The position numbers and the translations under genes are program-made. The notes under the pieces are model-generated. The model was given only the letters and a program-made list of their open reading frames with translations, was not told the DNA's origin and did not search any database. This document shows, in pieces, positions 1-49,125 of a stretch of 49,125 nucleotides of DNA (positions within the stretch are counted from its first letter, which is position 1; each line of letters starts with the position of its first letter). The DNA is taken from assembly GCA_020441665.1 (NCBI GenBank), contig JAGRLT010000072.1, forward strand, positions 1 through 49,125, given 5' to 3'. Source of the stretch: Nitratireductor sp. GTDB lineage: Bacteria; Pseudomonadota; Alphaproteobacteria; Rhizobiales; Rhizobiaceae.

Positions 1-1
1 A

Positions 2-52
2 ACACAGGATAAGGCAACGGACTTTGCTGACCTGTTCAAACCCAGCTATTAG
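2..52 (+). CDS. Possible C-terminal end of an upstream protein (partial)
   Basis: An open frame enters from the left edge and stops at TAG 50-52, reading TQDKATDFADLFKPSY. Two stem-loops follow within 15 to 65 bases, as expected after the end of a gene. Only 16 residues are visible, so the family cannot be recognised and the frame could be accidental. Confidence 0.3.
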   Translation, partial: TQDKATDFADLFKPSY

Positions 53-62
53 AAACTAGCAA

Positions 63-117
63 AACCACTTCCAGTGGTTCAAGCGAAGCGTTTCAAACCT
101 CCGCCTCTGGCGGAGGT
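63..117 (+). terminator. Two stem-loops ahead of hupB, probable terminator of the upstream gene
   Basis: The first hairpin is AACCACT-tcc-AGTGGTT (63-79). The second is a perfect 9-bp stem, ACCTCCGCC-tct-GGCGGAGGT (97-117), followed by CACTGATTTTG. The second has the shape of an intrinsic terminator with a weak T-tract. They isolate hupB from whatever lies to the left. Confidence 0.6.
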
Positions 118-426
118 CACTGATTTTGTTCCTTCTTCCGTATCGGCCTGGCGCGGGGCGGGCGCGCGGTGGGACATGCGCCGCCGCGCGGAATCGAAGG
201 GGATTCGGTCCGGTCGGGCAGCGATTCGAAATGGGCTTCGCGGCGCGGAACGACAGGGTATTTCACCATGAAACGGGTCGATCAAACCTGTTGACAAGCG
301 GAAAATCCGGGCCGAATCGGGCGAAAAAGCCCAGAAAACAGGGATTCCGGTTGTATAGGCGGGCCTGAAAGTGCGATTTTGCGGAGTGCATGGCGCTTGC
401 GCCAACCTTAGTGAAAGGAAACTCAG
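118..426 (+). promoter_or_regulatory. hupB upstream region with a candidate promoter
   Basis: This 309-base stretch holds no convincing gene. TTGACA at 291-296 is a good -35 match; 17 bases later stands GAATCG (314-319), a poor -10. A separate TATAGG lies at 354-359. A ribosome binding site (GAAAGGAA, about 413-420) precedes the hupB ATG. The promoter assignment is tentative. Confidence 0.3.
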
Positions 427-702
427 ATGAACAAAAACGAGCTAGTTGCTTCCGTTGCAGAGAAGGCATCCCTTACCAAAGCCCAGGCAGCCGAAGCCGT
501 CGATGCGGTGCTCGATGGGATCACTGGAACACTGGCCTCCGGCGGCGATGTACGCCTGGTAGGGTTCGGCAATTTCGTCGTGGCGAACCGCAAGGCTACC
601 ACGGCCCGCAATCCGCAGACCGGCGCCACCATCAACGTGCCCGCTTCCCGCGCCCCGCGCTTCAAGCCGGGCAAGGCACTGAAGGACGCCGTCAACAGCT
701 AA
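427..702 (+). CDS. hupB: DNA-binding protein HU
   Basis: Nucleoid-associated protein of the HU/IHF family, which binds and bends DNA as a dimer. At 91 residues it has the usual HU length. It starts MNKNELVASVAEKA and carries the family core VGFGNFVVANRKA (about residues 45-57), followed by the beta-arm segment ARNPQTGATINVPAS, whose Pro intercalates in DNA, and the C-terminal FKPGKALKDAVN. The start is set by a good GAAAGGAA site 6-8 bases upstream. The gene is monocistronic: terminator-like hairpins lie before it and a strong terminator follows. Composition and codon use match a conserved chromosomal gene. Family identity is very secure; the symbol hupB rather than hupA is convention for a single HU gene in Alphaproteobacteria. 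Confidence 0.96.
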   Translation: MNKNELVASVAEKASLTKAQAAEAVDAVLDGITGTLASGGDVRLVGFGNFVVANRKATTARNPQTGATINVPASRAPRFKPGKALKDAVNS

Positions 703-759
703 GGCAGATCGGACGCCACGGGGTATTGCCCGGGCGTTTGGCCAAGACATGCGAAAGAG

Positions 760-792
760 AACCGCCGTGGTATCCCGCGGCGGTTTCATTTT
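760..792 (+). terminator. Rho-independent terminator of hupB
   Basis: An 11-bp stem with one wobble pair, AACCGCCGTGG (760-770) and CCGCGGCGGTT (775-785), has loop TATC and is followed by TCATTTT. It lies 58 bases after the hupB stop and separates hupB from the ABC transporter operon. Confidence 0.8.
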
Positions 793-896
793 GTGAATAA
801 GTCCGCGCAATGCGAACAGTGCCGTCGGCCCTCTGGACAAGAAGCCGAGAATGCGCCCTATTGATCGTCGCAGTGACTTTGACGAAAAGGGAATTC

Positions 897-2480
897 ATGA
901 CGGGAGGGTCTGCGGCAACGCTGCTGGAAGTGCGGGGGCTGACCAAGATATTCGGGTCGCTCAAGGCGAACGATTCACTCGATCTCAAAATCGGCAAGGG
1001 CGAGATCCATGCGCTTCTCGGCGAAAATGGCGCCGGCAAGTCGACGCTCGTCAAGATGCTCTATGGTTCGCTGCAGCCGAGTTCGGGCGAAATTCTCTGG
1101 AAGGGCGAGCCGACCGTCATTCGCAATCCCTCGACGGCACGGACACTCGGCATCGGAATGGTGTTTCAGCATTTCTCGCTGTTCGAATCGCTCACCGTCG
1201 CCGACAACATCGTCCTGTCGCTCGGTGCCGGACATACGCTGGAGCAGGTCGCCCGGGACGCCGAAAGGCTTTCCGCCGAATACGGCCTGCCGCTGAAGGC
1301 CGATTCCCATATCGGCGACCTTTCGGTCGGCGAGCGCCAGCGGGTCGAGATCGTGCGCTGCCTGCTGCAGGACCCCGAACTGATCATTCTCGACGAGCCG
1401 ACCTCGGTGCTGACGCCGCAGGAGGCTGAAAACCTGTTCGTGACGCTGAAGCGACTGCGCGACGAGGGCCGCTCCATTCTCTACATCTCGCACCGGCTCG
1501 AGGAAGTGAAGGTGATGTGCGACCGGGCGACCATCCTGCGCCACGGCAGGGTGGTGGGCGAATGCGATCCGCGCCAGGAAACGGCGGCGAGCCTCGCTTC
1601 GCTGATGGTCGGCTCCGACGTCGCCGAGGTCCGGCGCAAGGCCGCGGACCGCGCCGCGGGCGAGGTACTGCTCGATATCCGCGGCGCCAGCCTGCCGCCG
1701 GCAACCCCGTTCTCGATCGCGCTCAAGGACATCTCGATGCAGGTACGCGCCGGAGAGATCGTCGGCATTGCCGGTGTCGCGGGCAATGGCCAGAGCGAGC
1801 TCTTCAATCTGGTATCCGGCGAGGTCGCCAGCCGCGCCGACGCGATATCGATGCGGGGCGAGGCGATCGGCAATCTCGGCATCAACGAGCGCCGCCGCAA
1901 GGGCGCCGCCTTCGTACCGGAAGAGCGTCTCGGCCATGGCGCGGTGCCCGGCATGACGCTGACCGACAATCTGCTGCTGGCGCGTCATGCATCCGACACG
2001 GTCGCCTTTCAGCGTCTCGGCAGATTGGGCGTCATCTGGAGCGATATGGTCACCCAGGCGACGAAGCGCATCTGCGACGAGATGGATGTGCGCAAATCGG
2101 CGGAAAATCCCGTCGCCTCGGCGCTCTCGGGCGGCAATCTGCAGAAGTTCATCATGGGTCGTGAACTCGACCGCCAGCCGGCCGTGCTGATCGTCAACCA
2201 GCCGACCTGGGGCGTCGATGCGGGGGCGGCAAGCCGCATCCGCCAGGCGCTGATCGATCTCGCCGCATCCGGTTCCGCCGTGCTGGTGATCTCGCAGGAT
2301 CTCGATGAAATCTTCGAGGTCTGCGACCGCATTCTGGTGATGCATGACGGCAGGATCGCGGAAGCGGGATCGGCGGCCGAGGCGACACGGGAAAAGATCG
2401 GCCTGCTGATGGGCGGCGCCCATACCGAGCGGGTCGCCGACAACGCCACCGAGACCGGGGAGGGTGCTCATGCGCATTGA
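897..2480 (+). CDS. ABC transporter ATP-binding protein, nucleoside/BMP type (two fused ATPase domains)
   Basis: Energising subunit of an importer for nucleosides or related solutes, at the inner face of the cytoplasmic membrane. 527 residues with two ABC cassettes in tandem, as in the RbsA/YufO (NupA) group. The N-terminal cassette has Walker A GENGAGKST (residues 42-50), signature LSVGERQRVEI and Walker B LIILDEPTSVL. The C-terminal cassette has a degenerate Walker A (GIAGVAGNGQSE) and signature LSGGNLQKFIMGRE. The ATG at 897 is chosen because AAAAGGGA lies 4-5 bases upstream and the conserved fold begins there; an in-frame ATG at 810 would add 29 unconserved residues. It is the first gene of a four-gene operon, and the first permease ATG lies inside its 3' end. 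The partner BMP-family binding protein argues for nucleosides over simple sugars. Substrate not proven. Confidence 0.92.
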   Translation: MTGGSAATLLEVRGLTKIFGSLKANDSLDLKIGKGEIHALLGENGAGKSTLVKMLYGSLQPSSGEILWKGEPTVIRNPSTARTLGIGMVFQHFSLFESLTVADNIVLSLGAGHTLEQVARDAERLSAEYGLPLKADSHIGDLSVGERQRVEIVRCLLQDPELIILDEPTSVLTPQEAENLFVTLKRLRDEGRSILYISHRLEEVKVMCDRATILRHGRVVGECDPRQETAASLASLMVGSDVAEVRRKAADRAAGEVLLDIRGASLPPATPFSIALKDISMQVRAGEIVGIAGVAGNGQSELFNLVSGEVASRADAISMRGEAIGNLGINERRRKGAAFVPEERLGHGAVPGMTLTDNLLLARHASDTVAFQRLGRLGVIWSDMVTQATKRICDEMDVRKSAENPVASALSGGNLQKFIMGRELDRQPAVLIVNQPTWGVDAGAASRIRQALIDLAASGSAVLVISQDLDEIFEVCDRILVMHDGRIAEAGSAAEATREKIGLLMGGAHTERVADNATETGEGAHAH

Positions 2481-3558
2481 GGTTTCCCGCCGCCAGATGC
2501 CTTCGCGCGCCTTCGCCTATCTCTCGCCGGCGATCGCGCTGGCGCTGACCATGGTGCTCGGGGCGGTCGTCTTCATGGCGCTCGGCAAGAGTCCGACCGC
2601 CGCACTCTATTCCTACTTCATCGAGCCGCTGACCGAGACCTGGTCGCTGCATGAACTGCTGATCAAGGCGACGCCGCTCATCCTCATCTCTGTCGGCCTG
2701 TCGGTCTGTTATCTCTCCAACAACTGGAACATCGGCGCCGAAGGCCAGTATCTGATGGGGGCGGTGGCCGGATCGGCGATCCCCGTGCTGATGCCGGAAT
2801 TCCAGTCCTTCATCACCCTGCCGCTGATGCTGCTGCTGGCCATGGCGGGCGGGGCGGCCTATGCGGCGATCCCCGCCTTCCTCAAGACGCGCTTCAACAC
2901 CAATGAAATCCTCACCAGCCTGATGCTGGTCTATGTGGCGCAACTATTCGTCGACTGGCTGGTGCGCGGGCCGTGGCGCAATCCGCAGGGTTTCAGCTTT
3001 CCCGGCACCATCACCTTCAACGATTATGCCCTGCTGCCGGAAATCTTCCCGGCTTCGGGCCGGGCCAATTTCGGCATTCTTTTCGCCCTCGTCGCCGCGC
3101 TGCTGGTCTGGCTGATGCTGCGCAAGACCATGAAGGGCTTCGAAATCCGCGTCCTGGGACAGAACCCGCGCGCCGGGCGGTTCGCCGGGTTTTCGGCCGC
3201 CAAGATGACGTTCTTCGCCTTCCTGCTGTCGGGCGCGCTGGCCGGCCTTGCCGGTATCATCGAGGTCGCCGGCGCCGTGCAGCATCTCAACGAGAAGCTT
3301 TCCGCCGGCTACGGTTTCGCCGCGATCATCGTCGTCTTCCTGGGCCGGCTCAATCCGGCCGGGGCCGTGGTCGCCGGTCTCGTGCTGGCGCTTACCTATC
3401 TCGGCGGCGAGGCGGCGCAGATCTCGCTGCAGATCTCGGACAAGTCGGCGCGCGTCTTCCAGGGCATGCTGCTCTTCCTGGTGCTCGCCAGCGACACGCT
3501 CATTCACTACCGGATCCGGTTCGTGACCTCCGGGGCGGCGGCGCAGGAGGCGAACTGA
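2470..3558 (+). CDS. ABC transporter permease, nucleoside/BMP type (first)
   Basis: Membrane subunit of the importer, of the BPD_transp_2 family (LivH/RbsC/YufP-like). 362 residues with about nine hydrophobic segments, starting with a long N-terminal helix (ALALTMVLGAVVFMAL). The family stretch SVGLSVCYLSNNWNIGAEGQ (about residues 75-94) is typical of the first permease of BMP-type transporters. The ATG at 2470 follows GGGGAGGG at 2457-2464 with good spacing; a GTG at 2464 lies inside that ribosome site and is unlikely. It overlaps the end of the ATPase gene by 11 bases, so translation is probably coupled. It should form a heterodimer with the next gene product. Confidence 0.9.
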   Translation: MRIEVSRRQMPSRAFAYLSPAIALALTMVLGAVVFMALGKSPTAALYSYFIEPLTETWSLHELLIKATPLILISVGLSVCYLSNNWNIGAEGQYLMGAVAGSAIPVLMPEFQSFITLPLMLLLAMAGGAAYAAIPAFLKTRFNTNEILTSLMLVYVAQLFVDWLVRGPWRNPQGFSFPGTITFNDYALLPEIFPASGRANFGILFALVAALLVWLMLRKTMKGFEIRVLGQNPRAGRFAGFSAAKMTFFAFLLSGALAGLAGIIEVAGAVQHLNEKLSAGYGFAAIIVVFLGRLNPAGAVVAGLVLALTYLGGEAAQISLQISDKSARVFQGMLLFLVLASDTLIHYRIRFVTSGAAAQEAN

Positions 3559-3559
3559 G

Positions 3560-4534
3560 ATGGGCATGTTCGAGGCCATATTGCTGACCGTTTTTGCCGC
3601 GGCAACGCCCTTGCTGCTGGCGGCCATCGGCGAACTCGTCACCGAGCGTTCCGGCGTGCTCAATCTGGGCGTCGAGGGCATGATGATCATGGGCGCGGTG
3701 GCCGGTTTCGCCTTCGCCCAGATCACCGGCAATCCCTATCTCGGCGCGCTGGGCGGCATGGTGGCGGGCGCACTGTTCTCGCTGCTGTTCGCCTTCCTGG
3801 CGATCACCCTCGTCACCAACCAAGTCGCGACCGGCCTCGCGCTGACCATTCTGGGCCTTGGCCTTTCGGGGCTCTGGGGCGAAGCCTTTATCGGCGTTCC
3901 AGGGGTGAAACTCACGCCGATCGTCATCCCGCTGCTGTCGGACATTCCGCTGATCGGCCGGCTCTTCTTTGCCCAGGACATCCTGTTCTACGTGTCGATC
4001 GCGCTCGTCTTCGCGGTCTCCTGGTTCCTGTTCAAAACCAAGGCCGGCCTGATCCTGCGAAGCGTCGGCGACAGCCACGGCTCGGCCCACGCGCTGGGCA
4101 TCAATGTGGCGCGGGTGCGCTATCTCGCGGTGATGTTCGGCGGTGCCTGTGCCGGGCTCGGCGGCGCGCATCTGTCGCTCGTCTATACGACCCAATGGAT
4201 CGAGAACATGACCGCGGGCAGGGGCTGGATCGCCCTGGCGCTGGTGGTCTTCGCCTCATGGCGCCCCTTGCGGATCCTGCTCGGCGCCTATCTCTTCGGC
4301 GCGATCACCATCCTGCAACTGCACATCCAGGCGCTTAACCTGAGCGATCTCGAATTCCTGCCGGCGCCGATCTACGGGCTGATGAGCGTGCTCAAGTCGA
4401 TACCGTCGCAATTCCTCTCCTCCTTGCCCTATCTTGCGACCATCGTCGTGCTTGTGCTGATATCGCGAAACCGCAGACTGACCCTGATCAACACGCCCGC
4501 CATGCTCGGGCAGGGCTTTGTGCCGGATCGGTAG
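3560..4534 (+). CDS. ABC transporter permease, nucleoside/BMP type (second)
   Basis: Second membrane subunit (YufQ-like, BPD_transp_2 family), 324 residues and highly hydrophobic. The segment AAIGELVTERSGVLNLGVEG near the N terminus is a hallmark of this permease class, and GRGWIALALVVFASWRPL lies in the C-terminal half. One base separates it from the previous stop, and CAGGAGG at 3544-3550 serves as its ribosome site. Paired permeases with different N-terminal halves are normal for nucleoside importers. The binding protein follows 48 bases later with no terminator between. Confidence 0.9.
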   Translation: MGMFEAILLTVFAAATPLLLAAIGELVTERSGVLNLGVEGMMIMGAVAGFAFAQITGNPYLGALGGMVAGALFSLLFAFLAITLVTNQVATGLALTILGLGLSGLWGEAFIGVPGVKLTPIVIPLLSDIPLIGRLFFAQDILFYVSIALVFAVSWFLFKTKAGLILRSVGDSHGSAHALGINVARVRYLAVMFGGACAGLGGAHLSLVYTTQWIENMTAGRGWIALALVVFASWRPLRILLGAYLFGAITILQLHIQALNLSDLEFLPAPIYGLMSVLKSIPSQFLSSLPYLATIVVLVLISRNRRLTLINTPAMLGQGFVPDR

Positions 4535-4582
4535 GATCCGAAACCAGAACCAACCCACGCTTAACCTACGGGAGAAACTTCC

Positions 4583-5665
4583 ATGAAAAAAATGCTCGGC
4601 ATCATTGCCGCCTTCGCCATTGCGCTCAGCGCCAGTCCGGCGCTTTCGGCAAGCCATACGATGGAGAAGGTCAAGGCCTGCTTCATCTATGTCGGCCCCA
4701 TCGGCGATTTCGGCTATTCCTACCAGCACGATCAGGGCCGCCTCCACCTCGAGGAAGCGCTCGGCGACAAGGTGGAGACCGCCTATCTGGAAAGCGTGCC
4801 GGAAGGGGCGGATGCGGAGCGCGCCATCGAGCGCTTCGCGCGGTCGGGCTGCAACATCATCTTCACCACCTCCTTCGGCTACATGGACGCGACCAACAAG
4901 GTCGCCGGCAAGTTTCCCGACGTGAAATTCGAGCATGCCACGGGCTACAAGCGCGAGCATCCCAATGTCTCGACCTACAATTCGAAGTTCTATGAGGGCC
5001 GCTACATCCAGGGCCAGATCGCCGCGAAAATGTCGAAAGTCGGCGTCGCCGGATACATCGCGTCCTTCCCGATCCCCGAAGTGGTGATGGGCATCAATTC
5101 CTTCGTGCTCGGCGCGCAGTCGGTCAATCCCGACTTCAAGCTGAAGGTCGTGTGGGCCAATACCTGGATCGATCCGGGCAAGGAAGCGGACGCCGCCAAG
5201 GCGCTGATCGACCAGGGCGCCGACATCATCACCCAGCACACCGATTCCACCGCCCCCATGCAGGTGGCCACCGAACGCGGCATCAAGGCGTTCGGCCAGG
5301 CTTCGGACATGATCAGGTTCGGCCCGCAAACCCAGTTGACGGCGGTCGTCGACGATTGGGGCCCTTACTACGTCAAGCGGGTTAGCGCTCTGCTCGACGG
5401 CACATGGGAGCAGGTCGATGTCTGGGGCGGCATGAAGGAAGGCCATGTGGTCATGGCGCCCTATACCAACATGCCCGACGACGTGAAGGCGCTGGCCGAG
5501 GAGACCGAGGCCAAGATCAAGTCCGGCGCGTTCGATCCCTTCACCGGTCCGGTCAAGAAGCAGGACGGTTCCGACTGGCTGGCTGAAGGCGAGGTGGCCG
5601 ATCCCGGCGTGCTGCTCGGCATGAACTTCTATGTCGCCGGCGTCGACGATCAGTTGCCGCAGTAA
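4583..5665 (+). CDS. BMP family ABC transporter substrate-binding protein
   Basis: Periplasmic solute-binding protein of the Bmp/Med (PnrA-like) family, which usually binds purine nucleosides. 360 residues. A signal peptide with a Lys-Lys start and hydrophobic core (about residues 5-20) probably ends near ALSA-SH (about residue 23); there is no lipobox Cys, so it should be soluble. Family features in the mature part include FIYVGPIGDFGYSYQHDQGR near the start, IIFTTSFGYMD, a GRYIQGQIAA segment and QHTDSTAPMQVA. The start has a GGGAGAA site. It is the last gene of the operon, followed 23 bases later by a strong terminator. Some Bmp relatives bind other ligands (for example autoinducer-2 or thiamine-like compounds), so the ligand remains open. 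Confidence 0.92.
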   Translation: MKKMLGIIAAFAIALSASPALSASHTMEKVKACFIYVGPIGDFGYSYQHDQGRLHLEEALGDKVETAYLESVPEGADAERAIERFARSGCNIIFTTSFGYMDATNKVAGKFPDVKFEHATGYKREHPNVSTYNSKFYEGRYIQGQIAAKMSKVGVAGYIASFPIPEVVMGINSFVLGAQSVNPDFKLKVVWANTWIDPGKEADAAKALIDQGADIITQHTDSTAPMQVATERGIKAFGQASDMIRFGPQTQLTAVVDDWGPYYVKRVSALLDGTWEQVDVWGGMKEGHVVMAPYTNMPDDVKALAEETEAKIKSGAFDPFTGPVKKQDGSDWLAEGEVADPGVLLGMNFYVAGVDDQLPQ

Positions 5666-5688
5666 GCTCCGGCACGACATCGCTGCGG

Positions 5689-5721
5689 AAGGCCGGCCGA
5701 TGCGCCGGCCTTTCTGCTTTT
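5689..5721 (+). terminator. Rho-independent terminator of the nucleoside transporter operon
   Basis: A perfect 9-bp stem, AAGGCCGGC (5689-5697) and GCCGGCCTT (5704-5712), is followed by TCTGCTTTT. It stands directly after the binding-protein stop. Confidence 0.85.
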
Positions 5722-5747
5722 GGCGGGGCGGCGGGCTGGATCGGACT

Positions 5748-5791
5748 TGAAAACTGCCTGAAAACCGCTTGAAAACCGCTTGAAAACCGCT
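5748..5791. repeat. 11-bp tandem repeat, four units, matching the tRNA-Ser anticodon arm
   Basis: Four head-to-tail units: TGAAAACTGCC (5748-5758) then three exact TGAAAACCGCT units (5759-5769, 5770-5780, 5781-5791). The junction 12-mer CTTGAAAACCGC occurs again at 5884-5895, in the anticodon loop and 3' stem of the tRNA-Ser gene about 90 bases downstream. The repeat is non-coding. Confidence 0.85.
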
Positions 5792-5851
5792 GGCGGATGG
5801 CGCATTAGGCGAAACATCAGGTGCCCCGACAGGCGTCCTGACAGGCACACT

Positions 5852-5941
<90 letters not shown>

Positions 5942-6086
5942 TCTATTTTGCTCACGGCGGTTTCGCTACGCTCAACGCCTGCGCGGCCTGATCGGCCGGC
6001 AGCCTCTTCGGCTGCTTGATCGACGTTCAAACTCTACCCCCGACTCTCCGCCAATCGCCGCCGATTGCCGCGCTGAGGCTGCGCGC

Positions 6087-6850
6087 TCAGCCCCGGTGGC
6101 GCGGCAGCCAGCCGAGCGTCTTTGCTGTCGGACCTCGCGGCCTGTATTCGGCGCCAAGCGGCCTGTCGTATCCCAGTCGGTCGATCAGGTCGAAGACATG
6201 TTCATAGCGCAACTCTCCCCGGTCGGGCGGGCCACGGTCGGGAACCGAGGCAAACTGGATGTGCCCTATGCGCGGCAGGAGGGCCTCGATGCGATGGCTC
6301 ACATCGCCCTCCATCAGTTGCACATGGTAGCAATCGAACAGGAGCTTGAGGTTGTCGGCGCCGACACGGTCGATGACCGAGACGGCCTGCATGGTAGTCG
6401 TCAGGAAATAGCCCGGCGCGTCGTAGCGGTTCAGCGGTTCGATCAGGACTGTGATCCCATGCGGCGCGGCGGCGCGGCAGGCATAGGAGAGGTTGTCGCG
6501 ATAGGCCGCATCCGCCGCCTCGCCCTCGGCAAAACCGGCATGACATGGATGCTGGCGGCACCGACGGCGCGCGCATAGGCGATGGCCTCGTCGATCGCGG
6601 CCCGCGCCTCCCGGGTGCGGCCTGGAAGTGCAGCCAGACCGTTATCGCCCGCGCCGGGATCACCGCGCCGGGTGTTGAGGGCCAGCATTTCCAGCCCGGT
6701 CCGGCCGAGCGCGGCCGCGACCTCCTGCGCTGGCGTGTCGTATGGCCAATGGCATTCGACGGCGTCGAACCCGGCTGCCGCCGCCGCATCGATCGCCTCG
6801 GGCAGGGAAAGCTCGGTCCAGAGGAAGCCCAGATTGGCGGAGAACTTCAT
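6087..6850 (-). pseudogene. otnI: 2-oxo-tetronate isomerase (hydroxypyruvate isomerase family), frameshifted
   Basis: TIM-barrel isomerase of the Hyi/OtnI family, which interconverts 2-oxo- and 3-oxo-tetronates in four-carbon acid sugar catabolism. The frame from ATG 6850 reads MKFSANLGFLWTEL and continues to IHVMP near 6536. There one base is missing: the following frame resumes FAEGEAADAAYRDNLSYAC and runs without a stop to TGA 6089-6087. Joined, the two parts give about 254 residues, the normal family length, with the metal-site regions LIEPLNRYDAPG and LGAEYRPRG intact. The sequence around the break is CCGGTTTT; one more G or T restores the frame. The start overlaps the otnC stop (TGATG). 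Either a sequencing slip in a short homopolymer or a very recent inactivation; nothing else is decayed. Confidence 0.85.
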
Positions 6851-7497
6851 CAGTCCCATTCCACGTCGAAGGTTTCGATCAGCCGCGCGATATCGCCGGC
6901 TGCCAGTCCGCGCGGTGCGTGGCCGCGCGTCAGCATTGCCAGCCGCGCCGTGTCTTCCAGTTCCTCGATGGCGTTGCAGGCCGCCTCGACATCCTTGCCG
7001 GCGACCACCGGCCCGTGATTGGCCAGCATGACCGCCGACCGTTTGCCGGCCAGCCCCCGGACCGCATCGCCCATCGCCGGATCGCCGGGCAGAAAGAACG
7101 GCAGGAGCCTGACCTTGCCGAGTTTCATGATCGCATAGGGCGTGAGGGCGGGCAGGAAGTTGTCGGGATCGACATCCGGCATCATCGAAAGCGCGACGGA
7201 ATGGCACGAATGCAGATGGACCACCGCTCCGGCGGTCGAGCGCGTATCGTAGAAGGTCCTGTGCAGCGATATCTCCTTTGTCGGAGGGTCGCCGCCGACG
7301 AGAACACCGCTGTCGTCGAACCGGCTGAGCCGGGCCGGATCGAGCCGCCCGAAGCTGGCACCGGTCGGACTGACCAGGAGGCCACCGTCAGGCGTTCTGG
7401 CCGAGATATTCCCCGTGCTGCCACCCGTCAGGCCACGGTTGAACATCGATTCGGCCAGACGGCAGATCTGCTCGCGAAGGACGGTCTCCCGGGTCAT
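6850..7497 (-). CDS. otnC: 3-oxo-tetronate 4-phosphate decarboxylase (class II aldolase family)
   Basis: Zinc-dependent class II aldolase/adducin-fold enzyme. In the OtnK-OtnC pathway it decarboxylates 3-oxo-tetronate 4-phosphate to dihydroxyacetone phosphate and CO2. 215 residues. Visible family features: GGSTGNISAR (phosphate-binding loop, near residue 25), the catalytic-Glu segment TKEISLHR, the metal-binding pair in VVHLHSCHSVAL and the third His in ANHGPVVAG. The start at 7497 is chosen over 7509 because it overlaps the otnK stop as TGATG, the same arrangement as the otnC/otnI junction. The gene lies between otnK and otnI, the standard set for L- or D-threonate and D-erythronate use. No tetronate dehydrogenase (LtnD/DenD type) is seen in the operon. 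L-fuculose-phosphate aldolase-like activity is excluded mainly by context. Confidence 0.9.
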   Translation of the reverse strand: MTRETVLREQICRLAESMFNRGLTGGSTGNISARTPDGGLLVSPTGASFGRLDPARLSRFDDSGVLVGGDPPTKEISLHRTFYDTRSTAGAVVHLHSCHSVALSMMPDVDPDNFLPALTPYAIMKLGKVRLLPFFLPGDPAMGDAVRGLAGKRSAVMLANHGPVVAGKDVEAACNAIEELEDTARLAMLTRGHAPRGLAAGDIARLIETFDVEWD

Positions 7498-8774
7498 CAA
7501 GCGCCCCATTGCGGCTCGTCACCGGCCAGCACGGCGGCGGCCTTGACGAAGAAATCCGGTGCGCCGAAATTCCCGGACTTCAATGCCAGCGTCAGCGGAG
7601 AGCCGACAGCCCGGAGTGCCGGCACGCCGGGGTCGATCTCCGGCCCGATCTCGAACGCGGGAAGCGACAGGGCGGCGACCACCGCACCGGAGGTCTCGCC
7701 ACCCGCCAGGATCAGCCGCGTGACGCCCCTGGGAACAACCAGCCGGGCAAGCGCGGAGAAGAACCCTTCGATCGCCTCGGCCACCCGTGCCTTGCCGTAT
7801 TTCTTCTGTGCCGAGGCGATGCCGTCGGGATCGGCGGAAGAGTAAGCGAGGGGCGGCCCGCCGGATTGCTGGTTTGCCAACATCCAGTCGGCGACGTCCG
7901 ACGGCTGGACCGTCCCGGCAAGGATGTCGTCAGCCGATACCGCGCGCGCCGGGAAATGCCGCGCATGCTCCTTGATCTGCCCGCGGCTCGCGACGGAGCA
8001 GGACCCGCAGATCGCGGCGGCGGGACCTGTCTCGCCCCGCCATTTCGTCTCAGCGTCGCCGAGAAGCCCGCGCAAGCGGAAATTTTGCGGCAAGCCGAGA
8101 CCGATCCCCGATCCGCCGCTTATCAGCACCTCGTCGGCGCAGGCATGCCCGATCGCGACAAGATCGCAATCGCGGATCGCATCGGTGACGATATAGCGTT
8201 CGCCCCGCGCCCGCGCGTCGTCGAGGGCCCGGCCGATCGCCTCGGCACCGGCATCGACAAGCGCGAACGGAACATGGCCGACCCTGTAATCCGTCTGAAG
8301 CGCCAGCCAGCGCCTCAGATCCGGATCGGTCATCGGCGTGAGCGGATGGTTCTCCATTCCAGACTGGTTGAGCAATCGATCCCCTACGAACAGATGTCCC
8401 TGATAGACCGAGCGCCCGGTTGCGGGGAAGGCGGGGCAAACCACCGCCCTGTCGGTGCCCAGCGCGCCGCAGAGCGCATCGAGCACCGGCCCGATATTGC
8501 CCGATGGGGTCGAATCGAAGGTCGAGCAATATTTGAACAGAAACTGCCGGCAACCCTGTTCCCGCAGCCAGGCGAGCGCCGCGAGCGACTGGGCGAGCGC
8601 ATCGGCGGCCTCGGCCGTCCGCGTTTTCAGAGCGACGACGCCGGCCTCCACATCGCCGCCCGCCGGTGCCGAGGGTGTGCCGTTATACTGCACAACGCGC
8701 ATGCCTCCTCTGGTCAGGATATTGGCGAGATCCGACGCGCCGGTGGCGTCATCCCCTATACAGCCGAGCAGCAT
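7497..8774 (-). CDS. otnK: 3-oxo-tetronate kinase (four-carbon acid sugar kinase family)
   Basis: ATP-dependent kinase of the former DUF1537 family that phosphorylates 3-oxo-tetronate at O4. 425 residues, the normal length. The N-terminal sugar-acid domain starts LLGCIGDDATGASDLANIL (the GDDxTGA motif); FKYCSTFDSTPSGNIGP is the second family signature near residue 100; the C-terminal nucleotide domain carries LILAGGETSGAVVAAL near residue 365. The ATG at 8774 has GGAAGGAACGG upstream. It lies 93 bases after the sugar ABC ATPase gene, with no terminator, so probably in the same operon. DUF1537 relatives also act on 3-oxo-isoapionate or other acid sugars, but the adjacent otnC and otnI favour tetronates. 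Confidence 0.9.
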   Translation of the reverse strand: MLLGCIGDDATGASDLANILTRGGMRVVQYNGTPSAPAGGDVEAGVVALKTRTAEAADALAQSLAALAWLREQGCRQFLFKYCSTFDSTPSGNIGPVLDALCGALGTDRAVVCPAFPATGRSVYQGHLFVGDRLLNQSGMENHPLTPMTDPDLRRWLALQTDYRVGHVPFALVDAGAEAIGRALDDARARGERYIVTDAIRDCDLVAIGHACADEVLISGGSGIGLGLPQNFRLRGLLGDAETKWRGETGPAAAICGSCSVASRGQIKEHARHFPARAVSADDILAGTVQPSDVADWMLANQQSGGPPLAYSSADPDGIASAQKKYGKARVAEAIEGFFSALARLVVPRGVTRLILAGGETSGAVVAALSLPAFEIGPEIDPGVPALRAVGSPLTLALKSGNFGAPDFFVKAAAVLAGDEPQWGA

Positions 8775-8867
8775 TTATCCGTTCCTTCCGCGCCCCGACG
8801 ATCGCCCCGTCGGCGGAACCGCAATTCATCTCCGGCATTCCGCATCCACGAAGCCGGATCGCGTCGT

Positions 8868-10019
8868 TCAGCCGGCCGCCCCGCCGATGCCCGCCTCCGA
8901 CGACCATCCATTCGAGATCGCGCGTCCCGTGCCGATGTCGAACAGGTGAAGCGCCCGAAGGTCGACCGAAACGGTGATCGCTTCGCCGACACTGGCCCGG
9001 GCCTCGCGCCCGATCCGCGCGGTGACTTCCTGGCCCGTGCCGGCCAGGGCGAGAAAGAGAAGCGTTTCCGCCCCGAGCGGCTCCACGGAGAGTACCTTCG
9101 CCTCGACCGATACGACATGCTCCGCCATATCGGCCGGCACCGGCCCATGAATGTCCTCGGGTCGCACCCCCAGCCAAACGCGCTTCTGGCTGACTGCAAG
9201 CGAAGCCGGGCCGCGAGCTGGAAGCGGAATGTTCACGTTCCCCAGACGCACCGTGGTCCGCCCACCCTCCGAGGAAATTTCCGTTTCCAGAACATTCATC
9301 GGCGGGCTGCCGAGGAACTTGGCAACGAAGATATCGGCGGGTTTCCGGTAGACTTCGAGCGGCACCCCGACCTGGATCACCTTGCCGCCGTTCATGATGC
9401 AGACGCGGTGTCCCATGGTCATCGCTTCCACCTGATCATGGGTGACGTAAACGGTGGTGATCCCCATATCGCGCTGCTGCCGCGTCAACTGATTGCGTGT
9501 CGTCACGCGCAATGCGGCGTCGAGATTGGACAGCGGTTCGTCAAACAGGAATATCTTCGGCTCGCGGACAATCGCGCGGCCCAGCGCAACCCGCTGCCTT
9601 TGTCCCCCGGACAGCGCATTCGGCCTGCGATTGAGATAGGGGGTCAGCCCCAGACTCTCGGCGGCCAGATCGACGCGTCTTTTCGTTTCCGCGCTGGAAA
9701 TCCCGCGACGCAGCAGGCCAAAGGCCATGTTGCGATAGACCGTCATATGCGGGTAGAGCGCATAGGACTGAAACACCATCGCAATATCGCGGTTTTTTGC
9801 CGGAACATCGTTCACGATCCGGCCGTCCACGGCGATGGTCCCGGAAGAGATCGGTTCGAGCCCTGCCACCATCCGCAAGACGGATGACTTTCCGCAGCCC
9901 GAAGGGCCGAGAAGAACCATGAATTCTCCATCCGGCACGCTCAGGCTAACGTCGTCGACGGCGAAATCCGAGGAGTTGGGGTATCGTTTGCTCAGGTGCT
10001 CAATCGTCAGTTCAGCCAT
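8868..10019 (-). CDS. Sugar ABC transporter ATP-binding protein (MalK/UgpC family)
   Basis: ATPase of a CUT1-type carbohydrate importer. 383 residues with Walker A GPSGCGKS (38-45), Q-loop VFQSYALYPHMTV, signature LSGGQRQRVALGRA (from residue 136), Walker B FLFDEPLSNLD (from 157), H-loop VYVTHDQVEAMTM and a C-terminal TOBE-type regulatory domain (KRVWLGVRPEDIHG region). The start at 10019 follows GGAGGGACA; a further upstream in-frame ATG (10037) lacks support. The gene lies between the glycosidase-like gene and otnK, and serves the permease and binding-protein genes further upstream in the operon. The R in LSGGQRQR and the TOBE half place it in the MalK/UgpC group, which may be shared between several permeases. 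Confidence 0.93.
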   Translation of the reverse strand: MAELTIEHLSKRYPNSSDFAVDDVSLSVPDGEFMVLLGPSGCGKSSVLRMVAGLEPISSGTIAVDGRIVNDVPAKNRDIAMVFQSYALYPHMTVYRNMAFGLLRRGISSAETKRRVDLAAESLGLTPYLNRRPNALSGGQRQRVALGRAIVREPKIFLFDEPLSNLDAALRVTTRNQLTRQQRDMGITTVYVTHDQVEAMTMGHRVCIMNGGKVIQVGVPLEVYRKPADIFVAKFLGSPPMNVLETEISSEGGRTTVRLGNVNIPLPARGPASLAVSQKRVWLGVRPEDIHGPVPADMAEHVVSVEAKVLSVEPLGAETLLFLALAGTGQEVTARIGREARASVGEAITVSVDLRALHLFDIGTGRAISNGWSSEAGIGGAAG

Positions 10020-10044
10020 TGTCCCTCCAGTCCGCAATCCGTCT

Positions 10045-11382
10045 CTACGACTTGTTCTTCAGATAGAGAACGCTGTCCCTGTCGAAGGGATGCGAGAAGC
10101 TGCGCCGCCCGCCACCCGTTACGTCGTCACCAGGGGAAAACCTTCCGGTTCTGGTATCCAGCCATTCGACGCCGAACGTATCGGGACAGTCCGTCAGGTC
10201 GATCGTTTCCGGCTCCCGCGAAGGCAGATAGGCGACGACCGCTTCCTTGCCCTTTTCGAGGCAGGCCAGACAGTAGTCGGAGGATGACAGGTCACCGCGC
10301 GGAACCATGGCGCCCATATCCAGACGCTCGGCGAGCCGCCGCGCGAAGCCCAGACTGTCACGCATCACGTCCCAGTAGGTGTCGAGATTCATGCCATGCG
10401 TGACGTTTCGCCCCGGCCATTCGGTGAGATAGGGATCCATGAAGGCAAGGTTGTAGCCACGGGTGAAGTTCTTCCAGATCCACTCCCGCTGGCCATCATG
10501 GCCGACCGCCTTCATCTTGGTGAAATAGAAGGAATGGTCGCTGTCATTGATCACGACTTTCCGCCCCTCGGCCGGTGCTGGCGCGGGAGGAACGCTGAAG
10601 CCGTCATACTTGCCGGGGGCGATCCAGTCCGCATCGCTGTTCCACAGCACGTCGTTGTAGGTATCGAATACCCAGGACATCCCGACCGGATGCTGCTTGG
10701 GCTTTGTGGCCTGATAGCGCTTGATCACCGAAATCATATGATACTGCCATTCGATGGAATGCGACGCGGCCTCGTTCGAAATCTCGTAGAGGACGTTGTC
10801 GAGATCGTTGACGGTATCGATCACCTTGCGGATATAGCGCTCCTGCAATTCGACCACACGCGGGTCCAGCAGCGTCTGCGCGCGCAGTCCGCTGCATACG
10901 ATCCCGTTGATGTTGTTTTCCCCGTCGAACGGAAAGCCGTTCTCGACGATGCGGGCCATGAAGTTGTCGACGCCGCCGAACAGCATCACCGCGACGTAGA
11001 CGCCGCTCCTGCCGGCCTCGATCACCCGTTCGCGCAGGCGCTGGAAATAGGACTCGTCGAACTTCTCCACGTCGAAACGCGGCAGCCCGTCATTGGCCAC
11101 TCCCGGGCCGGTGCGGGGCCAGGCGAAGGGCGACTTGCGCCACAGGACGGTGAGGTTGCGGCCAAGGGGCCCACGCGGCGATTCCCAGACCCAGAGCCTG
11201 ATGAAGTTGTGACCCCGGCGTTCGAGAAACCGAACGTATTCCGAATAGTCGAACATCATCACGCCGCCGTCCGAGACGTAGTCGCGGAAATTGATCCAGG
11301 TATGGGCGCCGGCAAGAAACACGGTCTTGCCCGACTCGTCCTCGAAGTATCTTGGATTCTTTCTTGAAACGCGAAGAACCAT
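10045..11382 (-). CDS. Putative cytoplasmic glycoside hydrolase (DUF4038-like TIM barrel)
   Basis: 445 residues without a signal peptide or membrane segment, so intracellular. The N-terminal part (RKNPRYFEDESGKTVFLAGA, then WINFRDYVSDGG) and the TIM-barrel core resemble DUF4038/apiosidase-like glycosidases of clan GH-A. YEISNEAASHS (about residues 200-210) has the Asn-Glu pair typical of the clan GH-A acid/base. VVINDSDHS and MDPYLTEWPG follow in the barrel, and a beta-rich C-terminal domain (EAVVAYLPSREPETIDL, VEWLDTRTGRF) resembles the putative collagen-binding or CBM-like tail of these proteins. It lies between permease and ATPase genes of a sugar importer, which suggests that it hydrolyses the imported glycoside. 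The substrate is not deducible. I am confident of fold and broad class, less of activity. Confidence 0.75.
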   Translation of the reverse strand: MVLRVSRKNPRYFEDESGKTVFLAGAHTWINFRDYVSDGGVMMFDYSEYVRFLERRGHNFIRLWVWESPRGPLGRNLTVLWRKSPFAWPRTGPGVANDGLPRFDVEKFDESYFQRLRERVIEAGRSGVYVAVMLFGGVDNFMARIVENGFPFDGENNINGIVCSGLRAQTLLDPRVVELQERYIRKVIDTVNDLDNVLYEISNEAASHSIEWQYHMISVIKRYQATKPKQHPVGMSWVFDTYNDVLWNSDADWIAPGKYDGFSVPPAPAPAEGRKVVINDSDHSFYFTKMKAVGHDGQREWIWKNFTRGYNLAFMDPYLTEWPGRNVTHGMNLDTYWDVMRDSLGFARRLAERLDMGAMVPRGDLSSSDYCLACLEKGKEAVVAYLPSREPETIDLTDCPDTFGVEWLDTRTGRFSPGDDVTGGGRRSFSHPFDRDSVLYLKNKS

Positions 11383-11427
11383 ATGTGATTTCCTTCTCTT
11401 CTCGTCTTCTTGGTACTGTAGCAGTGG

Positions 11428-12246
11428 CTATTTGATCGCCCCGGCCGTCATGCCGCGCACGACGCGTTCCGAGAACAGCGCGTAAAGCACGATGACCGGG
11501 ATCACCGAGATCATCAGCCCGGTCGCCAGCAGGGCATAGTCGGTCTGATAGTCCCCCAGAAACTTCATGATCCCGAGCGGCAGGGTTCTCTTTTCATCGT
11601 CGGTTATGATCACGACCGCATAGAGAAACTCGTTCCACATATCGATGAGGTTCAAGATCACCGTCGTCGCGACCGCGGGAATGCCGATCGGCAGCGTGAT
11701 GCGCCAGAAGATCTCGTAGTTGGAATACCCGTCCATCTTGGCGGCATCGTACAGATCCTGCGGTATCTGGGAGAAAAACCCTTCAAGCAGATAGACCGTC
11801 AAGGGCAGGTGAATGGCGACATAGACGCATATCAACCCCACGAGCGAATTGATCAGCCCGTATTCGACAAGCATCTGGAACAGCGCGATGATTGTCAGCT
11901 GCGGCGGAAACAGGATGGAACTGAAAAGCAGCATGAAGACAGCGTTCTTCCAGCGGAACTGGTAGCGCGCCAGGCCATGCGCGGCCATCGCGCCGATCAG
12001 CGTCACCAGGGTAACCGAGCAGGCGACGACGATCGTGCTGTTCTTGAAATAGACCCCGTAGCTCGCATCGCTCCAGGCCGCGGCATAGTTGTGCCACTGC
12101 GGAGCCGAGGGAAGCCCATAGGGGTTGGCCAGGATCTCCTGGGTCGACCGCAGCGACATGTCGGCGATCCATACGAGCGGGCCGCCGGCGATAATCGTGT
12201 AGATCGCCGCTGCCAGCAGTAGAAGAACCCGCGTGATCAAGTTCAT
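11428..12246 (-). CDS. Carbohydrate ABC transporter permease (MalG type)
   Basis: Membrane subunit of the sugar importer, BPD_transp_1 family. 272 residues with six predicted helices; the first is ITRVLLLLAAAIYTIIAGG. The coupling (EAA) loop that docks with the ATPase reads YDAAKMDGYSNYEIFWRITL, and the C-terminal stretch AGAIK is typical of MalG-like proteins. The ATG at 12246 has GGAAAGG with a 7-base spacer; that ribosome site lies inside the terminal repeat of the miniature element inserted upstream. Before the insertion this ATG would have stood one base after the partner permease stop, with GGAG 7 bases upstream. Whether expression is normal depends on readthrough of the element. Confidence 0.92.
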   Translation of the reverse strand: MNLITRVLLLLAAAIYTIIAGGPLVWIADMSLRSTQEILANPYGLPSAPQWHNYAAAWSDASYGVYFKNSTIVVACSVTLVTLIGAMAAHGLARYQFRWKNAVFMLLFSSILFPPQLTIIALFQMLVEYGLINSLVGLICVYVAIHLPLTVYLLEGFFSQIPQDLYDAAKMDGYSNYEIFWRITLPIGIPAVATTVILNLIDMWNEFLYAVVIITDDEKRTLPLGIMKFLGDYQTDYALLATGLMISVIPVIVLYALFSERVVRGMTAGAIK

Positions 12247-12250
12247 GCTA

Positions 12251-12557
12251 GAGCCTTTCCAGCGGGTATTGAATCGTTCGAACGCCGGGAATTTGCTTGC
12301 TGGCAAGGCGCGGGCGGCGATGCGGTGTCAACACCGCGAGACCGTGCGCAACACAGCCAGCGGGCAAAGAACCAGGTTCGGGCGATTTCCGTTTTTCGTG
12401 TGTTTTCAATCTATCGTGCCTCGAGGCTTGGATGTCTTTTCCGTCCTGGCTGCGTCGAAATCCTCGCGCGATGGGTAAACATCGCGCTGCGGTGTTCTCC
12501 TCGCCAATCCGAAAAATCCTATCCATCAAACTGATCCAATATCCGGTGGGCAGGCTC
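12251..12557. mobile_element. 307-bp MITE-like element with TA target duplication
   Basis: The element fills the whole gap between the two permease genes. Its ends are inverted repeats: the left reads GAGCCTTTCCAGCGGGTATT and the right end, on the other strand, GAGCCTGCCCACCGGATATT. The match is 16 of 20, continuing as GAATC/GGATC. It is flanked by TA on both sides (12249-12250 and 12558-12559), the duplication made by IS630/Tc1-mariner transposases. There is no transposase gene; short open frames inside are not convincing. Deleting the element and one TA gives GAG TAT TAG C ATG, a clean junction between the two genes, so the insertion kept the stop codon of one gene and the start of the other. 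Confidence 0.85.
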
Positions 12558-13492
12558 TAATACTCCAGGCGCTCCTTGGAACTGACGATCCGGGTCAGCA
12601 GGATGACGACGACGATGATGACGAGCGACCACAGACTTCCCAATGCGGATGGATAGCCGAGATCGAAAGTGCTCCAGTTGAACGCCCGCTTGTAGACATA
12701 GGTCGATACGGTCTCCGTCGACCACAGCGGCCCGCCGGTCGTCATTACCCAGACCAGGTCGAATATCTTCATGCGGCCGATGAAGGCCAATATCGTCAGG
12801 TTCAGAAGCGTTCTTTTGATCATCGGAATGATGACGAAATAGGTTTTGGCGAACCAGCCGCAATTATCCAGCTCGGAGGCGTCGAGGACCTCTCGCGGCA
12901 GGGCGTACAGGGCCGCGAGGCAGACGACCATGTCGAAGCCGGCCCATTTCCAGGAATGCGCCGCGATCACCGCGCCGAGCGCCGTGCTGGTGTTTCCCAG
13001 CCAGCTCATGGCCCAGTCGCCAAGCCCCACGGCGCGAAGGGCCGAATTCAGGACGCCCCAATCATAGTTGTATATCCACAGCCACAGGATGCCGGCGACC
13101 ACATTCGATATGAGGACCGGCGCAAACCAGACAAACCGATAGAAGGCGCCGAGCCGGACACCGGAATAGATTACCAGGGCCAGGATCAGCCCGAGCCCCA
13201 CATCCACGATCGGGCCGACAATGCTCCAGATCAGCGTATTGCCGACGGCCTTCCAGAACACCCAGTCCTCGAAGATGATCTCACGGTAGTTTTCGAAGCC
13301 GATATACTCGCTGCCGAGCGGGGTGATCACGAAGAAGCTGTTGATGAAGGTTCTTGCCACCGGATAGGCGGTGAAGACCATATAGAAGAGCACGGCGGGG
13401 AAGAGGAATACCGAGAACTCGATCCACGGCGTCGAGGCGACCCGATCGAGAATCTGCCGCCATTGGCGGGGCTCCGGAGCTTCAGCGGGCAT
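12557..13492 (-). CDS. Carbohydrate ABC transporter permease (MalF/UgpA type)
   Basis: Membrane subunit of the sugar importer, BPD_transp_1 family, 311 residues with six predicted helices. The first (about residues 25-48) includes FSVFLFPAVLFYMVFTAYPV, characteristic of UgpA/MalF-like proteins. The EAA loop reads LDASELDNCGWFAKTYFVII. The C terminus is IVSSKERLEY followed by TAG, whose G is the first base of the inserted element. The start at 13492 has GGTGA upstream. 210 bases separate it from the binding-protein gene; a GC-rich CGGGC-CCCGC-GCCCG hairpin lies in that gap and could reduce downstream expression relative to the binding protein, a common arrangement. Confidence 0.93.
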   Translation of the reverse strand: MPAEAPEPRQWRQILDRVASTPWIEFSVFLFPAVLFYMVFTAYPVARTFINSFFVITPLGSEYIGFENYREIIFEDWVFWKAVGNTLIWSIVGPIVDVGLGLILALVIYSGVRLGAFYRFVWFAPVLISNVVAGILWLWIYNYDWGVLNSALRAVGLGDWAMSWLGNTSTALGAVIAAHSWKWAGFDMVVCLAALYALPREVLDASELDNCGWFAKTYFVIIPMIKRTLLNLTILAFIGRMKIFDLVWVMTTGGPLWSTETVSTYVYKRAFNWSTFDLGYPSALGSLWSLVIIVVVILLTRIVSSKERLEY

Positions 13493-13702
13493 GACGGGTC
13501 ACCTTTTCGAGTTTACTGGCCACGGCCCGTCCGTCTTGCCTTCCGCGCAGGGTAGCAGATGCTTCCGATAGCAAGGAAAACGCGGGGTAAGAAATACCGG
13601 ACACTTCGAGAATGTCCCAGCCGGCAAACGATCGGTTCCCGGCCGGGTCACGGGCGCGGGGCCCGGCGTGAGCGAGGCCCTGTGCGTCTCTCATTGGTCG
13701 CG

Positions 13703-14995
13703 CTAGGGCCGATAGCAGGCCTGGTCGAGCCGCGCCGCCGTATCCTCGATGCTGATCAGGTTTGCCGGAAGCGCCACATTGATGATCTGCGCCCAGGCTT
13801 CCTTGCACGAACCGGTGAGGTATTGATGGGGTGCGCCGATGAAATACTTCGCACCCTGGTTCGCCTCGTTGTATTCGTCGAGATAGGCCTTCATCTTCGG
13901 ATTGTCGGATTCGATCGGGCCGGTTTCGACTGCGGTGCCCAGAAGCACGGTCTTGACCCAGCGCGCGCCCATCTCCGGCGTGGCCATTTCGTTCAGGAAG
14001 TCGGCGACCAGTTCCTTGTGTTCGCTGTTCGAGTTGATCGCGAAGCTGGCACCGACGGCCGCGGTCTTGCACTCGTTGCAGACCCCGTTATCCAGCGCGG
14101 GTATCTTCATCACCCCCAGCTTGAAGCTGTCGGGAACGTCGCTGGTGAAGGGGTGGCCGGCGTAGAAGCTGCCCATGATCAGCATCAGCGCTGCCGGATT
14201 CGCTTCGAAATAGGGCCAGGTCTCGGCGAGCGTCATCGTCGTGAAGCTCTTGGGGTAGAACCCGGCCTCGACGAGCTGGTGGACATAACCCAGCACCTCG
14301 ATGACGCGCGGATCCGTATAGGATATCTTGCCGTCCAGCAGCGCGCGATAGTCGTCAACGCCGAGGCGCTTCAGCAGGAGCTCCTGCGTCATGTAGGCGC
14401 CGGGATAGGGCCGGTCGCCGGCACCGGCGGCGAGGGGAGAGATTCCCGCCGCGACCGATTTCTTGACCAATTCGAGATATTCGGTCTGGCTGAGCTGCTT
14501 GTTGTCCGGCAGGGTGATGCCGAGTTCGGCCATCCGTGTCTCGTTGAAGAAGTTCTCGAGCGTCCAGACCTCCTGCGGCACGGCATAGGTCTTGCCGTCG
14601 ATGGTCCAGACATCCTTCGTCCAGGGCTTGATGCTGCTCCAGTTGATCAGGTCATTGAGGGGAGTGACGAATCCATTGGTGATGTATTCGACGCGATCTC
14701 TTTCGATGTAGAAGGCATCCGGCCCCTGGCCCGCCCGCAGCGCGGTATTGAGCGCAGAGAAGAGCGGTTCCTTCTGGTACCAGGTGATCTTCACCTTGAC
14801 CCCGGGATGCGCCTCCTCGAAGTTGCGTGCGGCCAGTTCCCGCCAAGCGACCTTCGATTTCGAATCCGCCTCGTGGCTCCAGACCGTGAGTGTAATGTCC
14901 TCGGCGTGGGCGGCCCCGGCCGTCAGTGCTCCGGCAACGGCCAGAACCGATGCAGTTCCGCGCATCGAACAAGTCATCCAACTAAGCAGGCTCAT
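13703..14995 (-). CDS. Sugar ABC transporter substrate-binding protein
   Basis: Periplasmic extracellular solute-binding protein family 1 member (CUT1 type), 430 residues. The signal peptide has a hydrophobic core (about residues 14-26) and a predicted cleavage at AHA-ED (about 31). The mature protein starts ITLTVWSHEADSKSKVAWRE and contains the family segment GPDAFYIERDRVEYITNGF and Trp-rich stretches (LNDLINWSSIKPWTKDVW) that usually line a carbohydrate site. A Cys pair, VCNECK, is unusual and may form a disulphide. GGGGGAAG precedes the start. It is the first gene of the minus-strand operon and is divergent from the LysR gene, which probably controls it. Ligand unknown; downstream genes suggest a glycoside or sugar-acid conjugate. 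Confidence 0.92.
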   Translation of the reverse strand: MSLLSWMTCSMRGTASVLAVAGALTAGAAHAEDITLTVWSHEADSKSKVAWRELAARNFEEAHPGVKVKITWYQKEPLFSALNTALRAGQGPDAFYIERDRVEYITNGFVTPLNDLINWSSIKPWTKDVWTIDGKTYAVPQEVWTLENFFNETRMAELGITLPDNKQLSQTEYLELVKKSVAAGISPLAAGAGDRPYPGAYMTQELLLKRLGVDDYRALLDGKISYTDPRVIEVLGYVHQLVEAGFYPKSFTTMTLAETWPYFEANPAALMLIMGSFYAGHPFTSDVPDSFKLGVMKIPALDNGVCNECKTAAVGASFAINSNSEHKELVADFLNEMATPEMGARWVKTVLLGTAVETGPIESDNPKMKAYLDEYNEANQGAKYFIGAPHQYLTGSCKEAWAQIINVALPANLISIEDTAARLDQACYRP

Positions 14996-15242
14996 AGCTT
15001 CCCCCTGTTGAGAACCGGCATCAAAGCACGCCGGATTTCCCTATTTGGTAGGCAGGCTTCTTCGCCCGGTCCAGTTAAAAGAATTTCGCTCATTGATAGA
15101 GGAAATGTATTGTTGCAGGGTGCGGGTGCTGACCCTTTGGAAAGGTCGGGATCTTTGCCCCACAACCGCCGGACGGCATGGAGCGAACGTGCCGTGGCCT
15201 TACTCTGGTTGAAACGGTTGCGTGAAGTGATAGTCTGTATCT
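14996..15242. promoter_or_regulatory. Divergent promoter region between the sugar operon and the LysR gene
   Basis: This 247-base gap carries the promoters of two divergent units. An interrupted inverted repeat, GACCCTTTGGAAAGGTC, lies at 15131-15147, about 100 bases before the LysR start and 136 before the binding-protein start, where a LysR operator would be expected. AT-rich sequence at about 15075-15115 could hold the minus-strand promoter. I could not assign -10/-35 boxes with confidence. Confidence 0.4.
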
Positions 15243-16151
15243 ATGACCCGCGTGACGCTCAACCAGATTGAAGCCTTCTATTGGATAATGCGCCATGGCA
15301 GCTTCCATGCGGCGGCGAGCCACCTCAACCTGACCCAGCCGACGATCAGCATTCGCATCCATCAGATGGAGGATTCTCTCGGCGTCAAGCTGTTCAAGAA
15401 GGTGGGCCGACGCTCGCGACCGACGCTCGAGGCCGAGACCCTGCTGTCCAAGGCAGAGGAGATGCTGAACCTGGCGGGGGATTTCGATCTGAAGTCCCTG
15501 CCGACAGATCCCTTGCGGGGGCGATTGCGTCTCGGTGCGCCGGACAGTTTCGGCATGGTCTGCATGACCGAGCTGCTCGCCACCCTCAAGGCGCGATATA
15601 CCGGTTTGACGACGGCCATCACGATCGACAAGGCGCCCGCGCTCTGCACCGCGTTGAACAATCGCGAGCTCGATCTCGCCTTCCTGACGGAGCCCGAGGT
15701 CGCGCCCAATGTCGGCATCGAGTCGATCGGACCCGCCAGTCACACCTGGGTGGCCGGTTCCGGGCTGCGCCTCCCGGATCGGATCATCCTGCCGGAGGAC
15801 CTGGCCAATCAGGAGATTTTCACCTTTCCGGCGCCGTCCAACCAGATGATGCTGGTGATGAACTGGTTCCGCGCGGCTTCGATACGGCCCACGGCGATCC
15901 GCACCTGCAACAACCTGTCGGTCATCCTCCAATTGGTTGCGGCGGATGTCGGCGTCAGCCTGGTTCCCACCGGGCTTCTCAAGAGCGAACCCTCCGGGCG
16001 TTCGCTGCGCCAGTTGCGCACAAGGCCCGAGATCGAACGCCCGTTTTATGTGGCGGCTTTCCAGAAGGACAAGGACGGTCCGGCGCTCCGCGCGGTGATG
16101 GAAATCGCCCGGCCGATCATGCTGCGATCCCTGCTCGTCGAGCCCGACTGA
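15243..16151 (+). CDS. LysR family transcriptional regulator
   Basis: 302 residues. The N-terminal winged helix-turn-helix (about residues 4-62) reads LNQIEAFYWIMRHGSFHAAA then LNLTQPTISIRIHQME, a standard LysR DNA-binding domain. The rest is the periplasmic-binding-protein-like effector domain (about 90-295) with GRLRLGAPDSFGMVCMTELL and VILQLVAADVGVSLVPTGLL. It is divergently placed 247 bases from the sugar importer/otn operon, the usual arrangement for a LysR activator and its target. The effector is probably an intermediate or substrate of that operon; this is inference. The downstream neighbour is convergent. Confidence 0.93.
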   Translation: MTRVTLNQIEAFYWIMRHGSFHAAASHLNLTQPTISIRIHQMEDSLGVKLFKKVGRRSRPTLEAETLLSKAEEMLNLAGDFDLKSLPTDPLRGRLRLGAPDSFGMVCMTELLATLKARYTGLTTAITIDKAPALCTALNNRELDLAFLTEPEVAPNVGIESIGPASHTWVAGSGLRLPDRIILPEDLANQEIFTFPAPSNQMMLVMNWFRAASIRPTAIRTCNNLSVILQLVAADVGVSLVPTGLLKSEPSGRSLRQLRTRPEIERPFYVAAFQKDKDGPALRAVMEIARPIMLRSLLVEPD

Positions 16152-16220
16152 TCCGCGCGGACGACCGTGTCTGTTCGACCACCGGTGCCGGGGTGGCGAT
16201 TTCGTGCGGGCTGGGCGGGT

Positions 16221-17231
16221 CTATCGCCGCTGCGGCGGCAAGGATGCGCAGCGATAGGCATCCTCGACCAGCCTGAGCGTTTCCAGATTGTCCGCGACCG
16301 AGGTCTCGAACCCGAGGCCGCGATCCAGCCTGTCCACGAAATGCGCCATCACATTGTCGAAGCTCGCCTGATAGCCATCGGCTGGGTCATATTCCACAAG
16401 CCGCGGCGTCCGGGGCGAGAGCAGGTGCAGCTTCTCGCCGTCGAAACGGATGCTGGCTCTGCTGCCGGTGATCTCCAGCTTGTCCGAGCCGCGCGGCGGG
16501 AAGCCCGCCGCCGCGATCGACCCGGTCACGGTCGCCGGCGCGCCGGAAGCCGTTTCCATCATGATGCAGGCAGCAACCTCACCCGGTACAACCGGCATGC
16601 CCGACCTGGTCCGGGCGGCAACGACCTTCATCTCGCCCGCCAGGTAGCGCAGCACGTCGAGGTGATGGATCAGGATCTCGGCGATCATCAGCCGGTCGAG
16701 TTCCTGAAAAAACGGCTGCCGCAACAGGGCGGGCCGCTGCCCGTGCTCGTCCGGCAGCAGACCGGCGGTATGCATGGTCATGGCGACGGACTGGATCTCG
16801 CCCAGTTCGCCGCTCTCGATCCAGGCCTTCGTTTCCCTGTACCAGGGACGGAACCGCCAGTTTTCATGCACCATCACGACCGCATCGCCGATCTCGTCGG
16901 CCAGCGACAGCGCCTGTTCCAGATCGGGCGCCAGCGGTTTCTGGCACAGCACTGCCTTGCCCCCGGCCACCGCCCGGCGCACCCAGAAGGCATGGGTCGC
17001 GCGCGGGCTGGCGACATCGACGATATCCACCGCCGCGTCGCCGAGCAGCGCTTCGGGATCGGGATAGACGGTCGGGATATCGAATTCCCCGGCGCGCGTC
17101 TTCGCTCGGCTCGGATCGGGGTCGAAAATGCCGACGACGCGCACCCGGTCCGCGACTGAGCGCCAGGCCCTCAAATGATGCAGGCTGATCATGCCGGCCC
17201 CGGCGAGGGCGACGTTCCGCAAGCGCGTCAT
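16221..17231 (-). CDS. Gfo/Idh/MocA family oxidoreductase
   Basis: NAD(P)-dependent sugar or inositol dehydrogenase-like protein, 336 residues. The N-terminal Rossmann domain has VALAGAGMISLHHLRAW (GxGxxxxxH type) and VDIVDVASPRATHAFWVRRA. The motif usually seen as EKP is CQKPLA here. The C-terminal domain includes LIHHLDVLRYLAGE, the segment with the catalytic His region of the family, and TVTGSIAAAGFPPRGSDKLE. The ATG at 17231 is preferred; a GTG nine bases upstream is possible because ribosome-site spacing is ambiguous. 16 bases separate it from the amidohydrolase gene upstream, in one minus-strand operon with two amidohydrolases and an alpha/beta hydrolase. It probably oxidises a sugar or sugar derivative to a lactone or keto form for those hydrolases; inferred. 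Confidence 0.88.
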   Translation of the reverse strand: MTRLRNVALAGAGMISLHHLRAWRSVADRVRVVGIFDPDPSRAKTRAGEFDIPTVYPDPEALLGDAAVDIVDVASPRATHAFWVRRAVAGGKAVLCQKPLAPDLEQALSLADEIGDAVVMVHENWRFRPWYRETKAWIESGELGEIQSVAMTMHTAGLLPDEHGQRPALLRQPFFQELDRLMIAEILIHHLDVLRYLAGEMKVVAARTRSGMPVVPGEVAACIMMETASGAPATVTGSIAAAGFPPRGSDKLEITGSRASIRFDGEKLHLLSPRTPRLVEYDPADGYQASFDNVMAHFVDRLDRGLGFETSVADNLETLRLVEDAYRCASLPPQRR

Positions 17232-17247
17232 GGGCGGCACGGCCTTT

Positions 17248-18123
17248 TCAATCCCGTTTCTCCGATCCTGGGCGTTGGAACCCGAATAAGCGCGATGGCG
17301 TGTCCCAAATCAAGCGATGCCGATCGTCGCGGTCGGGAAACCAGCGCCGCAGCGCATCCGTCAGTGCGGTGTAGTCGACGGGCCTGGCCTGATTGATGAA
17401 GGGCCAGCCCGAACCCCAGACCAGCCGGTCCAGGCCGAACAGGTCCACGGCATCCGCCACCAGATCGTCGAGATCGGAGAATGCTTCGCGTTGCATCGAT
17501 ATCCGGTTGACCGACGATATCTTGAGGCAGACATCCTCCAGATCCGCCAGCCGCCGCAGCGTATCGTGATCCGGCAGAAGCGGCCCCTGGCCGCCTGCGA
17601 GGCACCCGCCGAGATGATCCACGAGCAGCGGGCTGCGGTGGGCGCGAAACATCGGGATCAGCTCAGCCCAGTTCCGCGGACTGGCGGTGACCTCGGTCCA
17701 GAGCCGCAGTTCGGACAGGGCCGAAAGCAGCGGACCGGCCGCCGCATGCACCAGCCCGTCGCCGTCGAAGTCGACGAGATTGAACCGGCATCCGACCAGC
17801 CCCTGCGGCATGAGACGGGCCAGATCCGCCGCGGTCGTTGCGGGCCGGAACATGCCGATGAAACGGATGCGTCCCGCCGAATTGTGTGCCGCGTCGATGA
17901 CGGCCCGGTTGTCATAGGCATAGGGGCTCGACTGGACTGCCAGCGCGCCCCAGAAACCCTGGGCGCTGGCATCTTCCATCAGTTGCGCTGCGGGCCCGAT
18001 CTCATGGGGCAGGGGTCGATAGCCGATCCCTTCGGCATAGGCGAAGCGCGCCGGATCCAGAATATAGACATGGCTGTCGATACCGGCCGGCTCTGCCTGC
18101 GTTTCGGGTGCGTTCTGCGTCAT
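17248..18123 (-). CDS. Amidohydrolase 2 family protein with altered active-site residues
   Basis: 291 residues, TIM-barrel amidohydrolase (PF04909 type; relatives are lactonases and decarboxylases). It is paralogous to the next gene upstream and can be aligned along its length. Where that protein has DSHCHIIDP, this one has DSHVYILDP, so the second His of the HxH motif is Tyr. Where that protein has WGSDWPHLN, this one has WGSGWPFIN, so the conserved Asp is Gly and the following His is Phe. VDHLGG still resembles the mid-barrel His motif. Such losses suggest a different chemistry, or a non-catalytic partner of the paralogue. The start at 18123 lies 17 bases after the upstream stop; in-frame codons further upstream would run into that gene. 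Confidence 0.85.
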   Translation of the reverse strand: MTQNAPETQAEPAGIDSHVYILDPARFAYAEGIGYRPLPHEIGPAAQLMEDASAQGFWGALAVQSSPYAYDNRAVIDAAHNSAGRIRFIGMFRPATTAADLARLMPQGLVGCRFNLVDFDGDGLVHAAAGPLLSALSELRLWTEVTASPRNWAELIPMFRAHRSPLLVDHLGGCLAGGQGPLLPDHDTLRRLADLEDVCLKISSVNRISMQREAFSDLDDLVADAVDLFGLDRLVWGSGWPFINQARPVDYTALTDALRRWFPDRDDRHRLIWDTPSRLFGFQRPGSEKRD

Positions 18124-18140
18124 CGTCCCGTCCCACCCCG

Positions 18141-18962
18141 TCACAGAAATCCGAACATCCGCGCGGGGTTGTCCCAGAGAATTCGCTGCCGGTCTCCGGA
18201 GTCCGGAAACCATTCACAAAGATGTTCGATCTGCTTTTGGTAGGTGACCCTGTGCGCGGTGTTCAGATGCGGCCAGTCGGATCCCCAGATGCAATTCTCG
18301 ATGCCGAACGCATCGACGATCCTCGCAACGATCGGCCGTGCTCCGCTCACGCAGGGATAGTCGGGCAGGAACCGGTAGGGAGCGGTGAGCTTGACCGCCC
18401 AGTCGTCCCGCAGCCGCGCCGCGCGCAGCAGCGCGGTCAGGCCGGCACCCTCGGCATCGAGCGTGCCGCCGGGCATGCCGAAATGATCGAAGATGACACG
18501 CACGCCGCTCGCCATCAGCGTCGGGATCAAGGCCGGCCACTGTGCCGAAAGCGCATGCACCTGAAGATACCAGCCCAGCGTGCCGATCCGTTCAAGCAGG
18601 GCGCCAACCGCCGGATCGTCCAATATCCCGGCATCGTAGTGCACCATGTTGAAGCGAAGCCCGACCACGCCGCATGCGGCCAGCTTTGCCAGCTCCTCGT
18701 CCGCCGCCGCCGCATCGACCACGGCGATCCCCTTGAAACGACCCCCGCTACTCGAAATGGCGTCGAGCATCGCGGAATTGTCGGTGCCATAGCAACTCGG
18801 CTGCACAAGCAGGGCATGGGTGACCCGATTGCGGGCGAGAACATCCTCGAAAGCCTCGAACGTGCCCCATTCACATTCCGATCTTGGCGTGTAGCCGACC
18901 CCCGGCACGACCGGAAACCGGCGCGGATCGATGATATGGCAATGGCTGTCGATCTTGTTCAT
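18141..18962 (-). CDS. Amidohydrolase 2 family protein (putative lactonase/hydrolase)
   Basis: 273 residues, a TIM-barrel amidohydrolase of the family containing 2-pyrone-4,6-dicarboxylate lactonase and fuconolactonase-like enzymes. Active-site elements appear intact: IDSHCHIID at the N terminus (HxH), VIFDHFGMPGG in the middle and CIWGSDWPHLN near the C terminus with the catalytic Asp. The start at 18962 begins MNKIDSHCH with AGGAAAG upstream; an in-frame start 39 bases earlier would add an unconserved tail. It is next to a degenerate paralogue and downstream of an alpha/beta hydrolase gene, which suggests ring opening of a lactone formed by the Gfo/Idh oxidoreductase or the SDR. The exact substrate is unknown. 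Confidence 0.87.
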   Translation of the reverse strand: MNKIDSHCHIIDPRRFPVVPGVGYTPRSECEWGTFEAFEDVLARNRVTHALLVQPSCYGTDNSAMLDAISSSGGRFKGIAVVDAAAADEELAKLAACGVVGLRFNMVHYDAGILDDPAVGALLERIGTLGWYLQVHALSAQWPALIPTLMASGVRVIFDHFGMPGGTLDAEGAGLTALLRAARLRDDWAVKLTAPYRFLPDYPCVSGARPIVARIVDAFGIENCIWGSDWPHLNTAHRVTYQKQIEHLCEWFPDSGDRQRILWDNPARMFGFL

Positions 18963-19050
18963 TGGCGGCTTTCCTGCCTCTCCTCGCGGATGGGATCGCA
19001 CTGAAGCTGTCGGCTGGTATGGCAGCGGGTGTACCGGCGGCGTTCCGCCT

Positions 19051-19923
19051 TCACAGCCCCGCAGCCGCTTCGAAGGGGACGTCGATGATGGGGCCGGCCA
19101 GGAACCGGTTGATCCTTTCCAGAACGGGTTGGGGCTGCTCCAGCAGCATCAAGGCGCCAAGTGCCTCGAACCTCTCGATCTGGCTGCCCGGGATGGCCTT
19201 GTGGAGCGCCTCGGCCATCTCGGGCGACGGACCCGCATGCCAGCGATTCTGGCCGCCCGATACCACAAGCGTGGGGGTTCGAATGGCCGAAAGGGTTTCC
19301 GGCGCGTGCCAGTTCCGCCGCAGCGCCCGCATCCAGTTGACGACCATCGCGATGTCGAGCTTGACGAAATGGTCGCCCCGCATCCGATCGGCGACCATTT
19401 GCTCGATCCGATCGAAATTGGTCTGGATGAAGGCATCGCTCATCCCCGCCAGCAGCCAATGCAGGGTGTAGGTTTCCCAGTTGCCGGACCGCAGAAGCGT
19501 TTCCACGATAGCCACGCCGGCCTCTACCTGGCGCATCTCGCCCGCCGCGCAAAGCGGCGTCACCAGCACCATCGATTTGAGCAGATCGCTGTGATGAACG
19601 GCCATTTGCAGCGCAATCTGGCCGCCGCCGGTCCACCCCAGGATATGGAACGGCCCGGAATGCAGGGCCCGCCCGGTTTCGGCGACGATATCCGCAAACC
19701 CCCGGAGAACCTTTTCAGGCTCGTCGCCAATCGCGCTGGGGGCGCCGAGATCGATGTTGACGACGGTGAAGCGATCTGCAAGCCGGTTCCAGACACCGTT
19801 CCAGACGCCGCCGCCATGGCCGGCAAGGCGGATCAGGACAACCATGTCGGCGCCCGCCTTCCGGGAAATGTGAACCCGTCGGCCGCCTATCGTCATATCC
19901 TCGGCAATCAGTTCCATACCCAT
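19051..19923 (-). CDS. Alpha/beta hydrolase fold protein with Thr at the nucleophile position
   Basis: 290 residues, cytoplasmic. The fold is recognisable from the oxyanion-hole region IRLAGHGGGVWNGVWNRLAD, the strand VVNIDLGAP, the nucleophile elbow ILGWTGGGQIALQMAV, the acid region TPTLVVSGGQNRW and a late helix ending in LLEQPQPVLERINRFL. The elbow reads G-W-T-G-G instead of G-x-S-x-G, so the usual Ser is Thr. The usual C-terminal catalytic His motif is not evident. The ATG at 19923 follows GAGAGAGAGG; an ATG two codons later is also possible. It is first in the minus-strand operon and divergent from the SDR gene. It could be a weak hydrolase, a lactonase or a non-hydrolytic member; I am sure of the fold only. 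Confidence 0.8.
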   Translation of the reverse strand: MGMELIAEDMTIGGRRVHISRKAGADMVVLIRLAGHGGGVWNGVWNRLADRFTVVNIDLGAPSAIGDEPEKVLRGFADIVAETGRALHSGPFHILGWTGGGQIALQMAVHHSDLLKSMVLVTPLCAAGEMRQVEAGVAIVETLLRSGNWETYTLHWLLAGMSDAFIQTNFDRIEQMVADRMRGDHFVKLDIAMVVNWMRALRRNWHAPETLSAIRTPTLVVSGGQNRWHAGPSPEMAEALHKAIPGSQIERFEALGALMLLEQPQPVLERINRFLAGPIIDVPFEAAAGL

Positions 19924-20291
19924 GCCTCTCTCTCTTCGCGACGCGAAGCTAGCCACCCGCCATTCATCGAACAAATAAAAATGTTGGCGCCTGAGTGATT
20001 GCGCATGCCTATGAATACGGGGCATGCGCCGGCGCTGCGGCGTCATTGTCATGGGCAGACGAAGCCCGGCGAATTGGGCCGCCGAAAGGGGTTGCCGGGC
20101 CGGAAGGGCTCCGTCGCGCAAATCCCCGCACGATCGCAATCCTTCGCCCGGTCCTCCGGCGTTCAAGCAACGATCCGGCTTGACACGATCAGGTTCATAT
20201 ATCATGCATGATCAAGCGTCGCCCGCTCGTTGGCCCGGCAGATCCGGGCATTGTCGCGGCGGCGGCACTGAGCCAAACAAGGAGGAACGCG
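19924..20291. promoter_or_regulatory. Divergent intergenic region with a hairpin and an ATGCAT-centred palindrome
   Basis: 368 bases between the hydrolase and the small ORF/SDR. It contains the perfect inverted repeat GCGCATGCC (20001-20009) / GGCATGCGC (20021-20029) with an 11-base loop, which may be an operator or a structured leader of the minus-strand operon. On the plus strand TTGACA (20180-20185) is a strong -35; the expected -10 position falls on the palindrome ATCATGCATGAT (20201-20212), listed separately. I see no credible gene here. Confidence 0.5.
20197..20212. promoter_or_regulatory. Candidate operator, ATATATCATGCATGAT
   Basis: A perfect 12-bp palindrome (20201-20212) preceded by ATAT lies where the -10 box would be relative to TTGACA at 20180-20185. 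A near-identical element, ATATATGATGCATCAT, is at 33858-33873 ahead of the transketolase genes (14 of 16 positions identical). The form suits a GntR-type dimer; a GntR gene lies at 36106. Confidence 0.5.
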
Positions 20292-20390
20292 GTGGCGAGA
20301 ACCTGTGACCTTTCACCGGAGTGGATCGACCGGCCGGGAGGCCAAACCCGGCTGCGGCGGCCAGAAACCGGCCGCGTCGAGGTGGCCTGA
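20292..20390 (+). CDS. Small ORF (32 aa) with a strong ribosome site, upstream of the SDR
   Basis: GTG at 20292 follows AAGGAGGA (20279-20286) with a 5-base spacer, the best ribosome site in this region. The frame reads MARTCDLSPEWIDRPGGQTR and ends at TGA 20388-20390, one base before the SDR ATG. The product is basic and matches no family I recognise. The strong ribosome site and one-base junction suggest a translated leader or small protein coupled to SDR translation. Alternatively it is the fossil of a once longer upstream gene. Confidence 0.4.
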   Translation: MARTCDLSPEWIDRPGGQTRLRRPETGRVEVA

Positions 20391-20391
20391 C

Positions 20392-21195
20392 ATGGCGGAC
20401 CTGTCGGCATTCTCGCTCGAAGGCCGCGTGGCCCTCGTTACCGGCGGCGGGCGCGGGATCGGATTGTCCTTCGCCAAGGCACTGGCGAAAGCCGGAGCCG
20501 CACTTGTCATCAACGACTTCCGCGCCGACACCGCCGACGAGGCCTGTCACGCGGTGGAGGCGATGGGCGGCAAAGCGCGGCCCGCTGTGTTCGACGTGAC
20601 CGATTTCGACCGGCTGGAGGCGCATGTCGACGGCATCGCCAGGGATCTCGGCCGGCTCGACATCCTGGTGAACAATGCAGGCATCCTGATCCGCGCGCCA
20701 ATCGAAGACCACGGGATGCCGGATTTCACCCGCGTCATCGACACCAATCTCAATGCCGTCTACGCCGTGTCACGGGCATGTGCCCGGCCGATGAAGGCAC
20801 AGGGCGGCGGCCGCATCATCAACGTCGGCTCGGTCATGTCGATCTCGTCCCGTCCCGGCATCATCTCCTATGTCGCGGCAAAGCACGGCGTACTCGGCCT
20901 GACCCGTGGACTGGCCGCCGAACTGGGGCCTTACAACATCACCGTGAACGCCATCGGTCCGGGATACATCCTGACCGAGATGAACCGTCATGTGCTTGGA
21001 ACGCCTTTCGAACAGGCGGTGATCGACCGGACGCCCATGGCCCGATGGGCCTCCCCGGAAGAGTTGACCGGAACCGCCGTCTTCCTGGCATCCGACGCCG
21101 CCGGCTTCGTCACCGGCCAACTGCTGATGGTCGATGGCGGCATGACCAGCAATTCCATTCTCGTCGAGAGCGAGAATCTCGGAGCGTCAAGCTGA
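20392..21195 (+). CDS. SDR family oxidoreductase (gluconate 5-dehydrogenase-like)
   Basis: Classical short-chain dehydrogenase/reductase, 267 residues. The cofactor motif TGGGRGIG is at residues 17-24, NNAG at 94-97, catalytic Ser147 in NVGSVMS, and Tyr160/Lys164 in SYVAAKHG. INDFRAD after the second strand favours NAD(H). The order and spacing match gluconate/2-keto-gluconate type SDRs, which oxidise a secondary hydroxyl of a sugar acid. The ATG at 20392 has GAGGTGG seven bases upstream; an in-frame ATG at 20305 would add 29 unconserved residues. It is divergent from the hydrolase/amidohydrolase/Gfo-Idh operon and convergent with the LuxR gene. It could supply the missing dehydrogenase for the otn genes or work with the hydrolases; both are inference. 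Confidence 0.9.
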   Translation: MADLSAFSLEGRVALVTGGGRGIGLSFAKALAKAGAALVINDFRADTADEACHAVEAMGGKARPAVFDVTDFDRLEAHVDGIARDLGRLDILVNNAGILIRAPIEDHGMPDFTRVIDTNLNAVYAVSRACARPMKAQGGGRIINVGSVMSISSRPGIISYVAAKHGVLGLTRGLAAELGPYNITVNAIGPGYILTEMNRHVLGTPFEQAVIDRTPMARWASPEELTGTAVFLASDAAGFVTGQLLMVDGGMTSNSILVESENLGASS

Positions 21196-21236
21196 CCGAA
21201 CCGGCGCAAACGGAACAACCTGGCGAGGTTCCACAT

Positions 21237-22094
21237 CTAAAGCCGGAAATTGAAATACTGGAGAAACAGTTCCCGTTCGGTCGTGATGTCGAGTTTCTGG
21301 TAGATCTTGCGCCTGTGGTTCTTGGTCGTGCCGACGGAAATGCCGAGCTTCGAGGCGATGGTGGCCGTCGGATATCCCGAAAGCACCAGTTGCACCAGTT
21401 CGCGTTCCCGCGGTGTCAGTTCGGGCCACAGCCCATCGGACAGAACGGGAGGGGCAGGGGCGGGCGCCTCGTCGCGGCTGCTTCCGTTCCGGCTGTCGGG
21501 CAGACGGGTGCGCAGGTCCAGGGCGTGCAGCGCTTCAATGGCGGGCAGGCGCTCGTTCAATGCGGCGATTTCGCTATTGCTGAAGCGCCGGGTCGAGCGG
21601 TCGAGAAAAATGCCGAGACACCAGTCGCCTCCGTCGGGAAGCAAGATGCCCACCTCGTCGCGGATCTGCGATTGCGCCAGAAACTCGGCAATATAGCGCC
21701 CGCGCCGGCTCTTCGCTGTTTCCAGCGACTTGAGCGGAACGACACCTTGCAACCGGTCCTTGCGCCAGCCTTCGTGGAAGGGATCGAAGACATAGTAATC
21801 GGCAAGATAGAGCTCGACCATCCGGTCGAAGAACCGGCGGTGGGAGACGAATTCGGGCGGCTCGGTCGCCGAGTACCGGGTGACGGTCACGATGTCATGC
21901 GGAATGCCCGCGCTCACGACCTCGATCAGCTCTTCGAGGTGATCGGGGGTTCCCGCAGCGGCAATGGCCCTGGCCATCGCATTCCATACTTTTCCTTGGG
22001 GCATTCCAGACAGCGCCAGACAGCGTATGCGTTCAAGTGGGTATGTCGGAGTGTCGGCGACCTCGGCTGCGACGTCACCCGTGCCTTTTGGCAC
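21237..22094 (-). CDS. LuxR family transcriptional regulator
   Basis: Up to 285 residues. The C-terminal 65 residues form a GerE/LuxR helix-turn-helix: LTPRERELVQLVLSGYPTAT then IASKLGISVGTTKNHRRKIY. The N-terminal part (LEELIEVVSAGIPHDIVTVT, then a Tyr-rich YLADYYVFDPFHEGW) looks like a GAF/PAS-like sensor; I do not see the residue pattern of acyl-homoserine-lactone binding domains. The start is uncertain: GTG at 22094 has no good ribosome site, and an internal ATG at 22004 is possible. It is divergent from the carboxylase operon with only 67 bases between if the GTG is used, so it probably controls that operon. An inverted repeat GTGCC-TTTT-GGCAC (22081-22094) covers its possible start. Confidence 0.85.
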   Translation of the reverse strand: MPKGTGDVAAEVADTPTYPLERIRCLALSGMPQGKVWNAMARAIAAAGTPDHLEELIEVVSAGIPHDIVTVTRYSATEPPEFVSHRRFFDRMVELYLADYYVFDPFHEGWRKDRLQGVVPLKSLETAKSRRGRYIAEFLAQSQIRDEVGILLPDGGDWCLGIFLDRSTRRFSNSEIAALNERLPAIEALHALDLRTRLPDSRNGSSRDEAPAPAPPVLSDGLWPELTPRERELVQLVLSGYPTATIASKLGISVGTTKNHRRKIYQKLDITTERELFLQYFNFRL

Positions 22095-22161
22095 ATATAC
22101 GCAGCCGACAGTTTAATCCTAACATTCCGGCAGTGCAACGTCACCACAGGGAGCCGCCGCA

Positions 22162-24336
22162 GTGTCACAACCATCCGCGCATCATCCCGCCAGCACGGCT
22201 CCCAGCGATGCCCGACCGATCGTGATCGGCATCGATGCCGGTGGCACGATGACCGATACGATCCTGGTGGACCGGCATGGCAACTTCAAGATCGGCAAGT
22301 CGGCGACCACACCGAAGAACGAATCCGAGGGCTTCTTCGCCTCGGCGGAAGACGCTGCCGAAGCCTGGGGTATCGAGATAGGAGAGCTCTTCTCCGGCGT
22401 CGACGTGGTGCTCTATTCGGGCACCGGCATGCTGAACACGCTGCTTTCGCGCACCGGCCGCAAGCTCGGCCTGATCACCACCAAGGGGCTCGAGGACATG
22501 ATCCTGATGGGCCGCGGCTTGCAGGCCTGGGCGGATTATTCCTATGCCGACCGGCTGCATGCGGTGACACACCACCACCCCGATCCGCTGGTGCCCCGAC
22601 GCAGAACCCATGGCGTGACGGAGCGTATCGATCAGTTCGGCGATGTCATCCTGCCGCTTTACGAGCACGAGGCGCGTGCCGCCGCCCGCAAACTGATCGA
22701 AGACGAGGTCGATGCGATCTGCATCATGACCATCTTCTCGCATGTCAATCCGGCACATGAGAAGCGCATCGCCGAGATATGTCAGGAAGAGGTTGCGGCC
22801 GCGAACGCGCCGGTCAGGGTCTATGCCAGCCATGAAATCCGCCCGGTGATCCGCGAACAGTCGCGGCTCAACTCGGTGTTGATCGAAGCTTATGCGACGG
22901 CGCGCGGCCGCGAGCAGCTTGCCGGAATCGAGAAGATTTCGCGGGCAAGCGGCTTTAGATACGGCGTGCAGACGCTGCTTTCCTTCGGCGGGCTGACATC
23001 CATCCATCATCCCCGCCTGCACGAGACGATGATCTCCGGCCCGATCGGCGGCATATTGGGGGCTGCCTATGTCGGCGAGCTGATCGGCAATGACAGCCTG
23101 ATCTGTTCCGACATGGGCGGCACGTCTTTCGACATGGGCGTCATCACGCGGGGCCAGACCCGGATCGAGAACGAGCCGCTGATGGATCGTTTCAAGCTGA
23201 ACGTGCCGACCCTGCATCTCGACACGATCGGTGCCGGTGCGGGCATGATCCTCAAGGTCGATCCGCTGACCAGGAAGATATCGCTCGGCCCCGAAAGCGC
23301 TGGCTCCGACCCCGGTCCGATTGCCTTCGCGAAGGGCGGAACGGAGCCGACCATCGCCGATTGCGATGCGATCCTCGGGCGGCTCAATCCGGATTACTTT
23401 CTCGGTGGCAAGGTCAAGTTGCAGGTCGACAAGGCCCGCGCGGCTTTCAAGGAGAAATGCGCCGACGTGCTGGGCGTCGGTGTCGAGGAGGCGGCGGAAG
23501 GCATGATCGAGATGCTGGAGGCCGATGCCAACAACGCGCTGCGCCGCGTCATCTCCGGCCAGGGCATCCATCCCTCGGAGTTCACGCTGCTTTCCTATGG
23601 CGGCTCCGGGCCGCTGCATCTCGCCGGCTGCGCGCGCGGTATCGGCTTCAAGGACATCATCACCTTCCAGTTCGCCGCCGCCTTCTCGGCCTTCGGCTGC
23701 ACCACGGCCGACTACATGCGCCGCCATTCGGTCTCGACGCAGATCGATATTCCAGCCCAATGCGATGACGACGCGCTGAGCGACTTCGGCGCGCGCATCT
23801 CCTCGGTCTGGGAAGAGTTGCGGCTGCGCGCGGTCGAGGAGATGGTTGGCGATGGCCACACCGTCGAGAAGGTCCGTACACGGCCCTTCCTGATGATGCG
23901 TTACACCGGGCAGCTTGAAGACGTTGAAGTGGCTGCGCCGCTGGACACCATAACCGGCCCCGACGAGATGCGTCGCGTCATTGCTGAGTTCGAAGAGGTG
24001 TATGCCAAGATGAACCACCGGGTCAGCCGCTATGGCGAGGCCGGCTTCACCGTCACCGAGCTCGGCCTGACGGCGACCGCGGAAAAGGTCAAGCCGCTGC
24101 TGGTCCGCCGCCCGCTGGGGTCTTCCGATCCGGCTCCGGCAATCAAGGGCGCGCGCGATGCCTATATCGGCGGCCGCTGGCACAAGGCCACGCTCTACGA
24201 GATGGACTGGTTGCAGCCGGGCCATGAGATCACGGGGCCGGCCATTGTCGAGCATCCCGCAACCACGCTGGTCGTTCATCCCGGAGATCGTGTCTTCGTC
24301 GATGAATGGACCCTGCTTCACTACAACTTTGCTTGA
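22162..24336 (+). CDS. Acetone carboxylase-like beta subunit (hydantoinase/oxoprolinase A family)
   Basis: 724 residues, ASKHA-fold ATPase of the HyuA/AcxA family. In acetone carboxylase this subunit uses ATP to activate bicarbonate and ketone. The first phosphate loop is GIDAGGTMTD (residues 23-32). DMGGTSFDMGVITRG in the middle is the second phosphate motif, followed by DTIGAGAGMILKVDPLTRKI, typical of the family, and SYGGSGPLHLAG in the C-terminal third. Length fits AcxA (about 717) more than short HyuA. GTG start at 22162 with AGGGAG upstream. It is the first gene of an operon whose order (beta, alpha, gamma) equals acxABC of Xanthobacter. Presence of the gamma gene argues for a carboxylase rather than N-methylhydantoinase. 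Substrate may differ from acetone; see the alpha subunit. Confidence 0.88.
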   Translation: MSQPSAHHPASTAPSDARPIVIGIDAGGTMTDTILVDRHGNFKIGKSATTPKNESEGFFASAEDAAEAWGIEIGELFSGVDVVLYSGTGMLNTLLSRTGRKLGLITTKGLEDMILMGRGLQAWADYSYADRLHAVTHHHPDPLVPRRRTHGVTERIDQFGDVILPLYEHEARAAARKLIEDEVDAICIMTIFSHVNPAHEKRIAEICQEEVAAANAPVRVYASHEIRPVIREQSRLNSVLIEAYATARGREQLAGIEKISRASGFRYGVQTLLSFGGLTSIHHPRLHETMISGPIGGILGAAYVGELIGNDSLICSDMGGTSFDMGVITRGQTRIENEPLMDRFKLNVPTLHLDTIGAGAGMILKVDPLTRKISLGPESAGSDPGPIAFAKGGTEPTIADCDAILGRLNPDYFLGGKVKLQVDKARAAFKEKCADVLGVGVEEAAEGMIEMLEADANNALRRVISGQGIHPSEFTLLSYGGSGPLHLAGCARGIGFKDIITFQFAAAFSAFGCTTADYMRRHSVSTQIDIPAQCDDDALSDFGARISSVWEELRLRAVEEMVGDGHTVEKVRTRPFLMMRYTGQLEDVEVAAPLDTITGPDEMRRVIAEFEEVYAKMNHRVSRYGEAGFTVTELGLTATAEKVKPLLVRRPLGSSDPAPAIKGARDAYIGGRWHKATLYEMDWLQPGHEITGPAIVEHPATTLVVHPGDRVFVDEWTLLHYNFA

Positions 24337-24347
24337 GGTCGCCTGCC

Positions 24348-26543
24348 ATGCTGGACAAAAGCCGGACAGTCTTTCCGCTGCGTGACCGCCTGCTCGAATC
24401 CGAGCGGTTGATGGAGCAGACCGGGTGTTACGATGGGGTCACCGAGTTGTGCCTGCGCCGCGAGGATCCGCTGAAGTTCGAGACGCTGCACACCAAGCTG
24501 CGGGCCGCCTGCGTGTCGGCGCGCGAAATGGCGCGGCGCATTTCCGCCTCGCCCGGCGTGCGCGAGGTCGGTGAAATGGTCGTGGCGATCTACACGCCGG
24601 AAGGCGACGCCATCGCGCTGTCGAACGGCATCATGGTGCATGTTCACACCATGAGCCGTTTCATCAAATGGATGATCCGCAACGGCTATGAGGAGGCGCC
24701 CGGCATCGCCGACGGCGATATCTTCGCCAACAACGACGCCTTCATCGGCACCGTGCAGGTGCCCGATGTGATGGACGTCATGCCGATCTTTCATTCCGGC
24801 AGGCTCGTCGGCTGGGTCGGCGCGGTCTGCCACGAACTGGAGGCAGGCGGAATTACCCCCGGTGGCGATGTCTGTCTGGCACAGGAACGCTTTACCGAGG
24901 GGCTGTTTGTCTGCGCCGAGAAGGTTGGCCACAACGATGAATTGCGCCGCGACTACGTCATCCGCTGCGAGCGCAATCTGCGCATGCCGATCTACTGGGT
25001 GCTTGACGAGAAGGCCAAGGTTGCCTCGTGCATCGACATGCGCGAAAGCGTCAAGGCGCTGATCGACGAGATTGGCGTGGACTACTGGGAGAAGCTTTCC
25101 AAGGAATTCATCGAGGAAGGGCGCCGTGCCCAGCTCGCGCGGACCCGGCAACTGACCGTACCCGGAATTTACCGCGGCCACACCTTCTACGGCCATGTCA
25201 CCGAGGGCAAGCCCGGCTTTCAGCCGCTGGGACCGGCTGACTGGCTCTACAACATTCCACTGGAAATGGAGATCGGGACCGACGGCAAGATCACCCTCGA
25301 CTTCGAAGGTACCCAGCCATGGGGCTACCATTCGATGAACTGCACGCCTGCCGGCATGGATGGCGGCATGTTCGTGACGCTGACCCAGCACATGAACTTC
25401 GAGGGGCTGGTCAATGACGGCGCCTGGATGGCGACGGAACTGAAGCTGCCGGAAGGAACCTGGACCAATCCCGACAACGAGCAGGCCGCCACGGCGACGT
25501 CCTGGGCACTGCTGCTTCCAGCTTACGGGGTTTTCCAGCGGATGCTGTCGCGCTCCTTCGTGGCGCGCGGTTTCGTCGAGGAAGCCTTTGTCGGCCAGGT
25601 TAATTCGCCGATGATCGAGATGGGGGGCGAAAGCCAGTATGGCACGCAGTTCGGCATGGCGCATTTCGAATGCGCTGCCGCGGGTTCCGGCGCGCTGGCG
25701 ATCAAGGACGGGCTGGATACCGCCTATGTCGGCTGGAACCCCGAAAGCGACATGGGCAATATCGAGATCTGGGAACAGAGCATGCCGATGCTCTATATCG
25801 GTCGCGCCATCGTGCCCAATTCCGGTGGTGCCGGAAAATATCGCGGCGGCTGCTCGTTTGCCTCGACCTGGTTGCTGAACAGGACCGAGCACCTGCGGCT
25901 GGTCACCTCGGAGCATTCCAGCCGCGTCTTCGACAATGGCGGCATGTGCGGCGGCTATCCCGCGCCGACCTGTCAGAAGCACCGGGCCGTGCGGGGTTCC
26001 GATATCCATGAGCGCGCCGCCGCGGGTCTGCCGCTGGCGCATGCGCCGGGCACCGATCCGCTGCATTCGGACCTGGAGGTGCTGGGCGGGGAACAGATTC
26101 TGGTCGAGGGGCCCTACATCACCGCGCCGCACAAGGCGGGGGACGTGTTTACCCATTCCTACAATGGCGGCGGCGGCTATGGCGACGTTCTTGAACGCGA
26201 TCCCGCAAAGACGGCGTGGGATGTCGAGAACGGTTTCCTCACGCCGCAGGCGGCGGCCATCTTCGGCATCGTTCTCCGGGATGGCCTGGACGGCCGGCCG
26301 GAGCCCGATCTGGAAGCGACCGAGCGGCGGCGCGCGGAGATGCGGGCCGAGCGCATTGCGCGTGCGGTTCCGGTTTCGGAATGGATGGCGCGGGAGCGGC
26401 TGCGCATCGAGAAGGCCGATTTCGCGCCGGAAGTTCGCAACATGTTTGCCAGCGCGATGCGGCTCTCACAGAAATTCTCCGATGAGTTCAGCAGGTTCTG
26501 GGGCGTCGACGGCAAGGCCATATTCCTTGGAGGCAGCAAGTGA
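24348..26543 (+). CDS. Acetone carboxylase-like alpha subunit (hydantoinase B family), Mn-site His replaced by Gln
   Basis: 731 residues, HyuB/AcxB family, the carboxylating subunit of acetone carboxylase-type enzymes. Family hallmarks are SASPGVREVGEMVVAIYTPE, the block HVHTMSRFIKWMIRNGYE and DGDIFANNDAFIG (residues 122-134). In Xanthobacter AcxB, from memory of its structure, Mn is held by His150, Asp153 and His175. The same spacing (3 and 22) gives Gln137 (GTVQVPD), Asp140 and His162 (AVCHELE) here, so the first ligand is Gln. The rest is well conserved, including WGYHSMNCTPAGMDGGMFV, and the frame is intact. The start at 24348 begins 11 bases after the beta-subunit stop with GAGGT upstream. 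The change suggests a different metal, ligand geometry or substrate rather than loss of function. Confidence 0.88.
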   Translation: MLDKSRTVFPLRDRLLESERLMEQTGCYDGVTELCLRREDPLKFETLHTKLRAACVSAREMARRISASPGVREVGEMVVAIYTPEGDAIALSNGIMVHVHTMSRFIKWMIRNGYEEAPGIADGDIFANNDAFIGTVQVPDVMDVMPIFHSGRLVGWVGAVCHELEAGGITPGGDVCLAQERFTEGLFVCAEKVGHNDELRRDYVIRCERNLRMPIYWVLDEKAKVASCIDMRESVKALIDEIGVDYWEKLSKEFIEEGRRAQLARTRQLTVPGIYRGHTFYGHVTEGKPGFQPLGPADWLYNIPLEMEIGTDGKITLDFEGTQPWGYHSMNCTPAGMDGGMFVTLTQHMNFEGLVNDGAWMATELKLPEGTWTNPDNEQAATATSWALLLPAYGVFQRMLSRSFVARGFVEEAFVGQVNSPMIEMGGESQYGTQFGMAHFECAAAGSGALAIKDGLDTAYVGWNPESDMGNIEIWEQSMPMLYIGRAIVPNSGGAGKYRGGCSFASTWLLNRTEHLRLVTSEHSSRVFDNGGMCGGYPAPTCQKHRAVRGSDIHERAAAGLPLAHAPGTDPLHSDLEVLGGEQILVEGPYITAPHKAGDVFTHSYNGGGGYGDVLERDPAKTAWDVENGFLTPQAAAIFGIVLRDGLDGRPEPDLEATERRRAEMRAERIARAVPVSEWMARERLRIEKADFAPEVRNMFASAMRLSQKFSDEFSRFWGVDGKAIFLGGSK

Positions 26544-27034
26544 CCACCTATAGCAAAGAAGTCATCGCGGATCTGGTCGCCGGCAGGCTGCCCTGGCCGC
26601 ACACGCGGCGCATCATGAGCGCCTACAAGGATGACGACCGGTTCTTCAAATATGTCGAGGTGCTGCAGGACCGCGTCGCCTGGGACCATCGCATCCTGCT
26701 GCCGGTCGGCGATCACCTCTTCATCACCGACGGTGCCGACGGCCGGGTGACGCGCTGCGAATGCGGCCATTCCTTCGGCGACTACCGGAGCAACTGGAAA
26801 CTCTCGGCGTCGATCATCGTGCGCGACAGCGAGGAAGCGCTGCGCGAGATCTATCCCAACAGCGATCTGCCCGATCCTGCCTGGATGGAGATCCGCGAGT
26901 TCATCTGTCCCGAATGCGGCACGATGCACGAGGTGGAGGCCGCCGCGCCGGGTTATCCGGTGGTGCATGATTTCGAACCCGATCTGGAAGGCTTCTATCG
27001 CGACTGGCTCGACCGGCCGCTGGAACAGGCATGA
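26540..27034 (+). CDS. Acetone carboxylase-like gamma subunit
   Basis: 164 residues, matching the small gamma subunit specific to acetone/acetophenone-type carboxylases (AcxC, Acetone_carb_G). Two zinc-binding Cys pairs are visible: Cys73/Cys75 in RCECGHSFGDYRSNWKLSA and Cys123/Cys126 in REFICPECGTMHEVEA. The C-terminal VVHDFEPDLEGFYRDWL is also characteristic of the family. The GTG start overlaps the alpha-subunit stop by four bases (GTGA), with GGAGG upstream. This subunit is not found with plain hydantoinases or 5-oxoprolinases, so it is the best evidence that the enzyme is a carboxylase. Confidence 0.9.
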   Translation: MTTYSKEVIADLVAGRLPWPHTRRIMSAYKDDDRFFKYVEVLQDRVAWDHRILLPVGDHLFITDGADGRVTRCECGHSFGDYRSNWKLSASIIVRDSEEALREIYPNSDLPDPAWMEIREFICPECGTMHEVEAAAPGYPVVHDFEPDLEGFYRDWLDRPLEQA

Positions 27035-27037
27035 TCC

Positions 27038-27808
27038 ATGACACGCTGTAGCGGCAAGATCGCGATGGTGACCGGTGCCGGCAAGGGGCTCGGCCAGGCC
27101 GCCTGCATGCGCCTCGCCGAGGCAGGCGCACGGCTGATCTGCACCGATATCGAACCCGCCCTTGCCGCTCGGACCGCCGAGGGGATCCGTGCCGCGGGCG
27201 GCGAGGCCGTGTCGTTCGAACACGACGTTGCCGATCCGGTTGCCTGGGATACCGTCATGGAAGCGGCGCTTGCACATTTCGGCGGGCTCGACGTCATGGT
27301 CAACAATGCGGGTATCGCGATCGCCGCGAACATCGAGACGACGAGCATCGAGCAGTGGCGGCGGACCATGGCGGTCGATCTCGACAGCGTCTTCTATGGC
27401 TGCAAGGCCGCTATTGCCACCATGAAAGGGCGCGGTGGGGGATCGATCATCAATCTTTCGTCGATCGACGGCGTCATCGGGGAAGCGGAACTGGCCGCCT
27501 ATTGTGCGGCCAAGGGCGGGGTGCGGACATTGACCAAGTCCGTCGCCGTCCATTGCGGCGAGCGGGGCTACCGTATCCGCTGCAACTCGATCCATCCCGG
27601 CTATATCATGACGCCGCAGACCGAGGGCTATCTGCGTGACCTCGGAGCCTTCGACGAGGAGGTGGCGGCCGCGACACGGCGCCATCCCATCGGGTGTCTC
27701 GGCGAGCCGGACGATGTCGCGATGATGGTGGTCTATCTCGCCTCCGATGAAGCGAAATTCGTGACAGGGGCGGAAATGGTGGTCGATGGAGGGTATCTTG
27801 CAGTCTGA
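27038..27808 (+). CDS. SDR family oxidoreductase (first of the carboxylase operon)
   Basis: 256 residues, classical SDR. TGAGKGLG at residues 12-19, acidic Asp37 in CTDIE (NAD preference), NNAG 89-92, Ser142 in NLSSIDG, Tyr155 and Lys159 in YCAAKGG. It begins 3 bases after the gamma subunit stop and so belongs to the carboxylase operon. A natural role is oxidation of a secondary alcohol to the ketone that the carboxylase uses. With the SDR that follows it may form a stereospecific pair for two alcohol enantiomers, as known for R- and S-hydroxypropyl-coenzyme M dehydrogenases; this is inference from arrangement only. Confidence 0.9.
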   Translation: MTRCSGKIAMVTGAGKGLGQAACMRLAEAGARLICTDIEPALAARTAEGIRAAGGEAVSFEHDVADPVAWDTVMEAALAHFGGLDVMVNNAGIAIAANIETTSIEQWRRTMAVDLDSVFYGCKAAIATMKGRGGGSIINLSSIDGVIGEAELAAYCAAKGGVRTLTKSVAVHCGERGYRIRCNSIHPGYIMTPQTEGYLRDLGAFDEEVAAATRRHPIGCLGEPDDVAMMVVYLASDEAKFVTGAEMVVDGGYLAV

Positions 27809-27862
27809 ATCCATTCTCCGGGTAGCGTGCGGCGTGGCAGGGCTTGTTGGAGGACCGTCGTG

Positions 27863-28687
27863 ATGACCGATCTGACCGGACGCTGCGCCGTGATTACCGG
27901 CGGGCTGACAGGGCAGGGGCTGGCGATCGCCGAGGCATTGGCCGCCGCCGGCGCCGCCGTTGCCGTCGGCTCCTATCTCGGGGCATCCGGCAGGCAGGGA
28001 GATGCCGCCGCCTATCTCGAGCCGGAAGGCGTGTCGAACGTCCGCGCCCTGCTGGAGAGGCATGGGGGATGCGTTCACGCCGGACATCTGGACGTGCGCG
28101 ACACGGGCGCTGTCCGCGCTTTCCTGGATGCCGCCGAAGCCAGATGCGGCCCTGCGGATATCCTCGTCAATGCAGCCGGCACGACGGCCGAGCAGCCCGT
28201 CTGCGGCCATCCCGATTCGCTCTGGGAGAAGATACTCGACACCAACCTGACCGGCGCCTTCAGGATGACGCGTGAACTGCTGCCCGGCATGATCGGGCGC
28301 AAGTGGGGACGGGTGATCAATATCGGTTCCACCGCGGCAATGGTGGGGTGGAAGGACAATCCCGCCTATTGCGCGTCGAAATCCGGTCTTCTGGGCCTGA
28401 CCCGCTGTGTTGCGCTGGAAGGCGCCCCGCACGGGGTCACCTGCGTCATGATCTCTCCCACATGGGTCGAAACCGAGTTGATGCACCGCAACGTGACCCA
28501 GGTGATGGCCGCCGAAGGCAGGGGACGCACCCTGGAGGAGGGCATGGCCGAAATCGCCGGTCAGAACCCGCAGAAGCGCCTGATCCAGCCGGAGGAGATC
28601 GCCGCGACGGCGCTGTTTCTGTGTTCCGAAGAGGCCAGGGGAATCACCATGGAAAACCTTCAGATAACCGGAGGCGCCCTTTGGTGA
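27863..28687 (+). CDS. SDR family oxidoreductase (second of the carboxylase operon)
   Basis: 274 residues. The nucleotide loop is TGGLTGQG (12-19), a slightly altered GxxxGxG; NAAG stands in place of NNAG (103-106); Ser156 in NIGSTAAMVGW, Tyr169 and Lys173 in YCASKSG. An extension after the third strand (GASGRQGDAAAYLEPEGVSN) is longer than in the preceding SDR, and a larger substrate loop lies at ELMHRNVTQVMAAEGRGRT. The ATG at 27863 has GGAGG eight bases upstream. It follows the first SDR by 54 bases and precedes the transporter binding protein. It probably acts on the same or a related alcohol. Low similarity between the two SDRs argues against recent duplication. Confidence 0.9.
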   Translation: MTDLTGRCAVITGGLTGQGLAIAEALAAAGAAVAVGSYLGASGRQGDAAAYLEPEGVSNVRALLERHGGCVHAGHLDVRDTGAVRAFLDAAEARCGPADILVNAAGTTAEQPVCGHPDSLWEKILDTNLTGAFRMTRELLPGMIGRKWGRVINIGSTAAMVGWKDNPAYCASKSGLLGLTRCVALEGAPHGVTCVMISPTWVETELMHRNVTQVMAAEGRGRTLEEGMAEIAGQNPQKRLIQPEEIAATALFLCSEEARGITMENLQITGGALW

Positions 28688-28754
28688 CAGCTATGTAGTT
28701 CAGGCGTTGGAACCCCATCATTGTATGGGAAAAACCCTTGAAAGGGAGAACAAG

Positions 28755-29684
28755 ATGAAAGCAGTGAATGCATTATGGGCAGGTTGCATCGGTCTGAGCC
28801 TGATTGCCGCGCCCGCCGCCGCCGCCGAGATGGGCGATACGGCCGAGCCCATCAAACTGGCTGTTCTGGAATGGACGGGCGCGCATATTTCGACCCATGT
28901 CGCCGGGCAGCTTCTCGAAAAGCTCGGATACAAGGTGGAGTATGTCACCGCCGGCAATTTCCCGCAGTTTTCCGGCCTGGCGGACGGTACGCTGAGCGCC
29001 TCGGTGGAGATATGGCTCAACAATGTGGGCGATATCTATCCCAAGGTCCTGGAGGCCGGCCAGATTCAGAACATCGGCCTGCTCGGATTGCAGACCCGCG
29101 AGGGCTGGATCTATCCGAAGTTCATGGAAGAAGTCTGCCCCGGCCTGCCCGACTGGGCGGCGATGGAGAAGCCGGAATGCATCCAGGCGCTGATGACGCC
29201 GGAGACGGCGCCGAATGCCCGCTTCCTCGACTACCCGGCTGACTGGGGGTCGCGCGCCGCAACCATCCTGGCCGATAACGACATGCCCTATACGGCCGTT
29301 CCGGCGGGGTCCGAGGGGGCGCTGGTCGCTGAACTGGAATCGTCCGCGGCGGCCAAGACGCCGTTGATGATGATGTTCTGGGCGCCCCATTACGCACTGG
29401 CCGAGACCGAAGTCGGCTGGGTGACGATGCCGCCCTGCAAGGAAGACAATAACGAGCACTGCATCACGCCGCCCGATGTCGCCAAGGTGGTGTGGTCCGG
29501 CTTTGAAGAAAAGTGGCCGGCGGCGTATACCTTCCTCAGGGAGTTCCAGTTGGGCGCCGACGACCAGCAGCAGATGATGCTCAAGGTCGACAAGAATGGC
29601 GAGGATCTCGACGCGGTGGCCGCTGACTGGATTTCCGGCAATGAGGGAGTCTGGAAACCTTGGATCGAAGCAGCCGGAGAATAG
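28755..29684 (+). CDS. Glycine betaine/choline-type ABC transporter substrate-binding protein
   Basis: Periplasmic binding protein of the OpuAC/ProX class, 309 residues. The signal peptide (KAVNALWAGCIGLSLIAA core) ends near residue 24 (AAAA-EM). The mature protein has the family start IKLAVLEWTGAHISTHVAG and several Trp/Tyr-bearing stretches (ASVEIWLNNVGD, REGWIYPKF, LDYPADWGSR, MMMFWAPHYAL), consistent with an aromatic box that binds a quaternary ammonium group. GAAAGGGAGAA precedes the start. It is followed by its ATPase and permease genes and preceded by the carboxylase and SDR genes with no terminator. The ligand could be choline, betaine, carnitine or a relative; I cannot choose from sequence alone. 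Confidence 0.88.
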   Translation: MKAVNALWAGCIGLSLIAAPAAAAEMGDTAEPIKLAVLEWTGAHISTHVAGQLLEKLGYKVEYVTAGNFPQFSGLADGTLSASVEIWLNNVGDIYPKVLEAGQIQNIGLLGLQTREGWIYPKFMEEVCPGLPDWAAMEKPECIQALMTPETAPNARFLDYPADWGSRAATILADNDMPYTAVPAGSEGALVAELESSAAAKTPLMMMFWAPHYALAETEVGWVTMPPCKEDNNEHCITPPDVAKVVWSGFEEKWPAAYTFLREFQLGADDQQQMMLKVDKNGEDLDAVAADWISGNEGVWKPWIEAAGE

Positions 29685-29742
29685 CCGACGACACCCCACG
29701 CACACCGGCTGGCGCCATACGACGAATATCCGGCCGCGCGCG

Positions 29743-30810
29743 ATGAGGGTCGCGGATGCGAAAGCGCCGGATGGGCGCGCGGTAAAACTCTCCTGCCGGC
29801 ATGTCTGGAAAGTCTTCGGTGCCGGCGGGCGGGCGTATCCGCCTGATCCGGGGGATTCGTCGGCCGCAAGCGTCGACGCCATGCGCCAGTCGGGTGTCAT
29901 TCCGGCGGTCGTGGATGCGAGCTTCGACGTTCACGCCGGCGAGATCTTTGTCATCATGGGACTGAGCGGCTCGGGCAAGTCGACGCTCATCCGCTGCCTG
30001 TCGCGTCTCATCGAGCCATCTGCCGGACAGGTGATGCTCGACGGACAGGATCTGCTCGCCGCGAGCCGCTCGGATCTCGTCGCATTGCGCCGGCGCACCA
30101 TGGGCATGGTGTTCCAGAGTTTCGGCCTTTTGCCCCATCTCACCGTGCTGGAGAATGTCGGCTTTCCGCTGAGGATGCACGGCAATGCGCGCGCGAAATG
30201 GGAAGCGCGCGCCCGCGAGATGATTGCCCAGGTAGGTCTGGAGGGGCGGGAATTCGCCTATCCGAGCCAGCTTTCCGGCGGACAGCAGCAGCGCGTCGGC
30301 ATCGCCCGCTCGCTTGCCGCCGATCCGGAACTCTGGTTCCTCGATGAGCCGTTCTCGGCGCTCGATCCGCTGATCCGCCGACAGATGCAGGACGAGTTCC
30401 TGCGGCTCCAGAAGATGTTGCACAAGACGATCGTCTTCATCACCCATGACATTGCCGAAGCGTTTCGCCTTGCCGACCGGGTGGCGATCATGCGTGCGGG
30501 CCGGATCGTGCAGATCGGCCGCCCGGCCGAGATCGTGCTCACCCCGGCGGACGACTATGTTGCGCGTTTCGTGGAGGATACGCCGGTCCTGAGGGTCATC
30601 CGCGCCGCCGACCTGGCCGAGCCGGCATCCGGCCCGCTGCCCGATGCCGAGGTTGAGGCGGATGCCGTTCTGGAACAGGTGCTGCCGCGCTTCTTCGATG
30701 GCACCGCCGCCCTGCGCATTCGCGGTGAGGCGCGCACCCTGCGGGCGAGCCGGGTCTTCGACCTGATCCGGCGCATGCCGTCGGCCGATGCCGCCATGGC
30801 CGCGCTGTGA
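29743..30810 (+). CDS. Glycine betaine/choline-type ABC transporter ATP-binding protein
   Basis: ProV/OpuAA-type ATPase, 355 residues. Walker A GLSGSGKST (73-81), VFQSFGLLPHLTVLENVGF, signature [14 protein letters not shown] (from 177), Walker B LWFLDEPFSALDP and H-loop FITHDIAEAF. The long N-terminal stretch before Walker A (HVWKVFG ... MRQSGVIPAVVDASF) matches the ProV subgroup. The C-terminal part is short, with no clear CBS domain pair, so osmotic gating of the OpuA kind is unlikely. The start at 29743 has a weak ribosome site. The stop overlaps the permease start (GTGA). Confidence 0.9.
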   Translation: MRVADAKAPDGRAVKLSCRHVWKVFGAGGRAYPPDPGDSSAASVDAMRQSGVIPAVVDASFDVHAGEIFVIMGLSGSGKSTLIRCLSRLIEPSAGQVMLDGQDLLAASRSDLVALRRRTMGMVFQSFGLLPHLTVLENVGFPLRMHGNARAKWEARAREMIAQVGLEGREFAYPSQLSGGQQQRVGIARSLAADPELWFLDEPFSALDPLIRRQMQDEFLRLQKMLHKTIVFITHDIAEAFRLADRVAIMRAGRIVQIGRPAEIVLTPADDYVARFVEDTPVLRVIRAADLAEPASGPLPDAEVEADAVLEQVLPRFFDGTAALRIRGEARTLRASRVFDLIRRMPSADAAMAAL

Positions 30811-32927
30811 GCACGGCCGCAACGATGTCGCAGCTTCGTCGCGGGGCATCGCTGCCGCCGGCTCTTTGGCCCTGGTTCGGTGTTCTTGCGCTTCTCGGTT
30901 TCTGTCTGGCGCTGCGCCCGGTCGCGCCGTGGCTCGCTATCTGGCCGGACGACTGGATGCTGCCGCTTTCCGGTTGGATAAATGCCGTTGCCGATGCGGT
31001 GGTGCCGGTCGTCCAGCCGTATTTCCGGGCGGTTTCCACGGCTCTCTCCGTGCCGATGCAGGCCATTCGCCAGGCTCTGATCTGGTTGCCGTGGCCGGCC
31101 GCTGCCCTGATGATCTGTGCCGCCGCGGCCGGCGCGGGTGGCGTGCGGCTGGTTGCCGTGGCCGCTGCTGCGGTGGTCTACGTGCTTCTGGCCGATTACT
31201 GGATCGAGGCCATGAACACGCTCGCCCTCGTCATCCTTGCGGTGCCCCTTTCGGTCGCGGCCGGCTTTGCGATCGGGGTGATGGCGTGGCGCTGGCCGCA
31301 ACTTGGGCCGGTCGTAACGGCGGCGCTCGACCTCATGCAGACCGTCCCGGCCTTCGCCTACCTTATTCCGCTGCTGCTGCTGTTCGGATTCGGACCGGTG
31401 GTCGGACTGATCGCCAGCGCGATCTATGCCATACCGCCGATGGTGCGCAATGTCATGCTCGGCCTGGAGCGCGTGCCGTCCGAGGTCACCGAGGCCGGCC
31501 TGATGGCCGGTTGCAACCCGCGCCAGTCCTTCTGGCACGTAACCCTGCCGACCGCCCTGCCGCAGCTTCTCGTCGGCGTCAACCAGACCACCATGGCCGC
31601 CCTGTCCATGGTTATCGTGGCGGCGATCATTGGCGGGTTCCAGGATATCGGCTGGGAGGTTCTCTCCTCCATGCGCAAGGCGGAATTCGGACAGAGTATT
31701 CTTTCCGGGCTGGTCATCGCGCTGATGGCCATTCTGGCCGACCGCATTACCCGTGGTTTCGCCGACCGCGAGGCGGGCGGCGCCGGGGGCAGGCTGGCGG
31801 GGCGCACCATCATGGTCATGTTCGCGGTGTCCCTGGGGCTGGGCTTCCTGCTGCGTTTCTTCCTGGCCGGGGGGGCGCTCATGCCCGGCGGTGACGTGAC
31901 ACGACAGTATGTCACGGTGCTCAACCAATGGGTTCTGGCCCTGGTTCAGGATCATGCCGCCCTGTTTGCCGCGATCAAGAACGGCGTTCTCTACGCGTTT
32001 CTTCTGCCGCTGAGGATCGGTGTTTCGGGGGCCGCCACGCCGTATCTCTGGGGATTTGTCATGACGCCGGGGCTGATCGCGCTCTATGGCGTCGTCTGCG
32101 CCGCGCTGGCGGGATGGGCATTCGTCTCAGGACGCTGGCGGCTGGCCGTATTCGTCATCATGGCAGGCACATTGCTCTTCACCGGCCTGCAGGCGTTTCC
32201 CTGGCCGGTCTTCGTGCTGGGGCTTGCCCTGATGGCCTATCAGTCGATGGGCTGGAAGATGGCTGTCTTCGTTGCCGCGGGAACCTGCCTGATCCTGGCG
32301 AACGGCCTGTGGGCAGCGCTGGTGCAATCGCTCTATCTTTGCGTGGTGGCGGTTCTCCTGTCGGGGTTGATCGGCGCTGCACTCGGTTTGTGGGCGGCAT
32401 CGAGCGACCGGGTCTCCGCGGCTGTCCGGCCGGTCTGCGACGCGCTGCAGACCATGCCGCAATTCGTTTTCCTGATTCCGGCCCTGATGTTCTTCAAGGT
32501 CGGCGAATTCACCGCCCTGATCGCCATCGTTCTGTACGCGGTCGTTCCTCCGATCCGCTATGTCGAGCACGGACTGCGCCATGTCGATGCCGGTGTCATG
32601 GAGGCGGTCACCCAGATCGGCACCACGCCCTGGCAGAGACTCTGGCATGTGCGTCTTCCGCTGGCGCTGCCGGTGATCATGCTCGGCGTCAACCAGACGA
32701 TCATGGCGGCGCTGTCCATGCTGGCCATCGCCGCGCTGGTGGGAACCCGCGATCTCGGCCAACAGGTCTATGTCGCGCTCGGCAAGGCCGATGCGGGAAT
32801 GGGGCTGGTTGCCGGATTGTCGATCGCCTTCATCGCCATCGTTTCCGACCGTCTGATCCATGCCTGGATCGGCTCGGGCTTTGCGCCTGAAGATGGCGCC
32901 GGGAGCCTCGATGGCGGACGGGGGTAG
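30807..32927 (+). CDS. Glycine betaine/choline-type ABC transporter permease with two fused permease domains
   Basis: 706 residues, about twice the usual ProW/OpuAB length. Two BPD_transp_1 domains are visible. The first (roughly residues 130-315) has LDLMQTVPAFAYLIPLLLLF, coupling loop EVTEAGLMAGCNPRQSFWHV and GVNQTTMAALSMVIVAAIIG. The second (roughly 500-690) has CDALQTMPQFVFLIPALMFF, coupling loop GVMEAVTQIGTTPWQRLWHV and GVNQTIMAALSMLAIAALVG. The repeated blocks show an internal duplication and fusion, so one polypeptide supplies the pseudo-dimer that normally needs two copies. Extra helices lie between them. GTG start overlapping the ATPase stop; last gene of the operon. Confidence 0.92.
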   Translation: MSTAATMSQLRRGASLPPALWPWFGVLALLGFCLALRPVAPWLAIWPDDWMLPLSGWINAVADAVVPVVQPYFRAVSTALSVPMQAIRQALIWLPWPAAALMICAAAAGAGGVRLVAVAAAAVVYVLLADYWIEAMNTLALVILAVPLSVAAGFAIGVMAWRWPQLGPVVTAALDLMQTVPAFAYLIPLLLLFGFGPVVGLIASAIYAIPPMVRNVMLGLERVPSEVTEAGLMAGCNPRQSFWHVTLPTALPQLLVGVNQTTMAALSMVIVAAIIGGFQDIGWEVLSSMRKAEFGQSILSGLVIALMAILADRITRGFADREAGGAGGRLAGRTIMVMFAVSLGLGFLLRFFLAGGALMPGGDVTRQYVTVLNQWVLALVQDHAALFAAIKNGVLYAFLLPLRIGVSGAATPYLWGFVMTPGLIALYGVVCAALAGWAFVSGRWRLAVFVIMAGTLLFTGLQAFPWPVFVLGLALMAYQSMGWKMAVFVAAGTCLILANGLWAALVQSLYLCVVAVLLSGLIGAALGLWAASSDRVSAAVRPVCDALQTMPQFVFLIPALMFFKVGEFTALIAIVLYAVVPPIRYVEHGLRHVDAGVMEAVTQIGTTPWQRLWHVRLPLALPVIMLGVNQTIMAALSMLAIAALVGTRDLGQQVYVALGKADAGMGLVAGLSIAFIAIVSDRLIHAWIGSGFAPEDGAGSLDGGRG

Positions 32928-32948
32928 AGCGTCGGCAGACCCGATTCG

Positions 32949-32963
32949 AAGGGCAACGCCCTT
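32949..32963. terminator. Short hairpin between convergent genes
   Basis: AAGGGC-AAC-GCCCTT forms a 6-bp stem between the permease and the toxin gene. There is no clear T-tract on either strand, so terminator function is doubtful. Confidence 0.3.
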
Positions 32964-32965
32964 AC

Positions 32966-33388
32966 TCAGCGCTTTGCAGTCCACGGGTCGATGACCGGAA
33001 TGCCCGCCGCGTCGAAGGCGCTGGCATCGCGTGTCGCAACCGTAAATCCATGGGCGGTTGCGATGGCGGCGATATAGCCGTCCGACGTGGGAAAGCCCTT
33101 GCCCGCCCTGCGGGCCGCGACGGCAAGATCGGCATAGTGGCGGGCGGCGTCGGTATCGAAGGCGAGGATTCTGCCCTCGAACAGCAGCAGCATCCCGTCG
33201 AGGGTGGTGGCGAGCTTCTGCTTGCGCCATCCATCCGGCAGCGCGCCGATGCCGAACAGCAGTTCCGCGACGGTGACGCTGGAGATGTAGAGGGTTTCGG
33301 CGGCCTGTTCGTCCAGCCAATCGCGCATAGCGGGGTCCGGCTCCGGCTTCATCGCCTCGGAGACGACATTGGTATCCAGAACGATCAT
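32966..33388 (-). CDS. fitB: PIN-domain toxin, FitB/VapC family
   Basis: 140-residue PIN-domain ribonuclease-type toxin. The acidic residues that hold Mg are in place: Asp5 (VLDTNVVSE), Glu42 (TVAELLFG), Asp103 (TSDGYIAA) and Asp121 (ATRDASAF). Overall sequence resembles FitB of Neisseria, including the C-terminal VIDPW. The ATG overlaps the antitoxin stop by four bases (ATGA), which couples translation. The operator upstream of fitA (33670-33697) is also of FitA type. An intact pair; no sign of decay. Confidence 0.9.
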   Translation of the reverse strand: MIVLDTNVVSEAMKPEPDPAMRDWLDEQAAETLYISSVTVAELLFGIGALPDGWRKQKLATTLDGMLLLFEGRILAFDTDAARHYADLAVAARRAGKGFPTSDGYIAAIATAHGFTVATRDASAFDAAGIPVIDPWTAKR

Positions 33389-33639
33389 TCAAAGCTCATC
33401 GGCGTGGCAGGCGTCTTGTCGCTTGCCTGTTCCAGTGCCTCGAAATCGGCATTGGTCAGCCCGGCCTTGCGGCTCAACGCCGACAGGGCGGAGCCGAGGC
33501 GCAGACGCTCGGCTGGACGCACCGCCGATTCCAGAATGTCGCGCATTTCCGCCTCGGCGCTGCGGCCATGATGGGCCGCGCGCACCTTGAGGGCGCGATG
33601 GGTCGCGTCGGAGAGATTGCGAATGGTGACGGCAGGCAT
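33385..33639 (-). CDS. fitA: Antitoxin, FitA/VapB family (ribbon-helix-helix)
   Basis: 84 residues. The N-terminal ribbon-helix-helix (AVTIRNLSDATHRALKVRAA) is followed by GRSAEAEMRDILESAV, as in FitA proteins that bind the promoter and wrap the toxin through the C-terminal tail. The start at 33639 is chosen by homology; an in-frame upstream extension to 33873 would run through the operator and has no family support. It precedes and overlaps the toxin gene. Autoregulation is indicated by the inverted repeat 31 bases upstream. Confidence 0.9.
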   Translation of the reverse strand: MPAVTIRNLSDATHRALKVRAAHHGRSAEAEMRDILESAVRPAERLRLGSALSALSRKAGLTNADFEALEQASDKTPATPMSFE

Positions 33640-33669
33640 CTGATGGCGTCTCCGGTCAAGCGATGGCTG

Positions 33670-33697
33670 TGATAGCAATATAGGAAATATGCTATCA
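33670..33697. promoter_or_regulatory. FitA-type operator, TGATAGCA-N12-TGCTATCA
   Basis: Exact 8-bp inverted arms, TGATAGCA (33670-33677) and TGCTATCA (33690-33697), with a 12-base AT-rich spacer, 31 bases upstream of the fitA start. The arms and spacer length recall the gonococcal FitAB operator, which from memory uses the same octamers with a 12-base spacer in the opposite order. Confidence 0.8.
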
Positions 33698-33857
33698 ACT
33701 GACAAGGTGCGACCGTCTATCTGGCGGGTTGGCTGACGCCGGCAGCCTGTCGCCATACCCCGCGATGGCGGCGGGCACGGCGCAGACAAGTACCGCGCTC
33801 CGCGACGGTCGGTTTGAGTTGTTCTGTTCGCCGAGGGAAAAGCCGTTTCGAAAGAAG

Positions 33858-33873
33858 ATATATGATGCATCAT
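33858..33873. promoter_or_regulatory. Candidate operator, ATATATGATGCATCAT
   Basis: A perfect 12-bp palindrome (33862-33873) with a leading ATAT sits immediately upstream of TTGACT (33877-33882), 102 bases before the transketolase ATG. It is the sister of the element at 20197-20212. Confidence 0.5.
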
Positions 33874-33974
33874 TTCTTGACTCGGTAATGGGACCGTGCG
33901 AAGAACCGTGTTGGCGCGGGTGGGCGCCTCGCCATGCGGCGATTGCGTTGTTTTTCACCCGGAGGAGGGCAGGC

Positions 33975-34829
33975 ATGGAAAACACCCGGCTTTCGAAAGA
34001 GCGGATCGGGTTGCTCGAGGAACGGGCGCAATTCGTGCGGCTGGAGACCCTGCGCCTGATTTCGATCGCCAAGGTCGGCCACTATTCCTCCGTGTTCTCC
34101 TGTGCCGAGATTTTCGCCGCGCTCTATTACGACGTCATGAACATCAGGCGTGGCGAACCCGGCTGGGAGGGCCGCGACCGCTTTCTGATGGGAAAGGGCC
34201 ATGCCGCGGTCGGGCTGTTTCCGATCCTTGCGGATCTGGGTTTCTTCGACAGGTCCTGGCTGGACGATTACACGCGGCTCGGCAGCCCGCTCGGCGATCA
34301 TCCGGACATGCGCAAGGTTCCGGGCGTCGATTTCAGTTCCGGTTCCATTGGCCATGCCCTTTCCAACGGTGTGGGCATGGTTCATGGCGCGCGGATGCGC
34401 GGTCTCCGGTTCGATGTCTTTGTGATGCTGGGCGATGGCGAGATGCAGGAGGGGCAGGTCTGGGAGGCGGCGCTCAATGCGTCAAGCCATGGCCTGTCCA
34501 ATCTGATCGCGATCATAGACCGCAATGGCTATCAGCTCGATGGCAAGGTCGATGACGTTATTGCGGTCGAGCCGCTCGACGAGAAGTGGCGGGCCTTCGG
34601 CTGGGAGGTTCACGAGGTCGATGGCCACGACGTTGTCGCGCTGACGGAATTGTTGCGCCGGGTCAAGGCCGACAAGACGCGCGGGAAACCGTGCTGCGTG
34701 ATCGCCAGGACGCTCAAGGGTAAGGGCATCGACTTCATGGAGAACGAGCCCGGATGGCATCTGGGATACCTTTCGCCTGAAGATACGCAACGGGCACGGC
34801 AGGCGATTCTCGCTCAGGGAGGACAATGA
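33975..34829 (+). CDS. Transketolase, N-terminal (thiamine diphosphate-binding) subunit
   Basis: 284 residues. Split transketolases carry the pyrophosphate-binding domain on this subunit and the pyrimidine-binding domain on the next. Visible features: VGHYSSVFSCAEIFAALYYD (catalytic His region), GKGHAAVGLFPILADLGF, the Mg/ThDP motif GDGEMQEGQVWEA (153-165) and IIDRNGYQLDG. The start at 33975 follows GGAGGAGGG. The partner gene begins one base after the stop. In two-subunit enzymes of this sort the substrate is often an unusual keto sugar (for example apulose 4-phosphate or a sulfo-sugar), so it need not be the pentose-phosphate enzyme. Confidence 0.92.
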   Translation: MENTRLSKERIGLLEERAQFVRLETLRLISIAKVGHYSSVFSCAEIFAALYYDVMNIRRGEPGWEGRDRFLMGKGHAAVGLFPILADLGFFDRSWLDDYTRLGSPLGDHPDMRKVPGVDFSSGSIGHALSNGVGMVHGARMRGLRFDVFVMLGDGEMQEGQVWEAALNASSHGLSNLIAIIDRNGYQLDGKVDDVIAVEPLDEKWRAFGWEVHEVDGHDVVALTELLRRVKADKTRGKPCCVIARTLKGKGIDFMENEPGWHLGYLSPEDTQRARQAILAQGGQ

Positions 34830-34830
34830 C

Positions 34831-35805
34831 ATGAATGCGCCGCTCAGCCCCGACAGTTGGCAGTATCGTGAACTCAACAAACGCGCGCCCAGCCTTTCGG
34901 TCCTGTCGGACACATTGATCGAACTGGTTCAGGCGGGCCATCCCATTGCCGCCGGTACGGCCGATCTTCAGCATTCCAACGGGCTTGTCAGATTTGCGCG
35001 CGTATATCCCGATCGTTTCGTACAGTTCGGCATTTCGGAGCAGAACATGGTTTCCGCCGCGGCGGGCATGGCGACGGTCGGCCTCATTCCCTATGTCGCG
35101 ACTTTCGCGTCCTATATGGGGCTGCTTGCCTGCGAGCAGATTCGCATGGATGTCGCCTATTGCGGCCAGCCGGTCCGTCTGATCGGTCACCATACGGGGA
35201 TCTCGCTCGGGTTCTACGGAACCTCCCACCATGCCACGGAAGATATTTCCACGATGCGGGCTATCGCCGGCCTGGCCGTGGTCTCGCCCTGTGACGGAGC
35301 GCAGTTCGCCCAGTTGCTCAGGCATTCGGCGACCTATCGCGATCCGATCTATTTCCGTATCGGGCGGGGCCACGATCCCGTCATCTACGACAAGTCGGAA
35401 ACCTTCGAAATCGGCAAGGCACAGGTCCACGGGATCGGCAGGGATCTGACCATCATTGCCTGCGGTTATGCCGTTCACGGGGCAAAGGCGGCGATGGAGG
35501 CCCTGAATGCCAAAGGGCATTCGGTGGGTCTCATCGACATGCACACGATCAAGCCGCTTGACGAGGATGCCGTGCTTGAAGCGGCGAGAACCTCGTCGAC
35601 AATCCTGACCGTCGAGGAGCACAATATCCTTGGCGGCCTGGGAAGCGCGGTTGCGGAGATCATGGCCGAGAACCCGGCCAAGGCGCGCCTGAAGCGCCAC
35701 GGTATCTACGACGAATTCAGCCTGATTGCGCCGCCCATCCATCTTTATGGTCACTACAAGCTCGATGCGGCGGGGATCGAGGAGATTGCCGGCGCGCTGG
35801 TCTGA
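34831..35805 (+). CDS. Transketolase, C-terminal (pyrimidine-binding) subunit
   Basis: 324 residues. The catalytic Glu that activates thiamine diphosphate is Glu70 in FGISEQNMVSAAAGMATVG. The aromatic stretch PYVATFASYMGLLACEQIRM and the C-terminal transketolase domain (VLEAARTSSTILTVEEHNIL) are typical. Start ATG at 34831, one base after the N-subunit stop, with GGGAGGA overlapping the end of that gene. The product should form an alpha2-beta2 enzyme with it. A GntR regulator follows 300 bases later. Confidence 0.92.
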   Translation: MNAPLSPDSWQYRELNKRAPSLSVLSDTLIELVQAGHPIAAGTADLQHSNGLVRFARVYPDRFVQFGISEQNMVSAAAGMATVGLIPYVATFASYMGLLACEQIRMDVAYCGQPVRLIGHHTGISLGFYGTSHHATEDISTMRAIAGLAVVSPCDGAQFAQLLRHSATYRDPIYFRIGRGHDPVIYDKSETFEIGKAQVHGIGRDLTIIACGYAVHGAKAAMEALNAKGHSVGLIDMHTIKPLDEDAVLEAARTSSTILTVEEHNILGGLGSAVAEIMAENPAKARLKRHGIYDEFSLIAPPIHLYGHYKLDAAGIEEIAGALV

Positions 35806-35895
35806 GCGGGTATTTCAGGCGATCTCACCTTTGGTCGAAGTCCGGCATGGCCTTGATCGCCGTGGCGCGACCCCTCACGCATCTCGAAATCATAA

Positions 35896-36087
35896 GGCGT
35901 TGGCACTGCGCTTGTTTGCCTGCGGGTTGCGAACGTGGAAAAATGGCGCGGATCGGGTGCTGATGGCGGTGGCGCCCTTCAGGGCGAACCGGTTGACATT
36001 GCCGAAGGCATGCCGAAAGGCTTGCCGGGCCTGTTCATGCGGGACCCGCAGGGGGTATCGATTGAGCTGGTTGAAATGCTGTCCTGA
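35896..36087 (+). pseudogene. Remnant of a VOC (glyoxalase/dioxygenase) family gene
   Basis: In the 300-base gap between the transketolase and GntR genes one frame, open from just after a TAA (35893-35895) to TGA 36085-36087, ends in GLPGLFMRDPQGVSIELVEM. This matches the conserved C-terminal strand of VOC-superfamily proteins (RDPdGn-IELvE), including the metal-ligand Glu region. No start codon, N-terminal domain or ribosome site is found, so it is the tail of a truncated gene. The remaining 90 bases (35806-35895) show nothing recognisable. Confidence 0.6.
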
Positions 36088-36105
36088 TTCTTCCCGGAGG
36101 AAAGT

Positions 36106-36810
36106 ATGTCGACGAAGCAGGTATCCAGAGATAGCTTGGCCACACAGCTGTACAACGGGCTGCGGCATGCTTTGATGGATGGCCAGTATGCCCCCGGCGA
36201 AAGGCTTACCATTTCCGGTATTGCGGCGGAGTACGGCACCAGCATCACCCCGGTTCGCGAGGCGATCTTCCGGCTCGTCAGCGAGCGTTCGCTGGTGCTC
36301 CGCGCGGCGACATCGGTTCAGGTGCCGGAGCTCGATCCGGCGCGGATGCGAGAGGTGCAGTTGATACGCATCCACCTCGAAGGGGAGGCGGCGGCGCTGG
36401 CGGCCACGCGCATCACGGATTCCCGGTTGAGCGAGTTAAAGGCTCTCAACGAACGCTTTATCGAGGCGGCGGCTTCCGATCCGGCCGAAGCCAGCCTGCT
36501 CAATCGGGATTTTCATTTTGCCATCCTCCGGCTGGCCGACAAGCCGATCCTCGAAGGAATCTGCGAGAACATGTGGGTCCTGATGGGCCCCTTCCTACGC
36601 ATCTTTCACGACAGAATGCCCGTGCGAAAACTTTCCCGGGAAAGTCACAGGCACTTCGACCTGATCGGAGCGCTTGAGGCAAGGGACGCGCAAGCCAGTC
36701 GCACGGCAATGGAGGAAGACATCCGTTGGGGTGATGAAATGCTGGTCATCCTCGAGCGCGAGCTTGGGAACTCCAGTCTCCCCGGTCCGGCCGGAATGGA
36801 CAACCTATAG
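36106..36810 (+). CDS. GntR family transcriptional regulator (FCD type)
   Basis: 234 residues. Winged helix-turn-helix (about residues 10-75): DSLATQLYNGLRHALMDGQY, LTISGIAAEYGTSITPVREA. The C-terminal all-helical FCD domain (about 85-215) has the metal-site pattern NRDFHFAILRLADKPIL and SRESHRHFDLIGALEARDA. Start ATG at 36106 with GGAGGAAAG seven bases upstream. It follows the transketolase genes and may regulate them through the ATGCAT-centred palindrome at 33862; that link is inference. The effector is probably a sugar acid or related carboxylate, as for many FCD regulators. Confidence 0.92.
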   Translation: MSTKQVSRDSLATQLYNGLRHALMDGQYAPGERLTISGIAAEYGTSITPVREAIFRLVSERSLVLRAATSVQVPELDPARMREVQLIRIHLEGEAAALAATRITDSRLSELKALNERFIEAAASDPAEASLLNRDFHFAILRLADKPILEGICENMWVLMGPFLRIFHDRMPVRKLSRESHRHFDLIGALEARDAQASRTAMEEDIRWGDEMLVILERELGNSSLPGPAGMDNL

Positions 36811-36821
36811 GAAGCTCACAT

Positions 36822-37499
36822 CTAATTGCCCGCCCCGCGAAGGAGTGCGGCGATCGCCTCATAGCCCCGCGCTTCGGCATGTTGCAGCGGCGTGACGTCG
36901 TCGCGGTCGGTGATGCTGCGATCGGCGCCGGCTTCCACCAGCGCGCGCACGGTGGCGACGTGATCGGGACCGCCATCGCCCAGAACCACGGCCTCCATCA
37001 GGGCGGTCCAGCCCAGATTGTTGACGTGATCGAGCGGCGCGCCGCCGGCGATCAGGCGGCGCACGACTTCGGCATGGCCGAGATGCGCGGCGGCGATCAG
37101 CGCGGTGCCGTCATAGACGCTGGTGACGAGGTCGGCGCGGTTGCCCAGTTCCATCGCCAGCGAAACCATCTCGGGATCGTCGGCGACGGCGGCGATGGTC
37201 AGCACGTCATAGACGCGGTTCTCCAGCGCGTTCATGTCGGCGCCGGCTTCGGCGAGCGCGCGCAGGGCGGCATCGTTGGAGGCGAAGGCCGCGACATGGG
37301 CCGGCGTCCGTCCCGCCCGGTCGCGCGCGTTGAGATCGGCGCTTTCGGCAACAAGGCGGCGGATGGCGGCGATATCGCCTTCATGGGCGGCGCGGTGCAG
37401 GCCCTGATAGCCGGCGATCTCGGCGGCCGAAGGGGGTGTCTGCGCCTGGGCGGTCGCCGCCAGGCCGAGCAGAAGAAGGCTTATGAGTGTACGCATCAT
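36822..37499 (-). CDS. Periplasmic ankyrin-repeat protein
   Basis: 225 residues with a signal peptide (RTLISLLLLGLAATAQA, cleavage about residue 19-20). Ankyrin repeats follow: GLHRAAHEGDIAAIRRLVAE, NARDRAGRTPAHVAAFASND, LENRVYDVLTIAAVADDPEM, VYDGTALIAAAHLGHAEVVR, NNLGWTALMEAVVL, and a last TPLQHAEARGYEAIAALLR. The number (about six) and short linkers make a single curved binding stack. No enzymatic motif. It lies 68 bases after the GlcG/HbpS gene on the same strand, so the two are probably co-transcribed. Ankyrin proteins of this kind in proteobacterial periplasm have varied roles; function unknown. Confidence 0.9.
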   Translation of the reverse strand: MMRTLISLLLLGLAATAQAQTPPSAAEIAGYQGLHRAAHEGDIAAIRRLVAESADLNARDRAGRTPAHVAAFASNDAALRALAEAGADMNALENRVYDVLTIAAVADDPEMVSLAMELGNRADLVTSVYDGTALIAAAHLGHAEVVRRLIAGGAPLDHVNNLGWTALMEAVVLGDGGPDHVATVRALVEAGADRSITDRDDVTPLQHAEARGYEAIAALLRGAGN

Positions 37500-37567
37500 C
37501 GGTTCGATCCTTGCTGAGGCAACCGGCTCGAAATGTTTCCGGGCCGGCCGCAGAATAAAAACCCGGA

Positions 37568-38050
37568 TTACTCGGCGCCGATCGCGTCGAGGCCGGTGCG
37601 GGCACAGCCGGCGTCGATGTCGCCCGAGGGCGCACCGCCGACGCCGATGCCGCCGACCAGAGCGCCACCGATCTTGATCGGCAGGCCGCCGGCCTGGATC
37701 ACCATGCGGCTGTCCATGTCGCGCAGGCCGTCATTGGCCGGGTTTTCGCCGATGAAGCCGGCGAGGCCTGCGGTGTCGCGGCCCATGCTGGCCGAGGTGA
37801 AGGCCTTGCCGGTGCTGCTGCCGACGGTGTGCGGGCCGGCATTGTCGGCGCGCAGGACCACTTTGGTGACGCCGCTGCGGGCAACGATCGAGACGCTGAC
37901 ATTGTGGCCCTGAGCGGTGCAGGCGTCGAGCGCCGTGCGGGCTGCGGTCTGGGCCAGGTCGAGCGGCAGATAGGGGGCGGCCGGCAGTTCCTGCGCGACG
38001 ACGGAAGCGGGGGCCAGCAGGGCGGCGGCCAGGACGAGATTGCGGATCAT
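37568..38050 (-). CDS. Periplasmic GlcG/HbpS family (heme-binding-like) protein
   Basis: 160 residues with a signal peptide (VLAAALLAPASVVA, cleavage near AQ-EL, residue about 20). The mature domain is the GlcG/HbpS (DUF336) fold with SIVARSGVTKVVLRADNAG, STGKAFTSASMGRDT and MVIQAGGLPIKIGGALVGGI followed by GVGGAPSGDIDAGCARTGLD. Extracellular HbpS of Streptomyces binds haem and signals to a sensor kinase (SenS). Here a sensor kinase and response regulator lie directly upstream on the same strand. GGAG precedes the ATG. Haem ligands cannot be assigned. Confidence 0.88.
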   Translation of the reverse strand: MIRNLVLAAALLAPASVVAQELPAAPYLPLDLAQTAARTALDACTAQGHNVSVSIVARSGVTKVVLRADNAGPHTVGSSTGKAFTSASMGRDTAGLAGFIGENPANDGLRDMDSRMVIQAGGLPIKIGGALVGGIGVGGAPSGDIDAGCARTGLDAIGAE

Positions 38051-38130
38051 GTCAATTCTCCTTCGTTGGTATGACGGGGAGAAGCTAATGGCGATCAGGT
38101 CGATCCGGTATTCGTAGGGCTTGCAGGGGG

Positions 38131-38149
38131 ATCGGTAGTTCTACCGACC
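38131..38149. promoter_or_regulatory. Palindrome overlapping the response-regulator stop codon
   Basis: CGGTAG-TT-CTACCG (38133-38146) is a perfect inverted repeat whose last part contains the TAG stop of the response-regulator gene, between it and the GlcG/HbpS gene. A degenerate copy, CCGGTATTCGTAGG, lies about 30 bases closer to that gene. Two-base loop and lack of a T-tract make an operator for the LuxR-type response regulator more likely than a terminator. Confidence 0.4.
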
Positions 38150-38749
38150 CTCCCGCGCGTCGAGCCAGAGCCGGGTCAGTTCGGCCGCCGAGCTTGTTCC
38201 GGCCTTGGCCCCGATCGCGGCGCGGTGGCTGTCCACGGTGCGCGGCGACAAAGCGAGCGCGTCGGCGATCTGCCGGGTGGTCAGACCCTTTGCCACCATC
38301 TCGAGCACCTCGGCCTCCCGTTCGGTCAGCCGGGCCAGAAGCCGCCGCGCTTCGCCGGCTTCCGAAGCCTGGCGTTGACGCGCCGCCAGATCGGCATGTC
38401 CCTTCTGGATGGCGTCGATCAGGTCTTCTTCGTCCACCGGCTTCGACAGGAAGTCGATGGCGCCATTGCGAAAGGCCCGGCGGCAGGCCTCGATATCGCC
38501 ATGGCCGGAAATCACCACCGTGGGCCAGTCCACGCCGCGGGCGCGCAATTGCTCCTGCAGTTTCAGGCCGGAGATCGCCGGCATCCGGATGTCGAGGATC
38601 AGGCAGCCGGGTTCCAGCCGGTCGAGCGCGCCGAGAAAGGTCTCGGGGGCGGCGAAGCCGCGCACCGACAGGCCGACCGTGCGCATGAGCAGCGCCAGTG
38701 CCTCGCGCACCGCATCGTCATCGTCGACCAGATAGACCGGCAGGCTCAT
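38141..38749 (-). CDS. Two-component response regulator, FixJ/NarL type
   Basis: 202 residues. The receiver domain has the acidic pocket VYLVDDDDAV, phosphoacceptor Asp53 (LILDIRMP), Thr/Ser region VVISGHGDIE and Lys103 (FLSKPVDEED). The output is a LuxR-type helix-turn-helix: LTEREAEVLEMVAKGLTTRQ and IADALALSPRTVDSHRAAIG. The start overlaps the kinase stop by four bases (ATGA), fixing it at 38749. The response regulator and kinase form a coupled pair; the target may be the GlcG/HbpS and ankyrin genes immediately downstream. Confidence 0.93.
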   Translation of the reverse strand: MSLPVYLVDDDDAVREALALLMRTVGLSVRGFAAPETFLGALDRLEPGCLILDIRMPAISGLKLQEQLRARGVDWPTVVISGHGDIEACRRAFRNGAIDFLSKPVDEEDLIDAIQKGHADLAARQRQASEAGEARRLLARLTEREAEVLEMVAKGLTTRQIADALALSPRTVDSHRAAIGAKAGTSSAAELTRLWLDAREGR

Positions 38750-40311
38750 TTTCCCGCCTCCCGGTTTTCGCCCGCCGGCAGCGGCAGCCAGAGGCGGAAT
38801 ACCGTTTCGGCATGATTCTCGGCGAGGGCCAGCGTGCCGCCCATGCGCTCGGCAAGTCGCTGGCAAAGCGCCAGCCCGAGGCCCGTTCCGTCGGGCTTGC
38901 CGGTGACGAAGGGTTCGAACAGCCGCGCGCGCAGGGCTTCGGGCACGCCCGGTCCACTGTCGGAGACCTCGATGACCATGCCATTGTCGGCAAGGCGGCT
39001 CGTCAGGCGGACCCGCCGTTCGGCGCTGTCGGACACGGCCTCTATCGCATTGCGGGTAAGGTTGAAAACGATCTGTTCCAGCGCGATCCGGTCGAGTTGC
39101 AGCGTGACGTTGCGTGTCGCCGAGAGATCGGTCGTCAGGGTTACGTGACCTGCCTCGATGTCGCGCCGCAGCAGGGCTTCCACATTGCCGACCGCCTCGT
39201 TGATCGGCACCGGCTCGGTTCGTCCCGATTGCGGCCTTGTCCAGTCGCGCAGCCGGTCGAGGATGATCGCGGCGCGCTTGGCCTGCGCGACGATCTGCCC
39301 GAAGCTCGCCTCGGACCCCGCGATATCCCGCTGCTTCGCCAGATGTCGCCCGGCCTGCGCCTGGGAAAGAATGGCCGTCAGCGGCTGCGTCAGTTCGTGC
39401 GCCATGCCGCTCGCCATTTCGCCGAGGGCGTTGACGCGCGAGGCATGGGCAAGCCGCGCATCGTCGGCGCTGAGCCTTGCCAGGCCTTCGGCACGGCGCG
39501 CCCGAACACGCTGTCGCAGGCCGAGAACCGCGAGCATGTAGAGCACGGAGACGATGCCGAGCGCAGCGACCAGCCGGTCCGCCGGCAGGAGATCGGCCAG
39601 CCGGGGCGAAATCCCCGCCTCGAAGATCAGCGGTTGGGAACCGCTGCCGAGCGGCGCGCTGAACTGCATCGTCGTATGGCCCGGCTGCGTGCCGAACAGC
39701 ACACCGCCATCGGGCAGGGCGAGGCTGCGGGTCACCGAGGGCCGGCTCCAGAAATCGTCATCCGACGCCAGCATTCCCTCGGCCTTGATCGTCAGCGCCA
39801 ACCCGAATCGGGCGGCATCGGTGTTTGGGCTGCGCTTGATGACGAGATAACGGTCCTCCGCCTCGGGGTCCGCCCGCAGCACGAGGGCGCCATCGGAGGC
39901 GCGGGCGCCCGCGACGATGATCCCGGCAAGATCGTCCGGCAGGCCGGGGCGCGTCGTCACGTAGCGCGCGGACCGGTCGAAGGGGACGAGATCGACGGCC
40001 ACGATGCGGGGATAGAAGCGCTGGATCGTGGTCGCGACATCGAGAAACAGGTCCTGCCGTTCGGGTTCTCCCGCCACCGCCAGTGCCGACAGCGACGTCA
40101 GATGGGCGTCGTGCTGATCGGCGCGCTGCGAGGCCAGGCGATGGAGGATCGCCGCCTCGCTCTGCAGTTCGGCGAACAGCCGCTGGCGCTCGAAAAGGAC
40201 CAGCGCGACCACGGCCATGAGCACGAGCCCGAGCCAGCCGAGAGCGGCTGCCGTCCTTCCATTGCCCGGTCTTCGTGTCAATTGATGCGTCCTGATCCTG
40301 CTTCCTGACAA
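38746..40311 (-). CDS. Two-component sensor histidine kinase
   Basis: 521 residues. First membrane helix about 22-40 (AALGWLGLVLMAVVALVLF), a roughly 205-residue periplasmic sensor (CHASE-like in layout: ADQHDAHLTSLSALAVAG, FYPRIVAVDLVPFD), second helix about 247-265, then HisKA with His305 in GEMASGMAHELTQPLTAIL and an HATPase_c domain with N-box IVFNLTRNAIEAV, DSGPGVPE and TGLGLALCQRLAERMGGTL. The H-box type groups it with DctB/TtrS/FixL-like kinases. It lies 12 bases after the TauE/SafE gene, and its stop overlaps the response-regulator start. The periplasmic sensor may interact with the secreted GlcG/HbpS protein; this is inferred from the HbpS-SenS precedent. Confidence 0.93.
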   Translation of the reverse strand: MSGSRIRTHQLTRRPGNGRTAAALGWLGLVLMAVVALVLFERQRLFAELQSEAAILHRLASQRADQHDAHLTSLSALAVAGEPERQDLFLDVATTIQRFYPRIVAVDLVPFDRSARYVTTRPGLPDDLAGIIVAGARASDGALVLRADPEAEDRYLVIKRSPNTDAARFGLALTIKAEGMLASDDDFWSRPSVTRSLALPDGGVLFGTQPGHTTMQFSAPLGSGSQPLIFEAGISPRLADLLPADRLVAALGIVSVLYMLAVLGLRQRVRARRAEGLARLSADDARLAHASRVNALGEMASGMAHELTQPLTAILSQAQAGRHLAKQRDIAGSEASFGQIVAQAKRAAIILDRLRDWTRPQSGRTEPVPINEAVGNVEALLRRDIEAGHVTLTTDLSATRNVTLQLDRIALEQIVFNLTRNAIEAVSDSAERRVRLTSRLADNGMVIEVSDSGPGVPEALRARLFEPFVTGKPDGTGLGLALCQRLAERMGGTLALAENHAETVFRLWLPLPAGENREAGK

Positions 40312-40323
40312 GCCTGAAAGGCT

Positions 40324-41235
40324 TTAACCCAGCAGCATACGCATCGAGGTGAGCGCAAGGAAGAGGGCGAAGGCGAGCTTGAGCCGGCGCGGATTGAGCG
40401 TGTGGGCGATCCGCGCGCCCAGCGGTGCGAAGAGGAAACTCATCGGCGCAATGATCAGGACGGCGGGAAGGCTGACATAGCCGAGGCTCAACGGGGGGCG
40501 GTTTGCTACCGTCCAGCCCGACCAGATGAAGCCGGCCACCGCCGGAAGCGCGATCAGCAGGCCGAGCGAGGCGGAGGTTCCCACCGCCCGGTGGATGGGG
40601 AAGGAAAAGGCGGTCAGCGTGGGAACGGAAAGGGTTCCGCCGCCGATCCCCATCAGCGAGGAGATGAATCCGATGATCGAGGCGAGCAGCCGGTTGAGCC
40701 CGTTGCTGGCCGGCAGCGCGGCCGAGACGACCAGGGTCTTCGGGATGGCCATGTTGATGGCGACCAGAAGACCAACCACGCCGAAGACAAGCCGTAGTCC
40801 TGTCCCCGAGATAAAGCTGGACATGATGCCGCCGATCAGCGCCCCGATGAATATGGCCGGCCCCCAGAGCCTGAACAGCGAGGCGTCGAAATTGCCGCGT
40901 CGCCGGTGAGCCGTGGCCGAGGAAATCGAGGTGGGGATGATTACCGCGAGCGATGTCGCCACCGCGAGATGGGGAACGAGTTCCGCCGGCAGGTGCAGCA
41001 GCGTCAGCATCCAGAACAGGGTGGGGACGATGACGATGCCGCCGCCGACGCCGAGCAATCCCGCCAGGATGCCGGAGACGATGCCGGTCAGGACAAGGCC
41101 GGCGGCAAGTGCCGCGAGCAGTGAGCCGTCAAAAGCCGAGGGAGTTGCGATCGTTTCCAAAGTGAGGTTCTTCGTAGGTTGTTGCGCGTTGGCCGAGCCT
41201 TGCCGGAGGTGCGAAGCCGTGGCGGCGGGTGGCAT
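40324..41235 (-). CDS. TauE/SafE family sulfite exporter-like permease
   Basis: 303 residues with about eight membrane segments. The characteristic repeats are visible: GILAGLLGVGGGIVIVPTLF near the N terminus and ISSLMGIGGGTLSVPTLTAF in the second half, plus ATSLAVIIPTSISSATAHRR. Members export sulfite, sulfoacetate or other organic anions. Start uncertain: ATG 41235 adds about 25 polar residues before the first helix, and a TTG start just before ETIATP is possible. It is the first gene of the minus-strand cluster with the two-component genes, which may regulate its expression. A minus-strand promoter candidate lies at 41514-41544. Confidence 0.88.
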   Translation of the reverse strand: MPPAATASHLRQGSANAQQPTKNLTLETIATPSAFDGSLLAALAAGLVLTGIVSGILAGLLGVGGGIVIVPTLFWMLTLLHLPAELVPHLAVATSLAVIIPTSISSATAHRRRGNFDASLFRLWGPAIFIGALIGGIMSSFISGTGLRLVFGVVGLLVAINMAIPKTLVVSAALPASNGLNRLLASIIGFISSLMGIGGGTLSVPTLTAFSFPIHRAVGTSASLGLLIALPAVAGFIWSGWTVANRPPLSLGYVSLPAVLIIAPMSFLFAPLGARIAHTLNPRRLKLAFALFLALTSMRMLLG

Positions 41236-41513
41236 CGACGTCTTCTTGAGCGGCGTTCCGGGTGTTCACTGTGAGGTCCGGCGCGCCGCCTTCCTTATTT
41301 CTTCGCAGCCTGGTCCGGCAGGGGTGCCTCCGCCCACAGGACAAACGCCGCAACCGCGAGCCGGCTCCCGCCAGGACAGGGAGCAGGACAGGGAGATCGC
41401 TTGCGGGATGCGGCCTTCTCTCCTGCCGCCTTGCTCGGGCTTCGGTTCTCCGGCGTCAGTGTGGTCGTTATGGCAAAAGACATTGATTGCACAGCATGGT
41501 TGCCTGGCGTCGA

Positions 41514-41544
41514 TTTATCGGGTAATAAGTTCATATGGTCAATA
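41514..41544 (-). promoter_or_regulatory. Minus-strand promoter module, TTGACC-N17-GATAAA
   Basis: Read on the minus strand, TTGACC (41542-41537), 17 bases, then GATAAA (41519-41514). The 30-base core differs at two positions from the plus-strand module at 41714-41744, and the spacer is also conserved. It points to the TauE/SafE gene 280 bases away. Confidence 0.5.
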
Positions 41545-41713
41545 GGGTGCGTAACAATATCTTCGCGGTGTCGTTGCAAGGTGTTTGGGAGACTCCACGG
41601 TTTGGTGATTCATCGGCAAATTCCCGAAGTCCGCTTTGGCAGTGTCCGAAGTTGTCATGGTTCGTTCAACCTGCGGACGGGTGCAATATCGGCACCCGTG
41701 GGCCCGCTTTACT

Positions 41714-41744
41714 TATTGACCATATGAACCTATTACCTGATAAT
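41714..41744 (+). promoter_or_regulatory. Plus-strand promoter module of the GntR gene, TTGACC-N17-GATAAT
   Basis: TTGACC (41716-41721) and GATAAT (41739-41744) with the ideal 17-base spacer, about 90 bases before the GntR GTG start. Conservation of the spacer in the inverted copy suggests that a regulator binds over the promoter. Confidence 0.6.
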
Positions 41745-41835
41745 AAGCATATGTTGCTAAAAGGTTTCCCGATTGGTTCGGCGTTTCATGCGAACCGCAA
41801 TATTCCCGGGAACCAATAACTGGACTGGAAAAGAC

Positions 41836-42666
41836 GTGGCAGAGAAATCGGATCGGTTCGGTAGTTCGGCGGCCAGTGGCGACATCGTTCAGTCGCTGCG
41901 CTTCCACAAGCGTGGGGATCTCATCGCCGATGCGTTGAAACAGCTTATCGTCAGCGAGGGGATGCGCCCGGGGGACAAGTTGCCTTCGGAGCACCGCCTG
42001 ACGGAAATGTTCCAGGTGGGCAAGGCGTCGGTGAGGGAAGCGCTCAAATCCCTGGAGGTCCAGGGACTGGTTCAAAGCTCGACGGGCCCCACCGGCGGAA
42101 CTTTCATCGCCGACGTGTCGGAAATCAGGATACTCAACCACCTCCACAGCTACTTCTACTTCAAGAACCTCACCGCCGCGCAGGTTTATGAGGCTCGCCT
42201 GGCCTTCGAGCCGGCGCTTGCCCGCCATATCGCAAAGATCGCCGATGCCTCTCTCTTGCAGCGCCTTGCCGAGAACATGAAGAAGATGAACGGCCCGATC
42301 GACACCCGGGACGATTGGCAGCGGATGCAGAAAATTCATATCGAGTTTCATGAACTGCTCGCGGGAGCCGGCTCAAATCAGCTTTTGTGCATGAACTGCA
42401 AATTTATCAATCGATCGCTGAAAGGCATCGTCCGCGTTCGCGAAAGCCCGAACCAGGTGGACATCATCAAGTCCAATTGCCGCTGGCACGAGCAGATATA
42501 CGAAGCGGTCGAGGCGCACGACGCCGAGAAGGCGGGCTCCCTGATGTACGATCATATCCACGAGCTCGCCGAAGCCTATAAGGGCAAGGATACCATCCTC
42601 AGGAACCGCCTCCATCTTGAGACCCAGGCGATGGATGAGGTCAGTGCGCTTCATGATCTCCCATAA
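41836..42666 (+). CDS. FadR/GntR family transcriptional regulator (FCD type)
   Basis: 276 residues from the GTG at 41836, which has GGAAAAGAC upstream; TTG or ATG codons at 41773 and 41788 in the same frame lack ribosome sites and would cover the inverted repeat. Winged helix-turn-helix: GDLIADALKQLIVSEGMRPG, then LTEMFQVGKASVREALKSLE. FCD domain: YEARLAFEPALARHIAKIAD, IHIEFHELLAGAGSNQLL and SNCRWHEQIYEAVEAHDAEK. It stands 51 bases before the molybdenum hydroxylase gene on the same strand and is the likely regulator of that cluster and of its own promoter. Confidence 0.92.
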   Translation: MAEKSDRFGSSAASGDIVQSLRFHKRGDLIADALKQLIVSEGMRPGDKLPSEHRLTEMFQVGKASVREALKSLEVQGLVQSSTGPTGGTFIADVSEIRILNHLHSYFYFKNLTAAQVYEARLAFEPALARHIAKIADASLLQRLAENMKKMNGPIDTRDDWQRMQKIHIEFHELLAGAGSNQLLCMNCKFINRSLKGIVRVRESPNQVDIIKSNCRWHEQIYEAVEAHDAEKAGSLMYDHIHELAEAYKGKDTILRNRLHLETQAMDEVSALHDLP

Positions 42667-42717
42667 AGTTTTCATTGTAAATTCAATACTCTAAGACCTC
42701 TTTGAGAGCATATTCCG

Positions 42718-45027
42718 ATGATTGGAAGTTCCGAGATCCGCAAGGAAGACAGAAGGCTGGTCTTGGGCAAGGGTCAGTTTACGGACGACCATGTGGCGGC
42801 GGGGACCCTTTTCGCGGGCATCGTCCGCTCGCCTTATCCCTCTGCCCGGATCAACGGCGTCGACAAGGCGACGGCGCTTGAGGAGGGCGCGCATTCGGTC
42901 TGGGTCTTCGGTGACCTTCCCTCGCTCTCCCAGCCGCTGCCGGCGTTTCGCGAGCCGGCGACAAATCCCTATTGCGACCTGATGGCGCCGCCGGCGCAGC
43001 TGGCGCTCGCCGATGGCGTGGTGCGCTATGTCGGCGAGCCGGTGGCCGTGGTCCTTGCCGACAGCCCCGCCCTGGCGGAGAACCTGGCCGACCAGCTCGC
43101 CGTCGACTACGAGCTTCTCGACCCCGTAATCGATCCCGAGATTGCCAGGCAGGACGACATACGGGTCCATGAGGCCAGCTCGAACACCGTGGCGCATCTG
43201 AGCGCCTGTATCGGCGATGTGGACGCGGCGTTTTCGGGCGCGGATATCGTCGTGGAGAAACGCTTCACCTTTCCGCGCATCGCTTCCATGCCCATCGAGA
43301 CGCGCGCGATCTCGGCCGAATACGACGCCGGCAAGGACAGCATGACGATCCGCGTCGGGCACCAGATACCCTATGCGGTCAAGGGCGCCGCGTCGAGGTT
43401 CACCGGGCTTCGCGAGGAAAGCATCCAGGTGCTCAGCCCGGATACCGGCGGGGCGTTCGGCCCGAAATCGGGGGTCTATCCCGAGGACGTGCTGGTTCCG
43501 CTGCTTTCCTACATGGCGAAGCGGCCCGTCAAGTGGATCCAGACCCGATCGGAATTCATGTTGAGTTCGCAACATGCCCGCGACCAGATCATCGATGTGC
43601 GGCTTGCCGCAAAATCCGATGGCCAACTGCTCGGGCTCGATGTCTCGCTGATCAAGGATACCGGCGCCTATCTGTGCTGGGCGGTCATCGAACCGACCAA
43701 CACGATCAACCACGTTCCCTCTCAATACCGCCTGCCGGCCTATCGCGCCGAGGCGGTTTCCGTGCTGACCAACAAATGCCCTTCCTCGCCCTATCGCGGA
43801 ACGGGCCGGCCTGAAGCGACCTGGATCATCGAGCGCAGTCTCGACTTCCTGGGCCATGAGCTTGGCATCAGCCCGATCGAGATCCGCCGCCGCAACCTCG
43901 TATCGGCAGCCGAGATGCCCTACAAGCCAGGCAACGTCTATCGCGACGGCGTCGAGGTGGTCTACGACACCGGCGATTTCCCGAAAGTCTTCGAAGCGAC
44001 GCTTGGCGCGCTGGACGGCCAGCTCGACGCGCTGAGGCGGTCGGCGCCGGCCAACAAGCGCATCGGCATGGGCGTTGCGAACTATGTCGAGGCCAGCGGG
44101 ATCGGCTGGCCCTGCGAGGGGGCAACGGTCAAGATCGATGAAGGCGGCCGCGCCGAGGTCTGGATTGGCGTCTCCCAGTCGGGGCAGGGGCATGAGACGG
44201 TCTTCGCGCAGATATGTTCCGAATATCTTGGAATGCCCTATGACAGGATCAGGGTGCGCGGCGGGGATTCGCGTCTGCTGCACTACAGCTACGGCACCGG
44301 CGGCAGCCGCGTAACCGTCAATACCGGCAACGCCGTCGCGATGGCCGCAGCCGATGTCAGGCGCCGCACGCAGATCGTGGCGGGCGGGCTTCTGGGCTGC
44401 GCGCCGGAGAAGATCGTCGTTTCGGAGGGTGCTGTCTTCGAGGAGGGCAAGCCTGACAGCGTCGTCGACTGGGCGCGTCTTGTTTCGAGCGCGGCCTTCT
44501 CCAGAGTGCTGGCCGGCGAACCCAATCCGGGCCTTTGCGCCACCAAATACTATTACCCGCCCACCGTGACATGGGCGAGCGGAACCCATGCGGCCATTGT
44601 GGAAGTGGATATCGATACGGGCGAGTGGAAGATCGTCAGATATGCCATCGGCCATGATTGCGGCCGGCAGATCAATCCCAAGCTCGTCGAGGGCCAGATC
44701 TGGGGGGCTTTCGCGCAAGGGCTCGGCACGGCGCTGGGCGAACGCATCGTCTATTCCGAGGACGGCCAACTTTTGAGCGGAAGCCTGATGGATTACGTCA
44801 TGCCCAGGGCGGTCCATATCCCCGACATCGAGATGCTGCATTTCGAGTTTCTCGCGCAGTCCAATCCGCTGGGCGTGCGTGGCGTCGGGGAGGGCAATGT
44901 CGGGCCGGTGCCGGCGGCGATCGCAGGCGCGATCAGCGATGCCTTCGGCGGCAGGATCGAAATCCTGGTTCCCATGATGACCGCGGCGGAAGTTTGCAGA
45001 CTGACAACCGGGATTACGGCGCAATGA
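42718..45027 (+). CDS. Molybdopterin-binding (xanthine dehydrogenase family) large subunit
   Basis: 769 residues, the normal length for CoxL/XdhB-type large subunits of molybdenum hydroxylases. N-terminal a/b hammerhead: GSSEIRKEDRRLVLGKGQFT. The cofactor domain has QVLSPDTGGAFGPKSGVYPE, SSPYRGTGRPEATWIIERSL, WIGVSQSGQGHETVFAQICS and IGHDCGRQINPKLVEGQIWG. The C-terminal GVRGVGEGNVGP carries the active-site Glu. The loop PYRGTGRPE is that of general hydroxylases; the Cys motif of CO dehydrogenase (AYRCSFR) is absent. The FAD (CoxM) and 2Fe-2S (CoxS) subunits are not in the window on either side, which is unusual. GAGAG precedes the ATG; the stop overlaps the next start (ATGA). Likely hydroxylates an aromatic or N-heteroaromatic ring. 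Confidence 0.9.
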   Translation: MIGSSEIRKEDRRLVLGKGQFTDDHVAAGTLFAGIVRSPYPSARINGVDKATALEEGAHSVWVFGDLPSLSQPLPAFREPATNPYCDLMAPPAQLALADGVVRYVGEPVAVVLADSPALAENLADQLAVDYELLDPVIDPEIARQDDIRVHEASSNTVAHLSACIGDVDAAFSGADIVVEKRFTFPRIASMPIETRAISAEYDAGKDSMTIRVGHQIPYAVKGAASRFTGLREESIQVLSPDTGGAFGPKSGVYPEDVLVPLLSYMAKRPVKWIQTRSEFMLSSQHARDQIIDVRLAAKSDGQLLGLDVSLIKDTGAYLCWAVIEPTNTINHVPSQYRLPAYRAEAVSVLTNKCPSSPYRGTGRPEATWIIERSLDFLGHELGISPIEIRRRNLVSAAEMPYKPGNVYRDGVEVVYDTGDFPKVFEATLGALDGQLDALRRSAPANKRIGMGVANYVEASGIGWPCEGATVKIDEGGRAEVWIGVSQSGQGHETVFAQICSEYLGMPYDRIRVRGGDSRLLHYSYGTGGSRVTVNTGNAVAMAAADVRRRTQIVAGGLLGCAPEKIVVSEGAVFEEGKPDSVVDWARLVSSAAFSRVLAGEPNPGLCATKYYYPPTVTWASGTHAAIVEVDIDTGEWKIVRYAIGHDCGRQINPKLVEGQIWGAFAQGLGTALGERIVYSEDGQLLSGSLMDYVMPRAVHIPDIEMLHFEFLAQSNPLGVRGVGEGNVGPVPAAIAGAISDAFGGRIEILVPMMTAAEVCRLTTGITAQ

Positions 45028-46085
45028 ACAGCGATGTCGCCAAGGTGATCGATGCCTTTTCCGCGCGCCTGATATCGGACGGAATCCCCTTTCCCGATCT
45101 CGCGCTTCTGAAGGCGCGCATCGCCGATACGGATCGGTGGTGCGAAGGCTGGGTGAATCTGTCGCGCGAGTATGAGGAGCGTGCCCAGGCGAGCCTGGAG
45201 GGCGGTGCGTCGCTGACCGCGGCTCTGCATCTTTGGCGCGCCGCGCTCTGCTGCCATTTCGGCCAGGGCATCCTGATGGACATAAGCATGGAACTGAAGG
45301 CGGAGACCGATGCGCGCAAGCGGGCGCTCTTCCAGCGGGCGGCCGGCCTGTTTCCTGTCCCCTTGCGCGAAGTATCGATCGATTTCGACGGCGTAAGTCT
45401 GCCCGGCTATCTCAGATTGCCGCCGGGGCAGGGGCCGTTTGCCTGTGTGGTCCTTTTCGGCGGGCTCGATACGACCAAGGAAGACGCTTACGAACTGACC
45501 AGCTATTTCGCCGAGCGCGGGCTGGCGACGCTGACCTTTGACGGGCCGGGCCAGGGGGCGGTGTTTTACGAGATGCCGCTGCGCATGGATTTCGAGGCGG
45601 CGGTGTCGGCGGCCATCGATTCCCTGGCCCAGCATGCGGAAATCGACCTCGACCGGATCGGTGTTCTCGGGCGCAGCACGGGAGGGCACTGGGCCTGCAA
45701 GGCCGCTGCGCTCGATCCGCGGATCAAGGTCGCAATCTCCTGGGGATTGATATTTGACCTGAGACATTTTGCTGATCTTCCAGATAGTTATCAGAAGCGC
45801 TTCATGCGAGCTGCGAACATTGGGAAGGTCGAGGAGGCGATTGCGTTCTTCGCGGGCTATGACCTCGACGGCATTCCCGAAAAGCTGAACTGCCCCTACC
45901 TCATCGTACAGGGCGGTCTGGACGATCTTGCCCCGCCCGACGGTGTCGAGCGGGTTCTGCAGGCGGCGCGCTCGCCGGTCGAGACCATGATCTTCGCGCA
46001 AAGCGGACACTGCGCTCACGACCGGGCGCATCTTGCCAAGCCGGCCATGGCCGATTTCGCGAGCCGTCATCTGCTGTCCCTGTAG
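45024..46085 (+). CDS. Alpha/beta hydrolase (2,6-dihydropseudooxynicotine hydrolase-like)
   Basis: 353 residues. A helical N-terminal region (about 1-115) precedes the alpha/beta domain, as in 2,6-dihydroxypseudooxynicotine C-C hydrolase and related FrsA-like enzymes. Nucleophile Ser218 in GVLGRSTGGHW, acid Asp300 (or Asp301) in LIVQGGLDDLAPP and His329 in AQSGHCAHD; oxyanion loop VVLFGGLDTTKED. Length and triad positions fit that enzyme. I see no Glu in the stretch 240-255 (GLIFDLRHFADL), where a catalytic Glu of the nicotine enzyme may lie, so the substrate may differ. It overlaps the molybdenum hydroxylase stop by four bases, which suggests that it hydrolyses the product of that enzyme. 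Confidence 0.85.
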   Translation: MNSDVAKVIDAFSARLISDGIPFPDLALLKARIADTDRWCEGWVNLSREYEERAQASLEGGASLTAALHLWRAALCCHFGQGILMDISMELKAETDARKRALFQRAAGLFPVPLREVSIDFDGVSLPGYLRLPPGQGPFACVVLFGGLDTTKEDAYELTSYFAERGLATLTFDGPGQGAVFYEMPLRMDFEAAVSAAIDSLAQHAEIDLDRIGVLGRSTGGHWACKAAALDPRIKVAISWGLIFDLRHFADLPDSYQKRFMRAANIGKVEEAIAFFAGYDLDGIPEKLNCPYLIVQGGLDDLAPPDGVERVLQAARSPVETMIFAQSGHCAHDRAHLAKPAMADFASRHLLSL

Positions 46086-46132
46086 AGCGTGTCTTGTTTA
46101 GCTGGATCATCGAAACGGAGAATTGCAGGCTG

Positions 46133-46831
46133 ATGTCACATTGGATTGAACTGAAGGCGGCGGACGGACATGGCTTCGAGGCTTATGTCTGCGAACCGCA
46201 GGGCCAGAGAGAAGGAAGCGGCGAGGGAGCTGGCAACGGGGGCAGCAAGGGGACGGTTGTTCTCCTGCAGGAGATTTTCGGGGTGAACGGCCATATCCAG
46301 GCGGTCGCCAAGTCCTTTGCCGAGGCGGGCTATCACGTGATTGCCCCTTCGCTGATGGACCGCAGAGAGCCCAGGCTGAAGCTCGGCTATCAGCCCGAGG
46401 ATGTTCAGCGCGGCCTCGGGATCACCCGCAGCATTGCCTGGGACGATGTGCTCAAGGATGTTCAGGCAGCCGTCGATCGTGCGCCCGCCGGCAAGGTCAG
46501 CGTGGTGGGGTTTTGCTGGGGCGGATCGAGCGCGTGGTTCAGCGCCGCGCGCGTTACCGGCCTGTCGGCTGCCGTGTGCTATTATGGCGGCTCAATTCCC
46601 GCCAATGCGGCATTGTCGCCGACGGTGCCGGTCATGATGCATTGGGGGGAAAAGGACGCGATTGTCCCGCTCGAACAGGCCAGGGCCGTCGCCGCCGCGC
46701 ATCAGGATGTCGAGGCGCATTACTATCCGGCCGATCACGGTTTCAACTGCGATCAGCGCGCGGCCTTTCATGCCGAATCCGCCAGGCTGGCGATGCGGCG
46801 CACCCTGGATTTTCTGGCGCGTCACGGCTGA
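46133..46831 (+). CDS. Dienelactone hydrolase family protein
   Basis: 232 residues. Triad of the family: Cys128 in VVGFCWGGSSAW, Asp175 in WGEKDAIVP and His202 in PADHGFNCD, with Glu47 in LQEIFGVNGHI. A Gly-rich insertion (EGSGEGAGNGG, residues 27-37) lies in a surface loop. The start at 46133 is chosen because the upstream in-frame ATG at 46094 adds an unconserved segment; the ribosome site is weak (GCAGG). It follows the hydrolase gene by 47 bases and is the last gene before the gap at 46832. In aromatic pathways these enzymes open dienelactones; some hydrolyse other esters or lactones. Confidence 0.9.
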   Translation: MSHWIELKAADGHGFEAYVCEPQGQREGSGEGAGNGGSKGTVVLLQEIFGVNGHIQAVAKSFAEAGYHVIAPSLMDRREPRLKLGYQPEDVQRGLGITRSIAWDDVLKDVQAAVDRAPAGKVSVVGFCWGGSSAWFSAARVTGLSAAVCYYGGSIPANAALSPTVPVMMHWGEKDAIVPLEQARAVAAAHQDVEAHYYPADHGFNCDQRAAFHAESARLAMRRTLDFLARHG

Positions 46832-47144
46832 GCGTTCTGCTGCCGGTGCGCCATGCGCGCCGGCAATCGGCTTCCGCGCAGGTCATGCTAAGTCGGGCGG
46901 CAATCCCGCAGTTCGCGCGAATTGATCCTGGAGCGTCCGGGGTGCGTGGCGCATGGGACGGGGCTGAACGCCTGCCGGTTCGCGGACATTTTATTCCCCG
47001 ACATTTTATCTGAAAAACCCGGCTCGAAGGCGGAAAACCGCCAAAATTCCCGGTGTTCCGTATTGACTGCCTCTAAATATCGGATAATCTGTTCAAAAGT
47101 TGATATGTGCTAAAACTATCCAACTGGAAGAGGACTAGAGAGCG
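46832..47144 (+). promoter_or_regulatory. Upstream region of the Rieske oxygenase gene
   Basis: 313 bases with no gene seen. GACATTTTAT occurs twice in direct orientation, 15 bases apart (46985-46994, 47000-47009), a possible regulator site. TTGACT (47063-47068) and TAATCT (47085-47090) with 16 bases between could be the promoter. A GGAAGAGGA-type ribosome site (47127-47135) lies before the ATG. Confidence 0.45.
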
Positions 47145-48425
47145 ATGAAATCAGCCGACGCAACCATGCCGAACGGTGCCTACCACCAGCGTGAAAAAGC
47201 AGGCGTGCCGAACGAGGAGATGTTGCGGGTTGGTCCGGGCACGCCGGGCGGTGAATATCTCCGCCGGTTCTGGCATCCGGTTGCGATGTCGAGCGAGGTC
47301 CAGAATCTTCCCAAGCGGATCAAGGTGCTGTGCGAGGATCTGGTTCTTTTCCGCACCCGGGCCGGGGAGGTCGGCCTGGTGCGCCCGCATTGCCCCCATC
47401 GTGGCGCTTCGCTGGAATTCGGCATTCCTGACGATTGCGGCCTGCGTTGCTGCTATCACGGCTGGCTGATCGGCGTCGACGGCAAGGTGCTGGAGGCACC
47501 CGCCGAGCCTGAGGCTTCTCCCTATACCAAGGATCTCTATCACGGCGCCTATCCGGTGAAGGAATATGAGGGTCTGATCTTCGCCTATATGGGGCCGACG
47601 GAAGAAATGCCGCCGCTGCCGGTATACGACATCGTGGCCAGGCTGAAGCCGGGCCAGCGCCTCATTCCGGGCGGCTGGACGCCGGGCCGCACCTATCACT
47701 GGCCGTGCAACTGGGTGCAGGTCAAGGAGAACGCGATGGACCCGGTCCACACGTTCTATCTGCATACCATCGCCAGCGGGGCGCAGTTCACGCCCGAATT
47801 CGGGATTGTTCCCGAGATCGAATACAAGGAGACGCCGATCGGGATGGTGTATATCGCCAGCCGCAAGGTCGGCGACAACGCCTGGGTGCGTGTGCACGAC
47901 CTGATCATGCCCAACATTCACATCGTCGCCTCGGTCAACGAGGACGGCAAGGCCGAGAAGAATTACGGTCCGCCTTATCTCATGCACTGGGCGACGCCGA
48001 TCGACGACGAAAACTTCCTGGAGATCGGCTGGCTCATCGAGAGCGAGGAGATGAAGTTTGATCAGGCGATGATCGAGAAACTGCATTTCGGCATGATGGA
48101 CGACAGGCCCTTTGCCGAACGCCAGATGGCGCCGGGCGACTACGATGCCCAGGTCTCCCAGGGGCCGATCCACAACCATGATCGCGAGCATCTGGGCGTG
48201 AGCGACCGTGGCGTGACCATGTTCCGACGGATGCTGCGCGCCGGTATCGACGATGTTCGCAACGGCAAGGATCCCAAGGGATTGAACCGCGCCGAGGGCG
48301 AGGTCATCGCGACCCATACCCAGAATGCGGTCTTCAAGCTTGGCGAGCCCGGCGCATCCGAGACGCTCAAGGATCAGCTGCGCAATGCCGGCCGACGCGT
48401 CGCGGCGGGTGAGTTCAGGTGCTGA
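47145..48425 (+). CDS. Rieske non-heme iron oxygenase, large subunit
   Basis: 426 residues. The Rieske centre is Cys83-x-His85 (HCPHRGASLEFG) and Cys102-x2-His105 (CCYHGWLIG). The mononuclear iron site has the bridging Asp199 and His202/His207 in ENAMDPVHTFYLHTIA. The stretch WPCNWVQVKENAMDP and the long C-terminal domain resemble phthalate and phenoxybenzoate dioxygenase-type single-component oxygenases of the Rieske family. No ferredoxin or reductase gene is adjacent. The next gene overlaps its stop by one base (TGATG). It probably hydroxylates or demethylates an aromatic substrate imported by the following transporter; the pair suggests substrate uptake and attack. Confidence 0.92.
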   Translation: MKSADATMPNGAYHQREKAGVPNEEMLRVGPGTPGGEYLRRFWHPVAMSSEVQNLPKRIKVLCEDLVLFRTRAGEVGLVRPHCPHRGASLEFGIPDDCGLRCCYHGWLIGVDGKVLEAPAEPEASPYTKDLYHGAYPVKEYEGLIFAYMGPTEEMPPLPVYDIVARLKPGQRLIPGGWTPGRTYHWPCNWVQVKENAMDPVHTFYLHTIASGAQFTPEFGIVPEIEYKETPIGMVYIASRKVGDNAWVRVHDLIMPNIHIVASVNEDGKAEKNYGPPYLMHWATPIDDENFLEIGWLIESEEMKFDQAMIEKLHFGMMDDRPFAERQMAPGDYDAQVSQGPIHNHDREHLGVSDRGVTMFRRMLRAGIDDVRNGKDPKGLNRAEGEVIATHTQNAVFKLGEPGASETLKDQLRNAGRRVAAGEFRC

Positions 48426-49125
48426 TGGTGCGTCCCCAGACAGCCATGGACAACTCCGACGCCCTGGGAACTGCCGGGAAACACAGTGTTTCCCTGCGCG
48501 GGATTACCAAACGGTACGGCAGCATCGTCGTCAACGACACTATCGACCTGGATGTCGTGGAGGGGGAATTTCTCACCCTTCTGGGGGCGAGTGGTTCGGG
48601 CAAGACGACATTGCTGCGGATCGTTGCCGGTCTCGACCGCTGCGACAGCGGCACCGTTTGCATCGAAGGGCGCGACGTCACCAATCTGCCGGCCCGCCAG
48701 CGCAATCTCGGCATGGTGTTTCAGCAATATTCGCTGTTTCCGCATATGACCATCAGCGAGAACATCAGCTATGGCCTGAAACTGCGCGGATGGAGCAGGC
48801 GGGAAACCCGCGAGCGGGTGGCCGAGATGCTGGACATGGTGCGCCTGCCCGGCGTCGAGGATCGCCTGCCCCGGCAGCTTTCCGGCGGCCAGCAGCAGCG
48901 CGTCGCCCTTGCGCGGGCGCTTGCCGCGAAGCCGGAAGTGATGATGCTCGACGAGCCTCTGGGCGCGCTCGACCTCAAGCTGCGCAAGCAGCTTCAGATC
49001 GAGCTGAAGCGCATCCACCAGCAGACCGGCACCACCTTCCTTTTCGTCACGCACGACCAGGAAGAGGCGCTGTCCATGTCGGATCGCATCGCCGTCCTGC
49101 GCGATGGCAGGATCGAGCAGCTGGC
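48425..49125 (+). CDS. ABC transporter ATP-binding protein, spermidine/putrescine (PotA) type (partial)
   Basis: Runs off the right edge after 233 codons. Walker [10 protein letters not shown] (54-62), Q-loop [20 protein letters not shown], signature [15 protein letters not shown], Walker [12 protein letters not shown] and H-loop [14 protein letters not shown]. Sequence type is PotA/FbpC-like; the C-terminal TOBE region is missing. The ATG at 48425 overlaps the oxygenase stop by one base; an in-frame ATG at 48446 is possible. Such ATPases often serve importers for polyamines, betaine-like or aromatic-acid substrates; permeases should lie just outside the window. Confidence 0.9.

Follow-up and report, generated by a model that had tools for sequence, protein, structure and literature searches.

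The characterised biotin-free, ATP-dependent ketone carboxylases are reported to act on acetone and acetophenone (PMC5543143, PMC8453981). For acetone carboxylase, the mechanism proposed is that the enol and bicarbonate are each phosphorylated and then joined (PMC5543143). The cluster described here resembles acetone carboxylase AcxABC of Xanthobacter autotrophicus (5m45/5svb) in its subunits, ATP phosphate motifs, Zn-binding Cys residues, and in Glu89, Asp153 and His175 of the metal site, but the clade to which it belongs has Gln in place of alpha-His150, a GxxPGP motif, quaternary-amine neighbours, and a LuxR-type regulator. Acetophenone carboxylase Apc belongs to the same superfamily and carboxylates a larger ketone; unlike our cluster, it is reported to have an epsilon protein and two subunits that bind nucleotide (PMC8453981, PMC5214803). 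The NCBIfam cut-offs for acetophenone carboxylase were missed here (422.8 vs. 1500, 182.6 vs. 1500, and 39.5 vs. 250 bits).

The remaining genes recall other described systems. With TmoX of the Ruegeria pomeroyi TMAO importer TmoXWV, the TmoX-like protein of the clade shares the four Trp and the Glu of the pocket, but it has Val or Leu and Met in place of two Phe, and its gene lies within the carboxylase operon. Some relatives carry, after SDR2, a gene for a protein of the type of Sinorhizobium meliloti ChoX (2reg; 410 bits for the protein of strain ml59), although in two annotated records no ATPase or permease gene directly follows it, and this type is absent from our stretch of DNA. Finally, carnitine breakdown via carnitine dehydrogenase and BKACE, reported for Pseudomonas and Sinorhizobium (PMC12482172), would have 3-dehydrocarnitine and BKACE in common with the pathway proposed below; however, in carnitine breakdown the keto acid is formed by the oxidation of carnitine, whereas in the proposed pathway it would be formed by the carboxylation of a ketone.

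Gene content and the clade of the carboxylase

The window (the whole stretch of DNA that was analysed, 49,125 nucleotides) contains the following genes of interest:

21237..22094, minus strand, divergent from the operon: LuxR-type regulator with a GerE HTH (PF00196, 45.9 bits)
22162..24336, plus strand, alternative start 22222: AcxA-like protein (acetone carboxylase beta, nucleotide-binding; PF05378, PF01968, PF19278)
24306/24348..26543, plus strand: AcxB-like protein (acetone carboxylase alpha, metal site; PF02538, 293.7 bits)
26540..27034, plus strand: AcxC-like gamma subunit (PF08882, 154.5 bits) with four Zn-site Cys
27038..27808, plus strand: SDR1 (215 bits to 8kcn)
27827/27863..28687, plus strand: SDR2, probable secondary-alcohol dehydrogenase
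28707/28725..29684, plus strand: OpuAC-type periplasmic binding protein, TmoX-like (PF04069, 161.8 bits)
29743..30810, plus strand: ABC ATPase of the betaine/proline/choline family (PF00005; TIGR01186 proV, 325.4 bits, just below the cut-off of 326.6)
30807/30825..32927, plus strand: fused ABC permease with two permease domains (PF00528, BPD_transp_1, in two stretches)

The gene content read from this DNA by an earlier note, i.e., three carboxylase subunits, two SDRs, a full importer and a divergent LuxR gene, was borne out, and its coordinates and open reading frames were correct. The intergenic gaps within the plus-strand run do not exceed 58 bp, and two gene pairs overlap. The region 21900-33300 contains three terminator-like sites, compared with a mean of 6.5 in shuffled sequences, making it plausible that the genes of the run are co-transcribed as a single transcript. 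The grouping of the genes exceeds chance, as relatives repeatedly show LuxR, AcxA, AcxB, AcxC and SDR2 side by side in one locus. A third SDR gene is located at 20392-21195, beyond the LuxR gene as seen from the operon.

All three subunits homologous to those of acetone carboxylase are encoded together, and among solved structures acetone carboxylase is the nearest to both the AcxB-like alpha subunit (533 bits to 5m45_A) and the AcxA-like beta subunit (590 bits to 5m45_B). A contig scan revealed loci at 65-91% identity (the best 80 of 101), whose hosts include Mesorhizobium, Sinorhizobium, Shinella, Labrys, Rhodobacteraceae MAGs and a gammaproteobacterial MAG, as well as Brevibacterium, Saccharopolyspora, Lentibacillus, Natribacillus, Oceanobacillus and others, so the clade spans proteobacteria, Bacillota and actinomycetes. 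In an alpha-subunit tree of 46 rows, made by a quick method, 35 clade rows were split from 11 canonical-type rows by a very long branch with an SH-aLRT value of 100. By canonical-type we mean the homologues beyond this branch; the clade of the window enzyme did not group with them. Four canonical-type alpha subunits (L031-L034) were 39-42% identical to that of the window, one of them (L032) matching 5svb with 762 bits. Counts over the whole clade refer to 82 loci, obtained from 84 by leaving out L179 and L180, which duplicate L093 and L095; they were used instead of a larger alignment of 95 clade rows, which contains loci fetched twice.

The proposed pathway and its link to carnitine breakdown

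We propose, with a probability of roughly 0.6, that the cluster is a catabolic operon leading from a trimethylammonium alcohol through acetonyl-trimethylammonium and 3-dehydrocarnitine to cleavage by BKACE. The ABC importer would take up a choline-sized secondary trimethylammonium alcohol, such as beta-methylcholine (2-hydroxypropyl-trimethylammonium), or its ketone, and SDR2, aided by SDR1, would convert the alcohol into acetonyl-trimethylammonium (trimethylaminoacetone). AcxA would then phosphorylate the enol and bicarbonate and AcxB would join both, a scheme modelled on acetone carboxylase, whereby the AcxABC-like enzyme would add bicarbonate to the methyl carbon of acetonyl-trimethylammonium and yield 3-dehydrocarnitine. 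In the last step, which would be common to carnitine breakdown, BKACE would convert 3-dehydrocarnitine and acetyl-CoA into betainyl-CoA and acetoacetate. As far as sequence comparison can tell, a trimethylammonium compound as the class of substrate is well supported, since unrelated trimethylammonium gene families recur beside the same carboxylase clade, and the identity of the product as 3-dehydrocarnitine is moderately supported; the exact substrate, carboxylation as the reaction, the order of the steps, and the roles of the SDRs we infer.

Two cluster-linked BKACE genes point to a beta-keto acid. At L117, the BKACE gene lies 33 bp downstream of AcxC, and its product shares 74% identity with a BKACE of Saccharopolyspora and 69% with one of Brevibacterium, both encoded next to a 3HCDH gene; for the Saccharopolyspora 3HCDH protein, the best model was L-carnitine dehydrogenase (342 bits, below the cut-off). 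The cluster of Lentibacillus (L107) includes a BKACE gene whose product shares 91% identity with another BKACE of the same genome, and the gene of the latter abuts a 3HCDH gene with L-carnitine dehydrogenase as the best model too (382 bits vs. the cut-off of 414). With the NCBIfam BKACE models, both cluster-linked BKACEs scored below all cut-offs; we call them carnitine-type because of the pairing of their relatives with 3HCDH or carnitine-dehydrogenase-like genes. The support that BKACE adjacency lends to the pathway is limited to two loci.

BKACE (PF05853) was found in all 12 cluster-bearing genomes as compared with 1/14 control genomes, and in 7 of the 9 cluster-bearing genomes whose BKACE surroundings were inspected it was paired with a 3HCDH gene; near the BKACE genes of the other two genomes no 3HCDH match was found, and there a BKACE gene lies near a contig end. 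The earlier note had suggested a genome search for genes of 3-dehydrocarnitine cleavage, and a candidate did turn up in the window's own genome, where BKACE adjoins a carnitine 3-dehydrogenase gene (737 bits, cut-off 592). No glycine betaine monooxygenase above the cut-off was found in that genome, which speaks against the proposed pathway. In the 297 genomes of the window's family, carnitine dehydrogenase exceeded the cut-off in 138 and reached an E-value of 1e-100 or better in 182. By the latter threshold, it was present in 11 of the 12 clade-positive genomes, the exception being G275 (85% complete), as compared with 171/285 of the others (p 0.022 in a Fisher test, which ignores relatedness). 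As the gene is so common in the family, its association with the clade is modest. A block of 3HCDH, SDR, BKACE and Rieske genes beside the cluster at L089 was dropped as carnitine evidence, as it encodes a 3,5-dioxohexanoate-type BKACE (486 bits, cut-off 430).

The same co-occurrence of carnitine dehydrogenase and BKACE with the clade would also fit a repair function. Spontaneous loss of CO2 from 3-dehydrocarnitine made during carnitine breakdown would give trimethylaminoacetone, to which the carboxylase would restore CO2 for the use of BKACE. Many loci have the carboxylase and SDR2 without an importer. Additionally, trimethylaminoacetone is reported for Pseudomonas AK1 and Citrobacter in the context of the degradation of carnitine (PMC12482172), which makes a repair role a close rival. 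Nevertheless, we regard it as unlikely, as it leaves the linked importers, choline-sulfatase and SDRs unexplained.

Neighbouring genes, binding proteins and dehydrogenases

The catabolic reading, with import of a trimethylammonium alcohol, leans on the neighbours of the carboxylase. We compared 65 Rhizobiales-type loci (L038-L099 and L114-L116, a few from other alphaproteobacteria; 15 more distant loci were left out). A LuxR homologue with at least 50% identity was present in 60 of them, and SDR2 in 64. The remaining genes of these loci came in three variants: a TmoX-like importer together with SDR1, a ChoX-type binding protein, or neither. SDR1 occurred in 22/22 TmoX-type, 1/11 ChoX-type and 0/32 other loci; that is, SDR1 accompanies the TmoX-like importer, while SDR2 stays with the carboxylase. 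At three of the more distant loci, all from Rhodobacteraceae MAGs (L100, L101, L103), both the TmoX-like importer and SDR2 are present without a close SDR1 homologue. Their Rieske gene was considered as a glycine betaine monooxygenase gene and was not used (148 vs. 670 bits in the one scanned).

Other gene families also occur as neighbours. In Labrys, a choline-sulfatase gene lies between AcxC and SDR2 (684.7 bits at L093, cut-off 433; two more found by tblastn), and in the gammaproteobacterial MAG such a gene (611.7 bits, same cut-off) lies upstream of SDR2-AcxABC. A BCCT gene precedes AcxA in 5/5 Bacillota loci (four by Pfam, 488-497 bits, and the fifth by tblastn), and three of these five have an OpuAC protein gene and an SDR gene nearby. 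In Saccharopolyspora (two loci, one scanned), the best model for the linked permease was a TMAO permease, with 175.6 bits vs. the cut-off of 690.

Counting TmoX-like, ChoX, OpuAC, BCCT, choline-sulfatase and carnitine-type BKACE genes as markers, we found at least one in 46/82 clade loci (45 without BKACE), a count that tilts toward the clade, since the marker queries were taken from its members. The 46 loci comprise 25 with TmoX-like, 11 with ChoX, 4 with choline-sulfatase and 5 with BCCT genes (3 of them with OpuAC), and 1 with BKACE alone; of the four actinomycete loci, one had a marker. In the other 36 loci, which count against the proposed pathway, no marker was present in the fetched stretch; most are Mesorhizobium loci with LuxR-AcxABC-SDR2 only, and a few are short contig ends. 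Among 12 canonical-type loci, one had a BCCT gene and none had any other marker. As an independent check, 13 canonical-type genomes were searched with Pfam models; no OpuAC gene was found within 240 kb on the carboxylase contig (some of these contigs are short), and a single BCCT gene was located about 8 kb from the carboxylase. The earlier note had claimed that known acetone carboxylase clusters have neither such a transporter nor two SDRs. The quaternary-amine importer is the unusual part of the cluster, but the statement on SDRs goes too far, as an SDR 43-44% identical to SDR1 is encoded near 3/12 canonical-type loci, and an SDR beside acetone carboxylase is thus not unusual.

The importer encoded in the window has all the parts of a quaternary-amine ABC importer, i.e., an OpuAC protein, a ProV-like ATPase and a BPD permease. 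The closest solved relative of its binding protein is TmoX (4xz6, 142.7 bits). In TmoX, TMAO is reported to be held by four Trp and Glu131, with Phe106 and Phe220 finishing the cage (PMC8918994). The window protein retains the four Trp and the Glu, but has Val for Phe106 and Met for Phe220. The same was seen in 28 TmoX-like clade rows (up to three are cut off per site, and at least one locus is in twice): Trp and Glu are retained wherever readable, whereas in place of Phe106 there is Val in 24 rows and Leu in 3, and in place of Phe220 there is Met in 25. Thus, no readable row has the complete TMAO pocket, both Phe being replaced, which argues that the likely ligand is a trimethylammonium compound larger than TMAO. 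DMSP was dropped as a ligand: Tyr200 of DmpX is reported to be required for DMSP binding (PMC10030565), and its counterpart here is apparently Met, as judged by eye without a DmpX alignment.

The ChoX-type proteins of relatives matched TIGR03414 with 443-483 bits in 5/5 scanned (cut-off 379), and the six tested choline contacts, taken from S. meliloti ChoX as reported (PMC8371380), were retained in 18/18 rows (14 loci, four of which were fetched twice). This argues for a choline-like ligand; by its residues, the pocket belongs to a choline binder, which counts against the proposed pathway. In Bacillota, the OpuAC protein is far under the cut-off of the ChoX model (144 vs. 379 bits), and at L107 it retains aromatic residues at four sites, with Ser and Asp replacing the polar contacts Asp45 and Asn156.

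Could the substrate then be a trimethylammonium compound from which no route leads to 3-dehydrocarnitine, such as betaine aldehyde or choline itself? Apart from the conserved ChoX pocket, the choline-sulfatase of the Labrys and gammaproteobacterial MAG clusters and the BCCT gene in Bacillota would fit choline, a primary alcohol, as well, and this counts against the proposed pathway. Choline, however, yields an aldehyde and not a ketone, no betaine aldehyde dehydrogenase was found among the scanned part of the neighbours, and the BKACE neighbours indicate a beta-keto acid. We therefore consider a substrate of this kind improbable, and slightly more so than a repair role.

The nearest solved relatives of SDR1 are R-specific alcohol dehydrogenases. 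The solved structure nearest to SDR2 is 9fe6, on which a literature search returned nothing useful. SDR2 resembles 3-hydroxybutyrate dehydrogenases, but differs from them in the loop ahead of the catalytic Tyr. In D-3-hydroxybutyrate dehydrogenase, His and Lys preceding this Tyr hold the carboxylate; in the alignment of SDR2 with 2q2q, Ala and Asn stand in their place. For this reason, we rejected a function of SDR2 as 3-hydroxybutyrate dehydrogenase; that of a carnitine dehydrogenase was dropped as well. SDR2 is the likelier alcohol dehydrogenase of the two, probably acting on a secondary alcohol, as it accompanies the sulfatase as well as the Rhodobacteraceae importer without SDR1. SDR1 may serve the other enantiomer.

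Taken together, the class of pathway that the earlier note had put forward, i.e., import of a quaternary-ammonium alcohol, oxidation to a ketone by SDRs and ATP-dependent carboxylation to a keto acid of the carnitine pathway, gains comparative support from the unrelated quaternary-amine families beside the clade, and is also backed by the BKACE genes of L117 and L107, by the conserved cation boxes of the binding proteins, and by BKACE and carnitine 3-dehydrogenase in the window's own genome.

Catalytic centres, distribution and meaning of the clade

The reported metal ligands of the X. autotrophicus alpha subunit include Glu89, His150, Asp153 and His175 (PMC5543143). In the window AcxB (numbered from 24348), Glu76, Asp140 and His162 correspond to Glu89, Asp153 and His175, while Gln137 occupies the place of His150, so three of the four ligands are retained. 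This Gln is present in 82/82 clade loci, as opposed to His in 12/12 canonical-type loci; Asp153 and His175 are retained throughout the clade, and Glu89 in 81/82 loci, one row being cut off. In the beta subunit, the nucleotide motif GxxPGP (residues 381-386 of the window AcxA, counted from 22162) is complete in 81/81 clade rows and 0/12 canonical-type rows. The clade retains the ATP (phosphate) motifs and the Zn Cys, the four Zn-site Cys of AcxC being present in 81/81 rows. By these residues and the tree, the carboxylase is a separate clade within the ATP-dependent ketone carboxylases, with signature changes at both catalytic centres.

The change of the metal ligand could point to a different reaction, and GxxPGP, an adenosine motif, is present in the form reported for caprolactamase and its relatives (PMC8453981). 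Both would fit a hydantoinase/oxoprolinase-superfamily hydrolase whose substrate is a quaternary compound of cyclic or amide-like structure. We find this quite improbable, since a homologue of the window's acetone-carboxylase-type gamma subunit is encoded in 81/82 loci, and no solved structure comes closer to the alpha and beta subunits than acetone carboxylase. The window proteins fell far under the cut-offs of the NCBIfam caprolactamase models. That the enzyme is an ordinary acetone or butanone carboxylase with hitchhiking neighbours is very improbable: although each of the three subunits is of the type found in acetone carboxylase and an SDR1-like SDR also lies near some canonical-type loci, the enzyme stands apart in its own clade, both catalytic centres carry fixed changes, and unrelated gene families repeatedly supply neighbours of one kind.

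In the window's family, the clade enzyme is encoded in 12/297 genomes (its own and 11 others at 83-85% identity), and the canonical-type enzyme in 4/297. The clade was also rare around Lentibacillus (2/299), Saccharopolyspora (1/298) and a Rhodobacteraceae MAG (3/295), the starting genome being counted in each case. A clade gene is carried by pSymB of the laboratory strain S. meliloti 1021 (NC_003078, 422151-424310), where the whole core cluster is present (L035), which makes the pathway idea directly testable; the clade enzyme also appears in the annotated S. meliloti ml59 record. SMb20413, presumably a locus tag of the S. meliloti cluster, is named twice in one paper's account of the RpoE2 regulon. 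In Sinorhizobium and Shinella records, such genes are annotated only as hydantoinase/oxoprolinase.

The catabolic pathway proposed here appears to be real and conserved, apparently without an assigned function so far. In a literature search, with most subscription papers outside its coverage, neither a description of it nor a breakdown pathway for beta-methylcholine or its sulfate ester was among the matches listed. To our knowledge, the characterised biotin-free ATP-dependent ketone carboxylases act on acetone and acetophenone. Tentatively, and with less confidence than we place in the pathway, the clade may represent a third branch of these enzymes, distributed over proteobacteria, Bacillota and actinomycetes, which would use a metal site with Gln to add bicarbonate to acetonyl-trimethylammonium, and would provide a CO2-fixing entry to carnitine catabolism from beta-methylcholine, possibly from its sulfate ester. 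If so, the charged predicted substrate and the altered catalytic residues would widen the chemistry of ATP-dependent ketone carboxylases, the genes annotated as hydantoinase/oxoprolinase in Sinorhizobium and Shinella would gain a function, and the cluster would give a hint at how bacteria handle beta-methylcholine and trimethylaminoacetone.

Genes flanking the operon in the window

A further SDR gene lies beyond the LuxR-type gene, and other genes follow the operon at its 3' end:

20392-21195, plus strand: third SDR gene, on the opposite side of the LuxR-type gene from the operon
32966-35805: PIN-domain gene (minus strand), then transketolase, downstream of the operon

SDR genes were also observed near the LuxR-type gene in some relatives, with 28-43% identity to the third SDR of the window. 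The transketolase was split over two neighbouring ORFs, one of which corresponded to its N-terminal half and the other to its C-terminal half.

Individual homologous loci

Additional genes lay close to those of the carboxylase in these homologous loci:

L106 (Brevibacterium), 5808-7424: permease of the NCS1 type (PF02133), transcribed divergently from the genes of the carboxylase
L117 (actinomycete MAG), 5887-7563: likewise an NCS1-type permease (PF02133) in divergent orientation to the carboxylase genes
L089 (Mesorhizobium sp. ORS 3428), 16754-21464: block of 3HCDH, two SDRs, BKACE and a Rieske oxygenase, near the carboxylase cluster

The BKACE of the latter block was of the 3,5-dioxohexanoate type (486 bits versus a cut-off of 430). 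In the Mesorhizobium loti UFLA 01-765 locus (L115, 7866-8900), the AcxA match was broken into several tblastn pieces, which may reflect a frameshift or an error in the sequence.

Canonical-type acetone carboxylase loci

At the four Zn-site cysteines of the gamma subunit, other residues were aligned in 3 to 7 of the 12 canonical-type rows (L031-L034 and L171-L178), reflecting either misalignment or a real loss. Three of these loci (L031, L032 and L033) had an upstream SDR gene, whose product was 43-44% identical to SDR1 and is perhaps a 2-propanol dehydrogenase.
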